A DNA stretch of 64,000 nt from Thioalkalivibrio paradoxus ARh 1 (GTDB lineage Bacteria > Pseudomonadota > Gammaproteobacteria > Ectothiorhodospirales > Ectothiorhodospiraceae), in assembly GCF_000227685.2 (NCBI RefSeq), contig NZ_CP007029.1:3012501-3076500 (forward strand), in the 5' to 3' direction. The notes beneath the pieces are model-generated. The model searched no databases and was not told the origin of the DNA. It saw only the letters and a program-made list of their open reading frames with translations. Both the position numbers and the translations under genes were made by a program. Of the stretch, positions 1-64,000 are shown one piece after another. Numbering within the stretch: position 1 is the first letter of the stretch; each line of letters starts with the position of its first letter.

Positions 1-146
1 GCCCGTGCCCACCCGGGGTCAGTCCGCCCAGAGCGCGTTCAGCGGAAACGAAATCGCGTCGAACGGCGGGATCTGGCCGGGAAGTGGCAGACGGCCTCCA
101 GAGCAGGCCAGGCCGCCGAACAAGCCGGGACTGGCAGGGGACATCC

Positions 147-491
147 ATGAAAGCCGTCGCCATTGACTCGAACACCGATCATGCTGTCCGGGCCTTCCTG
201 ACCCGGTTGGCGGGCCGTTTTGACGTGGCCGAGGCCATCCTCTTTGGCAGCCGCGCGCGCCATCAGCATCGCGAGGACAGCGATGCGGATCTGGCGGTGA
301 TCCTGCATGGCCCCAAGGGCCCCTTCCTCGACACCAAACTTGCGATGGCGGATCTCGCCTACGACGTCCTGCTGGAAACCGGTGTGCTGATCCAGCCGCT
401 CCCGATCTGGGAGGGGGAATGGGAGCAACCGGAGACATTCATCAGTCCGGATCTCCTGCGCAACATCCGCCGCGAGGGAATACGGCTATGA
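147..491 (+). CDS. MNT-type nucleotidyltransferase (antitoxin of HEPN-MNT pair)
   Basis: 114 aa. The minimal nucleotidyltransferase signature is plain: GSRARHQHREDSDAD is an exact GSx10DxD motif (about residues 34-48), with the two catalytic aspartates present. Proteins of this fold partner HEPN toxins and neutralise them, in studied cases by adding AMP to the toxin. The start at 147 was chosen because CAGGGGAC lies 5-12 bases ahead; an upstream in-frame ATG at 84 lacks such a site. The stop overlaps the next start as ATGA, so the two are translationally coupled. Family assignment is firm; AMP transfer by this copy is inferred. Confidence 0.85.
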   Translation: MKAVAIDSNTDHAVRAFLTRLAGRFDVAEAILFGSRARHQHREDSDADLAVILHGPKGPFLDTKLAMADLAYDVLLETGVLIQPLPIWEGEWEQPETFISPDLLRNIRREGIRL

Positions 492-847
492 CGCCCGATG
501 CGTTTCTGGGCAAGGCCGCGCGGGCCATCACATCCGCCAAACTGCTGCTCGAAGATGGCGATGTGGACGGTGCCTGCAACCGAGCCTACTACGCCATGTT
601 CGATGCGGCCAAGGCCGCGCTGCTGCATGCAGCCACTGCCGATCCCCCGGTCGGGAGAACCCATGGTGGCCTGATTGCCGCGTTCAGCCTGCATCTGGTG
701 AAGACCGGTCTGCTCCCGGTTGCGTTGGGCAGGTCGCTGAACCGAGCGCACGAAGTGCGGCAGGTCGCGGACTATACGGGTGATCAGGTCAGCGAAGAGC
801 AGGCCCGCGACATGATCGAACAAGCGGAGTTTTTCGTAGACTCGTAG
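488..847 (+). CDS. HEPN-domain protein (putative RNase toxin)
   Basis: 119 aa, all-helical HEPN family (PF05168-like). The pattern CNRAYYAMFDAAKAALLH near residues 35-52 is typical of the family. An R-x5-H stretch (RSLNRAH, about residues 82-88) followed by VRQVADY fits the Rx4-6H RNase motif of HEPN toxins. It starts inside the stop codon of the nucleotidyltransferase gene, the usual two-gene arrangement. It probably acts in the cytoplasm as an RNase held inactive by its partner. Toxicity is inferred from family and context only. Confidence 0.8.
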   Translation: MTPDAFLGKAARAITSAKLLLEDGDVDGACNRAYYAMFDAAKAALLHAATADPPVGRTHGGLIAAFSLHLVKTGLLPVALGRSLNRAHEVRQVADYTGDQVSEEQARDMIEQAEFFVDS

Positions 848-1117
848 GTTGCAGCGCGGGTCGCGGGTGCGTTCATGGCTGCCTCGTGCTTGCTCGAAAA
901 CGGCTACGTCAAGGCTACCCCAGGCGCACCAAGGGCACAAACGCGGAACCCGCGATCGGAGCTTCGGCCGGCGTTGGATCGCCGGCCTCTCCCCTACGCT
1001 GCCGAGGACGCTATGCGGGCAAGGAGAAGCGCGCTCGCCCACAAAGCCCGCCGGCCGGGACGGTGGGCTTGCGGTATCGGCCCATCCCGCTCGGGGAACG
1101 GGCCTTGAACCCCCTCC

Positions 1118-1402
1118 TCAGTCCTTGAACGTGTACTGCTTCTCGAGATCCTCGTGAATCTCCCAGGTACAGGACATGCCCTTCGGGAAGGTGATCAGAT
1201 CGCCGCGCTCGAAGGTCTGCGGTTCGCCCCCGTCGGGGGTCACGGTGACGCGCCCCTGAAGAAGGTAGCAGACCTCGGTGCGGTCGTAGGTCCAGCGGAA
1301 GGTCGACGCCTCCTTGCTCCAGTAGGGCCAGCCCGGTACGCCGAGGACATCCAGCTTCGCCGGGGATGGATTGCGTTCAAAGAAGATTTCCCGATCGTTC
1401 AT
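1118..1402 (-). CDS. Cupin-domain protein (DUF861/EutQ-like)
   Basis: 94 aa, about one small cupin barrel. The segment from about residue 30 to the end (WTYDRTEVCYLLQGRVTVTP, then a GGEP turn, then FERGDLITFPKGMSCTWEIH) matches the (S)-ureidoglycine aminohydrolase/DUF861 cupin pattern: an E-x3-YLL first motif, a glycine turn and a P-G-containing second motif. The histidines that usually bind metal are only partly present. Substrate unknown. The gene stands alone, divergent from the cyclic-di-GMP gene at 1784. The start at 1402 gives the conserved family length; frame upstream has no typical cupin residues. Confidence 0.75.
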   Translation of the reverse strand: MNDREIFFERNPSPAKLDVLGVPGWPYWSKEASTFRWTYDRTEVCYLLQGRVTVTPDGGEPQTFERGDLITFPKGMSCTWEIHEDLEKQYTFKD

Positions 1403-1783
1403 GGCCTGCTCTCGCCTGTGTAATTGCGCGTCATGTTGCCGCGTCCGGCGGCAAGGACCAAGTGTGCCGCGCCCGGTGTGGAAAACCGCGGAAGCCGTCA
1501 CTCGGCCGGGCCGTCTCCCCTCCCCCTCCGGCGGCGGTGCGGGCTTCGTGCGAACCTGGCGGATCCGGATCGGAACCGCTGTCATGTGCCTGGAATGAGC
1601 GGCGCATCGTCCGGATTTTCGGTGCAACGGGCGCCGAGACGCGGCGAACGCCGAACGGCAGCTGACGCTACACCGTGATCATTGTGTCCTCGATATTAAA
1701 GTAACCTTTGAGAAGCTGACTCCAAGAAACTAGAAAAAAATGCTAAAAAGGCGCCTGAAACGGCTCCGTCGCGAGGCAGTTCC
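1403..1783. other. Intergenic region between divergent cupin and PDE genes
   Basis: No credible gene. The first ~270 bases are GC-rich. From about 1670 to 1760 the composition changes sharply to A/T-rich (for instance CTAGAAAAAAATGCTAAAAA near 1730), unusual here and probably the promoter/leader of the cyclic-di-GMP gene. No -35/-10 pair with good spacing could be fixed by eye. Confidence 0.5.
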
Positions 1784-4249
1784 TTGATGCACAAACACTG
1801 GTGTTTCGCGCTGGCGCTGGGGATTCTTTTTGCTCTCCTGCCGGCCGGGATACTTTCGGCCACCACACCCGCGCCAGCCATCGGTTCGCAAGCCGTAGCA
1901 ACTGCGCAGCTGCCCGGTGCGGAGGCGGTCTCCGCTGAGGCCGCAAGCGTACCCGCTTCGGGCAACCGCCGGTCCGCGGTGCTGGTGGCGTCCGCCGACG
2001 CCACAGGCAATTCTGGCTCAAGCCGACTCCAATTGGCCCTGGTAACCGCCGCAGGGCTGGTGCTGGCTTTGCTGGTGGCGGTCATGACCCTGTACAGCAG
2101 CAACCGCCAGTTGCGCTCGCAGGGAAGCCGCCTGGCCGCATCCGAAAGCCGGCAAAGGGCGGTGTTCGCGGCGCTCGGCGAAGGCGTGTACGGCACCAAC
2201 AATAGCCTCGACTGCACCTTCATGAATCCAGCGGCGCTGAAGATGCTGGGATTCACGCAGGAGGAGGTGATCGGACGTGATCCCCACACGCTGTTCCACT
2301 ACCGGCGTGCCGACGGTGAGCCCTCCGATGCACGCGAGGCATGCCCCGTCCATCAGACGGTTCGGGACGGCCGCACCCGCCACGAAGAAGGCTGGTTCCT
2401 GCGCAAGGATGGTACCGGGTTTCCCGCCGAGATCATCGTGACCCCCATGGTGGAGGGGGGTCACGTGACCGGTGCGGTGGTCGCATTCAACGACATTTCC
2501 GAGCGCAAGGCGGCAGAAGCGCAACTGCGACAGCTGTCGCTGGCAGTAGATCAGAGCCCCGAGAGCATCGTGATCACCGACCTGGACGGTCGCATCGAGT
2601 ACGTGAACCAGGCCTGCGTGAACAAGTCCGGCTACTCGCGCGAAGAACTGCTCGGGGCGAATCCGCGGGTGTTCCAGTCAGGCCGAACGCCACCAGAAAC
2701 CTATGGAATGATGTGGGACGCCGTCTCCAGCGGGCGGATCTGGCGCGGGGAATTGATCAACCGAAACAAGAATGGGCAGGAGTACACCGAGCTCGCCACA
2801 CTGGCACCGGTGCGCGACCCCAGTGGCCGGATCAGCCACTTCCTAGCACTCAAACAGGATATTTCGGAGCTCAAGCACGCTGAGGCCGAGATCCACCGGC
2901 TGGCGAACTACGACCGGCTGACCGAACTCCCGAACCGCAGCCTCCTGATGGACCGGCTGGCCCAGACGCTGGCCAGCAGTTCCCGCCATCCGCAGCGATC
3001 GGCGTTGATCCTGTGCAACATCGACCGCTTCAAGATACTGAACGAGGCCAGGGGACAAGCGTCCGGCGACCTGCTGCTGAAAGCGGTTGGACAACGCCTC
3101 GACGCTTTGGTACGAGAGAGCGACACAGTGGCCCGCCTCGGTGCCGACGAGTTCGCGATTCTGTTGCAGAACCTGGACCCGGAGCAGGGCAGCGCCAGCC
3201 GCAGTGCATTCTCGGTTGCCGAGAAGATCCACCTGGCACTGCGTCATCCGTTCACATTGGATCGCGACGTGGTCAATGTCACCGCCAGCATCGGCATCAC
3301 ACTCTCGCCCGAGGATGCCGTCCCGCGCAGCGGGCCCGACGCCGCGGCGCACGATACTCCGCAGGAAATCCTGCGCCGTGCCGATACCGCCCTGCACAAG
3401 GCCAAGCACGCAGGCGGCAACCAAAGCGCGTTCTTCGAGGCCGGAATGGGCCAGATCGCGCAGTTGCGCTTTCACCTCGAACGCGAGCTGCGACTGGGAA
3501 TTCCCGCTGGGCAACTCCGCCTGTTCCTGCAACCCCAGGTGAACACGCAACGCGAGATCGTCGGCTTCGAGGCGCTGGTGCGCTGGCAGCACCCGTCGCG
3601 GGGGCTGTTGCCACCGGGGATGTTCATACCAGTTGCGGAAGAATCCGACCTGATCGTCGACCTCGGGGTCTGGGTACTGGCCCGCACCTGCGAGCTGATG
3701 GCCCACGAGCAAGCCCGGGGCCGGCCGTTTCGGGCTGCGGTCAATGTCAGTCCCAAGCATTTCCGTCAGCCGCAGTTCGTGCCCTGGCTGCGCGACCTGA
3801 TCACCGGCCAAGGCGTCGATGCAAGCAACCTGACGCTGGAAGTGACCGAGGGACTGATGATCGAAAACGTCGAGGATGTCGTGGCCAAGATGAGCGCGCT
3901 GCAACCGCTCGGCATTCATTTCTCGGTGGACGACTTCGGTACCGGCTATTCGTCGCTGGCGTACCTGAAACGGCTCCCGATCCACGAACTGAAGATCGAC
4001 CAGGGGTTCATCCAGGACGCGCCCACCGATCCCGACGACGCGGCACTGGTCGACACGATCCTGAACATCGCCCGCAATCTCGGCCTCGAGGTCGTCGCCG
4101 AGGGCGTGGAAACCGCCGAGCAAGCGGCATTCCTGAACGACCGGGCCACGATCCTCCACCAGGGACATTTCTATGGAAGGCCGGAGCCCGCGGAAGCCTG
4201 GCTCGAACGCACTGCGACGCTGTCTTCCATGCGCGTCACCGCCGACTGA
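1784..4249 (+). CDS. Membrane PAS-PAS-GGDEF-EAL cyclic-di-GMP protein
   Basis: 821 aa. Order: signal-like hydrophobic segment (about 5-27), Ala-rich stretch, membrane helix (about 82-104), two PAS domains (about 115-240 and 245-370), GGDEF domain (about 378-545), EAL domain (about 560-805). The GGDEF signature reads GADEF (residues 453-457), so the second glycine is alanine; DRFKILNE and the SGD segment are kept. The EAL domain has the full catalytic set: EALVRW (596), NVSPKHF, EVTEG, DDFGTGY, LKID, AEGVE and a QGHFYGRP end. Phosphodiesterase activity is therefore likely. The GGDEF part may be weak or regulatory. The PAS domains suggest a redox or ligand input. It stands alone. Confidence 0.9.
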   Translation: MMHKHWCFALALGILFALLPAGILSATTPAPAIGSQAVATAQLPGAEAVSAEAASVPASGNRRSAVLVASADATGNSGSSRLQLALVTAAGLVLALLVAVMTLYSSNRQLRSQGSRLAASESRQRAVFAALGEGVYGTNNSLDCTFMNPAALKMLGFTQEEVIGRDPHTLFHYRRADGEPSDAREACPVHQTVRDGRTRHEEGWFLRKDGTGFPAEIIVTPMVEGGHVTGAVVAFNDISERKAAEAQLRQLSLAVDQSPESIVITDLDGRIEYVNQACVNKSGYSREELLGANPRVFQSGRTPPETYGMMWDAVSSGRIWRGELINRNKNGQEYTELATLAPVRDPSGRISHFLALKQDISELKHAEAEIHRLANYDRLTELPNRSLLMDRLAQTLASSSRHPQRSALILCNIDRFKILNEARGQASGDLLLKAVGQRLDALVRESDTVARLGADEFAILLQNLDPEQGSASRSAFSVAEKIHLALRHPFTLDRDVVNVTASIGITLSPEDAVPRSGPDAAAHDTPQEILRRADTALHKAKHAGGNQSAFFEAGMGQIAQLRFHLERELRLGIPAGQLRLFLQPQVNTQREIVGFEALVRWQHPSRGLLPPGMFIPVAEESDLIVDLGVWVLARTCELMAHEQARGRPFRAAVNVSPKHFRQPQFVPWLRDLITGQGVDASNLTLEVTEGLMIENVEDVVAKMSALQPLGIHFSVDDFGTGYSSLAYLKRLPIHELKIDQGFIQDAPTDPDDAALVDTILNIARNLGLEVVAEGVETAEQAAFLNDRATILHQGHFYGRPEPAEAWLERTATLSSMRVTAD

Positions 4250-4407
4250 CGGTCGTCACAACGCACACCCGTGTAAAGGCCGTGAAGCCCCGACACCGGG
4301 CGGTGAAGCACCACCCAGCGTTGATGCCTTCTGTATCAGCCGATACCCACTCCAGAAAGCGGCCTTTTGGCACCGAGGGTTGCGATGCGACCCATACTCC
4401 GGGCACA

Positions 4408-4506
4408 GGGGGCCGAAGGCCGTCATCGGCCGTGCCCACGCCGGGAATGGCGCAGGCACCGGGGCAGTGCAAACGCGGAACGACGGATGACGCGGCGTTC
4501 CTCGCG
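4408..4506. repeat. Degenerate copy of REP/BIME-like element
   Basis: This stretch behind the PDE gene aligns by eye with the clearer copy at 13152-13264: GGCCGAAGGCCGTCATC at the left, a CCGG..GCACCGGGGCAGTGC core, and CGGATGACGC at the right. The outer GTAGGGCGG/CCGCCCTAC ends are eroded, so it is probably an old copy. No gene is seen between 4250 and 4535. Confidence 0.55.
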
Positions 4507-4535
4507 CAGACGGGTGAATCCGCGTTTACCTAGGG

Positions 4536-6677
4536 CTAAAACTCGTATCTTGCCCCAATCTCGAAACTGCGCTCGGGTCCGGCATAGATGCCCTGACGCA
4601 ACCCGGCGATGTAACGCTCGTCCGTGAGATTCTTGACCGCACCGAATACGGCGAAACGGGGATTGAAGTCATAGCTCGCCGTCAGGTCCACGGTGTAGTG
4701 GCTGGGCACCAGACCCGAAAAACCGTGGTTCTCCGGATCAATCTCCCGCCGGTTATCGCCCGTACCAAAGACCGAGCCGGTGTAGTTGTACATCAAGGCC
4801 GTCGTCAGCGGACCTTGCTCATACGACAGTGCGACATTGGCAACCCACTCCGGCGAGTACGGCAGGCGATTCCCCGCAGCGATACCTTCCACGCGATCCT
4901 CACGAAATTCAGCAGTGGGGACCCAGGTGACATTGCCATCCAGACGGAACCCTGCTGGAAGAACATACCCCATAGCAGCTTCCAACCCCTGAATCAGCGC
5001 ACTCCCCTCGTTGGGATTGCGAATTCCCGAGATACCGGGATCGACCTGGTTGGAGAAGTCCATCTGGAACGCCGCCGCTTCGTAGTTCCACGGCCCGGTG
5101 GCACCCCGCATGCCCAACTCGAGATTCACGGAGGTTTCAGCATCGGTAGGCGCGTCATCGGCTCCGATTACACTGCCGACCACGGGCGGCTGAAAGGCGC
5201 GGTAGACGCTCCCGTAGAACTGCAAGGCCGGGTTCAGCTGATAGGTGGCCCCAAGACCCGGCAAGAATTCGGTATTGGAGAACGTATCCGCAGGACCGCC
5301 CGTCTGCCGATCCTTCCGCTTCTGCTCGTAGGTCTCTACGCGCAAACCCGCCGTCACCGACAGCTGATCGGTGACGTCGAAACGGTTCTCCGCAAAGCCT
5401 GCCCAGCTCTTGGCCGAGTCAAGGCGGTCTCGGCGCAGTCCCTGGCCGTCCACGGCAATCGGGCTGCGGGGTGCGGCCCGGGTGGCTCGGGGCCTCGTGT
5501 CATGCATCTCCTCTTCCATATAGCGCAGGCCGAATTCCGCCATGTTGTTGATCCCGAATGCCGAGTGGTTCAGGAACAAACGAGAGTCCACCCCGATTCG
5601 TTCGAAGTCCCGGTTCCGCCCCTCCAGGATGTCGGTAAAGTTCCATACGGTATGGCCATCCGCATTGGTGGTGGTACCGTCCACATTGAACCGCCAGTAG
5701 TCGCGAGTGGTCTCCATCCAGTACGCCACCGTCTTCAGGCGCATATCGGGACTGATATCCCACTCGTGGTTGACGTCGAAGGCCGTGCGCTCGGTCTCGA
5801 AGCGGTCATCCGGCGCGGGGTTGAAAGTCGCGCCTGCGTCGAACGCGTCCTGGAAATAGCCGCGATACGAAATGGCGGCGTCGTTTTCGTAGTAGGAGAA
5901 TTTCGCGCCGAGAAACTGGTTGTCGCCGATGGCGCTGCCAACCTTGATCATGACATCCGTCATGTCCCATTCCTTGTCCATCCAGCCATCGCTGCTGGCA
6001 TCGGTCACGACGAGACCAAACAGCGCGTCGCCGGAAGGCGAACTCCCCCCCGCCTCGACGGTCACCTCGCGCGTGTTCCACGAGCCCACCGTGCCGGTGA
6101 CGGCGAGGCCATCGTCCGGGGTCCTGGTCTGGTAGTTGATCACACCGCCACTGCTGGCCGGGCCGTAGCGCAGCGAAGCGGCGCCTCTGAGGATCTCGAC
6201 ACCGTCCATGCGCTGAACACGCGGATTGTAGTAACGCTGGTTGCCGACGAAGATGCCCGGCTGCACCGGCACACCATCCTCCAGCACCGTCGTCTTGTAC
6301 TGATCGGCGGGGATACCGCGCACTCCGTAGTTGGTGACGATCGCGCTGTCGTCCTCGCGCTTGATGTACATGCCGGGCACTCGGCGCAACACGTCCTCGG
6401 TGGAACGCGGACGGGTCTCCTTGATCTCGCCTTCGGTTACGATCGTCACCGCCCCGGGTGTTGCGGATACGTCGGTAAGGCCCGGCGCCACCACGTCGAT
6501 CCGTGGCAGCACGACCGAAGCCCTTTCTTCGGAAGCGGCATCGGACTCTTCAGCCTTCACGGTCCCGGTGCCAGCCATTCCGGAAATCGCCACGGCAACG
6601 GCCAGTGCGAGCTTCCCGGTACGAACCGGCATCTGGGCAACACCCGAGCGCCGCCCCAATATCGTCTTGCGAGCCAT
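4536..6677 (-). CDS. TonB-dependent outer-membrane receptor (FecA/siderophore type)
   Basis: 713 aa. N-terminal signal peptide (hydrophobic core LALAVAVAISGMAG, about residues 23-36), TonB-box-like LPRIDVVAP, plug domain (about 65-190, with DVLRRVPGMYIK, YGVRGIP, VEILRGAASLRYGPASSGG), then a 22-strand-type beta barrel ending GARYEF with terminal Phe, as needed for outer-membrane assembly. The plug features and YRAFQPP resemble the FecA-type ferric-citrate/siderophore group; the FRAP/NPNL haem-receptor signature is not seen. Start supported by GGGAG 8-12 bases ahead. Candidate Fur box upstream at 6885. The energising tonB-exbBD operon is nearby on the same strand. Substrate uncertain. Confidence 0.88.
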   Translation of the reverse strand: MARKTILGRRSGVAQMPVRTGKLALAVAVAISGMAGTGTVKAEESDAASEERASVVLPRIDVVAPGLTDVSATPGAVTIVTEGEIKETRPRSTEDVLRRVPGMYIKREDDSAIVTNYGVRGIPADQYKTTVLEDGVPVQPGIFVGNQRYYNPRVQRMDGVEILRGAASLRYGPASSGGVINYQTRTPDDGLAVTGTVGSWNTREVTVEAGGSSPSGDALFGLVVTDASSDGWMDKEWDMTDVMIKVGSAIGDNQFLGAKFSYYENDAAISYRGYFQDAFDAGATFNPAPDDRFETERTAFDVNHEWDISPDMRLKTVAYWMETTRDYWRFNVDGTTTNADGHTVWNFTDILEGRNRDFERIGVDSRLFLNHSAFGINNMAEFGLRYMEEEMHDTRPRATRAAPRSPIAVDGQGLRRDRLDSAKSWAGFAENRFDVTDQLSVTAGLRVETYEQKRKDRQTGGPADTFSNTEFLPGLGATYQLNPALQFYGSVYRAFQPPVVGSVIGADDAPTDAETSVNLELGMRGATGPWNYEAAAFQMDFSNQVDPGISGIRNPNEGSALIQGLEAAMGYVLPAGFRLDGNVTWVPTAEFREDRVEGIAAGNRLPYSPEWVANVALSYEQGPLTTALMYNYTGSVFGTGDNRREIDPENHGFSGLVPSHYTVDLTASYDFNPRFAVFGAVKNLTDERYIAGLRQGIYAGPERSFEIGARYEF

Positions 6678-7137
6678 TTCTTTCTCCCTTCAATGTGCAC
6701 GACAACGCACCTCCACGACCGGTGAGATGCCGCAGTTCAGATGACAACTAAATGGCTGGCTGAGGGAACAGGTCCCCTGGCTGGCGGGTGCCGTGGCGAC
6801 AACCCCGGGCAACGTAACGCTGGTTCCTTTTGGTCAGGATCAGCTTCTACTGGAGGTCACCCGAAGGGTGTAGCACACGGTATCGCGAATGCGAACGATT
6901 TTCAACCCCGTTCGCAGATTGTTTGGGGTCGGTAGAGTGAGCGGGCCTGATAACGAACTATGCATGCCGGATCAACGGAACAGGGGTACACCCGTCAGGC
7001 TCGCGACATGAACCCGATCGATAAAGCCCTCATCAATTTACGCCCTCCGGCCCTCGCAGATGTGATGCCGTTGACCAGGATGCGGCCGACGCGGTCAATC
7101 CGGGTTCGCGTAGCCCGTCCGAGTCGGGTTCGACGGA
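6678..7137. other. Intergenic region, receptor leader and hemP tail
   Basis: 460 bases with no supported gene. It holds the receptor leader, the candidate Fur box (6885-6906), and at its right end the hairpin behind hemP. No riboswitch consensus could be matched in the leader. Confidence 0.5.
6885..6906 (-). promoter_or_regulatory. Candidate Fur box upstream of the receptor
   Basis: GCGAATGCGAACGATTTTC plus the next three bases matches about 15 of 22 positions of the GCAAATGAGAATCATTCTC-type Fur box. It covers a minus-strand TTGAAA (-35-like, 6905-6900). No good -10 was found, and the leader to the receptor start would be about 180 bases. Confidence 0.4.
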
Positions 7138-7140
7138 CTA
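7111..7140 (-). terminator. Hairpin at the end of hemP
   Basis: Imperfect inverted repeat TAGCCCGTCCGA (7111-7122) / TCGACGGACTA (7130-7140) with a 7-base loop, including the hemP stop codon. There is no U-tract, so it may work with Rho or only protect the 3' end. Confidence 0.35.
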
Positions 7141-7341
7141 CTTGGTCAGGATCAATTTGTTCCGGTTGGTCTGCCGCAGCACATACCACTCGCCCTCGTG
7201 CTCGATACGGAGCTGCCGCGCCGAGCCTAGCAATACGTCGCTGCGCGTGGTGGGAATCGGCCGGCCCGAACCTCCAGCGTGCGCCGGTTGGTCGTTTCCG
7301 GTTCGGCGTATCCGGCCATTGTTTTCAGAGTCAGTTGCCAT
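7138..7341 (-). CDS. hemP: HemP/HmuP family haem-uptake protein
   Basis: 67 aa. The C-terminal half is diagnostic: LLGSARQLRIEHEGEWYVLR followed by QTNRNKLILTK matches the HemP pattern (L-x-G-x-R-x-L-x-I-x-H-x-G-x-x-Y-x-L-R-x-T-x-x-x-K-L-I-L-T-K). The N-terminal half is hydrophilic and variable. HemP/HmuP proteins accompany haem-uptake genes and in some proteobacteria act in haem-dependent activation of receptor genes. The start overlaps the exbD stop as ATGA, so it is the last gene of the bfd-bfr-tonB-exbB-exbD-hemP operon. Its presence hints that haem may be among the imported substrates. Confidence 0.85.
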   Translation of the reverse strand: MATDSENNGRIRRTGNDQPAHAGGSGRPIPTTRSDVLLGSARQLRIEHEGEWYVLRQTNRNKLILTK

Positions 7342-7754
7342 CAGTTCGCCTCCGGTTGCGAAACAAAGCCGAGTCTCCCAACGCCGGCCCGGCGGGCGTC
7401 GGCCATGATCCGGGCCAGCGCCTCGTAACGGGTGTCGCGGTCGGCACGCAGATAGACCGCCAGTTCCGGGTTGGCCGCAACGGCCTCCTGCAGGCGCGCG
7501 AACAGCTCGCCCGGTTCGATGGACGCGTTGTCCCAGTGCAACTGGCCCGCGGCGTCCAGCGCAAGCGTGACGCTGTCGATGGTCTGCTCGCTCGGCGCAC
7601 TGCTGGCGCGCGGCAGTTCGAGTTGCACCGAATGCGTGATCACCGGCGCGGTGACAATGAAGATCACCAGCAGCACCAGCATCACGTCGACCAGCGGAAT
7701 CACGTTCATCTCCGACATCGGCTCGTTGGTATCGCCCAGGCGTCCGAACGACAT
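7341..7754 (-). CDS. exbD: ExbD/TolR biopolymer transport protein
   Basis: 137 aa, one N-terminal membrane helix (about 20-42) and a periplasmic domain, normal for ExbD. The motif NVIPLVDVMLVLLVIFIVTA holds the conserved membrane aspartate (about residue 23) that carries protons. The C-terminal part (VYLRADRDTRYEALARIMAD) is the ExbD/TolR periplasmic fold. With ExbB it forms the inner-membrane motor that energises TonB. It lies between exbB (3-base gap) and hemP (ATGA overlap), with tonB in the same operon, which favours ExbD over TolR. Confidence 0.92.
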   Translation of the reverse strand: MSFGRLGDTNEPMSEMNVIPLVDVMLVLLVIFIVTAPVITHSVQLELPRASSAPSEQTIDSVTLALDAAGQLHWDNASIEPGELFARLQEAVAANPELAVYLRADRDTRYEALARIMADARRAGVGRLGFVSQPEAN

Positions 7755-7757
7755 GGC

Positions 7758-8501
7758 TCAAGCCCCCTCGGCCGACGGCCGCGTGTCGCTGGCGGGCAAC
7801 GGCTGGTCGATCCGCTGGGTGTGGATCCCCGGCGCGCGATCGGAGTGCATCAGAAACGCGTGCAGGTCGTGGGCAAAGGCCTCGAAATCCTGCTGCATCA
7901 GGCGGTTGAAGCGGTTGAATACGTTGTAGAACGCGACTGCGGGGATCGCCGCCGCAAGGCCCGCTGCGGTCGCGACCAGCGCCTCGCCCAGCGGACCGGC
8001 GACCAGATCCATCGACACGCTCTCCATGATCGAAAGTTCGATCAACGCGTTGTGAATTCCCCACACCGTTCCGAACAGGCCGATGAACGGTGCCAGGCTG
8101 CCCACCGACGCGAGCAACGTCTGCCCGGCCTGCAGGCGCAGCTGCTGCCGATCCATCGACTGCCGGATCATCCGGATCATGTGGTCGTCCAGGCGTTGTT
8201 CGCCCTTCGGGCTGGTGTCGTGACGGCCCGGATACGTTTCCGCCGCGTGCCAGCCGTCGCGCGCCATCGCCGCCAGCGGACCACGGTGCTCGAAGACCGC
8301 GTCACGGAGCGTGCGCATGCTCCCGGCGTTCCAGAACGCCTGCAGAAAGCGCCGATTCGCGCGCCGGGTCTCGATCAGGCTCAGGCCCTTGGTCGCGGCG
8401 ATCGCCCAGGTCGCGATCGACAGCACCAGCAGCGTCAGAAAAACGCCGATCAGTACGACATCGCCGTGATAGAAGACATAGAAAATATCGAACTCGGTCA
8501 T
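7758..8501 (-). CDS. exbB: ExbB/TolQ/MotA proton-channel protein
   Basis: 247 aa. Three membrane helices: about 15-38, about 130-155 (ASVGSLAPFIGLFGTVWGI) and about 170-200 (GPLGEALVATAAGLAAAIPA), the last two carrying the conserved G-L-F-G-T-V-W-G and E-A-L-x-x-T-A-x-G-L motifs of the MotA/TolQ/ExbB family. A cytoplasmic loop follows helix 1. It pairs with the adjacent ExbD; the tonB gene directly upstream makes ExbB more likely than TolQ. Confidence 0.92.
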   Translation of the reverse strand: MTEFDIFYVFYHGDVVLIGVFLTLLVLSIATWAIAATKGLSLIETRRANRRFLQAFWNAGSMRTLRDAVFEHRGPLAAMARDGWHAAETYPGRHDTSPKGEQRLDDHMIRMIRQSMDRQQLRLQAGQTLLASVGSLAPFIGLFGTVWGIHNALIELSIMESVSMDLVAGPLGEALVATAAGLAAAIPAVAFYNVFNRFNRLMQQDFEAFAHDLHAFLMHSDRAPGIHTQRIDQPLPASDTRPSAEGA

Positions 8502-8540
8502 GGGATCGGCCCCCTCGGGGCGTGGTCGTTATTCACTTGT

Positions 8541-9575
8541 TCACCGCAGGCGAAATTCCATCGGCACGATCACCGACCCGGCCACCGGGCGCGTGCCCCG
8601 CCTGGCCGGCTCGAACCGCCAGCCTTCGACCGCGGCCAGCGCCGCATTGTCCAGCCGTTCGTGTCCGCTGCTCTTCTCCACCCGCCAGGAAACCGGCCGC
8701 CCGTCGGCTCCGACCGCAACCCACAGCAACACCGTTCCTTCCTCGCGTCGGCGCTGCGAGAGGCGCGGGTACTCCGGCGGCGGATTGTTCAGATACGCCG
8801 CGCCAAACCCCGGCTCCTCGAACGGTTCGTCAGCCGCACCGAGTTCCTCCACGGCAACCGGTTCGTCCGCTACGTTGGGCCCTGCGACCGCGGTCTCTTC
8901 GGGCGTGGCTGCCTGCGGCCGTTGCGCAGACGTTTCGGCTCGAAGCGCTGACCTCGGCTCGGGCTTCGGCTCGGGCTTCGGCTCGGGCTCCGGCTCGGGC
9001 TTCGGCTCGGGTTCCGGTTCGGGTTCCGGTTCGGGTTCCGGCTCGGGTTCCGGCTCGGGTTCCGGCTCGGGTTCCGGCTCGGGTTCCGGCTCGGGTTCCG
9101 GCTCGGGTTCCGGCTCGGGTTCCGGCTCGGGTTCCGGCTCGGGTTCCGGCTCGGGTTCCGGCTCGGGTTCCGACTCGGGTTCCGACTCGGGTTCCGACTC
9201 GGGTTCCGACTCGGGTTCCGACTCGGGTTCCGACTCGGGTTCCGACTCGGGTTCCGACTCGGGTTCCGGCTCGGGTTCGGGCTCCGACTCCGGTACCGGT
9301 TCCGGCTCGGGTTCCGGCTCGAGACCCAGTTGGGCAATGTCGATCTCGTCCGTGGTCGGCAGCGCCTCGGAAGGCGCTGGGGGAAGTGTCAGCTCCCCCA
9401 GCTCGACCCAGGTCGCCTGCATGCCGCCGCGCCCCAGATCGAGCGTCGGCTGGCTCGCCTGCCAATACACCAGACCACCCACCGCCGCTCCGTGCAGCGC
9501 GAGGCTGGCGAGCACGCCGAGCACCAGCCGTGAACGGCGCGGCGCAGGGGACGCAGGAAGGTCGGTGATCGGCAT
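8541..9575 (-). CDS. tonB: TonB with very long Pro-Glu repeat linker
   Basis: 344 aa, longer than the ~240 aa of E. coli TonB because of the linker. The membrane helix (about 18-39) contains S-x3-H (SLALH), the motif by which TonB responds to ExbB/ExbD. Residues about 85-230 are a Glu-Pro repeat with a central block of eight ESEP units. The C-terminal domain (about 260-344) has the TonB fold with [20 protein letters not shown] and [11 protein letters not shown]. The linker spans the periplasm and may be extended for a deep or salty periplasm (inference). Start at 9575 gives a normal cytoplasmic tail. bfr is 31 bases upstream. Confidence 0.92.
8954..9320. repeat. Hexa/dodecanucleotide tandem repeat inside tonB
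   Basis: About 370 bases of GGTTCCGGCTCG-like units, encoding Glu-Pro on the minus strand. Eight consecutive 12-base units near 9168-9263 read GGTTCCGACTCG (Glu-Ser-Glu-Pro). The unit length is a multiple of three, so copy-number change keeps frame. The repeats leave all six frames open and create long spurious reading frames. Confidence 0.95.
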
Positions 9576-9606
9576 GACGGATCCGGGGCAGCATCGCCAG
9601 CGGCGC

Positions 9607-10083
9607 TCAGCCAGCGCTGCCCATCTGGCTTTGTTCGTAGTTCTGGAGCCCCACCCGTTCGATCAAGTCCAGGCTGGTCTCCAGCCAGTCGACATGCTCT
9701 TCCTCGCTGTTGAGGATGCTTTGCAAGAGATCGCGGGTTACGAAGTCCTGCACCTGTTCGCAGTGGGCGATGGCCTCCCGAAGCAGCGGAATCGCTTCCT
9801 GCTCCATCGCGAGATCGCATTCCAGGATCTCTTTCGTGTTCTCTCCGATGCGCAATGTTCCGAGATCCTGGAGATTGGGCAGGCCTTCCAGGAACAGGAT
9901 CCGGTTGATCAGCGAGTCGGCGTGCTTCATTTCGTCGATCGACTCGCCGTATTCGTATTCGTCGAGCTTTTTCAGGCCCCAGTCGCGAAACATCCGCGCA
10001 TGCAGGAAATACTGGTTGATTGCCGTCAACTCGTTCTTCAACGCCAGGTTCAGGTAGCGCAGGACATCCGAATCACCCTTCAT
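9607..10083 (-). CDS. bfr: Bacterioferritin
   Basis: 158 aa, the exact length class of E. coli Bfr. All ferroxidase ligands are at their usual positions: E18, E51, H54, E94, E127, H130; the haem-binding methionine is M52 ([10 protein letters not shown]). It stores iron in a 24-mer, oxidising Fe(II) at the di-iron site. Strong ribosome site GAGGAGG upstream. bfd, whose product releases the iron, lies 64 bases ahead on the same strand, and tonB-exbBD-hemP follow, making one iron operon. Confidence 0.96.
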
Positions 10084-10147
10084 CTATGCATCCTCCTCTG
10101 GGATCACGTCTACATCGTGCATCCGCTCATGCTCACGTCGAAAGCCG

Positions 10148-10360
10148 TCAAATCAGCCGCGCGCTTCCCGGTGCGACTCGGACCCCGCTGCGGTTCCTTC
10201 CAAGGGTGCGCAACAGGTCCAGCGCCCGTTGTCCGCACTTGCCGCATTCGGAGCATACGCCAAGGCGTTCGCGAAGATCGCGCATCCTCAGCCCCGATTC
10301 CAGGTCCGCCAGAGAAAGGACTTCCTGTTCGCGAACCGCTTTGCAAACACACAGGTACAT
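10148..10360 (-). CDS. bfd: Bacterioferritin-associated ferredoxin
   Basis: 70 aa. MYLCVCKAV gives the first C-x-C pair and GVCSECGKCG the C-x2-C pair that hold the [2Fe-2S] cluster of the BFD-like domain (PF04324). Bfd binds Bfr and passes electrons to mobilise stored iron. The start at 10360 was chosen over an in-frame ATG 21 bases upstream because it matches family N-termini and has GGATGAGG nine bases ahead. First gene of the operon, behind a candidate Fur-controlled promoter. Confidence 0.9.
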   Translation of the reverse strand: MYLCVCKAVREQEVLSLADLESGLRMRDLRERLGVCSECGKCGQRALDLLRTLGRNRSGVRVAPGSARLI

Positions 10361-10396
10361 TGGACACGGCCTCATCCGCAAGACAACGGATCAGGA

Positions 10397-10428
10397 TGTT
10401 AATGGGAACGCGTCTCGTTTGCAACCGT
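10397..10428 (-). promoter_or_regulatory. bfd-bfr-tonB operon promoter with candidate Fur box
   Basis: On the minus strand a -35-like TTGCAA (10425-10420), 17-base spacer and -10-like TAACAT (10402-10397) lie ~40 bases before bfd. The stretch 10401-10422, read GCAAACGAGACGCGTTCCC plus ATT on the minus strand, matches about 17 of 22 positions of a GCAAATGAGAATCATTCTC-type Fur box and covers the spacer and -10, as for classical Fur repression. Confidence 0.5.
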
Positions 10429-10463
10429 ATTCGCCAGGATCGCGATTTCACGCAATCGGACCC

Positions 10464-10493
10464 TTCAAACCATTCGGTATATCTGCGTATACT
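10464..10493 (+). promoter_or_regulatory. Candidate cydA promoter
   Basis: TTCAAA (10464-10469), 18-base spacer, TATACT (10488-10493), about 67 bases before the cydA start. An exact inverted repeat GTATA-N6-TATAC (10477-10492) overlaps the -10 and could bind a regulator; no FNR or ArcA consensus is recognised. Confidence 0.45.
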
Positions 10494-10560
10494 GATTCAT
10501 TAAAGCTCCATTCGTATCCAGTCGCAGCCGGTTGGAATCACCCGACCCCAGGGAAGCCTC

Positions 10561-11961
10561 ATGGAATTCGACCCCCTACTCCTCTCGCGTATCCAGTTCG
10601 CGTTCGTCGTGTCCTTCCACGCGATCTTTCCGGTCTTCACGATCGGGCTCGCCACCTACATCGCGCTGCTCGAAGCGATCGCCTACCGCACCCGGGATCC
10701 GCATTGGGCGCGCCTGTCGCAGTTCTGGATCAAGATCTTCGCCGTCGTCTTCGGCATGGGCGTCGTGTCCGGGCTGGTAATGGCGTTCCAGTTCGGCACC
10801 AACTGGAGCGAGTTCTCCTACCGCACCGCCAACTTCCTGGGGCCGATCCTGGCCTACGAGGTCGTGACCGCGTTCTTCCTCGAGGCGGCGTTCCTCGGCG
10901 TGCTGCTGTTCGGCCGCAAGAAGGTACCGCCCGGCGTGCACCTGTTTGCCGCGGTGATGGTCGCGCTCGGCACTTTCATCTCGTCGTTCTGGATCCTGTC
11001 GGCGAACTCGTGGATGCAAACGCCCGCCGGCTTCGAATTGCGCGATGGCATGGTGCACGTCACCAGCTGGCTGGAAGCGATCTTCAATCCGTCGTTCCCC
11101 TACCGCTTCGTGCATATGGCCATCGCATCACTGCTGACCGGCGGCTTCGTGGTCGCGGGCATCGCGGCCTGGTACCTGCTGCGCGGACACGCGGTGACCG
11201 CGAGCAAGCGGGCGCTGAAGATGACGCTGGTGATGCTGGCGATCGCCGCGCCGGCCCAGCTCGTGATCGGCGACTTCCACGGCCTGAACACGCTGGAGCA
11301 CCAGCCCGCAAAGGTTGCGGCGATGGAGGGGGCCTGGGAGACCCAGGAGGGGCTGCCACTGCTGCTGTTCGCGATCCCCGACGCAGCGAACGAGACCAAC
11401 CATTTCGAGATCGGCATTCCGAAGCTGGCGAGCCTGATCCTGACCCACGAATGGGACGGCGAGGTCCAGGGGCTGAAGGAGTGGTCCGCGGAGGAACGCC
11501 CACCGGTCGGCATCGTATTCTGGACCTTCCGGATCATGGTCGCGATCGGCATGGTGATGATCGTGGCCGCACTCTGGGGCGCATGGCTGCTGTACCGTGG
11601 CCGCCTGCTGGAAAGCCGTCGCTACCTGCGCCTGCTGACCTGGATGATCCCGCTGCCATTCGTCGCGGTGCTGGCCGGCTGGTTCGTGACCGAGGTGGGC
11701 CGCCAGCCCTGGATCCTCTACGGGGTGATGACGGTGCAGGATGGCATGACGCCGGCGCTGACCGGCGGCATGGCCCTGTTCACGCTGGTCGGCTACATCC
11801 TGGTGTACGCGGTGGTCTTCACCGCCGGGATCTACTATCTGACCCGGATCGTGCGCAAGGGCATGCCGGAAACCGACGAAGAGCAACAGGACCCGCAGGG
11901 ACACCCGAAGCGGCCGCTGTCGGCAGCGGACACCCCGCTCGATTCCTCGGCCGGGCTTTGA
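10561..11961 (+). CDS. cydA: Cytochrome bd ubiquinol oxidase subunit I (short Q-loop)
   Basis: 466 aa membrane protein with nine predicted helices. SFHAIFP carries the haem ligand His20, and the second haem histidine lies in YRFVHM (about 185). The quinol-binding Q-loop (GDFHGLNTLEHQPAKVAAME) is short, as in the cyanide-insensitive CioA type, rather than the long E. coli loop. GWFVTEVGRQPW is the conserved segment before the last helices. It oxidises quinol and reduces O2 to water with high affinity. cydB follows after 15 bases; the assembly transporter cydDC lies 1.4 kb further on. Confidence 0.95.
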   Translation: MEFDPLLLSRIQFAFVVSFHAIFPVFTIGLATYIALLEAIAYRTRDPHWARLSQFWIKIFAVVFGMGVVSGLVMAFQFGTNWSEFSYRTANFLGPILAYEVVTAFFLEAAFLGVLLFGRKKVPPGVHLFAAVMVALGTFISSFWILSANSWMQTPAGFELRDGMVHVTSWLEAIFNPSFPYRFVHMAIASLLTGGFVVAGIAAWYLLRGHAVTASKRALKMTLVMLAIAAPAQLVIGDFHGLNTLEHQPAKVAAMEGAWETQEGLPLLLFAIPDAANETNHFEIGIPKLASLILTHEWDGEVQGLKEWSAEERPPVGIVFWTFRIMVAIGMVMIVAALWGAWLLYRGRLLESRRYLRLLTWMIPLPFVAVLAGWFVTEVGRQPWILYGVMTVQDGMTPALTGGMALFTLVGYILVYAVVFTAGIYYLTRIVRKGMPETDEEQQDPQGHPKRPLSAADTPLDSSAGL

Positions 11962-11976
11962 TAAGGAGAATGCGGC

Positions 11977-12975
11977 ATGTTTGATTTCACCTATCTCTGG
12001 GTCCTGATCATCGGCTTCGGCGTGCTGATGTACGTGCTGACCGACGGCTTCGACCTCGGCGTCGGCATTCTCTTCCCGTTCGCACGCAGCGAGCAGGACC
12101 GGGACATCCTGATGAACTCGGTCGCGCCGGTCTGGGACGGCAACGAGACCTGGCTGGTGCTGGGCGGCGCCGGCCTGCTCGCGGCCTTCCCGCTGGTCTA
12201 CACGGTATTCCTGCCGGCGCTGTACATCGGCGTGTTCCTGATGCTCGCGGGGCTGATCTTCCGCGGCGTCGCGTTCGAATTCCGCTTCAAGTCGGCACCC
12301 GGCCGGCGCGGCTTCTGGAACTGGGCGTTCTTCGGCGGCTCGCTGGTCGCGACCTTTGCCCAGGGCGCGGTCGTCGGCACCTTCATCCAAGGCTTCGAGA
12401 CCGAGAACTTCCGCTATGTGGGCGGGCCGCTCGACTGGTTGACCCCGTTCACCGTGATGACCGGCCTCGGCATGGTCGTCGGCTACGGACTGCTCGGCGC
12501 GACCTGGCTGCTGCTGAAGACCGACGGCGAGACGCAACAGTGGGCACGGCGCTGGGCCTACCGCCTGCTGGCGGCGATGATGGTGTTCTTCGTGATCGTC
12601 AGCCTGTGGACGCCGCTGGCCGACGAATACGTGCGCGGCCGCTGGTTCGACCACCTGACCTGGCTGTGGGTGCTGCCGCTCGCGACGGTATTGGTCGCCG
12701 CCGGACTCTGGCGTTCACTGAGCTGCTGCTACGAGGCAACGCCGTTCATCGCCACGATCGGCCTGTTCGCGCTGTTCTATGCGGGGCTGCTGTTCAGCAA
12801 GTGGCCGTACGTGGTCCCGCCGAACTACACCTTCCACGACGCGGCCTCGGCACCGGAAAGTCAGCTGTTCCTGCTGATCGGCCTGCTGTTCGTGATTCCC
12901 TTCGTGCTGATGTACTCGGCCTGGACCTACTACGTATTCCGGGGCAAGGTACGCGCCGACGCGGGGTATCACTGA
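11977..12975 (+). CDS. cydB: Cytochrome bd ubiquinol oxidase subunit II
   Basis: 332 aa, eight to nine membrane helices. LTDGFDLGVGILFPF and VAPVWDGNETWLVLGGAGLL are the CydB signatures near the N-terminus (about 21-70). It supports subunit I in the cytochrome bd complex. Start preceded by AAGGAGA, eight bases ahead. No CydX-like small protein was found downstream; the next 400 bases hold repeats only. Confidence 0.95.
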   Translation: MFDFTYLWVLIIGFGVLMYVLTDGFDLGVGILFPFARSEQDRDILMNSVAPVWDGNETWLVLGGAGLLAAFPLVYTVFLPALYIGVFLMLAGLIFRGVAFEFRFKSAPGRRGFWNWAFFGGSLVATFAQGAVVGTFIQGFETENFRYVGGPLDWLTPFTVMTGLGMVVGYGLLGATWLLLKTDGETQQWARRWAYRLLAAMMVFFVIVSLWTPLADEYVRGRWFDHLTWLWVLPLATVLVAAGLWRSLSCCYEATPFIATIGLFALFYAGLLFSKWPYVVPPNYTFHDAASAPESQLFLLIGLLFVIPFVLMYSAWTYYVFRGKVRADAGYH

Positions 12976-13015
12976 CTTTCATGGCCAGCGGCCACCCTGC
13001 AACATGAAAAGGCGA

Positions 13016-13094
13016 GCCACGGAAAGCACGGACAGACACGGAAATAAGGATTTGATTTGTTTCATCTTCCGTGATTTCCGTGTCCTTCCGTGGC
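13016..13094. repeat. CACGGAA-based inverted repeat
   Basis: Left arm GCCACGGAAAGCACGGACAG then ACACGGAAAT (13016-13044); right arm ATTTCCGTGTCCTTCCGTGG ending in C (13074-13094). The right arm lacks ten bases of the left, and extra TTCCGTG units sit between. It can form a long hairpin behind cydB and may end that transcript. It looks like a dispersed genomic palindrome, not a gene. Confidence 0.7.
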
Positions 13095-13151
13095 GGTCAT
13101 TTCACACTAACTTCCATGCCCCGTGAGACCACCCCCAATGATGAAAGACGC

Positions 13152-13264
13152 GTAGGGCGGAAAAGGCCGAAGGCCGTCATCCGCCATCCGGCGCCCGGAG
13201 TGCCACGGGCGCCTGGGCAATGCGAACGCCGTGTGGCGGATGACGCTGCGCTTTTCCGCCCTAC
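13152..13264. repeat. REP/BIME-like element, copy B
   Basis: 113 bp, ends GTAGGGCGG and CCGCCCTAC. Left half is a hairpin GGCGGA..GGCC-GAA-GGCC..TCCGCC; right half GGCGGATGACGCTGCGC..TCCGCC is a second hairpin with a different inner stem. About 50 bases at the left flank (from about 13097; ACCACCCCCAATGATGAAAG) are shared in reverse orientation with the copies at 59 kb. It lies between cydB and cydD. Confidence 0.8.
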
Positions 13265-13399
13265 GGGACTCGTCCCCACCTCTGGTTCTTTCACGTTACG
13301 CTTGCGGCTGGAGGCCTCACGCCCCACGATCACCCATCCATCAGCGCTTCCCTAACGCAGTGCCCTCCCCCCACCCCCGCCCCGCTTTGCGCGGAAGGG

Positions 13400-15160
13400 A
13401 TGAAGAAGGGACCGGCGCACCACCCACATCCGAAACCCGCGCGTGACCGCCCGGCTCCGATGCCGACCGAATCCCCCCCTTCCCCCACACCGCCGACACC
13501 CCGCGACTTCCTGCGGGGCCTGCTCCGCCCGCACCGGCGCTGGCTGCACCTGGCCTGGCTTGCCGGCCTCGGCGCGGCGGCCGCGACCGTCGCGTTCGCC
13601 GGCAGCATCGCCTGGCTGGTCCACCAGAGCCTGTTCGCCCCCGGCCAAACCGGCCCCTGGCCGTGGCTTGGGCTGGCACTGGCGGCAGCGGTCCTGCGCT
13701 ATGGGCTGCAGACGCTGCGCGACTGGAGCGGACAGCGTCTCGCCTTCGCGGTCCGCGGCGAGCTGCGTGCCCGCCTCGCCGGCACTGCCGCCCGTATCGG
13801 CCCGGTGCATCTCGGCCAGCGCGGGCATTCCGGCGCCTGGGCCAGCCGCTACCAGGAACAGGTTGACGCCCTTGGCGGGTATTTCGCGCGCTACCTGCCG
13901 GCGCTGGGGCTGGCTTTCGCAGTACCGCTGTTGCTGCTGGCCACCGCCTTTGCGCTGGACTGGATCGCCGGGCTGCTGCTGCTCCTGTCCGCACCGCTGA
14001 TCCCGGTGTTCATGGCCCTGATCGGCATGGGCAGTCAGCAAATCCACGAAGAGCAACAGGAGCGGCAGAACCGGCTCGCCGGGCACTTCCTGGACCGCAT
14101 CCGTAACCTCGACCTGTTGCGCCGCAGCCTCGCGCTGGACGTCGCCCGGGCCGAAGTGGCCACCGCCGCGCATGGCTACCGCCGCCTGAGCATGCGGGTG
14201 CTGCGAGTGGCCTTTCTCTCCTCCGCGGTAATGGAGTTCTTCAGCGCAATCGCAATCGGCCTGGTCGCGATTTATGTAGGGTTCGCGCTGCTCGGGTTCC
14301 TGGAGTTCGGGCCGGCCGGCAAACTCGCGCTGTTCCCGGGCCTTTTCGTGCTGCTGCTCGCCCCCGAGTACTTCCAGCCGTTGCGGCAATTCGCACAGAG
14401 CTACCACGACCGAGCGGGTGCCGTCGCGGCGGCCTCGGCGCTGGCGCCGCTGCTGCAACCGGCCACGCGCGGCCAGCCGCCGGCGCCATCGCTGCCTGCA
14501 CCAACCACCGGGCCGCTGCTGCGCCTGGAAGGCGCCCGAGTGCGCTACGATCCCAAGGGTCCGCCCGCGCTGCAGGGCGTGCACCTCGAGATCGCCGCGG
14601 GCGAACGCGTCGGGCTCGTCGGGCCCAGCGGCAGCGGCAAATCGACTTTGCTGGCGCTGTGCGCCGGCTTCGTCGCGGCCGACAGCGGCACGGTCACCCG
14701 CGCGCCGGCGGCTGCCCGGTTTGCCTGGATCGGGCAGCGGGCCCACCTGTTCCACGGCAGCCTGCGCGAGAACCTGCATCTGGCTGCCGGCCCCGATGCG
14801 ACCGATGCCGAACTCGCGACGGCATTGCAGGCGGCGGGGCTGCCGGTGCACGACCCGACCCTGCCCCTTGGACTGGACACGCCGATCGGCGAAGCCAGCC
14901 GCGGCATCTCCGGGGGGCAGGCTCAGCGCGTGGCGCTGGCCCGGGCGCTGCTCTCCGGCAGTCGTCTGTGGCTGCTGGACGAGCCGACCAGCGCGCTGGA
15001 CCGGGAGACCGCGGAAGACCTCCTGGCGCGACTGCTGCGGCACGCGAGCGAACGCGGCATCACGCTGCTGCTGGCCACCCACCAGATCGAGATCGCCCGG
15101 CGGATGACCCGCATCCTGCGGCTCGAGGCCGGGCAACTGTGCGAGGATCGGCGTGTCTGA
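13400..15160 (+). CDS. cydD: ABC exporter subunit CydD (cytochrome bd assembly)
   Basis: 586 aa from this ATG. Six-helix membrane domain (about 50-330) then ATPase domain with Walker A GPSGSGKST (about 411-419), signature ISGGQAQR, Walker B LWLLDEP and switch His (ATHQ). With CydC it exports glutathione/cysteine to the periplasm, needed to assemble haem d-containing oxidase. The Pro-rich first 34 residues are unusual; an ATG at 13460 (MPTESPPS) gives a more normal length but lacks a ribosome site. The first ATG has GGAAGGG directly ahead, so the start is uncertain. cydC overlaps its end. Confidence 0.88.
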   Translation: MKKGPAHHPHPKPARDRPAPMPTESPPSPTPPTPRDFLRGLLRPHRRWLHLAWLAGLGAAAATVAFAGSIAWLVHQSLFAPGQTGPWPWLGLALAAAVLRYGLQTLRDWSGQRLAFAVRGELRARLAGTAARIGPVHLGQRGHSGAWASRYQEQVDALGGYFARYLPALGLAFAVPLLLLATAFALDWIAGLLLLLSAPLIPVFMALIGMGSQQIHEEQQERQNRLAGHFLDRIRNLDLLRRSLALDVARAEVATAAHGYRRLSMRVLRVAFLSSAVMEFFSAIAIGLVAIYVGFALLGFLEFGPAGKLALFPGLFVLLLAPEYFQPLRQFAQSYHDRAGAVAAASALAPLLQPATRGQPPAPSLPAPTTGPLLRLEGARVRYDPKGPPALQGVHLEIAAGERVGLVGPSGSGKSTLLALCAGFVAADSGTVTRAPAAARFAWIGQRAHLFHGSLRENLHLAAGPDATDAELATALQAAGLPVHDPTLPLGLDTPIGEASRGISGGQAQRVALARALLSGSRLWLLDEPTSALDRETAEDLLARLLRHASERGITLLLATHQIEIARRMTRILRLEAGQLCEDRRV

Positions 15161-16826
15161 GTGGTCGTTCCTCCGTACCGTACTGCGCGGCCGCCGCGCC
15201 TGGACCGGTACCGCCTACCTGCTGCTCGCGCTGACCTGGGCCGCGGGGATCGGCCTGTTGGCCTTGTCCGGCTGGTTCATCACCGCGTCGGCATTGGCCG
15301 GGGCCGGCCTGCTGCTCGGACTGGAGTTGTTCACGCCGTCCGCGGCCATCCGTGCCGCCGCGCTGCTGCGCACGCTGGCACGCTACGGCGAGCGGGTGAT
15401 CGGGCACGAGGCCGTGCTGCGCGTGCTGGCCGATCTGCGCATACGCAGCTTCGCCGCCATCGCCCGGCTTCCAGCCGCGCGCCAGCGTGCACTGCGCAGC
15501 GGCGATCTCCAGCAGCGCCTGACCGCCGACATCGACACGCTGGACGCGGTACCCCTGCGCATCACGGGTCCGCTCGTTGCGGCGGTGCTCGCAATCGCTG
15601 CCGCCGCCGCGCTGGCGGCATGGCTGGCGCCATGGCCGGCTGCACTGCTGCTGGTCGCAGGCGCGGCGCTGACACTGGCCACGTCGCTTGCCGCCGCCCG
15701 CGCCGGACAGGCACAGGGGCGCGAGCTGATCGAGCAGCGCAGTCGCCAGCGGGTCGCGCTGCTCGACTACTTCGGCGGGCTCGCCGAACTGCTCGCGTAC
15801 CGCCGGATCGACCGGCAGCGGGCGCTGCTCGACCGGCTCGAGAACGAACAGGCGGCACGACTGTGGCGCCAGGAGCGCGTGGCGTTCGTGACCGACCAGG
15901 CGGTGCAGCTGCTGGTCGCGGCACTCACGCTGGCGATGCTCGGGCTGGCGCTGCACTGGCACGCGCAGGACCGCATCGATGCGCCGGTGGCGGTGCTGCT
16001 GACGCTGATGACGCTGGGCCTGAACGAAGTGCTGAGCACCTTGCCAGGCGCGCTGTGGCGCGTCGGCGAGAGCCTGCAGGCCGCGGGCCGCCTGCAGCAG
16101 CTCGGACTCACCGCCGACGAGAAGGATTCTGCGCCCGCGCCGGAACCTGCAAGCGATCGGCCGGCACCAGCCCCCGATGGCACACTCGAGGCACAGGACC
16201 TGGCGATCGGCTTCGACCCCGGCCGGCCGCTGGTGGCCGGCCTGTCCTTCGTGCTCCAGCCCGGATGCCCACTGGTGATCCACGGCCGCAGCGGCGTCGG
16301 CAAGACCACGCTGCTGGAGACGCTGGCCGGCGAACGGGAGCCGCTGACCGGCGAGTTACGACTCGCGGGACAGCGGCTCGGCGACTGGCCGGAAGCCGCC
16401 CGCTACCGCGCCGTGGGCTACCTGCCGCAGCACACGTCGCTGCTGGACGCGAGCATCGGTGACAACCTGCGCCTCGGCCGGCAGGATCTTCCGGATCAAA
16501 CCCTCTGGCAGGCGCTCGAGGCGGTCGATCTCGCCACGGCCCTTCGGCGCGAGGGTTTCGGGCTGGACTATGCGGTTGGCGAGGGCGGACGCCGGCTGTC
16601 GGGAGGCCAGGCCCGGCGCCTGGCGCTGGCTGCCCTGCTGCTGCGCGACACGCCGGTGACGCTGCTGGACGAACCGTTTGCAAGCCTCGACCCCGGCACC
16701 GCAGCGCGCGTGCTGAAAAACATCGCGCCCTGGTTCGCAACCCGGCGGGTAGTGATCGTCACCCATGCCCCCGAGACGCTGCCCGGCAGTTGGCCCCGGC
16801 TGCAGATCGCGCCGCCGCGCGGCTGA
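15153..16826 (+). CDS. cydC: ABC exporter subunit CydC (cytochrome bd assembly)
   Basis: 557 aa. Six membrane helices (about 20-310), ATPase domain with Walker A GRSGVGKTT (about 380), signature LSGGQARR, Walker B VTLLDEP and THAPE switch region. Partner of CydD in the heterodimeric thiol exporter. The GTG at 15153 is the first usable start; it overlaps the cydD end by eight bases, implying coupled translation. Confidence 0.9.
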   Translation: MSEWSFLRTVLRGRRAWTGTAYLLLALTWAAGIGLLALSGWFITASALAGAGLLLGLELFTPSAAIRAAALLRTLARYGERVIGHEAVLRVLADLRIRSFAAIARLPAARQRALRSGDLQQRLTADIDTLDAVPLRITGPLVAAVLAIAAAAALAAWLAPWPAALLLVAGAALTLATSLAAARAGQAQGRELIEQRSRQRVALLDYFGGLAELLAYRRIDRQRALLDRLENEQAARLWRQERVAFVTDQAVQLLVAALTLAMLGLALHWHAQDRIDAPVAVLLTLMTLGLNEVLSTLPGALWRVGESLQAAGRLQQLGLTADEKDSAPAPEPASDRPAPAPDGTLEAQDLAIGFDPGRPLVAGLSFVLQPGCPLVIHGRSGVGKTTLLETLAGEREPLTGELRLAGQRLGDWPEAARYRAVGYLPQHTSLLDASIGDNLRLGRQDLPDQTLWQALEAVDLATALRREGFGLDYAVGEGGRRLSGGQARRLALAALLLRDTPVTLLDEPFASLDPGTAARVLKNIAPWFATRRVVIVTHAPETLPGSWPRLQIAPPRG

Positions 16827-16876
16827 GCCCGGCGGCCGGGCGCCGCTGCCCGCGCATGCGCGGAAACGCAGGCCGA

Positions 16877-17164
16877 TCAGGGATCGCCGGGACGCCAGAC
16901 GCCCGAGGCCTGCTGCGGAGGCTGTGCCGCACCCTTGCGGCTCTCGACATCCAGGAACACCGAGTGCATGAACTGCCCGAGTTCCGAGAGGTAGTCCTTG
17001 CGCTGTTCGACGGGCTCGGGCATCTGCGCGACCAGATACCCGGCCACGGCCGCGAGGTACTGCACCGCCACCACGGTTTCGCTCGCACGGGGGTCGGCCT
17101 TGGTCAGCGCGTTCCTGAGATTCTGGATCAATTCGCCGGAAAGTTGCAGGCTATCGTCGCTCAT
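16877..17164 (-). CDS. Small helical protein of unknown function
   Basis: 95 aa. No family recognised with confidence. Mostly helical, acidic N-terminus (MSDDSLQLSGELIQNLRNAL), a central ETVVAVQYLAAVAGYLVAQM stretch that could be a buried or amphipathic helix, and a conserved-looking DYLSELGQFMHSVFLDVESR segment before a Pro/Gln-rich tail. AAGGGA seven bases ahead supports the ATG at 17164. It follows the EAL gene on the same strand (116-base gap with a hairpin) and faces cydC. No cysteines or signal peptide, so cytoplasmic. Confidence 0.65.
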   Translation of the reverse strand: MSDDSLQLSGELIQNLRNALTKADPRASETVVAVQYLAAVAGYLVAQMPEPVEQRKDYLSELGQFMHSVFLDVESRKGAAQPPQQASGVWRPGDP

Positions 17165-17254
17165 CGGGAATCCCTTCATTGGATTGGGAGCCGCATCAGA
17201 CTACGGCATCGATCCGCCAGGCAAGAGCCGGGATGCGGAAAGGGGACATCGCGT

Positions 17255-17283
17255 TCTAGCAGCCCAAGTCCGACAGGCTCCTA
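17255..17283 (-). terminator. CTAG-ended hairpin at the stop of the EAL gene
   Basis: CTAGCAGCC (17255-17263) and GGCTCCTAG (17275-17283) pair 8 of 9 across an 11-base loop (CAAGTCCGACA). The right arm includes the TAG stop of the EAL gene. It could be an intrinsic-like terminator or a dispersed palindromic repeat. Confidence 0.5.
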
Positions 17284-18042
17284 GGGCCAGCGGACCTCAG
17301 CCACGGCGCGAAACGCGGGGCGCGCGAACAGGTACCCCTGGAACAGATCCACGCCGAGATCACGTAGCGCCTGATACTCGTCCGGCGTTTCGACCCCCTC
17401 GGCAATCACGTCGATTCCCAGCTCGCTGCAGACCTGCATGATGCCGCGCACGATCGCGCGCCGGCCAGGATCTCGGTCGATGCTGCGCACCAGAGCCATG
17501 TCGAGCTTGACCAGGTCGGTGCGCAGTTCCGCGAGCAGGTTCAAACCGGCATAACCGGCACCGAAATCGTCGATCGCAGTCTTGAAGCCCCGGGCTTGAT
17601 AATGCTCTACGATCGCGCGCAGGTGCTGCAGGTCATCCACCCGCTCACTTTCGGTGATCTCGAAGATGATGCTGTCGATCGGAAACCCGTACTCCTTTGC
17701 AGCCTCCAGCGTGGTACGGATACACAGTTCCGGTTGGTAGACGGCATTCGGCATGAAGTTGATGCTCACGCACCCGACGCCGAGCGCGGTCGCCTCTTCG
17801 ATCGCCCGCACGCGGCAGGCCTGATCGAACCGGTAGCGGTTGCCATCGTTGACGTGGGCAAAGATCGCGCCCGCGGGCTCGCCGGCTGCGCCCCGGACCA
17901 GCGCCTCCTGCGCAAAAACGGTACGGGTGGAGGGCCTGACGATGGGTTGGAATGCCATGGAGATCGGCACATCGAACTCGCCCGCATCCGCACAGCCATT
18001 GCAGCCCACGCGCCTGCCGCGAGTGTTTGATTCAGCATCCAT
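17281..18042 (-). CDS. EAL-domain cyclic-di-GMP phosphodiesterase
   Basis: 253 aa from the ATG at 18042 (an ATG at 18060 adds six residues). A short N-terminus with C-x2-C (RRVGCNGCADAG, about residues 11-22) leads directly into one EAL domain. Catalytic residues appear intact: QEALVRG, SINFMP, FEITESE, IDDFGAGYAGL, VKLDM, AEGVET, FQGYLFARP. There is no sensor domain, unlike the protein at 1784. The C-x2-C might bind metal or form a disulfide (inference). It likely hydrolyses cyclic-di-GMP to pGpG in the cytoplasm. Confidence 0.88.
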   Translation of the reverse strand: MDAESNTRGRRVGCNGCADAGEFDVPISMAFQPIVRPSTRTVFAQEALVRGAAGEPAGAIFAHVNDGNRYRFDQACRVRAIEEATALGVGCVSINFMPNAVYQPELCIRTTLEAAKEYGFPIDSIIFEITESERVDDLQHLRAIVEHYQARGFKTAIDDFGAGYAGLNLLAELRTDLVKLDMALVRSIDRDPGRRAIVRGIMQVCSELGIDVIAEGVETPDEYQALRDLGVDLFQGYLFARPAFRAVAEVRWP

Positions 18043-18369
18043 GATGCAACCCATCCCCAACGATCATGGCGATGCCCGCCACACCAAGAAATGGAAGCCG
18101 GCCGCGCATCGCCGTGATCGTTCCCGCTCCCCATCCTCTCCCGCAAGTTGGAGGGGACTTTCTGCGCGCGACTTCCAGGTTACTGTCATGCTTCGACGAC
18201 GCCCGCCGGCGACGCAGCATGCACAGGCGACAGGGATAACAGACCACGCCCGCCTGGGCAAGCTCGAGCACCCGCGGCCCGCGAGATCGTCGCCCCGCAG
18301 ATGGCGAAGAGAAGGCACTGCGCGGCGGATGTGGCCGAAGGCCCCGTCCGCCGCTCGGGTACCGGTCGC
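18043..18369. other. Intergenic region between EAL gene and clpB
   Basis: 327 bases without a supported gene. It holds the EAL gene promoter region, a small hairpin near 18134-18156 (CCTCTCC..GGAGGGG) and the strong hairpin at 18322-18354 behind clpB. Confidence 0.5.
18322..18354 (-). terminator. Nested hairpin behind clpB, single REP-like unit
   Basis: GCGGCGGA (18322-18329) pairs exactly with TCCGCCGC (18347-18354), enclosing GGCC-GAA-GGCC. The layout (outer GGCGGA/TCCGCC, inner GGCC stem) is that of one half of the 113-bp elements elsewhere in the window. It lies 16 bases past the clpB stop and may end that transcript. Confidence 0.55.
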
Positions 18370-20943
<2,574 letters not shown>

Positions 20944-20983
20944 GGACGGGTTCCCCTCGCGGAAAGCTTTGATCTGACACCTT

Positions 20984-21012
20984 AGGTGGGGGTATGCGCG
21001 CGATATTCAAGG
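20984..21012 (-). promoter_or_regulatory. clpB: Sigma-32 heat-shock promoter of clpB
   Basis: Minus strand: CCTTGAA (21012-21006), 14-base spacer, CCCCACCT (20991-20984), a very close match to CTTGAA-N13-15-CCCCATNT. It is about 40 bases before the clpB start. Confidence 0.75.
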
Positions 21013-21096
21013 GCGCGGGCGCTGCGCTGACTGGCCCCGGAAGGCCAGGGGCATCTGAATCGGCACCCCTCTCACGGCTTTTCTCGGGGGCGACGT

Positions 21097-21212
21097 GTAG
21101 GGTGGAAAAGCGCAGCGTCATCCACCGTGCGGCGTTCGGAGCGACCCTGCGCGCCCGCGGCAACTCCGGCGTGGGAATGGCGGATGACGGCCTTCGGCCT
21201 CTTCCGCCCTAC
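21097..21212. repeat. REP/BIME-like element, copy C
   Basis: 116 bp, ends GTAGGGTGG and CCGCCCTAC. Left hairpin with GCGCAGCG inner part, right hairpin with GGCC-TTC-GGCC inner stem: the same two half-types as in the other copies. It lies between pgeF and clpB, upstream of the clpB promoter. The rest of 20944-21319 has no gene. Confidence 0.8.
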
Positions 21213-21319
21213 CCCTATTTCATGGTCGCGGGTGGGTGCGCCTCCTGCGTCGGCACGACCCACGGCGCCCACCGATCCTTTCATGAGCCGCCGGGGGGCA
21301 TCCAGGCCAGACGCACCGA

Positions 21320-22063
21320 TCAGGAAACGCGCCAGATCAGCGTGGCCATGCGGCCGCAGACGCCGTCGCGGCGGTAGGAAAAAAAGGTGTCGGACTCAGC
21401 GAAGGTACAACGCCCGCCACCGTGGATCTCGCGGATGCCGGCGTGCCGCAGCCGCCGGCGCGCCAGCCGATAGAGGTCCGCGAACCAGCGATCGCCGGTT
21501 CCAGGCCGGAATGCGGCCTCTGCGGCGGGATCGCCGGCCAGAAACGCTGCGCGCACCTCGGGCCCCACTTCGAAGTTCTCCGGGCCGATCGCAGGTCCGA
21601 GCCAGGCGGTCACATCGCCTGGCGAACGAGCCATCGCCTGCAGCGTGGCTTCCAGCACGCCTGCGGCCAGTCCGCGCCAGCCCGCGTGCGCAGCCGCGAC
21701 CGTACCCCCGTCCCGACTTGCGAGCAGCACCGGCAGACAGTCGGCCGTCTGCACACCGCAGACCTGTCCGGGGCGCCGGGCGACCACCGCATCCGCGTCG
21801 GTTTCCGAATCGCGCAGCTCGCCCGCGTCGGCCACCGCCGCGCCGTGCACCTGCCGGGGCCAGGCCGGGGGCACCGGCAACTCGAGTGCAGCGGCGAGCA
21901 GGCGCCGGTTGGCTGCGACCGCCGCCTCGGCATCCCCGGTATGCCGGGCGAGGTTCAGTGTGCTCCAACGGCCGGTGCTGACACCGCCGGCGCGGGTCGT
22001 CTGCACCGCGCGCAGGTTCGGCGGCAACGGCCAGTCGGGGACGATCAGCGGAATCGCGGCCAT
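21320..22063 (-). CDS. pgeF: Laccase-domain purine nucleoside phosphorylase / PgeF
   Basis: 247 aa, multi-copper polyphenol oxidase/YfiH family (PF02578). Metal-site residues are visible: QVHGA (about 75), VQTADCLPVLLA (about 106-117) and AAHAGWRG (about 123-130), the family's HxH/C/H set. Family members are reported to edit peptidoglycan precursors or phosphorolyse purine nucleosides. The ATG at 22063 was chosen because it matches family length and has GGGGG nine bases ahead. It follows rluD after 65 bases in the conserved rluD-pgeF-clpB order. Confidence 0.9.
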   Translation of the reverse strand: MAAIPLIVPDWPLPPNLRAVQTTRAGGVSTGRWSTLNLARHTGDAEAAVAANRRLLAAALELPVPPAWPRQVHGAAVADAGELRDSETDADAVVARRPGQVCGVQTADCLPVLLASRDGGTVAAAHAGWRGLAAGVLEATLQAMARSPGDVTAWLGPAIGPENFEVGPEVRAAFLAGDPAAEAAFRPGTGDRWFADLYRLARRRLRHAGIREIHGGGRCTFAESDTFFSYRRDGVCGRMATLIWRVS

Positions 22064-22128
22064 GGCACCCCCGAAGAATCCCGCGCCCGGCGAACCCAGT
22101 CCGTATCCGCCGCCGCGATCACGTGCAT

Positions 22129-23136
22129 CTACGCTCCCCCGGCCCGGGTCGCGTCGGCTACGAGCGCATCGAGCAGCGCCTGGAAGTCGGCGGGCAGCGG
22201 CGCCTCGAAACGGCACTCGGCACCGGTGTCCGGATGCCTTAACCCGAGCACCGCGGCATGCAGCGCCTGACGCTGGAATGCCGCCAGCGCCTGGGCGGCG
22301 GCCGGCTCCATGTCGCGTACCGGGCGCGGCCGCCCGCCGTAGACCGGGTCGCCGACCACGGGGTGCCCGATCTGCGCCATGTGGACCCGGATCTGGTGGG
22401 TGCGGCCGGTGTCCAGCCGCACTTCGACCAGGGTATGCGCGCGCAGCCGGCGCCGCACCCGATAATGGGTGACCGCGGGCTTGCCGCCCGCGACCACCGC
22501 CATCCGCTTGCGGTCCACCGGATGTCGCCCGATCGGCGCTTCCAGGGTTCCTCCGGAGATCAGCACGCCCTGCACCAATGCCAGGTATTCGCGGTGCACG
22601 CTCCGTTCCTGCAGCTGCCGGACCAGCGCGGTCTGGGCGGCCGGCGTGCGGGCGACGACCAGCAGCCCGGTGGTGTCCTTGTCCAGCCGGTGCACGATTC
22701 CCGCGCGTGGCAGCGCCGACAGTTCCGGAGCGTGATGCAGCAGCGCATTGACCAACGTCCCCTCCCGGTGCCCCGCAGCAGGGTGCACCACGAGCCCGGC
22801 AGGCTTGTTGATCACGACGATCGCGGCGTCTTCATGCACCACTTCGAGTGCGATCGCCTCGGGCTGCGCAGCCGAGGCCGGGGCATCGGGAATCCGCAGC
22901 CGCACCCGTTCGCCCCCGCGCACCGCGTCCCGCGGACGGGGCTGGCTGCCGTCGACGGTCAGCGCGCCCTGCTTCAGCCATTGGGTAAGCTGGCTGCGCG
23001 AGTAGCCGTCGAAGACCCGGGCCAGTGCCGCGTCCAGGCGCATCCCCGCCAGCTCAGCGGGGATTTCCTGCTGCAGCTCTCGGGCGCGCACAGCGGCGCG
23101 TGGCGAAGGCACGTTGTTGTAGAATCCGACTGTCAT
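22129..23136 (-). CDS. rluD: 23S rRNA pseudouridine synthase RluD
   Basis: 335 aa. N-terminal S4 RNA-binding domain (about 22-85), then the RluA-type catalytic domain with VHRLDKDTTG (catalytic Asp about 148), GGKPAVTHYRV, LDTGRTHQIRVHM and HPVVGDPVYGG. It makes pseudouridines in helix 69 of 23S rRNA. The start at 23136 overlaps the divergent bamD region: its ATG and a bamD in-frame ATG share bases. Neighbour pgeF follows. Confidence 0.93.
   Translation of the reverse strand: MTVGFYNNVPSPRAAVRARELQQEIPAELAGMRLDAALARVFDGYSRSQLTQWLKQGALTVDGSQPRPRDAVRGGERVRLRIPDAPASAAQPEAIALEVVHEDAAIVVINKPAGLVVHPAAGHREGTLVNALLHHAPELSALPRAGIVHRLDKDTTGLLVVARTPAAQTALVRQLQERSVHREYLALVQGVLISGGTLEAPIGRHPVDRKRMAVVAGGKPAVTHYRVRRRLRAHTLVEVRLDTGRTHQIRVHMAQIGHPVVGDPVYGGRPRPVRDMEPAAAQALAAFQRQALHAAVLGLRHPDTGAECRFEAPLPADFQALLDALVADATRAGGA
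23120..23125 (+). promoter_or_regulatory. Candidate -10 of bamD inside the rluD start region
   Basis: TAGAAT, preceded by TTG, lies 34 bases before the GTG at 23159 and only nine bases before the in-frame ATG at 23135. No good -35 is seen. If real, transcription would begin near 23132, inside rluD codons 1-2 on the opposite strand. Confidence 0.3.
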
Positions 23137-23158
23137 GTACTGGAATCGAGGCTCCGCC

Positions 23159-23989
23159 GTGTCACTGGCCCGTTCGTTGATCGCGCTGATCGCCATCATA
23201 ACCCTCTCCGGCTGCGCGGCCTGGCAACAGGATCCGACCCGCAACTGGTCCGCAAGCCAGCTCTACGGCGAGGCGAAGGCGGCGCTGGACAGCGGCGATT
23301 ACCAGCAGGCGGTCGAGTACTACGAGTTGCTCGAAGCCCGATTCCCCTTCGGCCGCTACGCCCAGCAGGCCCAGATCGAGATCCCGTACGCATACTACAA
23401 GGCTGCGGAACCCGAAGCCGCGCTGGCCGCGGTCGACCGTTTCGTTCAGCTGAATCCGCGCCATCCCCACGTCGACTATGCGTACTATCTGCGCGGCCTG
23501 ATCAACTTCAACCGCGATCAGGGCTTCCTGTCGCGCATCTTTCCGATGGATCCCGCCGAGATGGACGTGAAACCGCTGGATCAGGCGTTCCAGGATTTCG
23601 GCCGATTGCTGCGCGAGTTCCCGGACAGCCGCTACGCCGAGGACGCCCACCAGCGCATGATCTTCATCCGCAACACCCTCGCCAACCACGAGATCCGCGT
23701 GGCGCAGTTCTACATGGAACGCCGCGCCTGGGTCGCCGCGGAGCAACGCGCCCGCTACGTCGTGGAACACTACCAGGGCGCCGAGGCGATGCCGCTGGCG
23801 CTGGCGATCCTGATCCAGAGTTACCGCGCGCTGGATCTCGATGACCACGCGGACAACACGATGGCCGTGCTGGAATTGAACTTCCCGGACCAGGCCGCCG
23901 CAGTGCGAGCCGGGCGGACGGTGACCCTCGACGGCGACACCGGCGGCGTGCGTCGCTGGCTCGAACGCCTGCCCTTCTTTGCGAACTGA
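23159..23989 (+). CDS. bamD: Outer-membrane assembly lipoprotein BamD
   Basis: 276 aa. Lipoprotein signal peptide ALIAIITLSGC (lipobox LSGC), then TPR repeats: LYGEAKAALDSGDYQQAVEY, YYELLEARFPFGRYAQQAQ and the conserved HPHVDYAYYLRGL and FPDSRYAEDAHQRM. BamD is the essential lipoprotein of the BAM complex that folds outer-membrane proteins such as the receptor at 4536. The GTG at 23159 has GAGG seven bases ahead and gives a normal signal peptide; an ATG at 23135 (eight extra residues) is the alternative. Divergent from rluD. Confidence 0.93.
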   Translation: MSLARSLIALIAIITLSGCAAWQQDPTRNWSASQLYGEAKAALDSGDYQQAVEYYELLEARFPFGRYAQQAQIEIPYAYYKAAEPEAALAAVDRFVQLNPRHPHVDYAYYLRGLINFNRDQGFLSRIFPMDPAEMDVKPLDQAFQDFGRLLREFPDSRYAEDAHQRMIFIRNTLANHEIRVAQFYMERRAWVAAEQRARYVVEHYQGAEAMPLALAILIQSYRALDLDDHADNTMAVLELNFPDQAAAVRAGRTVTLDGDTGGVRRWLERLPFFAN

Positions 23990-24037
23990 GACCGGATCCC
24001 GCCGCATCGTGCCGGCGGCGGCCCCAACGAGGCGATG

Positions 24038-26136
<2,099 letters not shown>

Positions 26137-26148
26137 CGGGGTCGGGCG

Positions 26149-27018
26149 CTAGCCGAGGGCGCGGGCCATCGCGCTACCGAGCTCGGCCGGGCTCGCGGCA
26201 ATCTCGACCCCGGCGTCGCGCAGCGCCTCGATCTTCTGCGCGGCCGTACCCTTGCCGCCCGCGATGATCGCCCCGGCATGGCCCATGCGCCGGCCCGGCG
26301 GCGCGGTCGCGCCGGCGACGTAGGCGGCCACCGGCTTGCCGAACGCCTCGGCGATATACTTCGCGGCGCGCTCTTCGGCATCGCCGCCGATCTCGCCGAC
26401 CAGCAGCACGCCGTCGGTTTCCGGATCCGCGGCGAAGAGTTCCAGGCAATCGACGAAGTCCATCCCCTGAATCGGGTCGCCGCCGATGCCGATGCAGGTG
26501 CTCTGCCCCAGACCCAGGTCGGTCGTCTGCTTCACCGCTTCGTAGGTCAGCGTTCCGGAGCGCGACACGATGCCGACGCGCCCACGCCGGTGGATGTAGC
26601 CGGGCATGATGCCGATCTTGCAGGCGTCGGGGGTGATGATGCCCGGGCAGTTCGGCCCGATCAGGCGTGCCGTGGTCTGGCCGAGGTATTGCTTCACCCG
26701 AATCATGTCCTGCACCGGAATCCCCTCGGTGATGCAGACCACCACCTCGATCCCGGCATCGGCGGCCTCGCAGATCGCGTCGGCGGCAAACGCCGCCGGG
26801 ACATAGATCATGCTCGCCTGGGCTCCGGCTTCCTGTACCGCCTCGGCCACGGTGTCGAACACGGGCAGATCCAGGTGCCGCTGGCCGCCCTTGCCCGGGG
26901 TCACGCCTCCGACCAGCCGGGTGCCGTAGGCCAGCGCCTGCTCGGAATGGAAGGTTCCCTGCTTGCCAGTGAAACCCTGGCAGATGACGCGCGTTTCGCG
27001 GTCGACCAGAATGCTCAT
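26149..27018 (-). CDS. sucD: Succinyl-CoA ligase alpha subunit
   Basis: 289 aa. N-terminal CoA-binding Rossmann domain ([25 protein letters not shown]), [11 protein letters not shown], and [14 protein letters not shown] with the active-site histidine that is phosphorylated (about 247). It interconverts succinyl-CoA and succinate with nucleotide formation. The start overlaps the sucC stop as ATGA. Paralogous malate-CoA ligases share this fold, and the absence of sucAB nearby leaves that alternative open. Confidence 0.92.
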
Positions 27019-28175
27019 GCCGCCGCCTCCACCGCAGCCCGCGCCGCCTGATCCAGGTCGGCGGCGGCGACGATGTCCAGTTCGCTCGCGGCCAGTGCCG
27101 CGCGGCCCGCTTCGGCGTTCGTGCCCTCCAGTCGGACAACGACCGGCACCTGCACCTGCACCTCGCGAATCGCGGCGATGATGCCCTCGGCGATCAGGTC
27201 GCAGCGCACGATGCCCCCGAAGATGTTCACCAGCACCGCGCGCACGGAGGGATCGGACAGGATCAGTTTGAACGCCGCGGCGACGCGCTCGACCGTGGTG
27301 CCGCCCCCAACGTCGAGGAAATTCGCGGGTTGACCGCCATGGTGCTGGATCAGGTCCATCGTCGCCATCGCCAGCCCCGCGCCGTTCACCATGCAGCCGA
27401 TGCTGCCATCGAGGCGGATGTAGTTCAGGTCATGCTCGTGCGCGCGTTCCTCGGCCTCGTGACGCTGGCGCGCGTCGCGCAGCCCGAAGATCTCGCGCTG
27501 GCGGTAGGCGGCCGAGTCGTCGATGACCAGTTTCGCATCCAGCGCGAGCAGCCGGTCGTCCGACGTCAGCACCAGCGGGTTGATCTCCAGCAACTGCGCA
27601 TCGGAAGACTCGAACAACCGGTAGGCATCGGCGACCAGCCGCGCCGCGGCACGCGCGGGATCGCCGCGCAGCCCGAGCACCTGCGCCACGCGCCGTCCGT
27701 GAAACGGCATCACCCCGGTGGCCGGATGGATCGGCAACGTGACCACCGCAGCGGGCCGGTCCCGGGCCAGTTCTTCGATGTCCATGCCGCCCTCGGCCGA
27801 GATCACCATCACCACCGAAGCCCGGGCCCGGTCGACCAGCATCCCGAAATAGAACTCGCGCGCGATCGCCGCCGCCGGCTCCATCAGCACCTGGTCGATC
27901 GGGAATCCCTCCGGGCCGCCCTGCCCGGTGACCAGCCGCGCCCCGAGCAGACGCGCGACCGCGGCCTCGGCCTCGGCCGCATCGCTGGCCCGGACCACGC
28001 CGCCGGCCTTGCCGCGGCCGCCGCTGTGCACCTGCGCCTTGATCCACACGGTGTCCGTGCCGAGACGCGCCCATGCCCCGGCGGTATCGTCGACCCCGGT
28101 GATCAGTTCGCCCGGCGGCACCGGAATGCCGGCGGAACGGAACAGTGCCTTCGCCTGGAATTCGTGGAGGTTCAT
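27015..28175 (-). CDS. sucC: Succinyl-CoA ligase beta subunit
   Basis: 386 aa. ATP-grasp domain at the N-terminus ([35 protein letters not shown]) and the ligase CoA domain with [26 protein letters not shown] and [10 protein letters not shown]. Pairs with SucD. The start at 28175 is set by the MNLHEFQAK family N-terminus with GTGGAGG ahead; the frame continues upstream without homologous sequence. First gene of sucC-sucD-nadE-PII. Confidence 0.94.
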
Positions 28176-28263
28176 GCGCAAGGAGCATACCCAGCCGACA
28201 CCGCAGCGACAACTGACCTTTCGCCTGGCGCGGCGGGCCATCCGCGTTTCGGACGCGGGTCGG

Positions 28264-28272
28264 TGCTAGAAT
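28264..28272 (+). promoter_or_regulatory. Extended -10 directly before the PP0621-like gene
   Basis: TGCTAGAAT is a good extended -10 (TGnTATAAT type) ending eight bases before the ATG at 28281. Transcription would start at or within two bases of the start codon, making a leaderless mRNA. No clear -35 is visible. Confidence 0.4.
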
Positions 28273-28280
28273 CGGACGAC

Positions 28281-28526
28281 ATGAGAATCCTGTTCCTGAT
28301 TGCGGCCATCGTCGGCGTATTCCTAATCGTGCGGATCCTGTTGCGAAGCCCCGCAAACAAGCAGGGTCCGGAGGCCACCGGGCGTATCAAGCAGCAGGGT
28401 TCGATGGTGCGCTGTGCGCATTGCGGGGTGCACGTCCCCCATCTCAATGCGTACCGGGCGGGCGAGCGCGTGTACTGCTCCCGCGATCATGCGCTGGAGG
28501 ACGCCCGCAGCCGCGACGACGGCTGA
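28281..28526 (+). CDS. PP0621-like small membrane zinc-finger protein
   Basis: 81 aa. One N-terminal membrane helix (ILFLIAAIVGVFLIVRILL, residues 3-21), a hydrophilic linker, then MVRCAHCGVHVPHLNAY..GERVYCSRDH, a C-x2-C...H...C...H treble-clef-like metal site. Proteins of this type lie beside pilS/pilR in gammaproteobacteria; function unknown. The pilS frame begins within or just after its end, so the two are probably co-transcribed. Confidence 0.8.
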   Translation: MRILFLIAAIVGVFLIVRILLRSPANKQGPEATGRIKQQGSMVRCAHCGVHVPHLNAYRAGERVYCSRDHALEDARSRDDG

Positions 28527-30171
28527 TTCCCCGTTGAACACCCCGGTCGACACCCCGCACTCGCTCTGGCTGATCTCGCTTTACCGGCTCTTCGTCGCCG
28601 CCTTCCTGTTGTGGCTGGGCACGATCGCCCCCGGCGATCCGGGATTCGTGCCGGCATCGACGGCGGGGTTTCTGTTCGTTGCCGCCGGTTACCTGGTATT
28701 CGCGATGGTGCTCGCAGTGCTGGCCCGCGAATCCAGGCAGGCACCCGCCGCGCTGCTGGACTACCAGATCATCGGCGGCGCGCTGGGCGACATTCTCGCG
28801 ATCAGCCTGATCCTGCTGACCGCCGGAGGGGTCGAGACCGGGTTGGGGCTGTTGCTGATTCCGGCGGTCGCAGCCACCGCGGCCATGACCAGCGGCCGGA
28901 TCAGCCTGTTCGTCGCTGCGCTGGCCACATTGATGCTGCTGACCACCGAGCTGGTGATTGGGCCAAAGCTCGCGTATGCGTTCACGCCCGCCCCGACTCA
29001 AACGGGTCTGCTGGGGGCCACGCTGTTCGCCGCAGTGATCGTGGCCTGGCGCCTGGCGCGCAGGGCCGGCATCAGCGAGGAACAGCTGGCCCGGCAGGAG
29101 GAGGATCTCGCCAACCTGGCCGAGTTGAATGCCCAGATCATCGCACGCATGGGTGCCGGGGTGATCGCAGTCGACCGCAACGGCCGGATCCGGAGCATCA
29201 ACGAGGCGGCACGCCGCCTGCTTCCCCCGCGTGCCGGACGCACGCTCCAGGAACTCTCGCCACGCCTCGCCGAAGCGTTGCGCGGCTGGCAGCGTGAACC
29301 GAGGCTGCCGTCGTCGGTCCAGTTCCCGGGCGATGCCGAGCAGACCGAACTGGCCGTGCGGCTGGCACCCCTCGGATTCGCCGGCGAACAGGGAACCCTG
29401 CTGATCCTTGAGGACGCGACCGAGATCAAGCGCAAGGTGCATGCGAGCAAGCTGCAGTCGCTGGGGCGGCTGACTGCCAGCATCGCCCACGAGATCCGCA
29501 ATCCGCTGGGCGCGATCAGCCACAGCGCGCAGCTGCTGGCCGAGTCTCCACAACTCACTCCCGGGGATCAACGCCTGCTCGAGATCATTCAGAATCAGAG
29601 CGCGCGGGTCGACCAGGTGATCCGGAACGTGCTCAGTCTCTCGCGCGGACGGCCTGCGGAACGCAGCAGACTGGTACTGCTCGAGCGTCTGGAACGCTTC
29701 GCCGACGAGTTCTGCACGGCACTGCAAATGCGCCGCGATGCACTGCACATCCGGGTGACCCCGCCCGACTCCGAGGTGCTGTTCGACCCGCTGCAGCTGA
29801 ACCAGGTGCTTTGGAACCTGTGCAACAACGCGCGGGTGCACGGCGGACACGACCACCCTGCCCAGGGGCCGATCGTGCTGCGCGGGGGTGCCGGCCAGAT
29901 CGGTCGGGCCACAATCCTCGACGTGATCGACGCCGGGCCGGGCATTTCCCCGGAGCAACAGGAGGGGCTGTTCGAGCCATTCCATTCCAACGCCCCGGGG
30001 GGTACCGGGCTTGGCCTGTACATCTCGCGGCTACTGTGCGAGAACAACGGGGCCGCGCTGGAATACGTGCAGCAACCCCAGGGAGGCTGCTTCCGCATCC
30101 TGTTCGCGCCCGTGGACGAGGTATCGTCCCCAGTGGAGCAGGCGCCGCCAGGTCTCGGTGACTCGAAATGA
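28489..30171 (+). CDS. pilS: PilS-type sensor histidine kinase
   Basis: 560 aa from the ATG at 28489; a TTG at 28534 (545 aa), just past the previous stop, is also possible. Six membrane helices (about 25-190), a PAS domain (about 215-310, GAGVIAVDRNGRIRSINEAA), HisKA with phosphorylated His in ASIAHEIRNPLGAI, and HATPase_c with NLCNNARVHGG, DAGPGI and GGTGLGLYI. Its partner is PilR downstream. In Pseudomonas PilS senses inner-membrane pilin and controls pilA; no pilin gene is in the window, so the target is inferred. Confidence 0.9.
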   Translation: MRWRTPAAATTADSPLNTPVDTPHSLWLISLYRLFVAAFLLWLGTIAPGDPGFVPASTAGFLFVAAGYLVFAMVLAVLARESRQAPAALLDYQIIGGALGDILAISLILLTAGGVETGLGLLLIPAVAATAAMTSGRISLFVAALATLMLLTTELVIGPKLAYAFTPAPTQTGLLGATLFAAVIVAWRLARRAGISEEQLARQEEDLANLAELNAQIIARMGAGVIAVDRNGRIRSINEAARRLLPPRAGRTLQELSPRLAEALRGWQREPRLPSSVQFPGDAEQTELAVRLAPLGFAGEQGTLLILEDATEIKRKVHASKLQSLGRLTASIAHEIRNPLGAISHSAQLLAESPQLTPGDQRLLEIIQNQSARVDQVIRNVLSLSRGRPAERSRLVLLERLERFADEFCTALQMRRDALHIRVTPPDSEVLFDPLQLNQVLWNLCNNARVHGGHDHPAQGPIVLRGGAGQIGRATILDVIDAGPGISPEQQEGLFEPFHSNAPGGTGLGLYISRLLCENNGAALEYVQQPQGGCFRILFAPVDEVSSPVEQAPPGLGDSK

Positions 30172-30401
30172 CCGGCCTGGATGCCTATCCTTTGCGGGAG
30201 ACTCCGCAACAGACGACTTTGGCAGCTGTTGCCCGGTTCCGGCCCGGTCGGCCCGCACAGGTCGGGCTCTCACGCTGGGGACCCGGCCGGCTGCGGGGTT
30301 CTCTGGTGCCGGTTCCGGGCTCGCCTGCCCGGGCGAAGCTGGCGCCCGACGCCGTCGACCCGTTGATACCGAGCAGGCCCGTGCCCAAGGACGCCCGATG
30401 A
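30168..30401 (+). CDS. Possible 77-aa ORF bridging pilS and pilR
   Basis: The frame starts in the pilS stop (ATGA, 30168) and ends in the pilR start (ATGA, 30398), the coupling pattern of real operon genes at both ends. The product is Pro/Arg-rich (many PGRP-like turns), has no recognised domain, cysteine or membrane segment, and no strong ribosome site. The composition also fits non-coding GC-rich DNA. It fills a 226-base gap that in relatives is usually short. Treated as a candidate only. Confidence 0.3.
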   Translation: MTGLDAYPLRETPQQTTLAAVARFRPGRPAQVGLSRWGPGRLRGSLVPVPGSPARAKLAPDAVDPLIPSRPVPKDAR

Positions 30402-31771
30402 GCATCAAGCATGTGCTGGTGGTGGATGACGAGCCCGATATCTGCGAACTGCTGGAGATCACGCTGCAGCGCATGGGCATCGAGACCACCACCACGACAC
30501 GCATGACGCGGGCGGTCGAGCTGCTGGAAGGGCACCGGTTCGACCTCTGCCTGACCGACATGCGCATGCCCGACGGCGATGGCCTGGATCTGGTCCGGCG
30601 GATCCAGGATCGTTGCCCGGAACTGCCCGTCGCGATCATCACGGCGCATGGGAGCATCGACACCGCAGTGCAGGCACTGAAACTCGGGGCCTTCGACTTC
30701 GTCACCAAGCCGGTCGACCTGAACCTGCTGCGCAGGCTCATCGATAGCGCGCTGCGCCTGACCGAAAGCAGCGGGCCGGAGTTTGCCGCAGAATCGGGCT
30801 CACGCGCAGCGGGTGCGAGCCCGTTACTCGGGAATTCGCCCGCGATGGTTCAATTGCGTAACCGGGTGGCGCGCCTGGCCCGCAGCCAGGCACCGGTGAT
30901 CATCGTCGGCGAATCCGGCTCCGGCAAGGAGCTGGTGGCCCGCGAGATCCACCGCCTGGGACCGCGGGCCGACGGGCCGTTCATCCCGGTCAACTGCGGC
31001 GCAATTCCGGCCGAGTTGATGGAGAGCGAGTTCTTCGGCCACCGGAAGGGCGCCTTCACCGGCGCGGTCCAGACCCGGGTCGGCCTGTTCCGTGAGGCGC
31101 ACGGCGGCACCCTGCTGCTCGACGAGGTCGCCGAACTCCCGCTGCCGTTGCAGGTCAAGCTGCTGCGGGCCCTGCAGGAGCGGGCGATCAAGCCGGTCGG
31201 CGCATCCCGCGAGGAACCGGTCGACGTACGCATCCTGTCGGCGACCCACCGCGACCTTTCCGCGGATGTCGCGGAGGGGCGTTTCCGGCAGGATCTGTAT
31301 TACCGGCTGAACGTGGTGGAACTGCGGGTTCCCCCGCTGCGCGAACGCTACGAGGATCTCGAGGAACTGACGCGGCACATTCTCGCGCGCATCGCCGGGC
31401 AGTGGGGTATCCCGAGCCTGTCGCTGTCCGACGATGCACTGGCCCGGCTCAGGCAGCACCCGTTTCCCGGCAACGTTCGCGAGTTGGAGAACATCCTCGA
31501 GCGCGCCGCGGTCATGGTCGACGGGCCGATCATCGGCTGCAACGCGCTCGATTTTCCGGACTGTTCCAGAGCGGGAACCGGACCGGGGGGCGACCCGGCC
31601 GCGATCGTGGAGGGCCGAGTGGCGCTGGACGATCACCTGGCCGAGCAGGAGCGCCGCGCACTGGAAGCCGCGCTGGCGCAGACCGCGGGCAACCGCACTG
31701 CAGCCGCCCGCGTGCTGGGCCTGAGCTTCCGACAGATGCGCTATCGGCTGAAGAAGCTGGGCATCGACTGA
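30398..31771 (+). CDS. pilR: PilR-type NtrC-family response regulator
   Basis: 457 aa. Receiver domain with the phosphorylated Asp at residue 54 (LCLTDMRMPDG); sigma-54 activator AAA+ domain with Walker A GESGSGKE (about 173), GAFTGA loop that contacts sigma-54, and LLLDEVAELP; C-terminal Fis-type helix-turn-helix (NRTAAARVLGLSFRQMRYRL). It activates sigma-54 promoters when phosphorylated by PilS. AAGGA six to ten bases before the ATG supports the start. Confidence 0.93.
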   Translation: MSIKHVLVVDDEPDICELLEITLQRMGIETTTTTRMTRAVELLEGHRFDLCLTDMRMPDGDGLDLVRRIQDRCPELPVAIITAHGSIDTAVQALKLGAFDFVTKPVDLNLLRRLIDSALRLTESSGPEFAAESGSRAAGASPLLGNSPAMVQLRNRVARLARSQAPVIIVGESGSGKELVAREIHRLGPRADGPFIPVNCGAIPAELMESEFFGHRKGAFTGAVQTRVGLFREAHGGTLLLDEVAELPLPLQVKLLRALQERAIKPVGASREEPVDVRILSATHRDLSADVAEGRFRQDLYYRLNVVELRVPPLRERYEDLEELTRHILARIAGQWGIPSLSLSDDALARLRQHPFPGNVRELENILERAAVMVDGPIIGCNALDFPDCSRAGTGPGGDPAAIVEGRVALDDHLAEQERRALEAALAQTAGNRTAAARVLGLSFRQMRYRLKKLGID

Positions 31772-31806
31772 GTTCCCGCGAATCCCCGCGCGTTTCCGGA
31801 TCCGGA

Positions 31807-32397
31807 TCAGCCCGCCAGACGCCGCTGCGGCGGATCGGGAAGTTCGCACAGCAACCGGTCCAGCTCGTACAGCGGCAACCCCACGACATTGCTGTAGGAG
31901 CCGGCAAGGCAGCGGACGAACGCCGCGCCCCGGCCCTGGATCGCGTAGGCGCCCGCCTTGCCCAGCGGCTCGCCGGTCGCCAGATACGCGGCGATCTCCG
32001 CTTGCGCGATGTCGCGCATCCAGACGCGCGTCTTCACCCAGCCATCGCGCGTCGGCTCACCCAGGCGAGCCAGCGCCAGCCCGCTGTAGACGCTGTGGAC
32101 TCGGCCGGAGAGGCGCGCGAGCATCCGGGCAGCCTCGTGTCTATCCGCGGGCTTGCCGAGAATCTCGCCGCCGACCGCGACGACCGTATCCGCCCCCAGA
32201 ACCCAACGCCCCGGTACGGCCGCGGCGATCGCCTCGGCCTTGCCCCGCGCCAGGCGCAGCACCAACTGCGCCGGCGACTCGCCCGGCCGCGGCGTCTCGT
32301 CGATGTCGGCGGGCACCGGCGTGAACTCGACGCCGAGCTGCGCCAGCAGTTCGCTGCGGCGCGGCGACGCAGATGCGAGCACCAGCGGGCGACTCAT
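31807..32397 (-). CDS. maf: Maf-family nucleoside triphosphate pyrophosphatase
   Basis: 196 aa. ASASPRRSELLAQLG (P-loop-like N-terminus, about 8-22), LGADTVVAVGGEILGKP (about 68-84) and YAIQGRGAAFVRCLAGSYSN with VVGLPLYE match the dTTP/UTP-hydrolysing YhdE group of Maf proteins. It removes non-canonical or excess nucleotides and is linked to septum control. The start overlaps the rlmH stop as ATGA. Last gene of the leuS operon. Confidence 0.93.
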   Translation of the reverse strand: MSRPLVLASASPRRSELLAQLGVEFTPVPADIDETPRPGESPAQLVLRLARGKAEAIAAAVPGRWVLGADTVVAVGGEILGKPADRHEAARMLARLSGRVHSVYSGLALARLGEPTRDGWVKTRVWMRDIAQAEIAAYLATGEPLGKAGAYAIQGRGAAFVRCLAGSYSNVVGLPLYELDRLLCELPDPPQRRLAG

Positions 32398-32864
32398 CCG
32401 CGGTGGTAGGGATGGTGGGCAAGCACGGACCAGGCGCGGTAGAGCTGCTCCGCAACCAGAACCCGCACCAGCATATGCGGAAAGGTGAGCGGCGACAGCG
32501 ACCAGATCCAGTCCGCGCGCTTGCGGATCGACGCGTCCAGACCCGCGGCACCGCCGATCAGCAGCGCCACGTCACGCCCCGACTGGCGCCACTGCTCGAA
32601 CCGCGTCGCCAGACGCTGCGTGTCCACGCATTCGCCGCGCTCGTCCAACGCGACCAGGATGGCCTGCGACGGCACCGCCGCCAGCAACGCCTGCGCTTCG
32701 GCACGACGCAGCGTCGCCGTATCCATTGCCCGCGAGCGGGCCGGGCCGGGCAGCACCTGCAGTTGCAGCGAGGCATCGCGGGGCATCCGCGCCGCGTACT
32801 CGGCAAAACCCTCGGCAACCCACCCGGGCATGCGCTGGCCGATCGCAAGCAGCTGCAATCGCAT
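32394..32864 (-). CDS. rlmH: 23S rRNA (pseudouridine1915-N3)-methyltransferase RlmH
   Basis: 156 aa, SPOUT knot methyltransferase of family length. LIGGAAGLDASIRKRADW and LSPLTFPHMLVRVLVAEQLY followed by RAW and a C-terminal HPYHRG are diagnostic. It methylates the pseudouridine that RluD (gene at 22129) makes in helix 69 of 23S rRNA. Follows rsfS by 31 bases; order rsfS-rlmH is conserved. Confidence 0.95.
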   Translation of the reverse strand: MRLQLLAIGQRMPGWVAEGFAEYAARMPRDASLQLQVLPGPARSRAMDTATLRRAEAQALLAAVPSQAILVALDERGECVDTQRLATRFEQWRQSGRDVALLIGGAAGLDASIRKRADWIWSLSPLTFPHMLVRVLVAEQLYRAWSVLAHHPYHRG

Positions 32865-32895
32865 CGCAGGTCCTCAGAACCCGAAAAAACCGCGC

Positions 32896-33282
32896 TCAGT
32901 GGCGGATACGCCGGATCACGTCGGGCCCAGGCCACTGCCCGGAGGCGTCGTCGCCCGCATCCTCCGCCAGCCAGAGCTTCTCCAGGTTGTAGAAATCCCG
33001 GACCTTCGGGAGCATCACGTGCACGATCACGTCGTTCAGATCGACCAGCACCCACTCCTGACCCTCCTGCCCCTCTATGCCCAGGGGCTGGACCCCGGCT
33101 TCCTTCGCCTTCACGGCGACCGAATCGGCAAGGGATTTCACGTGCCGGTTGGAGGTTCCGCTGGCAATGACCATGTAATCGGCCAGCGGCGTCTTGCCAC
33201 GCACGTCGAGCACGCGGACCTGCTGCCCCTTCATGTCTTCCAGCGCGTGAGTTACGAGATCGACCAGCTGTTCACTTTGCAT
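32896..33282 (-). CDS. rsfS: Ribosome silencing factor RsfS
   Basis: 128 aa. Family core: [52 protein letters not shown] and [10 protein letters not shown], with an acidic, low-complexity tail of about 20 residues. It binds ribosomal protein L14 and blocks subunit joining in starvation. It lies 15 bases after nadD, the common arrangement. Confidence 0.95.
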
Positions 33283-33297
33283 CGGCGGTTCCTGAGA

Positions 33298-33942
33298 TCA
33301 ACGGGGTTCGCTGGCAATGGCCCGATACAGGCCATGTTCGTCAATATAGGCATGGACATCATCCGGGAGCAGATAGCGTGGGCTCCGCCCGGCCTGCAGG
33401 GCGTTGCGAATCGCGGTGGCCGAGATATCGAGCTGGGTCACGGGCTGGAAGTGAATCCAGCCAGCGGGCCGGGTCCGCAACGGTTCCGGATCGGCGGCGA
33501 CGCGCGCGATGCCACGGAAAGCGGCATCAGGCGGCGTGGTGGCGCCGGGGCGATGCGCCACCACCAGGTGCGCCAGCGCCGGCAGCTCCCGCCACCGGTG
33601 CCAGGTATGCAGCCCGGCAAACGCATCCATGCCCATGATCAGCACCAGCGGCGCCTCTGAACCGATTTCGGTCCGCAGGTCGTGCAGGGTTTCGACGGTG
33701 TAGGACGGACCGGGGCGATCCAGTTCCCGGCGGTCGACCCGGAAACCCGGCACGCCGGCCACCGCATGCTCGACCATCGCCAGACGATGCCGCGCCGGGG
33801 TTGCCGGCGCCGCACGGTGGGGCGGCACGTGACAGGGAATGAAACGCAGTTCCTGCAGCGCGAGCTGCTCGTGCACTTCCAGCGCCGGGCGCAGGTGCCC
33901 GAAGTGGATCGGGTCGAAGGTGCCGCCGAGAACACCGATCAC
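33298..33942 (-). CDS. nadD: Nicotinate-nucleotide adenylyltransferase
   Basis: 214 aa. GGTFDPIHFGH (residues 5-15) is the nucleotidyltransferase signature and LDISATAIRNAL the C-terminal ISSTxIR-like motif. It adenylates nicotinate mononucleotide to deamido-NAD, the substrate of NadE at 24424. Starts with GTG (33942), giving the usual short N-terminus. Follows proA after 79 bases. Confidence 0.94.
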   Translation of the reverse strand: MIGVLGGTFDPIHFGHLRPALEVHEQLALQELRFIPCHVPPHRAAPATPARHRLAMVEHAVAGVPGFRVDRRELDRPGPSYTVETLHDLRTEIGSEAPLVLIMGMDAFAGLHTWHRWRELPALAHLVVAHRPGATTPPDAAFRGIARVAADPEPLRTRPAGWIHFQPVTQLDISATAIRNALQAGRSPRYLLPDDVHAYIDEHGLYRAIASEPR

Positions 33943-34021
33943 GAGCTTCCCGCACCCCGGTCTCGAGCAGTCGCGACGCGGGCGGTCCGGATCGGGTCAG
34001 CAAGCGTCAACGCCGCCCCCT

Positions 34022-35323
34022 TCAGGTGCGCACATGACCATCGCCCAGCACCACGAACTTCTGCGTGGTCAGCCCCTCGAGCCCGACCGGGCCCCGGGCG
34101 TGCAGCTTGTCGGTACTGATTCCGATTTCGGCACCCAGGCCGTACTCGAAACCGTCGGCAAACCGCGTCGACGCGTTCACCATGACCGAGCTGGAATCCA
34201 CTGCGCGCAAGAAACGCCGCGCGGCGCTCCAGTCCTCGGTGACGATGCTGTCGGTGTGCTGCGAACCGTAGGCGTTGATGTGGTCCATCGCGGCCTCGAG
34301 CGAATCGACCACCCGGATCGCCAGCACCGGAGCCAGGTACTCGGCGTACCAATCGTCCTCGGTTGCGGCGCCGATTCCCGGAAGCAGCGCGCGGGTGCTT
34401 TCGCAGCCGCGCAGTTCCACCCCGTGCTGTTCCAATGCCGCGGCGACGCGCGGCAGCAGTTCGCCGGCCCGGCTTGTGTGCACCAGCAGCGTTTCCATCG
34501 TGTTGCAGGTGCCGTAGCGCTGGGTCTTCGCGTTCACGGCCACCGCGAATGCCTTGTCGGCATCGGCACGGGCGTCGAGGTAGACGTGGCAGACGCCATC
34601 CAGGTGCTTGATCACCGGCACCCGCGACTCGCGGCTCACGCGCTCGATCAGCCCCTTGCCGCCGCGCGGCACGATCACGTCGACGTCGCGCTCCATTCGC
34701 AGCAGTTCGCCGACCGCCTCCCGGTCGGTCGTCGCGACGATCTGCACGGCATCGCGCGGCAGCCCCGCCGCGACCAGCCCGGCCTGGATGATGCCCGCGA
34801 GTGCCCGGTTCGAGTGGGCGGCCTCCGAGCCGCCGCGCAGAATCGTGGCATTGCCGGATTTCAGACACAGCACGGCGGCGTCGATGGTCACGTTGGGACG
34901 GGATTCGTAGATGATCCCGATCACGCCCAGCGGCACCCGCATCCGGCCCACCTGGATCCCGCTCGGGCGATACGCCAGGTCGGTGATCACGCCGACCGGG
35001 TCGGGGAGCGCCGCGACCTGGCGGCAACCCTCGGCCATGGCCTCGATGCGGGCATCGTTCAGCGTCAGGCGATCGAGCATCGCCTCGTCGAGTCCCCGCG
35101 CCCGGCCGGCGTCGAGGTCCACGCGGTTGGCCTCGGACAACTCCCGGCGCTGATCGAGGATCACCTCGGCGATCGCCGCCAACGCGGTGTTCTTATGCCC
35201 GGTTTCGGCCTCGGCCATTACCCGCGAAGCCGCACGCGCGCGCCGCCCGAGATCCGCCATGTAGCGGGGGATATCGGTGGGCACCTCGGTCGCCTGCAAC
35301 CCTACAGCACTGCTCATCGCCAC
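34022..35323 (-). CDS. proA: Gamma-glutamyl phosphate reductase
   Basis: 433 aa, aldehyde-dehydrogenase superfamily. The catalytic Cys is in [15 protein letters not shown] (about residue 271). [32 protein letters not shown] and the C-terminal [15 protein letters not shown] are ProA signatures. It makes glutamate semialdehyde for proline; proline also serves as a compatible solute. The GTG at 35323 with GGAGAG ahead, or an ATG two codons on, is the start. proB is not in the window. Confidence 0.95.
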
Positions 35324-35394
35324 TCACTCTCCATTACCCGAACCCGGTGGACACACCCTGCCCCGGCGGACCTTGCCGCGCCGATTCCCGCGCG

Positions 35395-36405
35395 TCAGGC
35401 CGCTTGCAGCGGCCGGCCCGACAGCGCCGCCACCAAGTCTACCAACTGCCTGCCGACGTTGCCCGGTTCCCGCCCCTTGATCACCCGGTCGACGCTCGCC
35501 GCCTGCACCAACAGGCGCCGTGCGTCGGCCGGGGGCACACGGTCGACGGCCTTGCGCAGCGCGGCCGCATCGGTACCCCAGAAGCCCCGGGTGGCCTGGG
35601 CCGCCGGCTCCCCGGCGGCGCGCCGTTCGCAGGCGCGCGCCAGCGCCCGGATGTCGCGCGCCAATGCCCACAGAATCAACGGTTCGGGCTGCCCCTCGGC
35701 CAGCATGCCGCGCAGCATGCGCAGCGCCCGCGCGGCATCCCCGGACAGCGCGACCGACGGCAGTTCGAACAGATCGTACCGGGCCGAGTCGGCCAATCCC
35801 TGCCGCAACGTGTCCAGGTCGATCTCGGTGACTCCGGCCAGCTTGAGCTTGTCCACTTCCTGCCGGGCCGCCAGCAGGTTGCCCTCGACCCGCGCGGCGA
35901 GCAGCGCCAGCGCATCCGGCTCGATCCGGAGGCCCGCCCGCTCCAGCCGCCCGCGGATCCAGGCCCCGAGCCGATTCGGCGGCACCGGGCGCGCATGCAC
36001 CGTCACCGCCGCGCGCTCCAGCGCCTTGAACCAGGCCGCCTTGCGCATGTCACGGTCCGGCCGCGGCAATTGCAGCAGCAGGATCAGGTCCGGCTCCGGC
36101 GCGCGGGCGTAGCGGGCCAGGTGCTCGGCGCCGATCCGGCCAGGCTTGCCGGAAGGAAGGCGCAGGTCGATCAGTCCGCGCTCGGCGAACAAGGACCGAT
36201 CGCGCACCGCGGCTTCGAACGCGTTCCAGTCGCCACTTGCCCCCAGATCCAGCACCGTGCGCGCGCCGAACCCGGCGGCACGCGCGGCGGCCCGCACCGC
36301 GTCGGCGGCTTCCAGCGCCTGCAGCGGCTCCTCCGCCAGGATTGCGTAGACCGGCTTCAGGCCACGGGCCAGCGCCGGCTCGAGCTGTTCGGGATCGAGG
36401 GTCAA
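35395..36405 (-). CDS. holA: DNA polymerase III delta subunit
   Basis: 336 aa. N-terminal LKPVYAILAEEPLQALEAAD is the usual L-x-P-V-Y-x-L-x-G-x-E-P-L opening, and the three-domain delta organisation continues with VEGNLLAARQEVDKLKL (about 166-182) and a helical C-terminal collar (WALARDIRALAR). It opens the sliding clamp within the clamp loader. It follows lptE by seven bases in the conserved leuS-lptE-holA order. Confidence 0.93.
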   Translation of the reverse strand: MTLDPEQLEPALARGLKPVYAILAEEPLQALEAADAVRAAARAAGFGARTVLDLGASGDWNAFEAAVRDRSLFAERGLIDLRLPSGKPGRIGAEHLARYARAPEPDLILLLQLPRPDRDMRKAAWFKALERAAVTVHARPVPPNRLGAWIRGRLERAGLRIEPDALALLAARVEGNLLAARQEVDKLKLAGVTEIDLDTLRQGLADSARYDLFELPSVALSGDAARALRMLRGMLAEGQPEPLILWALARDIRALARACERRAAGEPAAQATRGFWGTDAAALRKAVDRVPPADARRLLVQAASVDRVIKGREPGNVGRQLVDLVAALSGRPLQAA

Positions 36406-36412
36406 GCCGCTG

Positions 36413-39606
<3,194 letters not shown>

Positions 39607-41253
39607 TCAGCGCGCCCCCGCGTCCGGCTGCGACGGCCCGGCGGCAGATTGCGCGAAAAGCTGCTCGAACCGCCGCTGCGCCTGGTCACCGAACAGGATC
39701 CGGCAGGCCTCGATCAGACCGGGTGCGTCGCGCAGCGCCTGCTGCCCGAGGATCTGGGCGATCCGCGAGCGCCGGCGCAGGAAGTCGTCCAGGCGCACGA
39801 CCATCTCGCGCTCGCGGGCGAGCTCCAGCTCGCAGCGCAGATACTCGGTTCCCTCGATCACGATCTCGGCTGCGCGCGCATCGGCGCGGATCATCGCCAG
39901 CAGTTCCATCGCGTCGCGGTCATAGCGCCGCCAAAGCCGCTGGGACAGCGGTTCCGGTGCGCCGCTCGGCGTGTAGCGATCCAGCTCCAGCGCCCGGGCC
40001 GCATCGAAGAAGGCGTCGCGGGCCGCCGCGTCCGGCTCGCCATACCAGCGCCGGGCGCGCGCGGGCAGCTCGATTCCCAGCTCCCGCACCCGATCCGCGA
40101 CCTCCTCGGCCACATTCAGGCAATCGGTCAGTTTGCCGCCGAACAGGCTCAGATGCGCCCGTTCGCGATCGACCTCGATCACATGCCGGCGCGAGAGCTG
40201 CAGCCAGTCGCCGGGCGCCAGCGTGGCGTTGCCGCGCACCGCCAGTGGGCGCACCCCGCAGCGTTCGGCGATCACGTCGGCCGGCGCCAGCGGGCGCGCC
40301 AGCTTCAGACGGCGATTGACGTTGTCCAGCAGGAACCGGCGGTCGGCGTCGGTCACCCGCGTGTCCGGGTCTTGCACCGGGGTGTCGGTGGTTCCGACGC
40401 AGCTGCGGTTGCCCATCGGGATCACGAAGAACAGCCGGCCGTCGTCGGCGAAGAACGTCAGGATCCTGCCGCTGGCGCTCAGCTGCGGCAGGATCAGGTG
40501 CACGCCCTTCGAGAACACGTGGCGGTGCTCGGTCCGCACCCCGGTCAACGCGTTGTGCGCGTCCACCAGCGGTCCGCCGGCGTTGATCAGCACCCGCGCC
40601 CGGATCTCCCGTTCCGCTCCAGTCTCGACGTCGCGCGCCCGCAGCGTCCATACGCCCCGGTCGCGCCGGGCCCCGAGCGACTCGACGTAGTTGGCGGCCG
40701 CACAGCCGTCGCGCAACGCAGCACGCACGAACTGAAACACGAAGCGGGCATCGTGGTCGCACAGAAACGCGTCCGAGTATTCGAACCCGCCGGCCGCATC
40801 GGCGATGTCGATTCGGGGTTCGACGCGCGCGATCGCGCGCCGCGACAGACGCCGCGGAACACGCGTGAAGCCGCTGCCGAACAGCCAGTAGACCCAAGTG
40901 CCCAGCCAGAGCAGGCGGGGATCCCAGCGAAAGCCCCGGTCGATCGTGGCCAGGAACCGGATCTCCCGAACCCACGACGGGTAGTGCCGCAGCAGCCGAT
41001 TGCGGCTCAGACAGAGTTCGCGCACCAGCGCGAATTCGCGCGACTCGAGGTACTTGATCCCGCCCCAGACCAGATTCGACGACGCCTGGCTGGTCATGCC
41101 GGCGAAGTCGCCGCGGTCGATCAGGGCGACACGCGCGCCCTGCCCGGCCAGTGCCGCGGCCGATACCGCGCCGTTGATCCCGCCGCCGACGATCAGTACG
41201 TCGTACAGACCCTCGCCGAGGCGGGCCAGCTGCCGTTCACGCTGGTCGGACAC
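39607..41253 (-). CDS. glpD: Aerobic glycerol-3-phosphate dehydrogenase
   Basis: 548 aa. N-terminal FAD-binding motif VLIVGGGINGAVSAAALAGQ (about 20-39), then LIDRGDFAGMTSQASSNLVW and GGIKYLE, and the central IPMGNRSCVGTTDTPV segment. C-terminal helical domain. A peripheral membrane enzyme that oxidises glycerol-3-phosphate to DHAP and feeds electrons to quinone, from where cytochrome bd could take them. Starts with GTG (41253). No glpF/K/R is present, so it may serve phospholipid turnover. Divergent from glycogen phosphorylase. Confidence 0.93.
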   Translation of the reverse strand: MSDQRERQLARLGEGLYDVLIVGGGINGAVSAAALAGQGARVALIDRGDFAGMTSQASSNLVWGGIKYLESREFALVRELCLSRNRLLRHYPSWVREIRFLATIDRGFRWDPRLLWLGTWVYWLFGSGFTRVPRRLSRRAIARVEPRIDIADAAGGFEYSDAFLCDHDARFVFQFVRAALRDGCAAANYVESLGARRDRGVWTLRARDVETGAEREIRARVLINAGGPLVDAHNALTGVRTEHRHVFSKGVHLILPQLSASGRILTFFADDGRLFFVIPMGNRSCVGTTDTPVQDPDTRVTDADRRFLLDNVNRRLKLARPLAPADVIAERCGVRPLAVRGNATLAPGDWLQLSRRHVIEVDRERAHLSLFGGKLTDCLNVAEEVADRVRELGIELPARARRWYGEPDAAARDAFFDAARALELDRYTPSGAPEPLSQRLWRRYDRDAMELLAMIRADARAAEIVIEGTEYLRCELELAREREMVVRLDDFLRRRSRIAQILGQQALRDAPGLIEACRILFGDQAQRRFEQLFAQSAAGPSQPDAGAR

Positions 41254-41268
41254 TGGCCGGCGGCCCCC

Positions 41269-41379
41269 TCAGGAAATCGGGCCGCGTACGACAGAACCAC
41301 GTGGCGCGGTCCGCACCCCGGCCCACCACGCAGCTCCACGTATCACGACCGGTATCGGGAAAAGCGTATCGATCGGCAT
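41269..41379 (-). CDS. Possible 36-aa small membrane protein upstream of glpD
   Basis: Frame MPIDTLFPIPVVIRGAAWWA then GVRTAPRGSVVRGPIS. An excellent ribosome site GGAGG lies six bases before the ATG, better than that of most genes here. The N-terminal half is hydrophobic and could be a short membrane helix; the rest is basic. The stop is 15 bases before the glpD GTG, so it could be a leader peptide or coupled small protein. No homologue recognised. The rest of 41254-41604 has no supported gene and must hold the divergent promoters. Confidence 0.35.
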   Translation of the reverse strand: MPIDTLFPIPVVIRGAAWWAGVRTAPRGSVVRGPIS

Positions 41380-41604
41380 GTCGTACCTCCGTCCATCCCA
41401 CGGCAACCGGCCGTGCACGCGGGCAGGATGCCACGGACGCCGTACCCGCGGGTATCGCGACCCGGCGCCACCGCCAGCCTCCGCCGCGATCCATGTCCGG
41501 CCGAACCCGGCACACCCGTCATCCGGTTCGGCGCACCGGGCTGGCAAGGACTATCGTGTCCGGGCAGGATACCCTCTGGCACAGCTCGGAAGGAGCGCGC
41601 ACCG

Positions 41605-44118
41605 ATGCACGGATCCAGCGACGAACGTACCCGAACCGGGATGAGCCCGGAGTCTCTGAAACGCGCCTTCGTCGACAGCATGTTCTACGTGCAAGCACGC
41701 TACTGGGAGGTCGCGACGCCGCACGACCTGTACATGGCCGCGGCGTACACGGTGCGCGACCGCATGCTGGAGCGCTGGATCCGCACCGCGGAAACCTACC
41801 GGAAGGCAGACGCACGCACGGTCTGCTACCTGTCCGCGGAATACCTGCTCGGCCCACAGCTCGGAAACAATCTGATCAACCTGGGAATCGTCGACAGTGC
41901 CCGCCAGGGCGCGCGGGATCTGGGAATCGACCTGCAGGAGATTCTGGACCAGGAGCCCGAACCGGGGCTCGGCAACGGTGGCCTCGGGCGGCTGGCCGCG
42001 TGCTATCTGGACTCGCTCGCGACGCTGTCGATCCCCGCGATCGGCTACGGCATCCGCTACGAGCACGGAATCTTTGACCAGAAGATCGTCGACGGCTGGC
42101 AGGTCGAGGACTGCGATCTGTGGCTGACCAACGGCAATCCCTGGGAGATCCCGCGCCCGCTGCTGCGCTACCCGGTGCGCTTCGGAGGGCACACGGAGCC
42201 CTACACCGACGAACACGGTCGGTTCCGGGTGCGCTGGGTACCGGAGCTGGACCTCTACGGGATGGCCTACGACACGCCGGTCCTGGGCTTTGGCAATGAC
42301 AACACCAACCTGCTGCGGCTCTGGCACGCGACCGCGGGCCGGTCGTTCGACCTGCAGGCCTTCCACAAAGGCGACTACTACGGCGCGGTGAACGCGAAAG
42401 TCGGGGCCGAGAACATCACCAAGGTGCTGTACCCGAACGACGAGCCGGAGGTAGGCAAGGAACTGCGCCTGAAGCAGCAGTATTTCTTTGTATCGTGCTC
42501 GCTGCAGGACATGGTGCGCGTGCATCTGCAGCACGCGCCGAACCTGGAGGGCTTCCACGAGCGATTCGCAGCGCAACTCAACGACACCCACCCGTCGATC
42601 GCAGTGGCCGAGTTGATGCGGCTGTGCCTGGACGAGCACGGCATGGACTGGGAGCGCGCCTGGGAGATCACCCGCCGGACCTTCGCCTACACCAACCACA
42701 CGCTGTTACCCGAAGCGCTGGAGACCTGGCCGGTGGAGTTGTTCGGACGGCTGCTCCCGCGCCATCTGGAGATCATCTACGAGATCAATGCCCGCTTCCT
42801 CGACGAACTGCGCATGCGCTACCCGTTCGACCCGGAGCGCGTCGCGCGCATGTCGCTGATCGAGGAGGGTCCGGTGCGCCGGGTGCGGATGGCCCACCTT
42901 GCGACCGTCGGCAGCTTTGCCGTGAACGGGGTCGCCGCAATCCACTCGGAACTCGTGAAGTCCACCGTGCTCCGGGATTTCCATGAACTGTGGCCGGAAA
43001 AATTCCACAACATCACCAACGGGGTCACGCCACGCCGGTTCATCCAGCTGAGCAACCCGGATCTGTGCGGCATCATCACCGATCTGGCCGGTCCTGGATG
43101 GGCGCGCGACGCCGAAAACCTGCGCACGCTCGAACCACACGCGGACGATGCAGCGTTCCAGCAGCGCTGGCAGGCAATGAAACGCGCTGCCAAGGAACGC
43201 CTGGCCGCGCGGATCCGGGAGGCCACCGGCGCGGTCGTCGACCCGCAGTCGCTGTTCGACATCCAGGTCAAGCGCATCCACGAATACAAGCGCCAGCACC
43301 TGAACCTGCTGCATATCGTGGCCCTGTACCACCGCATCAAGCAGGGCACCGACTCGGACCCGACCCCACGCACCTTCGTATTCGGAGGCAAGGCAGCCCC
43401 CGGGTATTTCATGGCCAAGCTGATCATCAAGCTGATCCACTCGGTCGCCGAAGTGATCAACCGCGACCCCGAGGTCAACCAGCGGCTGCGCGTCGTGTTC
43501 GTGCCGAACTTCAACGTGAAGAACGCCGAGTGCATCTACCCGGCCGCGGATCTGTCGGAGCAGATCTCCACCGCCGGCAAGGAAGCCTCCGGGACCGGCA
43601 ACATGAAATTCTCGATGAACGGCGCGCTGACCATCGGCACGCTCGACGGGGCCAACGTGGAGATTCGCGACGCGGTCGGCCACGAGAACTTCTTCCTGTT
43701 CGGGCTGACCGTCGCGGAGGTCGAGCGCACGCTCGCCGAGGGGTATCGCCCGTGGGAGTACTACCGCAGCCACGACGAGCTGCGCGAGGTGATCGACCTG
43801 CTGCGCTCGGGTCTGTTCTCGCACGGCGACCCCGACCTGTTCCGCCCGCTGACCGACAGCCTGCTGCAGCACGACCCCTACCTGCTATTGGCCGACTACC
43901 CGGCCTATGTCGAGGCCCAGGCGCGCGCCGGCGATGCCTTCCGGGATCCAGCGGGCTGGACGCGAATGTCGATCCTGAACGCCGCGCGCACCGGCTTTTT
44001 CTCGTCGGACCGGGCGATCCGCGAATACTGCCGGAACATCTGGCAGGTCGAGCCGATGCCGGTATCGCTGGCGGCCGGTAACGGATCCGTGCCTGCCGCG
44101 AGAGCGGATCCTGCCTGA
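41605..44118 (+). CDS. glgP: Glycogen/maltodextrin phosphorylase
   Basis: 837 aa, family length. N-terminal FVDSMFYVQARYWEVATPHD and CYLSAEYLLGPQLGNN, central EPEPGLGNGGLGRLAACYLD, and the pyridoxal-phosphate lysine in KEASGTGNMKFSMNGALTIG (Lys in GNMKF). It releases glucose-1-phosphate from stored glycogen. The ATG at 41605 has GGAAGGAG ten bases ahead. No glgA/B/C genes lie nearby. A hairpin overlaps the stop codon. Confidence 0.95.
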   Translation: MHGSSDERTRTGMSPESLKRAFVDSMFYVQARYWEVATPHDLYMAAAYTVRDRMLERWIRTAETYRKADARTVCYLSAEYLLGPQLGNNLINLGIVDSARQGARDLGIDLQEILDQEPEPGLGNGGLGRLAACYLDSLATLSIPAIGYGIRYEHGIFDQKIVDGWQVEDCDLWLTNGNPWEIPRPLLRYPVRFGGHTEPYTDEHGRFRVRWVPELDLYGMAYDTPVLGFGNDNTNLLRLWHATAGRSFDLQAFHKGDYYGAVNAKVGAENITKVLYPNDEPEVGKELRLKQQYFFVSCSLQDMVRVHLQHAPNLEGFHERFAAQLNDTHPSIAVAELMRLCLDEHGMDWERAWEITRRTFAYTNHTLLPEALETWPVELFGRLLPRHLEIIYEINARFLDELRMRYPFDPERVARMSLIEEGPVRRVRMAHLATVGSFAVNGVAAIHSELVKSTVLRDFHELWPEKFHNITNGVTPRRFIQLSNPDLCGIITDLAGPGWARDAENLRTLEPHADDAAFQQRWQAMKRAAKERLAARIREATGAVVDPQSLFDIQVKRIHEYKRQHLNLLHIVALYHRIKQGTDSDPTPRTFVFGGKAAPGYFMAKLIIKLIHSVAEVINRDPEVNQRLRVVFVPNFNVKNAECIYPAADLSEQISTAGKEASGTGNMKFSMNGALTIGTLDGANVEIRDAVGHENFFLFGLTVAEVERTLAEGYRPWEYYRSHDELREVIDLLRSGLFSHGDPDLFRPLTDSLLQHDPYLLLADYPAYVEAQARAGDAFRDPAGWTRMSILNAARTGFFSSDRAIREYCRNIWQVEPMPVSLAAGNGSVPAARADPA

Positions 44119-44138
44119 TGGGCAGGGCTCTGCCCATC
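44117..44138 (+). terminator. Terminator-like hairpin at the glgP stop
   Basis: Perfect 9-bp stem GATGGGCAG/CTGCCCATC with GGCT loop. It begins inside the TGA stop of glgP and lies between convergent genes. No U-tract, so intrinsic termination is uncertain. Confidence 0.5.
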
Positions 44139-44201
44139 GCCCTGCGCTGTTCCAACGATCCGCATCGAACTCCCCCCGCGTGCGGCGAAGGCGATGGTGG
44201 A

Positions 44202-45326
44202 TCACGCTGACCCGGCCGCAATGCCGGAACGGGCATCGGGCGCGAGCGGGAGCTTTCTCAAGGTCCGCTCGAGATTCGGCAGCAGGTCTCGACTCACCGG
44301 GAGGTCCGGAACCAGGCCGGCACCGGTACAGGTGCTGTGATCCGGGAAATGCACCTCGCTGTTGGTGAAGCGCAGCAGGGAGCCATCCGAAAGCCGCCGC
44401 TCGGTCTGGGCCTGGCACTTGCCGAAGGTGGGCTGCCCGGCCAGCCGGGCCCGGCGATGGAACTGCAGGATGCCCGCAAACACCTCGGCCGCACTGGCCG
44501 TGGCGGGCCCCACCAGCAGGAACAGCGGCGGCCCGTTCGGCGATCCCCGGGTCGCGTGGTAGGTCGCGGCCGTCTCGCCTCGCCCGCGGACGCTGCACAG
44601 TTCAGTCCCGGGCTCGAGCAGCAGACCGGCCATGTCGATCGCCTCGTAGAGATCCCCTCCGCCGGCATAGCGCAGGTCGATCACCACCGGCTCGTCGCCG
44701 CCGGGCAGGCGCTCCAGCGTTGCCGCCAGCGCCGTGCGCGTCCGCCCCGCCGCAAAGTCGGTGATCCGCAGCACCGTGGTGCCGCCGACGTCCCAACGCT
44801 CCACGTCCAGCGAACGCGCGTGTTCGCGCAACAGCGTCACGTCGTACCGCAAGGGTGCGCCGGGCCGGACCAGCAGCAGCCGGACCCGGCTACCAGGCTC
44901 GCCCCGGACGAGCCCGGCGACCTGGACCGCATCCATTCCCGACACCGAACGGCCACCGACCGCGAGCAGTTGCACCCGATCGCGGAATCCGGCCCGGGCC
45001 AGCGGCCCGCCCTGCCGCGGCAGCAGCCACGCGCCGTCGGGGTCGACCTCGAGCTCCGCCGCGATCCCCGCCCCGGCAGGCATATCTCCGGTACCCGGGG
45101 CCGGAAACCAGTCGGCGTAGGGATCGAGCTGCCGGAGGTCGCCACGGAGATCGTCGAACGCCAGGGCCTCCAGCACCCCGGCGTCGGGCTCCGGCAGGAG
45201 TTCCCGGCCCAGGATTTCGCGAATCTCCCCGAGCGGCGCCGCCGGCATCGGCGGGGCCCCGGCCGCAAGCCCGACGAGCAGCCCGAACAGCAGCAGCCGG
45301 CGGCCGACCGCCGGGCGCCGGATCAA
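44202..45326 (-). CDS. Secreted PDZ/S41 (C-terminal-processing-type) protease
   Basis: 374 aa from a TTG start at 45326 that overlaps the upstream stop as TTGA; it gives a good signal peptide (RRPAVGRRLLLFGLLVGLAA). PDZ-like region about 85-165 (GPLARAGFRDRVQLLAVGGR), then the S41 fold: PVVIDLRYAGGGDLYEA, the nucleophile Ser in VGPATASAAEVFAGIL and the general-base Lys in QPTFGKCQ. It is probably a periplasmic Ser/Lys protease. Last gene of the VWA-Tag-like operon, coupled to the large secreted protein, which might be its substrate or partner (inference). Confidence 0.82.
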   Translation of the reverse strand: MIRRPAVGRRLLLFGLLVGLAAGAPPMPAAPLGEIREILGRELLPEPDAGVLEALAFDDLRGDLRQLDPYADWFPAPGTGDMPAGAGIAAELEVDPDGAWLLPRQGGPLARAGFRDRVQLLAVGGRSVSGMDAVQVAGLVRGEPGSRVRLLLVRPGAPLRYDVTLLREHARSLDVERWDVGGTTVLRITDFAAGRTRTALAATLERLPGGDEPVVIDLRYAGGGDLYEAIDMAGLLLEPGTELCSVRGRGETAATYHATRGSPNGPPLFLLVGPATASAAEVFAGILQFHRRARLAGQPTFGKCQAQTERRLSDGSLLRFTNSEVHFPDHSTCTGAGLVPDLPVSRDLLPNLERTLRKLPLAPDARSGIAAGSA

Positions 45327-47689
45327 TGTCCCTCGTCCATCAGCAACATGCCCAGATCGTGGCCATTGACCTGGAACTCGCCCAGGCTGTTCGCGTGCAG
45401 ATGATAGAAATGCACCGGCTCGCCCGCGTCGTTCTCGCGCTCCTCGCCGGCCATCTTCAGGATCGTCGCGATCCCCATGATCTGCTGCCGTTCCTGGTCG
45501 TTGTCCGCAAGTTCCAGTGCAAGATCCAGCAGCGTGTCGAAGTTCCGGATCTGCAGTTCCATCTCGCTGCGCAGCACGCCCGATCCGACCTCCTCGGTGT
45601 CGACCCAGCTGTTCCCGTGCAGGCGCAGCCCCCCGACCGGCAGGTCGATCACGAATTCCTGGATGTCGATCCGGGTGTCGTTTTCCAGCATCGCCGCCAT
45701 CGCGTCCTGCGCAATCTCCGCGCCGTTTCCGGCCGCACCCTGCAGCGCGGCTCCGTCTGCGAGGAACGCCCCCGGCAGACGCGACGCGACCAGATCCAGC
45801 ACCAGCTCCTGCGGGAACAGCTCGTCCGGGATCGGGGTCATTCCCATCGGCAGGCCCGCGATACCGCGATGGCGGTAGGCCAGCGAAACCCCCGGAGCCG
45901 GGGTATCCAGGTCCGAAAGTCCCAGGCCGAACTCGAACTGCTCGAGACCGAACGGCGGTTCGTCGGCGAGGTACTCGGCGACCATCTGGCCGTTGGCGCC
46001 ATGCAGCGAAAGACCGACGCTGAAACCGCCGAGGATCTCCTGCGCCGACGCGATCAGATCGTCCTCGGCGAGTTCCCCCGTCATCAACGACGCCAGCCCC
46101 AGCTGCAGCAGCGTCATCGGCGCGATGCGGTCCAGACGCAGATTCCATTCGGCTGCATCGAGATCGAACGCGTACTCCTCGTCGCCGAAGCTCCAGCCCC
46201 GGCCCTCGAGGTTGGCCCAGAGGTCGCGCTTCAGCTCACCGGCCGCGGACGGAACGAACCCGGTGTTCAGCGCCGCACGCGCCACGCGCAGGTGCCCCAC
46301 CTCGCCCGGCGGGGCCTGTACCGCCAGATCCTCCACCTCGATCCGGGACTGCATCCCCCCCAGCGCGGTCAGCAATTCGGACAGCAGCTCGGCGGGATCG
46401 CGTTCCATCAGCGTCTCGGGTGCCGCGGCCATGTCGCCGAATGCCGCGAGTCCCGCGAGATCGACGTCCTCATAGTCGACGCCGACCGACAGCCGGCCCA
46501 GATGCCCGATCGGTTCCGCGGCAGCACTCGCCAGCGACACGCCTTCCACTACGAACGCCAGCGGCCCGGTCACCACGCCGGGTTCCCGTTCGTCGAGATC
46601 CAGGGTCAGCGCGAGGCGCTGCGCGTCGAGCCGACCCGGTTGCTCCGGATCCAGCGCCGCTGTCGGCGCCTCGGACTCGAGAACGAGATCGCCGAGATGC
46701 ACCGCCAATTGCAACGGGCTCGCGAGATCACCGGCCCAGACACCGCTCATCGAGCGCTCGCCGATGCTGATCCGTGCGGCAAGGTCGCCCTTCCGGTCCC
46801 GGAGCGGGACGTCGCCCGGCAATTGCACGGTCACCTCCCAGCGCTCGCTCCCCAGCGGCCGCAGCTCGGCCGCCAGGTCCCCTAGCTCTGCGGTGACGTC
46901 ATCGGGCGCCTCCAGCGTCAGCGACGGGAGCAGCAACCCGATCCGGCCGTCCGGGTGTTCGTCGATGCCGATTTCCCCACCGAGAACCCACGGGGACCCC
47001 GGCTCGGTGAACAGCCGGTCCAGGGCCTCGCGCAGCGCCAGCGCCGGCTCGGACAGTGCCGGGGCGTCCCGCGAAACGCCGTCGCGGTCGGCTGCGACCC
47101 GCCCCAGCGCCAGACGGTCATCCGCGTCCGGCGACGCACTCGGACCCGCCTCGGCTTGTTCCAGCGCGCCTCGGGTTTCCCGAACGCCGCCGTGCAACTC
47201 CAGCGCCAGCAACGTTCCACCCGCATCGCGCAGCACGGCCCGGCCCTCTCCGCGCAGCAGGCCCGGGCCAGCCGGCTCGAGTTCGTGGCCGGCCTGCAGC
47301 GCAGCCCAGTCGAGGTAGTCATGCTCCTGCAGCAGAGCGAGCAATCGCTCCAGTGCGTCGGGATCGGCATCGAGGCGGCCTGCCTCCGCGTCCGCCTGCA
47401 GCGCCTCGACTTCCGGAATGCCCGCTGCCAACAGGTCGACACCGGCACCCCGTAGCGACAGGGCCAGCGCGCCGAACTCGTCGGGCAGCCGCCCGAACGC
47501 GCGCAATGCCCGGACCGTGGTGTGTCCCCCGGATGCCATGTCGAGCAATTCCGCCGGTCCCGCCGCGCGCTCGACCTGCCCGTCGACCTCGATCACCTCG
47601 AGGCGTTCGGTTGCATGGGCCACCCCGGCAGACACCAGCAGCAACGCCAGCCAACCGTACAGCAGCCCTAGACCCGCCCGTTTGTTCAT
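45323..47689 (-). CDS. Large secreted protein of unknown function
   Basis: 788 aa. Signal peptide with core LGLLYGWLALLLVSAGVAHA. The mature part is acidic, rich in Leu/Ala/Asp/Glu, with repeated beta-type stretches (for example GEVGHLRVARAALNTGF, ELQIRNFDTLLDLALELAD) and no cysteine-rich or metal motif. The C-terminal ~250 residues recall DUF2125/AsmA-like periplasmic beta proteins, but weakly. No function is claimed. The start at 47689 was chosen for the signal peptide. Its stop overlaps the protease start, so the two are coupled. Second-last gene of the operon, 131 bases after the second lipoprotein. Confidence 0.75.
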   Translation of the reverse strand: MNKRAGLGLLYGWLALLLVSAGVAHATERLEVIEVDGQVERAAGPAELLDMASGGHTTVRALRAFGRLPDEFGALALSLRGAGVDLLAAGIPEVEALQADAEAGRLDADPDALERLLALLQEHDYLDWAALQAGHELEPAGPGLLRGEGRAVLRDAGGTLLALELHGGVRETRGALEQAEAGPSASPDADDRLALGRVAADRDGVSRDAPALSEPALALREALDRLFTEPGSPWVLGGEIGIDEHPDGRIGLLLPSLTLEAPDDVTAELGDLAAELRPLGSERWEVTVQLPGDVPLRDRKGDLAARISIGERSMSGVWAGDLASPLQLAVHLGDLVLESEAPTAALDPEQPGRLDAQRLALTLDLDEREPGVVTGPLAFVVEGVSLASAAAEPIGHLGRLSVGVDYEDVDLAGLAAFGDMAAAPETLMERDPAELLSELLTALGGMQSRIEVEDLAVQAPPGEVGHLRVARAALNTGFVPSAAGELKRDLWANLEGRGWSFGDEEYAFDLDAAEWNLRLDRIAPMTLLQLGLASLMTGELAEDDLIASAQEILGGFSVGLSLHGANGQMVAEYLADEPPFGLEQFEFGLGLSDLDTPAPGVSLAYRHRGIAGLPMGMTPIPDELFPQELVLDLVASRLPGAFLADGAALQGAAGNGAEIAQDAMAAMLENDTRIDIQEFVIDLPVGGLRLHGNSWVDTEEVGSGVLRSEMELQIRNFDTLLDLALELADNDQERQQIMGIATILKMAGEERENDAGEPVHFYHLHANSLGEFQVNGHDLGMLLMDEGH

Positions 47690-47820
47690 GCCGTTCTCTC
47701 TCTCCGTGTCGTGATGGATGCAGCGGCGACCCAAGGGCCGCCACCGGCGAATATCGGTCCCGCCGGCACGCCGAGCGTTCCGGTGTCGACCATGTGCCCG
47801 GGCGCGCTGGATCGCGCCTC

Positions 47821-48375
47821 TCAGCGCGCCAGCTCGAGCGATAGTTCCAGCAGCATTTCGTATTCCCGCTGCAAGGCCCTGCGCTGTTCCTCCAGCTGCC
47901 GTCGGCGCAGTTCCACCGCCGGGTCGGCTCCACCTCCCGGCCCGACGCCTTCCAGAGCGTCCAGACTGGATTGCTGTTCGCGCATGCCGCCTTGCAGCGA
48001 AACGAGACGCGTCTGCAGCTCCTGAACCCGCTGATCGCCGCTGCCGTGACGCGCTTCCAGGTCATCGACGGTTTGCGAGAGGTCCGCCACGTCCTGCTGC
48101 ATCCGCGCCAGGCGGCTGCGCTCGGCGGCCACCTGCTGCTCGCGCGTCTGGTGCAGGGCATCGAGTTCGCTGCGCTCGGTCTCGAGTTCTGCCTGCACCG
48201 CACGCAGGCGTTCCAGCCGCTCCTCGCGCTCGCGCACCCGCGCATCGTACGCCCCGCTGTGGATCCCGGCGACGCCACCGAAGAACCCGCCTTCACGCGG
48301 GTCGGTCGGCGCGCTGGCGCAGCCGGCGGCCAGCCCCGCCGCAGCCAGCGCGGCCCACCATGACGGCCGCCTCAT
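47821..48375 (-). CDS. Coiled-coil lipoprotein
   Basis: 184 aa. Signal peptide WAALAAAGLAAGC with lipobox AAGC; a short Gly/Pro linker; then long heptad-rich coiled coil (about 45-130: EREERLERLRAVQAELETER, QQDVADLSQTVDDLEARH) and a second helix at the end (LRRRQLEEQRRALQREYEML). Position +2 after the Cys is Ala, so outer-membrane sorting is expected. Start overlaps the stop of the glycine-zipper lipoprotein as ATGA. Function unknown; probably a partner in the TagQ-like role. Confidence 0.78.
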   Translation of the reverse strand: MRRPSWWAALAAAGLAAGCASAPTDPREGGFFGGVAGIHSGAYDARVREREERLERLRAVQAELETERSELDALHQTREQQVAAERSRLARMQQDVADLSQTVDDLEARHGSGDQRVQELQTRLVSLQGGMREQQSSLDALEGVGPGGGADPAVELRRRQLEEQRRALQREYEMLLELSLELAR

Positions 48376-49013
48376 ACCGACAGCCTCTGGTCGATCCGCG
48401 CGAGCTGCGTACTGCCCTCACGCAACGCCTCGAGGTTCTGTTGCAGCGCCTGTACCTCGCGCTCGAGGCGGACGATATAGGGGTCGTCGGCAGCCCGATT
48501 CGCGCGCTCTTCCTGCAGGATCACCGTCTGGATCTCGTACTCCGCCGCCAGCGTTTCCTCCAGCTCGCGGCTGGTCGCGATGTGCTGTTGCAGTTCGTTG
48601 CGTTTCGCCTGCAGTCCGGCCTTCTGTACCTGCCCGGAATCGTAGCGCGCACGCAATTGCTCGGCCTCATGCTCGAGGCGCACGATGTCCTGGCGCACGC
48701 GCGCATTGTAGGCGGTCGTGGTCCGGTTGAACTCGTCGACCCGCGCGATCTCGGCGTCCAGGAATTCCTCGGTGGTCGCATAGGCCTGCTTGCGTTTCGC
48801 GATCTCGTTGCCCACCGCGTAGCCGGCGCCGGCGCCGATCGCGGCGCCGATCAATGCACCGCGTTCACGGTCGATCGCATAGCCGAGCAGCCCGCCGACC
48901 ACCGCGCCGACGCCCGCACCCTCGGCCCGGGTGCGTTGCTCGTCCGTGGCGGCGCAGCCTGCCACCGCCGTCGCCACCAGGCCCGCGGCCACGATCCTGT
49001 TCAGTCTGTTCAT
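48372..49013 (-). CDS. Glycine-zipper coiled-coil lipoprotein (TagQ position)
   Basis: 213 aa. Lipoprotein signal peptide IVAAGLVATAVAGC (lipobox VAGC); glycine-zipper segment AEGAGVGAVVGGLLGYAID and GALIGAAIGAGAGYAVG (about 33-70), then coiled coil to the end. It lies 35 bases after the FGE-like gene, the place tagQ holds in the Pseudomonas tagT-tagS-tagR-tagQ cluster; TagQ is the outer-membrane lipoprotein that holds TagR. Sequence kinship with TagQ is not shown, only position and lipoprotein nature. Start at 49013 chosen for the signal peptide. Confidence 0.8.
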   Translation of the reverse strand: MNRLNRIVAAGLVATAVAGCAATDEQRTRAEGAGVGAVVGGLLGYAIDRERGALIGAAIGAGAGYAVGNEIAKRKQAYATTEEFLDAEIARVDEFNRTTTAYNARVRQDIVRLEHEAEQLRARYDSGQVQKAGLQAKRNELQQHIATSRELEETLAAEYEIQTVILQEERANRAADDPYIVRLEREVQALQQNLEALREGSTQLARIDQRLSV

Positions 49014-49048
49014 CGTCTCCTGCCCTCGCTTGATCGCAGATACCAACA

Positions 49049-50764
49049 TTAACCCTCGAATCCAGCGAAGCGTTCCCGGAACGCTTCGCGCCACCGTTCG
49101 GGCTCTGCCCGGCGCTGCTCGGCGTACTCCTCGAGATGCTGGCCGAGCAATTCGAGCACCGCGCGCTCGCGCGGCGGCGGTTCGGCCGCGCGCAAGGTCT
49201 CCAGCGCCTGCTCGATGTAGACGATCTCGTAGTCTCCGAGCCGCGCCACCCGGTCGCGATACCCCTGCAGCTGTTCCCCGACCGCGGTCTCCAGATCCCG
49301 CATCGAAGACTCGACCGCGGCCACCTGCTCCTGGTAGCGGCTCGAGATCTCCAGCAGCTGCCGGGCGCTGTCGAGCGTGCGCTCGAGGCGCTCCAGACGC
49401 GACAGATAGACGCTGAGGTTCACGCCATTGCGGGCGGCGTCCTGCGCGAGGCTGCGCGCGCTCTCCCGTTGCGCGAGCTCGAGCCGCTCCCGGGCGCGGT
49501 CCATGTATTCCTGGACCGCGGTCAGCGGCTCGCGCAGATCGGCATTCTGATCCATCAGCCGCGCCAGGATAGGCTCCACGGTGCCCAGCTGGACGCTGGC
49601 CTGCGCGACCAGGTTGTCGAGCGTGCGGCCGACCGGCATCGTACGCCGGATGTCGGCCCGGTAGTCCTCGTACTCGCGTTCGATCTCGGCGCGCTGGCTC
49701 GACGACACCACCACGTTCGCGCCGATCGCGAGCCGAGCGCCGGTATTGAACGAGCGCCGCTCCTGGACCCGCTGGCGGTCGGGATCCCAGGCGTAGGCAT
49801 CGAGTTCGGCCCGAAGCGCTGTGCGCATGTCCGCCGCCGGGGTCGAGACGCTACCGCCGCGCACCGCGACCCCGCCCGGCTTGCCCTGCCAGATCTCGGG
49901 CCGAAAAAGCCCTGCGGTCATTTCCTGGGCGTTGCCGTGCAGGTCGTGGAACCCCAGCCGGTTGGCTGCGCGCAGACCCACCGGGCGCAGCTGGTGCCGG
50001 GCATTGCCCAGGTGCCAGGCGTGCTCGTTCAGCTCCCGCGCGGGAAACGGCAGCCGGTCGTCGAACGTGCCTGCCTCCAGCGCCGGCAGTCCGCCGCGCG
50101 CGACGAATTCCCATTCCTCCTCGGTGGGCAGGCGCAGGAAACCGGGCACCCCGTCCACCGTGGGCAACGACTCCAGCCGCTCCGGGTGTTCCGGGTCGAA
50201 CAGCCAGTGGTTGTAGCGGCGAATGAAGACCTCGATGTCCTGGTGGCTGACGAAAGTCAGCGGCTGCATCAGCGCATCGCGCAGCGCGCGCCCCCGCAGC
50301 CCGGCCAGATTGCGGTCCTCCGGATCCCCGGACGTTTCCAGCAACGCATCCAGCCCCATCACCGCGAGATACTGTCCCTTGGTCAGCTCGTACTTCGCGA
50401 GCACGATCTCCCAGCCCTCGCCGTCGGCCGCCGGGAACGAACCGCTGATCTGGGTGCGCTGCAGCCCCTCGAAAATCCCGCCGGACGCGTCCCCGAGCTG
50501 GATCACGCGTTCCGGGTCTCCCCAGAACCCGCTCCCCGGAACGCGCGCGCGGCGGAAGACCATTTCGGCGCCCTCCGGCATCGGAAGTACCAGATCCCCG
50601 GCAGCGGGCTTCGGGTTGTACACCGTCGCCGGCGGCGGCTCGGCGTGCAGCGGCGTGACCGGCCAGCCAAGGCCGACGAACAACGCGACGATCGGGAACA
50701 ACCACCGGCACGCCCCGCCCGGAACGACTCGCCGCAGGTCGCGCAGGATGCCGGCTACGGGCAT
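49049..50764 (-). CDS. Periplasmic SUMF1/FGE-fold protein, TagR-like
   Basis: 571 aa. Signal peptide or anchor (CRWLFPIVALFVGLGWPVTP, about 19-38), an FGE-sulfatase (SUMF1) domain (about 60-330) with GFLRLPTEEEWEFVARGG, FHDLHGNAQEMTAG and VAVRGGSVSTP, then a long coiled coil (about 345-571). There is no cysteine in the mature protein, so the cysteine-dependent formylglycine chemistry of true FGE is impossible; it is a binding version of the fold. In P. aeruginosa TagR has this fold and stimulates PpkA from the periplasm. The ATG at 50764 is favoured; a GTG at 50833 is possible. Confidence 0.82.
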   Translation of the reverse strand: MPVAGILRDLRRVVPGGACRWLFPIVALFVGLGWPVTPLHAEPPPATVYNPKPAAGDLVLPMPEGAEMVFRRARVPGSGFWGDPERVIQLGDASGGIFEGLQRTQISGSFPAADGEGWEIVLAKYELTKGQYLAVMGLDALLETSGDPEDRNLAGLRGRALRDALMQPLTFVSHQDIEVFIRRYNHWLFDPEHPERLESLPTVDGVPGFLRLPTEEEWEFVARGGLPALEAGTFDDRLPFPARELNEHAWHLGNARHQLRPVGLRAANRLGFHDLHGNAQEMTAGLFRPEIWQGKPGGVAVRGGSVSTPAADMRTALRAELDAYAWDPDRQRVQERRSFNTGARLAIGANVVVSSSQRAEIEREYEDYRADIRRTMPVGRTLDNLVAQASVQLGTVEPILARLMDQNADLREPLTAVQEYMDRARERLELAQRESARSLAQDAARNGVNLSVYLSRLERLERTLDSARQLLEISSRYQEQVAAVESSMRDLETAVGEQLQGYRDRVARLGDYEIVYIEQALETLRAAEPPPRERAVLELLGQHLEEYAEQRRAEPERWREAFRERFAGFEG

Positions 50765-50822
50765 GGCGACACCGCGCGGCTGCCCGGCCCCTCCGGCTTT
50801 TGCGGCGTGGATCGGTGCGACA

Positions 50823-52661
50823 CTACTGTTCACGGATGGCCTCCGCGGGATCGATTCGAGTGGCCCGCCAGGCGGCGGCCAGCGACGACAATACGGCAAG
50901 GAGCAGGGTCGCGGCCACCGCTGCCAGCAGGTACCCCGGCGGCAACGTACAGAACTTCTCGCCGGGGGCGAGATCGGCCGCAAACGCGCGGTTGATCGCC
51001 ACCGCAAGCCCCAGATAGCTGGCCATGCCCGCCGCCAGGCCCAGCCCCGCGATGATCACGCCCTGCGCTACCGGGAAAAAGAACACGTGGCGGCGCGCGA
51101 GTCCGACCAGACGCAGCACCCCGAGATCGCGGCGGCGGCGCTCTACCGCCGCATACAGGCTCGCGACCAATACCGCGACGCCGCCGCTGACCCCGAGCAG
51201 CGCAATCAGCCAGAACAGCCGGCCAAGTCCCGCGTCGAGCACCTGGATGCGCTGGATCGCGTCGACCTCGGCGATCACCTCGATGCCCTGGTCGGTCAGC
51301 CGGCGATACAGCTCGGGAACGTCGTCGATACCCCGCGCGTACATCCGGAACCCGCGATAGCCGCCGCGCTGCATCAAGAAACGCTCCTGGTCCGGATCGT
51401 ACTCGAGCGCCCGCTGCTGCGCGGTGCGCAGCACGCCGAGCAGCTCCGCCGGCACCAGCGGCCGTTCCAGCGGGCTGGCACCGACGATCCGCAGCGGGAA
51501 TGCCAGCGGCGCAACCCCCTCCGCAGTCACTTCCACCCGAGCGTCGCGACCGAGATCCGCGAGCGCCGTCGTCAGCTGCCCATCCGCGGCGACGCGCCCG
51601 GTGAAACGGCCCCACGGCAGTGCCGGCAGACCGAGCCGCTCGGCGTCGGCCCGATCCAGTGACACCCCGACCGGGTGCAGCTCGGTGGTGCCGGCTGTCA
51701 GCCGAACATCCTGCACATACGGCAGCAGCACGCGGTCGCGGCCGCGCAGCTTCTGTTCCACCGCCCGTATGCCGGACAGGGTCACCGTGCCCCCCGGCGT
51801 GAACAGGTCGTACCCCTGCCACTCCCCGGGCGGGGACCAGCCAAGGCGCTGCGCCAGCCCGTCCGTGTCGAGTTCGCCGATACGCGCGAAGCCGGTGTTG
51901 ATGATCAGTCCGGTGCGTTCGATCGGCGGCAGCGGCTCCGGGAGCAGCAGCACCACGCCGTCGAAACTCAGGAACGGATCCGGGCTGTCGCCGGGCCAGC
52001 CGCGCGCCGGTGCCCCGTAGCCTTCCTTGTAGGCTTCCACATCCAGCACGAACGGCAGCGGCGCATAGATCCGCGCCAGCGAACCGGCCCGCGGGGGCAG
52101 CACCGCGGCCACCGTGAGCGCAGCTTCCGCCGCTTCGCCGCGGCCGCCGCGTGCACGGGTGACCCGGCCGGTGATCTCCGCGCCTGCGGACACACCAAGC
52201 CGGTGTGCGGCCTCCGCGGTCAATACCACCTCGCCGTCCCGCGGAACGGGCGCATCGTTCTCGAGCAGCAGCGGATCGCCGGGGGCAGTGGGTACCAGGT
52301 CGTAAAGCGCGCGCTCGCGTTCGCGCTCCGGGTGTGGCACCTGTAGCACCGACGACAGCGGCAACACGGTCGGCGTCAGGAATCCGACGCCGGGCCAGCG
52401 GCCGGCATCGACGAACCACTGGGGGGAATACTCCCGGGTCTGCGCCGGGCGCAGCTCCCGGAACACGGGGTCCTCGACCAGTCGCTCGCGCAGCGTTTCG
52501 ATGGTGCCGTGCTTCAGCCCGAGCAATACCAGCAGCGGCGCGATCACCGCGGCGAGCGCGATCACCAGGCACAAGGTCAGGATCCACTCGTGCCGCAGGT
52601 TCGCCGCGGCGAGCGACGGGATCAGGCGCAACGGCCGGGGGTGCGCAACGGGATGAGGCAT
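50823..52661 (-). CDS. ABC permease, FtsX/MacB-LolC type (TagS-like)
   Basis: 612 aa. One membrane helix near the N-terminus (LTLCLVIALAAVIAPLLVLL, about 29-48), a ~430-residue periplasmic domain, then three C-terminal helices (about 485-600) with the FtsX-type segment RRRRDLGVLRLVGLARRHVF and end DPAEAIREQ. This is the topology of mechanotransmission or lipoprotein-sorting transporters rather than substrate channels. It is three bases after the ATPase gene. In the Pseudomonas cluster the matching pair is TagT/TagS. Confidence 0.88.
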   Translation of the reverse strand: MPHPVAHPRPLRLIPSLAAANLRHEWILTLCLVIALAAVIAPLLVLLGLKHGTIETLRERLVEDPVFRELRPAQTREYSPQWFVDAGRWPGVGFLTPTVLPLSSVLQVPHPERERERALYDLVPTAPGDPLLLENDAPVPRDGEVVLTAEAAHRLGVSAGAEITGRVTRARGGRGEAAEAALTVAAVLPPRAGSLARIYAPLPFVLDVEAYKEGYGAPARGWPGDSPDPFLSFDGVVLLLPEPLPPIERTGLIINTGFARIGELDTDGLAQRLGWSPPGEWQGYDLFTPGGTVTLSGIRAVEQKLRGRDRVLLPYVQDVRLTAGTTELHPVGVSLDRADAERLGLPALPWGRFTGRVAADGQLTTALADLGRDARVEVTAEGVAPLAFPLRIVGASPLERPLVPAELLGVLRTAQQRALEYDPDQERFLMQRGGYRGFRMYARGIDDVPELYRRLTDQGIEVIAEVDAIQRIQVLDAGLGRLFWLIALLGVSGGVAVLVASLYAAVERRRRDLGVLRLVGLARRHVFFFPVAQGVIIAGLGLAAGMASYLGLAVAINRAFAADLAPGEKFCTLPPGYLLAAVAATLLLAVLSSLAAAWRATRIDPAEAIREQ

Positions 52662-52664
52662 CGT

Positions 52665-53414
52665 TCAGGCGGCCTCTAAGCATTGCGAGCGCGTTTCCTG
52701 TTCGGAAACCTGCTCCATCCGGAAGCCGTAGGTCCGGTCGGCATGAGCCCCGATCAGCTCCACGTCGTGGGTGACCACGACCACCGCGACGCCGCGCTCG
52801 CGCGCAAGCGCCTGAAGGTCGGTGAAGATCGCCACAGCGCGCGCCTTGTCGACCGCCGCGGTCGGCTCGTCGGCCAGCACCAGCCGGGGCCCGTGCAACA
52901 ATGCGCGCAGAATCGCAACGCGCTGGCGCTGGCCGATCGACAGCGCGTCCGGCATCCGCCGCAAGCAGCCGTCCAGGCCCAGGCGCCGGGCCAGTTCGGC
53001 CGCCGCGCGGTCGGGGCTCGGCAGGCCCTTGACCCGCGCCGGCAACGCGATGTTGTCGGCAACGCTCAGGAACGGCAGCAGGCCGCCGGTCTGCAACACA
53101 TAGCCCAGGGAGTCGCGGCGCAATGCCGCGAGCCGGGTCTCCGCACCGGAGGCCCACAGCGCGCGCACGTCGGTCGCCGGCGTCTCCGGATCGAACTGCA
53201 TTTCGAAGCGTTCGACCCGGGTCGGTTCCATCACCAGCGCGAGCATGTCCAGCAGCGTGCTCTTGCCGCAGCCGCTGTCGCCCACCACCGCCACCAGTTC
53301 CCCGGGGCCGACGTGCAGTGCCGGAACGGCGAGTTCGAACACGCTCTCGCCCTGTGCCCGGCGCTTGACCGCCCCCTGCATCAGCGCCAGGGGCGGCTGT
53401 GCTGCGGAACGCAC
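52665..53414 (-). CDS. ABC ATPase of the TagT/LolD/MacB class
   Basis: 249 aa from a GTG at 53414; a Met at 53381 is the alternative. Walker A GDSGCGKST, Q-loop LQTGG, signature SIGQRQR (a variant of LSGGQ), Walker B LVLADEP, D-loop AAVDKA and switch VVTHD. The length and Q-loop sequence fit the LolD/MacB/FtsE class that partners FtsX-type permeases. It sits 11 bases after the VWA gene and three before its permease. It likely powers a conformational signal or lipoprotein transfer at the inner membrane. Confidence 0.9.
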   Translation of the reverse strand: MRSAAQPPLALMQGAVKRRAQGESVFELAVPALHVGPGELVAVVGDSGCGKSTLLDMLALVMEPTRVERFEMQFDPETPATDVRALWASGAETRLAALRRDSLGYVLQTGGLLPFLSVADNIALPARVKGLPSPDRAAAELARRLGLDGCLRRMPDALSIGQRQRVAILRALLHGPRLVLADEPTAAVDKARAVAIFTDLQALARERGVAVVVVTHDVELIGAHADRTYGFRMEQVSEQETRSQCLEAA

Positions 53415-53425
53415 CTCGCCCCCGG

Positions 53426-55531
53426 TCAGGGGAGGTAGTCCAGATGCAGCGGGTAGACCATGTCGCGATCGGGGTCGGCATCGTTCATCCGGAACCAGGC
53501 GTCGACCTGTTCGTTGATCGCCCGGTACTGTTCCAGCTTCGCCAGAATGCTCCATTCGAGCTGCGAACGCTGCTCGGTGGTCATGCTCGCGAACATCTCG
53601 TCGTTCAGCGACAGAATGTCGCTGCGATACGGCAGGCTCTGAATGAACGCCGGCAACAGACCGGCGTCGGCCAGATCGCGGGCCTGGCCGAGATCTTCCG
53701 GGCGCTTCATCGCCTGCCCGGACACGCTCTGCAAGGCCTCGAAGAACTGGGCCTGCGTGACTTCGGCGCGCATCAGCGCCTGGACCACCTGGTCGAGCGC
53801 CTGCGCCAGGCTGCTCAGCTGCTCGCGGGTCACCAGCACGCGGACATCGAGCGCACGGTCGACGGGATGGACGAGATCGCGGTCGAGCACCCAGGCGACG
53901 ATATCCTTCGGGGGATTCGCGGAACGCCCCAGGTACTCGACCAGCGCCGCCTCCCAGAGCCGGTCTACCGTCGTCAGGGTTTCCAGCGGCGGCAGTTCCT
54001 CGTCGGCCACCGGCTCGTGTTCGCCGGCGGTCGTCGCCAGCCTTTCGATCAGTCCGTTCGCCACGCTGTCGATCAGCCCGTAGAAGGCCCGATCGTCGAA
54101 GGCGTCGACGCTGTCGTAGGCCGATTCGTCACGCGAGCCCCGGATACGCGCGAGATGACGGAACTGGGGCTCGGCGATCGGGTGATCCTCGGTCGCGCGG
54201 GGGTCGAGCAGGTGGATTGCGTGCAGATGGACCTGAGCATCGTCCAGCTCCCGGCGCAGGTCGATCTCGTCCTTTCCGGTGATGTTCTGCGGGTGTCCCT
54301 TCGGGTGCGAGCTCGCGTCGCCGATCAGGATCATGAAGCGCAGCGCGCCGTCGCGCCACTGCGACTGCAGGGCCGTGTCGACACCGGCAAAGACTTCCTC
54401 GGCATAATCCAGGCTGCCGACTTCGGTCGCGCGGACTTCGTCCTCGAGCAGTTCGGCCAGCGTCGCACTGTCGACGAGTTCGGGCGTCCAGTTCCGGGTG
54501 TCGTACTCGAGCTGCGGGATCACTTCGATCGAATCGCGGAAGGTCACCAGGCCGAAACGCACCCGGTCGTCGGTCATTCTTCGGAACCGGGCAGCGGTGC
54601 TCGCAACCGCGTCGCGGGTCATGTCGATGAACGGCTGCATGCTGCGCGTGGTGTCGATCACGAACACGATGTCGGCCTGCAGGTCCGAGCGCCGCTCGGC
54701 GGCACCGTCGACCCGCGCGACCCGGGCCTGCTCGCGGTACTCGGCCGCATCCAGGGTATCGGCACCGCGGGCACCGGGAACCGCCGCCGCGATCTGCAGC
54801 AGGCGGGCGTCATCGCCGTCGATCTGGGTCTGCTCCCACTCCAGGATCGGCAGCACATAGAACTGCCGGGTGATGTCGACGAAACGCTGCGGTTCCATGC
54901 TGACGACTTGTTCCGGCACGTCGCCGTCGTCGATCGCACTGTACAGCGTGCGAGCGCGCCCGGCCATGTCGAAGTCGTCGACCAGCCCGGCCAGATCCCG
55001 GTAGTCGCGGAACATCAGCACCGGGTTGCGGCCCTCGATCGGCCCGCCCGGGTGGGTATAGGACACCAGCAGCGCCTGCCGCCACTCCAGCACGTCGCGC
55101 GCCTGCATCCAGCCATCGGCTTCGGCGCGCGTGCGCCCGACCCGATACCAACCGGCCGGATCGGCTGCATCGCTCAGATCCAGGTCCTGCCGTTCAAACA
55201 CGTACATCGGGTGAAACGACGGGACGTTCGCGATGCGGATGCCGGCGGGATCGGCGTTGCGGTCTGCATACACATGCGAGAACGGCCGGGGCAGCACCCG
55301 CAACGGCAACTGCGTCGCCTCCTCGATGCAGACCTGCCCCTCCGCACACAGGATCGGGTCCTCGGGCGCCGCAGGCTCATGGCCATGGGTGCCCTCGAGC
55401 GCCGACAATCCCGGAGACGGCGGCGCATGGCCAGCGGTGCCTTCCAGCTGATCCAGCAGTGACTGCCCCGAAGCGACCATGGGCAGTGCGGCCAGCGCTG
55501 CCGCCAACCCGAGTCCGATCCACCTGTTCAT
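53426..55531 (-). CDS. Secreted von Willebrand A protein, kinase-less PpkA-like
   Basis: 701 aa. Signal peptide (WIGLGLAAALAALPMVASG), a linker, an SH3-like region (about 60-230: LPLRVLPRPFSHVYADRN, GWYRVGRTRAEADGWMQARD), VWA domain (about 285-480) with a metal site DTTRS (D-x-T-x-S variant) and IGDASSHPKG, and a helical C-terminus. The region before and including the VWA domain resembles, from memory, the periplasmic half of the T6SS kinase PpkA; no Ser/Thr kinase domain or membrane helix is present. First gene of the operon with tagT/S/R-like genes in the same order. Start at 55531 is set by the signal peptide. Confidence 0.82.
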   Translation of the reverse strand: MNRWIGLGLAAALAALPMVASGQSLLDQLEGTAGHAPPSPGLSALEGTHGHEPAAPEDPILCAEGQVCIEEATQLPLRVLPRPFSHVYADRNADPAGIRIANVPSFHPMYVFERQDLDLSDAADPAGWYRVGRTRAEADGWMQARDVLEWRQALLVSYTHPGGPIEGRNPVLMFRDYRDLAGLVDDFDMAGRARTLYSAIDDGDVPEQVVSMEPQRFVDITRQFYVLPILEWEQTQIDGDDARLLQIAAAVPGARGADTLDAAEYREQARVARVDGAAERRSDLQADIVFVIDTTRSMQPFIDMTRDAVASTAARFRRMTDDRVRFGLVTFRDSIEVIPQLEYDTRNWTPELVDSATLAELLEDEVRATEVGSLDYAEEVFAGVDTALQSQWRDGALRFMILIGDASSHPKGHPQNITGKDEIDLRRELDDAQVHLHAIHLLDPRATEDHPIAEPQFRHLARIRGSRDESAYDSVDAFDDRAFYGLIDSVANGLIERLATTAGEHEPVADEELPPLETLTTVDRLWEAALVEYLGRSANPPKDIVAWVLDRDLVHPVDRALDVRVLVTREQLSSLAQALDQVVQALMRAEVTQAQFFEALQSVSGQAMKRPEDLGQARDLADAGLLPAFIQSLPYRSDILSLNDEMFASMTTEQRSQLEWSILAKLEQYRAINEQVDAWFRMNDADPDRDMVYPLHLDYLP

Positions 55532-55630
55532 CGTGCTTTCCCCCTGGCGACTGTGACGTTTCCCAATGTCCGGAACGGTCCGGCGACGATCATGGCAGCG
55601 CCCGCCTTGCGGTCGGCCCGGCGCACCCTC

Positions 55631-55690
55631 CCGATGCCATCGGCAGATCCCGCACTGCCTGGCAGTATACCCCCACCCCGTATGGTTCAA
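55631..55690. promoter_or_regulatory. Twin palindromes and candidate promoter of the VWA operon
   Basis: Two perfect 13-base palindromes, CCGATGCCATCGG (55631-55643) and ACTGCCTGGCAGT (55654-55666), lie 23 bases centre to centre. The second overlaps a minus-strand TATACT (55669-55664); TTGAAC (55690-55685) upstream of it is 15 bases away, slightly short for a -35. They may be operators between the VWA operon and the divergent zinc-ribbon gene. A 10-base direct repeat CCGTATGGTT recurs at 55678 and 55756. Confidence 0.4.
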
Positions 55691-55794
55691 TAGCGCCCCG
55701 GCCGCATTCGGAACGCGGCGACCGGGAGCCGGTGCAGCCATGCGGCGACGTGCTACCGTATGGTTAGGGGTTGCTTGGTCGAGGAGGCGAGGAA

Positions 55795-56331
55795 ATGAAC
55801 GAGAACGACAGCCTGCAGGACGACCGCCTGGAACAGGCGTACGGCCGGATGCTGCAGAAGGTGTCCGAGGATCTGGAGGCGTTGTCCGACCGCAGTAGCG
55901 TGGCGCTGAACGATTTGCTGGAACACGCCCGCAAGGAAGTGGTGGATGCCGAACACCTGACCGCCGACGAGGCGGACAAGGTCACCGAGTTCGTGCGCCG
56001 CGATCTGCACGACCTGGGCGCATTCCTGGACTCGGGCACGCAGGACTGGCGCGACTGGCTGCGGATCGACCTGGCGCTGATCGAGGCCAGCTTGCTCAAT
56101 GCGCTGAATACGGTCGCCGACCGCACCAAGGTCGAACTGGCGCAACTGGCCACGCGGGCCTACCGCGTCGGCGAATGGCACACGGGCGAGGTCACCGGGC
56201 CCGGCGAACTCACCTGCCTGTCCTGCGGCGGCACCGTGCACCTGTCCCGGGTGGGCAAGATTCCGCCCTGCCCACACTGCCGGCACACCCGCTTCCACCG
56301 CCGAGGGCCGGCACCCGAGGGATCGGAATAA
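55795..56331 (+). CDS. Zinc-ribbon protein, DUF1451 family
   Basis: 178 aa. Helical N-terminal two thirds and a C-terminal zinc ribbon: CLSCGG (C-x2-C) and CPHCRHTRF (C-x2-C), about residues 142-166, preceded by GEWHTGEVTGPGELTC, the DUF1451 pattern. Function unknown. GAGGAGGCGAGG directly ahead fixes the ATG at 55795. It converges with lnt and diverges from the VWA operon. Confidence 0.85.
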   Translation: MNENDSLQDDRLEQAYGRMLQKVSEDLEALSDRSSVALNDLLEHARKEVVDAEHLTADEADKVTEFVRRDLHDLGAFLDSGTQDWRDWLRIDLALIEASLLNALNTVADRTKVELAQLATRAYRVGEWHTGEVTGPGELTCLSCGGTVHLSRVGKIPPCPHCRHTRFHRRGPAPEGSE

Positions 56332-56340
56332 TCGAACCGC

Positions 56341-57879
56341 TCAGCGTCCCGAGCGGCGCCGCGCCCAGCCGGCCGGCAGCACCAGCAGCAGAGCGGCCAG
56401 CAGCGCGGGCCAGGCGCCGAAACGGGCGGCAGGCGTATGGCCCTGCCGGGGCTGGATCTCGCCGGTCAGCACCTCGCGGGTAAACAGCCCGGCGCGGGCG
56501 GTGACCCGGCCGTCCGCGTCGATCAGGGCGGACACCCCGGTGTTGGTCGCGCGAATCATCGGCCTGCCCATTTCCAGCGCGCGCACCCGGGCGATCTGCA
56601 GGTGCTGGTACGGAGCGAGGGTGTCGCCGAACCAGGCGTCGTTGCTGACGTTCAGCAGAAAGCCTGCGTCCGGCAGCGCGGTGCGGATGCGCCGGGCGTA
56701 CGCGGCCTCGTAGCAGACCGACAGCCCGGCGACCTGGCCGGCCATCGCGACCCGCCCGGAACCGGTACCGGGCGTCAGGTCGGACATCGGGATGTCGAGC
56801 AGCCGGTCGAGCCAGGCGATCCGGTCGCGAAACGGCAGGAACTCGCCAAACGGCACCAGCTGGCGCTTGTCGTAGGTCGCCCCGCTCGGCAGGTGGCGGA
56901 TGCTGTTGTACATCGCGCGTCGCGCCGGGTCGTAATCGAAGATACCGGTGACCAGTTCCGTGCCCTGGGCCTCCAGCTCCAGCGACAATGCCTCGAGCGG
57001 CTCGTACACCTCGAAGTAGAACGCCGGGATCGCGGTCTCGGGCCAGACCAGCAGGTCGGTGCCGCTGGCCTCGCGGCTCAGACCGGAATACAGCGACAGC
57101 GCGTATTCGACGCCGTCGTCGGCCCATTTGCGCGACTGCTCGATGTTGCCCTGCACGATCGCGACGCGCAGCGCGGACGGCGTGGGCTGGACGGCGTTCC
57201 AGTGCGCGGCACCTACGGAGGCCAGCAGCAGCAGCGCCAGCAGCACCAGCCCCGCGACGAAGCGCCGTGCACTCAGCAGCACCAGCGCGACCGCGGACAG
57301 CACCACCACCAGGCCGGCGCCGAATTCGCCCGCGACCGGAAGCCAGCCGCGGGCCGCAGTGTCGAGCAGCGTGTGCCCGACCAGCAGCCAGGGGAAACCG
57401 GACAGGAGCCAGCCGCGCAGTGCTTCCAGCAGTACGAAGCCGCCGGCGAGCGCGAGCAGCCAGGGAAGCAGCTGCACAGCGCCGAACCAGCGTGCCGCGG
57501 CCCAGGCGAGCAGCGCCGGGTAGACCGCCAGAAACAACACGAACCCCGCGGTGATCAGCGTCGCGACCAGCAGCGGCGCCTCGCCGAAGATCAGCAGGCT
57601 GTTGAAAATCCAGCTCGCGCCGGCGCCGAACAGACCCAGCCCGAAGGCATACCCGTGGCGCAGCGCCTGTCGCGGGCCCGCCCCGCGCAGCAGCGCGAAC
57701 CAAAGCGCGAGCGCCAGGGGTGCCAGCAGGTAGAGGTCGAACGGGGCGAAGGCCAACACCAGCGTGGCGCCGGCCAGCAGCGACAGCAGCGTGGCCGGCC
57801 AACCGGTGACCGGGTGCGCCCCGAGCCGCAGCAGCGGGCCGAGAGACGATGCGGATTCGGGGTGCGCCGGGACAGCCAT
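56341..57879 (-). CDS. lnt: Apolipoprotein N-acyltransferase
   Basis: 512 aa. Six to seven membrane helices in the first ~215 residues, then the nitrilase-type periplasmic domain with the catalytic triad Glu (VWPETAIPAFYF), Lys (YDKRQLVPFGEFLPFRD) and Cys (GLSVCYEAAY), and a final helix. It adds the third acyl chain to lipoproteins, so it is needed to mature BamD, LptE and the lipoproteins of the VWA operon. The start at 57879 is the first Met giving normal length. It follows corC after 109 bases. Confidence 0.94.
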   Translation of the reverse strand: MAVPAHPESASSLGPLLRLGAHPVTGWPATLLSLLAGATLVLAFAPFDLYLLAPLALALWFALLRGAGPRQALRHGYAFGLGLFGAGASWIFNSLLIFGEAPLLVATLITAGFVLFLAVYPALLAWAAARWFGAVQLLPWLLALAGGFVLLEALRGWLLSGFPWLLVGHTLLDTAARGWLPVAGEFGAGLVVVLSAVALVLLSARRFVAGLVLLALLLLASVGAAHWNAVQPTPSALRVAIVQGNIEQSRKWADDGVEYALSLYSGLSREASGTDLLVWPETAIPAFYFEVYEPLEALSLELEAQGTELVTGIFDYDPARRAMYNSIRHLPSGATYDKRQLVPFGEFLPFRDRIAWLDRLLDIPMSDLTPGTGSGRVAMAGQVAGLSVCYEAAYARRIRTALPDAGFLLNVSNDAWFGDTLAPYQHLQIARVRALEMGRPMIRATNTGVSALIDADGRVTARAGLFTREVLTGEIQPRQGHTPAARFGAWPALLAALLLVLPAGWARRRSGR

Positions 57880-57988
57880 GCGCTGCAGTGTATTCGCCCC
57901 GGTGTCCGCGTGCACGGCCCGGGCCCACCGCAGGGCTGTCGGTTGCTCGCCCCTGCCGCGCTTTCCCCCGATGGAACGCGCCGTTCGG

Positions 57989-58864
57989 TCAGCCGGGCGC
58001 AGCGCCGCCCGCGTCGGACCCGGCGATGCGCCGCATCTCGACCAGATGCAGCCGGCGGTTATCGGCCCGCAGCACACGGAACTGCATGCCGTCGATCCGC
58101 ACGCTCTCTCCGCGGCGCGGGACATGGCCGAACCGGGACAGCAGCAGGCCGCCGACGGTGTCGAAGTCTTCCTCGCTATAGGCGGTCTGGAAATAGCTGT
58201 TGAATTCCTCGATCGGGGTCAGCGCCTTGATGGTGTAGCGTTCGCCCGGGTGCTGCATGATCTGCGTCAGGTAGTCGTCGACATCGTGCTCATCCTCGAT
58301 CTCGCCGACGATCTGCTCGAGCACGTCCTCGATCGTGACCAGGCCCGCGACCCCGCCGTATTCGTCGACGACGATCGCCATGTGGTTCCGGCTCAGGCGG
58401 AACTCCTTCAGCAGCACGTTCAGGCGCTTGCTCTCGGGTACGAATACCGCCGGGCGCAGGATTTCCTGCATGTCGAACGCTTCCTCGCCGGCACCGGCGA
58501 AAAAGCGCAGCAAGTCCTTCGCCAGCAGGATGCCGGCGACCTCGTCCCGGCTGTCGGCGACCACCGGCAGGCGCGAATGCGCGGAGGCGACGACCTCCGG
58601 CAGGATCTCGCCGAGCGCCGCGTCGCGGCGCACCACGTCCATCTGCGCGCGGGGCACCATGATCTCGCGCACCTGCATCTCGGCCACGTGCAACACGCCC
58701 TCGAGCATCGCCAGCGCCTCGGGGTCGATCAACTCGCGTGCATGCGCCGCACGCAGCAATTCCAGCAACTGCTCGCGATTGCGCGGCTCGCTGGACAACA
58801 TCGATCCGAGGCGGTCGAGCAGACCGCGCAGCGGGGGACTGTCGGAGCGGGTGGAGTCGGGCAT
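57989..58864 (-). CDS. corC: CBS-domain protein CorC/YbeX
   Basis: 291 aa. IMVPRAQMDVV opens the CBS pair (about 65-185, with SAHSRLPVV, GILLAKDLLRFF, VPESKRLNVLLKEF, MAIVVDEYGGVAGLVT) and a CorC_HlyC transporter-associated domain ends the protein (DTVGGLLLSRFGHVPRRGE). Linked to magnesium/cobalt efflux and ribosome homeostasis. It is normally adjacent to ybeY; here 667 bases with tandem repeats lie between. Confidence 0.93.
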   Translation of the reverse strand: MPDSTRSDSPPLRGLLDRLGSMLSSEPRNREQLLELLRAAHARELIDPEALAMLEGVLHVAEMQVREIMVPRAQMDVVRRDAALGEILPEVVASAHSRLPVVADSRDEVAGILLAKDLLRFFAGAGEEAFDMQEILRPAVFVPESKRLNVLLKEFRLSRNHMAIVVDEYGGVAGLVTIEDVLEQIVGEIEDEHDVDDYLTQIMQHPGERYTIKALTPIEEFNSYFQTAYSEEDFDTVGGLLLSRFGHVPRRGESVRIDGMQFRVLRADNRRLHLVEMRRIAGSDAGGAAPG

Positions 58865-59050
58865 CAGCAGCACCGCCGCGGTGAGCGCGACCCGGCAGAT
58901 GGCGCGGAAGCGGAATTCGGCAGGGCGGCCAGAGATGCGGCGCGGCCGGCGCCTGGGCGCCGCAGGCCGGAGCCGGCAATCGGCAGCGCCGGGCACGCAA
59001 CGGTACGCATCGTTGGCGAAAAAGAACCCGCGTCGCGCCCCGGGTGTCCC

Positions 59051-59163
59051 GTAGGGCGGAAAAGCGCAGCGTCATCCGCCGCTCGGCGTTCGCGCCTCCC
59101 CGGCGCCTGCGGCGACCGCGGCGCCGGCTGGCGGATGACGGCCTTCGGCCTTTTCCGCCCTAC
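59051..59163. repeat. REP/BIME-like element, copy D
   Basis: 113 bp, ends GTAGGGCGG/CCGCCCTAC, left hairpin with GCGCAGCG, right hairpin with GGCC-TTC-GGCC. The right flank GCCTACGCCTCTTTCATCAT and on to CGGGGGTGGC is repeated exactly after copy E, and in reverse before copy B. Confidence 0.85.
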
Positions 59164-59252
59164 GCCTACGCCTCTTTCATCATCGGGGGTGGCCACATAG
59201 GGAATGAAAATTAGCGTGAAAGGCACAGCCTGTCTCGTGTGCCTGGCGACCC

Positions 59253-59364
59253 GTAGGGCGGAAAAGCGCAGCGTCATCCGCCACATGGCGTCCGTGCTGC
59301 CCGGGGCCAGCGGCCACCCTGGCGCCAGCTGGCGGATGACGGCCTTCGGCCTTTTCCGCCCTAC
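59253..59364. repeat. REP/BIME-like element, copy E
   Basis: 112 bp, directly repeated 202 bases after copy D and nearly identical in both end hairpins; the central ~45 bases differ. Same right flank as copy D. Confidence 0.85.
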
Positions 59365-59531
59365 GCCTACGCCTCTTTCATCATCGGGGGTGGCTACCCG
59401 CGCGATGACAGTGACCTCCCATGGCGGCATCGGCTCCGGAGGGAGCGTCGCGGCGGCGCGACCCAGCGCCGGCGGTTTCGGCAATTCCGCTCGCCGCCTG
59501 CAGCCCGGCCCGCCCATGCCCGGCGCGTCGT

Positions 59532-59996
59532 TCACGAGGGCTCCGCATAGGGGTCCGGATAGCCCAGACCGGCCAGGATTTCGCGTTCGATCGCTTCCAT
59601 CGCCTCGGCGTCGGCCGCACGCTCGTGCTCCATGCCCTGCAGGTGCAGCATGCCGTGCACGACCATGTGCGCGAAATGGGCCACCAGCGACTTGCGCTGT
59701 TCCTGCGCCTCCTCGGCCAGCACCGGCGCGCACAACACGATGTCGCCGAGGTAGGTTGGATCCTCTGCGGCCGGCACCGGGACCCCAGCCGGCGCCGGAA
59801 ACGACAGGACATTGGTGGCGCGCGCCCGGCCGCGGAACGCCTGGTTGAGCGCCCGGCCCTCGTCCGCGTCCACCAGCCGCAACGTGACCTGTGCCCGCCC
59901 GTTGCCGCGCCAGGCAGCGCGGGCCGCTCGGTGCAACGTCGCGGGCGCGGGCCAGCCGGCACGGCCCAGCGCGTACTGCGCCTGCACCTCAAGCAT
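59532..59996 (-). CDS. ybeY: Endoribonuclease YbeY
   Basis: 154 aa. The zinc-binding signature H-x3-H-x5-H is exact: HMVVHGMLHLQGMEH (about 115-129). The arginine-containing substrate region (LNQAFRGRARATNVLSFP) precedes it. It matures 16S rRNA 3' ends and takes part in ribosome quality control. The start overlaps the phoH stop by eight bases. Confidence 0.93.
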   Translation of the reverse strand: MLEVQAQYALGRAGWPAPATLHRAARAAWRGNGRAQVTLRLVDADEGRALNQAFRGRARATNVLSFPAPAGVPVPAAEDPTYLGDIVLCAPVLAEEAQEQRKSLVAHFAHMVVHGMLHLQGMEHERAADAEAMEAIEREILAGLGYPDPYAEPS

Positions 59997-60963
59997 CGCG
60001 GTCGGTGCCCCGGGGCTCGCCCTGTGCCTCGTAGGCCTCGACGATCCGCTGCACCAGCGGGTGGCGAACCACGTCGTCGGCAAGGAAGCGGGTAACGCTG
60101 ACACCCTCGACCGCGTCGAGGATTTTCGCCGCATGCCGCAGGCCGGACAGCTGGCCGCGCGGCAGGTCGATCTGGGTCGCGTCGCCGTTGACCACGGCGG
60201 TGGAGCCGAAACCAATGCGGGTCAGAAACATCTTCATCTGCTCGACCGTGGTGTTCTGCGCCTCGTCGAGGATGATGAACGACTCGTTCAGCGTGCGACC
60301 GCGCATATACGCGAGCGGCGCGACCTCGATCACCTGCCGTTCCATCAGGCGCGCGACCTGGTCGAACCCGAGCAATTCGTATAGCGCGTCGTACATCGGA
60401 CGCAGGTAAGGATCGATCTTCTGCGCCAGGTCGCCGGGGAGGAAACCGAGGCGCTCGCCCGCCTCCACCGCCGGGCGCACCAGCACCAGCCGGCGCACCC
60501 GGTCCTGCTCCAGCGCCGCGACCGCCGCGGCCACCGCGAGGTAGGTCTTGCCGGTGCCCGCCGGCCCGATCCCGAAATTGAGGTCGTGGCGGCCGATTGC
60601 GCGCAGGTACTGGATCTGCCGCGGGCCGCGACCACGGATCACCGTGCGACGCAGGCGCAGCACCGGTTCCTGTGGCTCCTGTTCCGGCAGACCCGCGAGG
60701 TGCGCCTGCTGCAGCGCCGCGTGCACCTGCTCCAGCGACACCGGCTCGTCCTGGGCCATGCGATGCAGTTCCTGGATCAGCGAGGCCGCGGCAGCCACCG
60801 CAGCGGCCGGTCCGGTCACGTTGAAGCGGGGACCGCGGCTGTGCACGTGCACGCCGATCCGGTCCTCGATCAGCCGCAGGTGGGCATCGAGCGGGCCGGA
60901 CAGCCGCGACAGCGTCTCGGGGTCCCCCGGGTCGAGGGTGAAGTCAGCGCGATTCTGCGACAT
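59989..60963 (-). CDS. phoH: PhoH-like ATPase (YbeZ)
   Basis: 324 aa. N-terminal KH-like part ([17 protein letters not shown]), then a P-loop ATPase with Walker [12 protein letters not shown] (about 133), Walker [12 protein letters not shown] and [11 protein letters not shown]. YbeZ works with YbeY in rRNA processing. The stop overlaps ybeY and the start overlaps the miaB end, in the conserved miaB-phoH-ybeY order. Confidence 0.94.
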
Positions 60964-62374
60964 GGGTCGAGGGCCGCTCGCCCCGGTCCGCGACGGCGGC
61001 GAGCGCCACGCCGCGCAGGGAGTGCGGCTGCGCCTCGGTGATCCGCAGGTCGACCGTCTGCCCGATCCAATCCGGCGGGCCGTCGAAGTTGACCACTCGG
61101 TTGTTCGCGGTGCGCCCCGCCAGTTGCGCCGGGTTGCGCCGCGAACGGCCTTCGACCAGCACCCGCTCCACCCCACCGACCATCCCGCGGTTGCGAGCCT
61201 GGCCCTGGGACTCGAGCAGCGCCTGCAATTCCTGCAGGCGCGCCTTTTTCACCGCCATCGGCACATCGTCCGGAAGCGCGGCGGCCGGAGTGCCGGGACG
61301 CGGGCTGTAGATGAAACTGAACGAGAAATCGAAGTTCAGCTCCTCGACCAGCCGCAGCGTCGCGGCATGATCGGCTTCGGTTTCGCCGGGGAAGCCGACG
61401 ATGAAGTCCGAGGAGAGGTCGAGGTCCGGGCGCAGTTCACGCAGGCGGCGGATCTTCGACTTGTACTCGAGCACGGTATGGCCGCGTTTCATCTGCGCCA
61501 GGATGCGGTCGGAGCCGCTCTGCACCGGCAGGTGCAGGTGGCTGACGAGCTTGGGCTCGTCGGCATAGGCCTGGATCAGACGCTCGGAGAATTCGACCGG
61601 ATGCGAGGTGGTGAAACGGATGCGCTCGATGCCGTCGACCGCGGCCACGTAGTGGATCAGCAGTGCGAGGTCGGCGATCTCACCATCGTGCATCGGCCCC
61701 CGGTACGCGTTCACGTTCTGCCCCAGCAGGTTGATCTCCCGGACCCCCTGGGCGGCGAGACCGACGACCTCGGCGATCACGTCGTCGAAGGGGCGGCTGA
61801 TCTCCTCGCCCCGCGTGTAGGGCACCACGCAGAAGCTGCAGTACTTGCTGCAACCCTCCATCACCGACACGAACGCGCTGGCACCGGTCGCGCGCGGCTC
61901 GGGCAGGCGGTCGAATTTCTCGATCTCCGGGAAACTGATGTCGACCACCGCTGCACCGCTGCGCTGCACCTGCCGGATCAGCGCCGGCAGGCGGTGCAGG
62001 GTCTGCGGCCCGAACACCAGGTCGACGAACGGCGCGCGCGCGCGCAAGGCCGCGCCCTCCTGGCTGGCCACGCAGCCGCCAACGCCGATGATCACCTCGG
62101 GGCGGCGCTCCTTCAGCGCACGCCAGCGCCCGAGCAGCGAGAACACTTTTTCCTGCGCCTTCTCGCGGATCGAGCAGGTGTTCAGCAGCAGCAGGTCGGC
62201 GGCGGCCGGGTCGTCGGTCCGCTCGGCGCCGTGCAGCTCGCGCAATGCATCGAACATCCGCCCGGAATCGTATTCGTTCATCTGGCAACCGTGGGTCTGG
62301 ATGTAGACCCTGCGGATCGTTGCCGGCCGCTCCGGTGCAGCCGGCGCTGCCGGTGTTTCAGAAGGGTACGTCAT
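60944..62374 (-). CDS. miaB: tRNA ms2i6A37 methylthiotransferase MiaB
   Basis: 476 aa. N-terminal cluster cysteines in [20 protein letters not shown] and GGCVAS; radical-SAM motif [12 protein letters not shown] domain at the C-terminus ([11 protein letters not shown] to [11 protein letters not shown]). It adds the methylthio group to i6A37 of tRNAs. The start at 62374 lies inside the end of ssb (17-base overlap). The tail is slightly extended beyond the TRAM domain. Confidence 0.95.
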
Positions 62375-62834
62375 CGTCCTGTATCCCGCGCCCGCCCGAC
62401 GGGGCGCCGCCGCCCTGCTGGTCCCAGGGCGGCTCCTGCGAACCCTGGTTGCGGCTGCCGTAGTCGCCGCCGGAACCACCCGCGCCGCCCGACCCGCCGC
62501 GGCCGCCGAGCAGCTGCATCTCGCTGGCGACGATCTCGGTGGTATAGCGGTCCTGGCCGTCCTGCCCCTGCCACTTGCGGGTCTGGATGCGGCCCTCGAT
62601 ATAGACCTGCGAGCCTTTGCTCAGGTAATCGGCGGCAATGTCGCCGAGCCGCCCGAACAGCACGACACGGTGCCATTCGGTATTCTCGCGCTTCTCGCCG
62701 GTCTGCTTGTCCGTCCACTGTTCGCTGGTCGCGATACGCAGGTTGGTGATCGTCAGGCCCGACGGCGTCTCGCGTTTTTCGGGGTCGGCACCGAGGTTGC
62801 CGAGCAGGATCACCTTGTTCACTCCGCGGGCCAT
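62358..62834 (-). CDS. ssb: Single-stranded DNA-binding protein
   Basis: 158 aa. OB-fold domain (1-110: [56 protein letters not shown]), Gly/Gln-rich linker, and acidic tip DDDVPF that docks partner proteins. Essential in replication and repair. Upstream is an MFS gene on the same strand. Confidence 0.96.
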
Positions 62835-63023
62835 GGCTGCTCCTTGTCGTTCGCGCGCTGGATCGGGGCGCGTAGTGTACCAAGCCGTCGCGGCGACGGC
62901 GATCGGCCTTGGCCGCCCGTCGCCCGGATCCGGATCGCGCCGGAGCCGAGTGCTGCGCCCTGGGGGTGCGGCAGGGACGCTGCGTGCCCGCCGATGCCCC
63001 GACCGCGCAGCGCTCCGCGGCCG

Positions 63024-64000
63024 TCAGGCACGCGACGCGGCTCCGGTACCACCGGAGCCGCCGCTACGGAACAGATCCCGCAGCGCCGTTTCGTCGAACC
63101 GGCCCGGATCGACCTTCAGATAGACCGCCGCCTCGCTTGCGCTCACGCGCACCTCCGCGACCCCGGCGAGTTCCGCCAGACGCGCGTTCAGCTGCGCCGA
63201 CGCCTGTTTCCAGGCATCGGGAAAGGCATAGGCCCGGTTCGCCAAATGGCTCGGCGGCGCCATCGTGACGGCGGCCCAAAGCCAGAGCAGGGCGCCCGCG
63301 AGACCCAGACCGAAGACCGCGGCGCTGCCGCCGTGGGACAGCAACACGCCGCCGAGCAGACCGCCGGCAAAAATCCCGAGGAACTGGCAGCTGGAGAAGA
63401 CGCCCATTGCGGTTCCCTTCGCAGCAACCGGCGCGGTCTTCGCAACCAGCGAAGGCAGGGCTGCCTCCAACAGGTTGAACGCGGCGAAGAACAGCACCAG
63501 CGCAAGCCCCAGCGTGACCCAGTGAGCGCTGAACGGCAGCAGCACCTGCACCGCGATCAGCACCACGATCGCTCCGACCAGTGCGGGCTTCAGCGCGCGC
63601 TGGCGCTCGGCCCGAATCACCGCCGGAATCATCAGCGCGAATCCCAGCAGCAGCACCGGGAGGTAGACGAGGTAGTGCTGCGCCGGCTCCAGCCCCAGCC
63701 GATTCACCAGGGTCAGCGGCAGCACCAGGAAATTCGCCGCAAGCGTCAGGTGCAGGACGAAGATGCCCGCGTTCAGACGCAGCAGCTCGGGGTCGCGCAG
63801 CACGCTGCGCAGTCCGCCAGGCATCGGCACCATGTCCGGGTGCGGCCGCGAGTGCGCCGGCTGCGGCACCCAGACGAACAGCAGCAGCAGCGCCAGCAGG
63901 CCGAGCAGCGCGGTCAGCCAGAAGATCCCGGCCAGCCCGAACCATCGGTCCACCAACGGCCCCAGCACCATCGAGGCGGTGAAGGTCACGCCGATGGTCA
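63024..64000 (-). CDS. MFS transporter, C-terminal part (runs off the window)
   Basis: About 325 codons remain; the 5' end is beyond base 64000. At least eight membrane helices are visible (from FTASMVLGPLVDRWFGLAGI onward, including LVYLPVLLLGFALMIPAVI and GIFAGGLLGGVLL). The soluble C-terminal domain (about the last 70 residues: LAGVAEVRVSASEAAVYLKV) resembles the YAM domain of YajR-type drug/H+ antiporters. Substrate unknown. It stands upstream of ssb, a position often seen in gammaproteobacteria. Confidence 0.85.
   Translation of the reverse strand, partial: TIGVTFTASMVLGPLVDRWFGLAGIFWLTALLGLLALLLLFVWVPQPAHSRPHPDMVPMPGGLRSVLRDPELLRLNAGIFVLHLTLAANFLVLPLTLVNRLGLEPAQHYLVYLPVLLLGFALMIPAVIRAERQRALKPALVGAIVVLIAVQVLLPFSAHWVTLGLALVLFFAAFNLLEAALPSLVAKTAPVAAKGTAMGVFSSCQFLGIFAGGLLGGVLLSHGGSAAVFGLGLAGALLWLWAAVTMAPPSHLANRAYAFPDAWKQASAQLNARLAELAGVAEVRVSASEAAVYLKVDPGRFDETALRDLFRSGGSGGTGAASRA

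Follow-up and report, generated by a model that had tools for sequence, protein, structure and literature searches.

A vWA-TagTSR-type operon of Thioalkalivibrio paradoxus ARh 1 with no kinase or type VI secretion genes beside it and a candidate periplasmic protease output

The analysed stretch of the Thioalkalivibrio paradoxus ARh 1 genome (64,000 nucleotides, hereafter the window) contains an eight-gene operon on its minus strand (Table 1). The genes within 47821-55531 had been described before from the sequence alone, and their set, strand, order and coordinates agree with that description, as do the intergenic gaps of 11, 3, 58 and 35 bases, which were recomputed from the coordinates. The start of the LP2 gene lies over the stop of the LP1 gene, the two sharing 4 bases. 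The operon is longer than was originally seen: beyond a gap of 131 bases it continues with the genes for P7 and an S41 protease, down to position 44202, and the TTG start of the latter is located inside a TTGA overlap with the P7 gene. A scan of 44000-56000 gave no sigma-70-like promoter, and sites resembling terminators did not exceed the shuffle level. A 2371-aa ORF at 37003-44118 (+) was rejected as a gene, its first part being antisense to LeuS; from 41602 to its end, the same frame encodes a glycogen phosphorylase.

Table 1. Genes of the operon, listed in the direction of transcription.
Feature	Position	Strand	Supporting evidence
Secreted vWA protein, 701 aa	53426..55531	-	Pfam VWA over cut-off; homologue of the PpkA periplasmic half
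TagT-like ABC ATPase, 249 aa, GTG start	52665..53414	-	Pfam ABC_tran over cut-off
TagS-like permease, 612 aa, predicted LolC/E, MacB, FtsX fold	50823..52661	-	Pfam FtsX over cut-off
TagR-like periplasmic protein of SUMF1/FGE fold, 571 aa	49049..50764	-	Pfam FGE-sulfatase over cut-off
Lipoprotein LP1, glycine-zipper, TagQ-like by Pfam	48372..49013	-	Three glycine-zipper families over cut-off
Lipoprotein LP2, coiled-coil (by eye)	47821..48375	-	No Pfam match over cut-off
P7, secreted, 788 aa, N-terminal TVRAL domain (about residues 28-135)	45323..47689	-	
S41 protease with PDZ domain, TTG start	44202..45326	-	PF03572, 103.6 bits; Ser/Lys dyad present

Inspection of the vWA protein by eye revealed a signal peptide, two LEGTxGH motifs and an SH3b-like N-terminal region. 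Its vWA domain, which is followed by a C-terminal region, has the conserved DxTxS...D metal-site residues, and a PDB sequence search with the whole protein returned no match at E 0.1. The TagT-like ATPase is of the LolD/MacB/FtsE type, and the predicted fold of TagS is nearest to LolE and LolC. FGE needs a catalytic Cys pair, which is absent from the TagR-like protein of the window. Since this protein has a single Cys, at position 19 within its signal peptide, it is probably not a catalytic FGE; in TagR of the same branch, L027 and L032 have no Cys and L013 has seven (count only). Only three weak SUMF1-fold matches resulted from a PDB sequence search with TagR, and NCBIfam gave no match for vWA, TagR or P7. 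The Pfam matches of LP1 comprise glycine-zipper families and the 17-kDa-antigen family Rick_17kDa_Anti; it resembles the lipoprotein of locus L054 (E 1e-5) and has no match to the lipoproteins of Pseudomonas-like loci. For the TVRAL model, the best PDB structure returned by Foldseek had E 2.6, and none reached the threshold of 0.001, a null result that does not make TVRAL a new fold.

Comparison with Pseudomonas-like loci (L170-L175) showed strong sequence similarity of the first four proteins to the periplasmic half of PpkA and to TagT, TagS and TagR. All four are thus homologous to proteins of Pseudomonas-type T6SS loci and are encoded in the same order, vWA-TagT-TagS-TagR. This order is more than chance, because it recurs in loci of many bacteria, and the module appears to be an intact relative of the P. 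aeruginosa sensor, which responds to outer-membrane damage according to the accessible part of PMC11881912. The original prediction of a PpkA/TagTSR-like module outside any T6SS therefore stands in these two respects: the similarity to PpkA, TagR, TagS and TagT is real, and, with neither TssC nor a Ser/Thr kinase over the Pfam cut-off in the genome, no complete T6SS cluster with ppkA was found.

The locus profiles covered twelve tss/TagH models, TagF, PP2C, kinase, SrfB, SrfC and the Srf partner, with no VgrG or Hcp model in the set. Their sole match in the 64 kb was TssH at 18370 (-), which we take for ClpB; as predicted, the window holds no other tss gene and no pppA by these profiles, and SrfC likewise had no match in it. 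A profile search for the T6SS marker TssC, in which the E. coli control gave the expected match, found none in the one-contig genome to which the window belongs. SrfB (PF07520) was found in 0 of 19 carrier genomes, including that of the window; no control genome matched, and the model scores 1359 bits on the SrfB of L064. It had been proposed that a Ser/Thr kinase from another part of the genome might serve the module, and 16 of the 19 carrier genomes indeed hold at least one Pkinase (PF00069) over the cut-off, the only kinase-free ones being the window genome, G010 (one contig, no match at all) and the incomplete G040. In the whole one-contig genome of the window, however, no Ser/Thr kinase exceeds the Pfam cut-off, and for this reason the proposal fails here. 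The only match below the cut-off, at 23 bits, lies in one ORF that is located beside a glycosyltransferase and looks by eye like the LPS-core kinase type. We regard a remote kinase as scarcely conceivable and reject it for the window genome at Pfam sensitivity (PF00069).

It would also be misleading to view the free, kinase-less vWA protein as an oddity of one genome, because by the counts it is the norm for the family. Of 370 genomes that sample the window's class evenly, 29 carry the vWA-TagTS family, and a kinase or tss gene was detected by profile within the stretches fetched in 0 of these 29. A bare vWA/TagT/TagS set is present in 22 of the 29, with no profile match to LP1, LP2 or TVRAL in the stretches fetched, some of which were short. 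The separate set of 80 loci represents the best 80 of 548 and is biased to the window's kin, whereas the class sample is even. All observed cases of a kinase fused to vWA came from T6SS loci (L054, L170-L175); Tistrella has one gene for each of the two. The cytoplasmic outputs encoded with related modules are the kinase, SrfB/SrfC, and an AAA ATPase fused to vWA.

The window falls into a separate branch (SH-aLRT 100 in the vWA tree), which both the vWA and the TagS tree separate from the T6SS members. The trees, built from 132 vWA rows thinned to 82, 72 TagS rows and 69 TagT rows, result from quick searches with SH-aLRT support only and are unrooted, so that they do not reveal the direction of kinase gain or loss. 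The vWA tree contains rows from 17 of the 24 branch loci; L019, L021, L031, L035, L037, L044 and L155 were thinned out or are near-copies, and were assigned to the branch by similarity. A periplasmic TagS insert of ~200 aa (about residues 230-430) occurs in 22 of 23 branch members versus 0 of 101 others. The S41 gene is present in 15 of 24 branch loci and in 0 of the 109 other loci, which include close relatives and among which one genome may be counted twice; it is missing from three branch loci with room for it (L038, L040, L042). The Ser/Lys dyad, the hallmark of S41 proteases, is kept in 15 of 15 S41 proteins. Ectothiorhodospira shaposhnikovii and Halomonas cerina are among the carriers that have the S41 gene. 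In locus L040, a kinase-FGE gene lies on the opposite strand ~1.9 kb downstream.

These data bear on the question whether the operon is what remains of a lost T6SS whose sensor genes were kept. Homology and gene order fit T6SS loci, and 3 of the 19 carrier genomes contain TssC, but no TssC was detected in the other 16, several of which are incomplete MAGs, and the branch, with its own insert and companion gene, is separated from T6SS members and retains the dyad of the protease as well as the residues of the vWA site. On the strength of the trees, the insert and the intact active-site residues we reject this highly improbable origin.

Profiles for TM-SEL1 or the Srf partner matched in 0 of 24 branch loci. 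As judged from gene content, the branch is set apart by the apparent lack, at its loci, of a transmembrane output subunit and the addition of a putative periplasmic protease. Since the transmembrane output subunits of relatives (kinase, Srf partner, TM-SEL1 protein) are absent, the output would be expected in the periplasm. That the module signals without phosphorylation, as originally suggested, is possible. Such a signal might be passed inward through a cytoplasmic partner to which either TagT or a remotely encoded transmembrane subunit binds, and the joining of related modules to a kinase, SrfB/SrfC or a vWA-fused AAA ATPase speaks for this; we nevertheless deem it unlikely, given the missing TM-SEL1 and Srf-partner matches and the periplasmic nature of the recurrent branch additions.

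In several branch loci, genes for large secreted proteins, among them TVRAL proteins, adjoin the module or lie close to it, and some TVRAL proteins are encoded far from it in the genome. In Sedimenticola a 2105-aa Ig/carboxypeptidase-regulatory protein is found beside or near the module. Nine carrier genomes are TVRAL-positive, five of which supplied query rows, leaving 4 of 13 carriers as new; in the class sample two of the three positives supplied query rows, and 1 of 368 genomes is new. Together with the two lipoproteins within the operon and the likeness of the TagS fold to LolE/LolC, these large proteins would also suit a Lol- or MacB-like export machine, in which TagTS extracts lipoproteins or TVRAL proteins or transfers them to the outer membrane or the cell surface, vWA and TagR act as periplasmic chaperones and the S41 enzyme is a maturation protease. 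This explanation appears rather doubtful, as the studied relative, TagTSRQ of P. aeruginosa, acts in sensing according to the accessible parts of PMC6657622 and PMC11881912, and the bare sets of the class sample showed no LP1, LP2 or TVRAL in the stretches fetched.

The reading that we favour, though we hold it to be evenly balanced, is that the eight genes encode a trans-envelope ABC sensor of the vWA-TagTSR(Q) type, which forms its own branch, has no tie to a T6SS or kinase and acts on a periplasmic output, most likely proteolysis. LP1, LP2 and TagR would watch the outer membrane from the periplasm, and TagTS would spend ATP on pushing or pulling periplasmic partners by mechanotransmission, a mode of action that is found in FtsEX and MacB. 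The vWA protein, docked via its SH3b-like region and the repeated N-terminal motif, might hand on the state of the complex, most likely so that the S41 protease is switched or aimed, and the large TVRAL proteins could be clients or scaffolds. Several observations count against this reading: the TagS fold is shared with lipoprotein exporters, the S41 gene is missing from L038, L040 and L042, a kinase-FGE gene is located near the module of L040, most carrier genomes hold a Ser/Thr kinase, and TVRAL proteins are new positives in few genomes and in part encoded far from the module.

A wider and decidedly tentative proposal joins three elements: an undescribed branch in which a Tag-type ABC sensor leads to periplasmic proteolysis rather than to a kinase, docking between LEGTxGH motifs and TVRAL domains, and TagTS/vWA as a general sensor core. 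Here, vWA would display one to three LEGTxGH copies that are bound by the TVRAL domains of large secreted scaffolds (with beta-propeller, ankyrin, SEL1-like and other parts). The core would have exchangeable outputs, namely kinase, SrfBC, AAA ATPase, TM-SEL1 and S41, with the Pseudomonas T6SS as one case.

The vWA-TagTS core occurs in many proteobacteria, in the sampled cases mostly with no T6SS gene beside it. What the core senses is therefore open to study in the absence of the weapon, the T6SS being one wiring among several. A module with no T6SS and no kinase, and with a periplasmic protease encoded next to it, suggests a general envelope sensor of bacteria that is connected to different outputs in different hosts. 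The branch offers a kinase-free version with a candidate enzymatic readout, the S41 protease, and such a version would make the use of ATP by TagTS directly testable in haloalkaliphiles that are harmless. T6SS-free Tag loci as such are already known: in its accessible part, PMC3608642 reported a srfBC-tag neighbourhood without T6SS in Deltaproteobacteria in 2013, and within the accessible literature our search found a T6SS-free Tag neighbourhood described only there.

With the TagQRST-PpkA system of the P. aeruginosa H1-T6SS the window shares homologous proteins, as tested on L170-L175, and the order vWA-TagT-TagS-TagR-lipoprotein, but it lacks the kinase half, PppA, TagF and the tss genes, belongs to a separate branch, and adds the 200-aa TagS insert, a second lipoprotein, S41 and a TVRAL protein. 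The srfB-srfC-linked Tag module of Enterobacter, Klebsiella and many others likewise has a free kinase-less vWA protein, TagT, TagS, TagR and lipoproteins, but differs by SrfB, SrfC and a transmembrane partner before vWA, by a short TagS and by the lack of S41. The vWA systems of PMC7159879 apparently comprise a different gene set, as far as the accessible part of that source indicates. The T6SS locus on pTM1 of Tistrella mobilis also encodes a separate secreted vWA protein, whereas there the neighbours of vWA are tss genes and the genes for TagF, PP2C and a stand-alone kinase that ends in a TM-SEL1-like tail. LolCDE, MacB and FtsEX belong to the type VII ABC superfamily. The likeness of the window to these systems lies in the common predicted TagS fold and the LolD/MacB/FtsE-type ATPase, while ectodomain and partners differ. 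CtpA-LbcA, finally, combines an S41 C-terminal processing protease with a lipoprotein partner, and the operon similarly unites PDZ and S41 domains with a Ser/Lys dyad and lipoproteins.

Gene calls and Pfam searches confirmed the coordinates, minus-strand orientation and intergenic gaps originally predicted for the module, which comprises a vWA protein, a TagT-like ATPase, a TagS-like permease, a TagR-like SUMF1-fold protein and lipoproteins. All of these genes are present, but the operon does not end with them, as the genes for a secreted protein (P7) and an S41 peptidase come after. The flanking leuS and DUF1451 genes are 16.25 kb apart in the window (39519-55771), an interval that also contains an FAD oxidoreductase and a glycogen phosphorylase. 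In 12 of 16 loci from module-free genomes of the same genus leuS starts at most approximately 1.3 kb from the DUF1451 gene, which marks the 16.25-kb block as inserted when compared with most congeners examined; in the other four, a leuS match was absent from the available flank. A vWA gene was found in 3 of the 25 same-genus genomes searched. Since the DUF1451 flank of one of these three, G008, shows neither leuS nor the vWA gene, the module site of this genome may differ from that in the window.

Features of the operon and its flanks
Feature	Size	Position	Strand	Remark
leuS		36928-39519	-	flank of block
S41 peptidase with PDZ domain		44202-45326	-	overlaps P7 gene by TTGA
P7, secreted	788 aa	45323-47689	-	131 bases past lipoproteins
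Lipoproteins (n = 2)			-	
SUMF1-fold protein			-	
Permease, FtsX-type	612 aa		-	
ABC ATPase, LolD-like			-	
vWA protein, secreted	701 aa	53426-55531	-	
DUF1451 gene		from 55771	+	other flank of block

The original prediction had allowed for a kinase encoded elsewhere in the genome. A search of the whole genome, a single contig of 3.76 Mb listed as 100% complete, speaks against this, the single Pkinase match reaching a sub-cut-off 23 bits. This match was rejected as a Ser/Thr kinase; by eye the ORF resembles an LPS-core kinase, and it adjoins a glycosyltransferase. The close relative G010, likewise one contig, gave no Pkinase match whatever. TssC had no match in the window genome in a profile search with a positive E. 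coli control, and is present in 3 of the 19 carrier genomes, i.e., those encoding a vWA protein of this family. SrfB was found in none of the 19, using a model that was positive in no control genome but gives 1359 bits on the SrfB of locus L064. Because Pkinase scored over the cut-off in 16 of the 19 carriers, the kinase-free state is not general among them, being limited to the window genome, G010 and the incomplete G040.

In an unrooted, quick-search tree of the vWA protein (82 rows retained from 132), the window groups with its kin (19 rows, 17 loci) to one side of a branch that has a length of 1.24 and an SH-aLRT support of 100. The same group was recovered in the TagS tree (16 rows, support 98) and, if L028 is included, in the TagT tree (support 99). 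Its members belong to Ectothiorhodospiraceae, Sedimenticola, Wenzhouxiangella, Halomonas, Azospirillum, Mesorhizobium and Desulfacinum (Thermodesulfobacteriota), and this span of distant taxa suggests horizontal spread. The branch is also marked by an insert of 190–207 aa in TagS, aligned to window residues 230–430, in 22 of 23 members, the 23rd (L043) being broken off by a contig end; 101 TagS proteins outside the branch have at most 6 aa at this region. Furthermore, the S41 gene occurs in 15 of 24 branch loci versus none of 109 others, as judged by a profile made from the window protein alone, which distant S41 proteins could escape. Its Ser/Lys dyad is conserved in all 15. Five of the S41-less branch loci (L021, L029, L034, L043, L155) end before its place or within the preceding gene, L028 additionally lacks TagS and TagR, and in L038, L040 and L042 the gene is missing despite sufficient room. 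In L038 and L040, two tandem vWA genes precede TagT. L028 (Thiorhodospira sibirica) has the lipoprotein LP2 upstream, followed by vWA and TagT, with TagS and TagR not found within 10 kb. A complete window-type module with S41 lies on an Azospirillum brasilense plasmid (L013), in a stretch without annotated genes.

The vWA protein was detected in 29 of 370 evenly drawn genomes of the class (requested completeness ≥90%), whose neighbourhoods were typed by tblastn and profiles; the window stood for its own genome, and one G406 copy was represented by L034, which has identical contig coordinates. A bare vWA-TagT-TagS set is the only form in 22 of the 29. These commonest loci (L143-L144, L146-L154, L157-L162 and others) are without T6SS, Srf, TagR or lipoprotein matches, and are mostly headed by a protein of approximately 220 aa in which a single transmembrane segment, judged by eye, accompanies a SEL1-like domain (TM-SEL1). 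No TM-SEL1 protein was detected before vWA in G309 and G360, the G199 set is divided among contigs, and small-contig stretches (e.g., L148, L163, L167, L168) contain little except module genes. Three carriers are of the Srf type, in which the module occurs with srfB/srfC (G037 being assigned from the Srf partner protein alone), one combines TagR with a TM-SEL1 partner (G123), two have window-type and bare copies together (G160, G406), and the window itself is the only carrier with the window type alone. Within the fetched stretches, none of the 29 gave a kinase or tss profile match. A 48-bit tblastn match of G123 to the Tistrella kinase protein was discarded, as the kinase-domain profile did not confirm it. 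Finding T6SS-type loci required a phylum sample of 397 genomes, which yielded six fused kinase-vWA loci (L170-L175).

Searched against a small database, a TM-SEL1 profile derived from the bare sets matches the region C-terminal to the kinase domain of the Tistrella kinase (E 4e-15). It also matches, at E 4e-10 and 4e-8, the protein that precedes vWA in Srf loci. Judging from these matches, the kinase, the Srf partner and the TM-SEL1 protein seem to have a common periplasmic tail behind a transmembrane stretch, with differing cytoplasmic cargo. The SEL1 label derives from a sub-cut-off Pfam match (20 bits) in one Srf partner (L047), and Pfam gave no match for the bare-set member L144. Another output swap is the fusion in two Methylomonas MAGs of an AAA ATPase domain to the N-terminus of the vWA protein (L052:8861-11968, L056:8434-11538). 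In both loci TagTS is divergent from the fused gene. At least one match to kinase, Srf partner or TM-SEL1 protein was found in 95 of the 109 loci outside the window's branch. A transmembrane output partner is absent from the branch itself: none of its 24 loci matched TM-SEL1 or the Srf partner, and the sole kinase is encoded in L040, by a kinase-FGE gene on the opposite strand.

The N-terminal domain of P7 (approximately 105 aa), named TVRAL from its motif, is common to other large secreted proteins, encoded beside the module or away from it, whose remainders variously consist of NHL propellers or ankyrin repeats, end in what by eye is a SEL1-like tail, or have no Pfam name. One such protein in Thiorhodospira (L130:4440-8858; 1472 aa, secreted) consists largely of ankyrin repeats and is distant from the module. 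The AlphaFold model of TVRAL is confident (pLDDT 88), and a PDB search with it gave no match at an E-value of 0.001 or lower. The domain occurs in 9 of 18 carriers tested versus none of four same-genus non-carriers; five of the nine supplied query rows, and excluding those leaves 4 of 13, one being G010, which hardly differs from the window. Across the class sample, scored on the best 13 candidates at most per genome so that misses are possible, TVRAL was found in at least three of the 370 genomes, each a carrier; the window and G406 had supplied query rows, and the sole new positive, G160, belongs to the same genus as G406. A second motif, LEGTxGH, occurs one to three times at the N-terminus of the mature vWA protein in the window and its nearest kin (L021, L027-L032 and L041), whereas Sedimenticola and L034 have looser versions of the type LEGG/LEGS. 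It was found neither in the branch members L013, L038, L040, L042, L043 and L185, the last having other repeats, nor in vWA proteins outside the branch. Because motif and domain co-occur largely inside one sub-branch, finding them together does not count as independent support for docking. The Sedimenticola loci L033, L035, L037 and L044 have in common two secreted proteins immediately upstream of the module, one of which has about 1000 aa and no Pfam match, while the other, of about 2105 aa, contains Ig and carboxypeptidase-regulatory repeats.

For comparison with the T6SS sensor, locus L171, which has the Pseudomonas H1-type order tssK-tssL-tssM-tagF-PP2C-[kinase+vWA, 1016 aa]-TagT-TagS-TagR-lipoprotein, stood in for the P. 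aeruginosa sequences. From its architecture, with a Pkinase match of 157 bits, and the gene order known from Pseudomonas, we take the fused protein to be PpkA. In a small database, the window proteins matched their L171 counterparts with identities of 29% for vWA (residues 40-701, E 3e-69), 48% for TagT (E 5e-50), 36% for TagS (residues 13-226, E 2e-30) and 26% for TagR (residues 50-555, E 9e-26). In Tistrella, by contrast, kinase and vWA protein are two genes, adjoining tssM, tagF and PP2C, and thus the vWA half can exist as an independent secreted subunit.

The open-licence literature, queried by terms other than S41 and TVRAL, yielded no published account of the TVRAL domain or of this S41-linked branch. 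T6SS-free Tag modules as such are already known, since PMC3608642 reports tagQ, a gene termed ppkA, srfB, srfC and mostly tagRST as co-located in host-associated Deltaproteobacteria, just one of which has the T6SS machinery. According to PMC6082577, TagQRST is restricted to Pseudomonas. The loci surveyed here contradict this restriction for the TagTS-vWA core, and also for the Srf and window types, including TagR and the lipoproteins.
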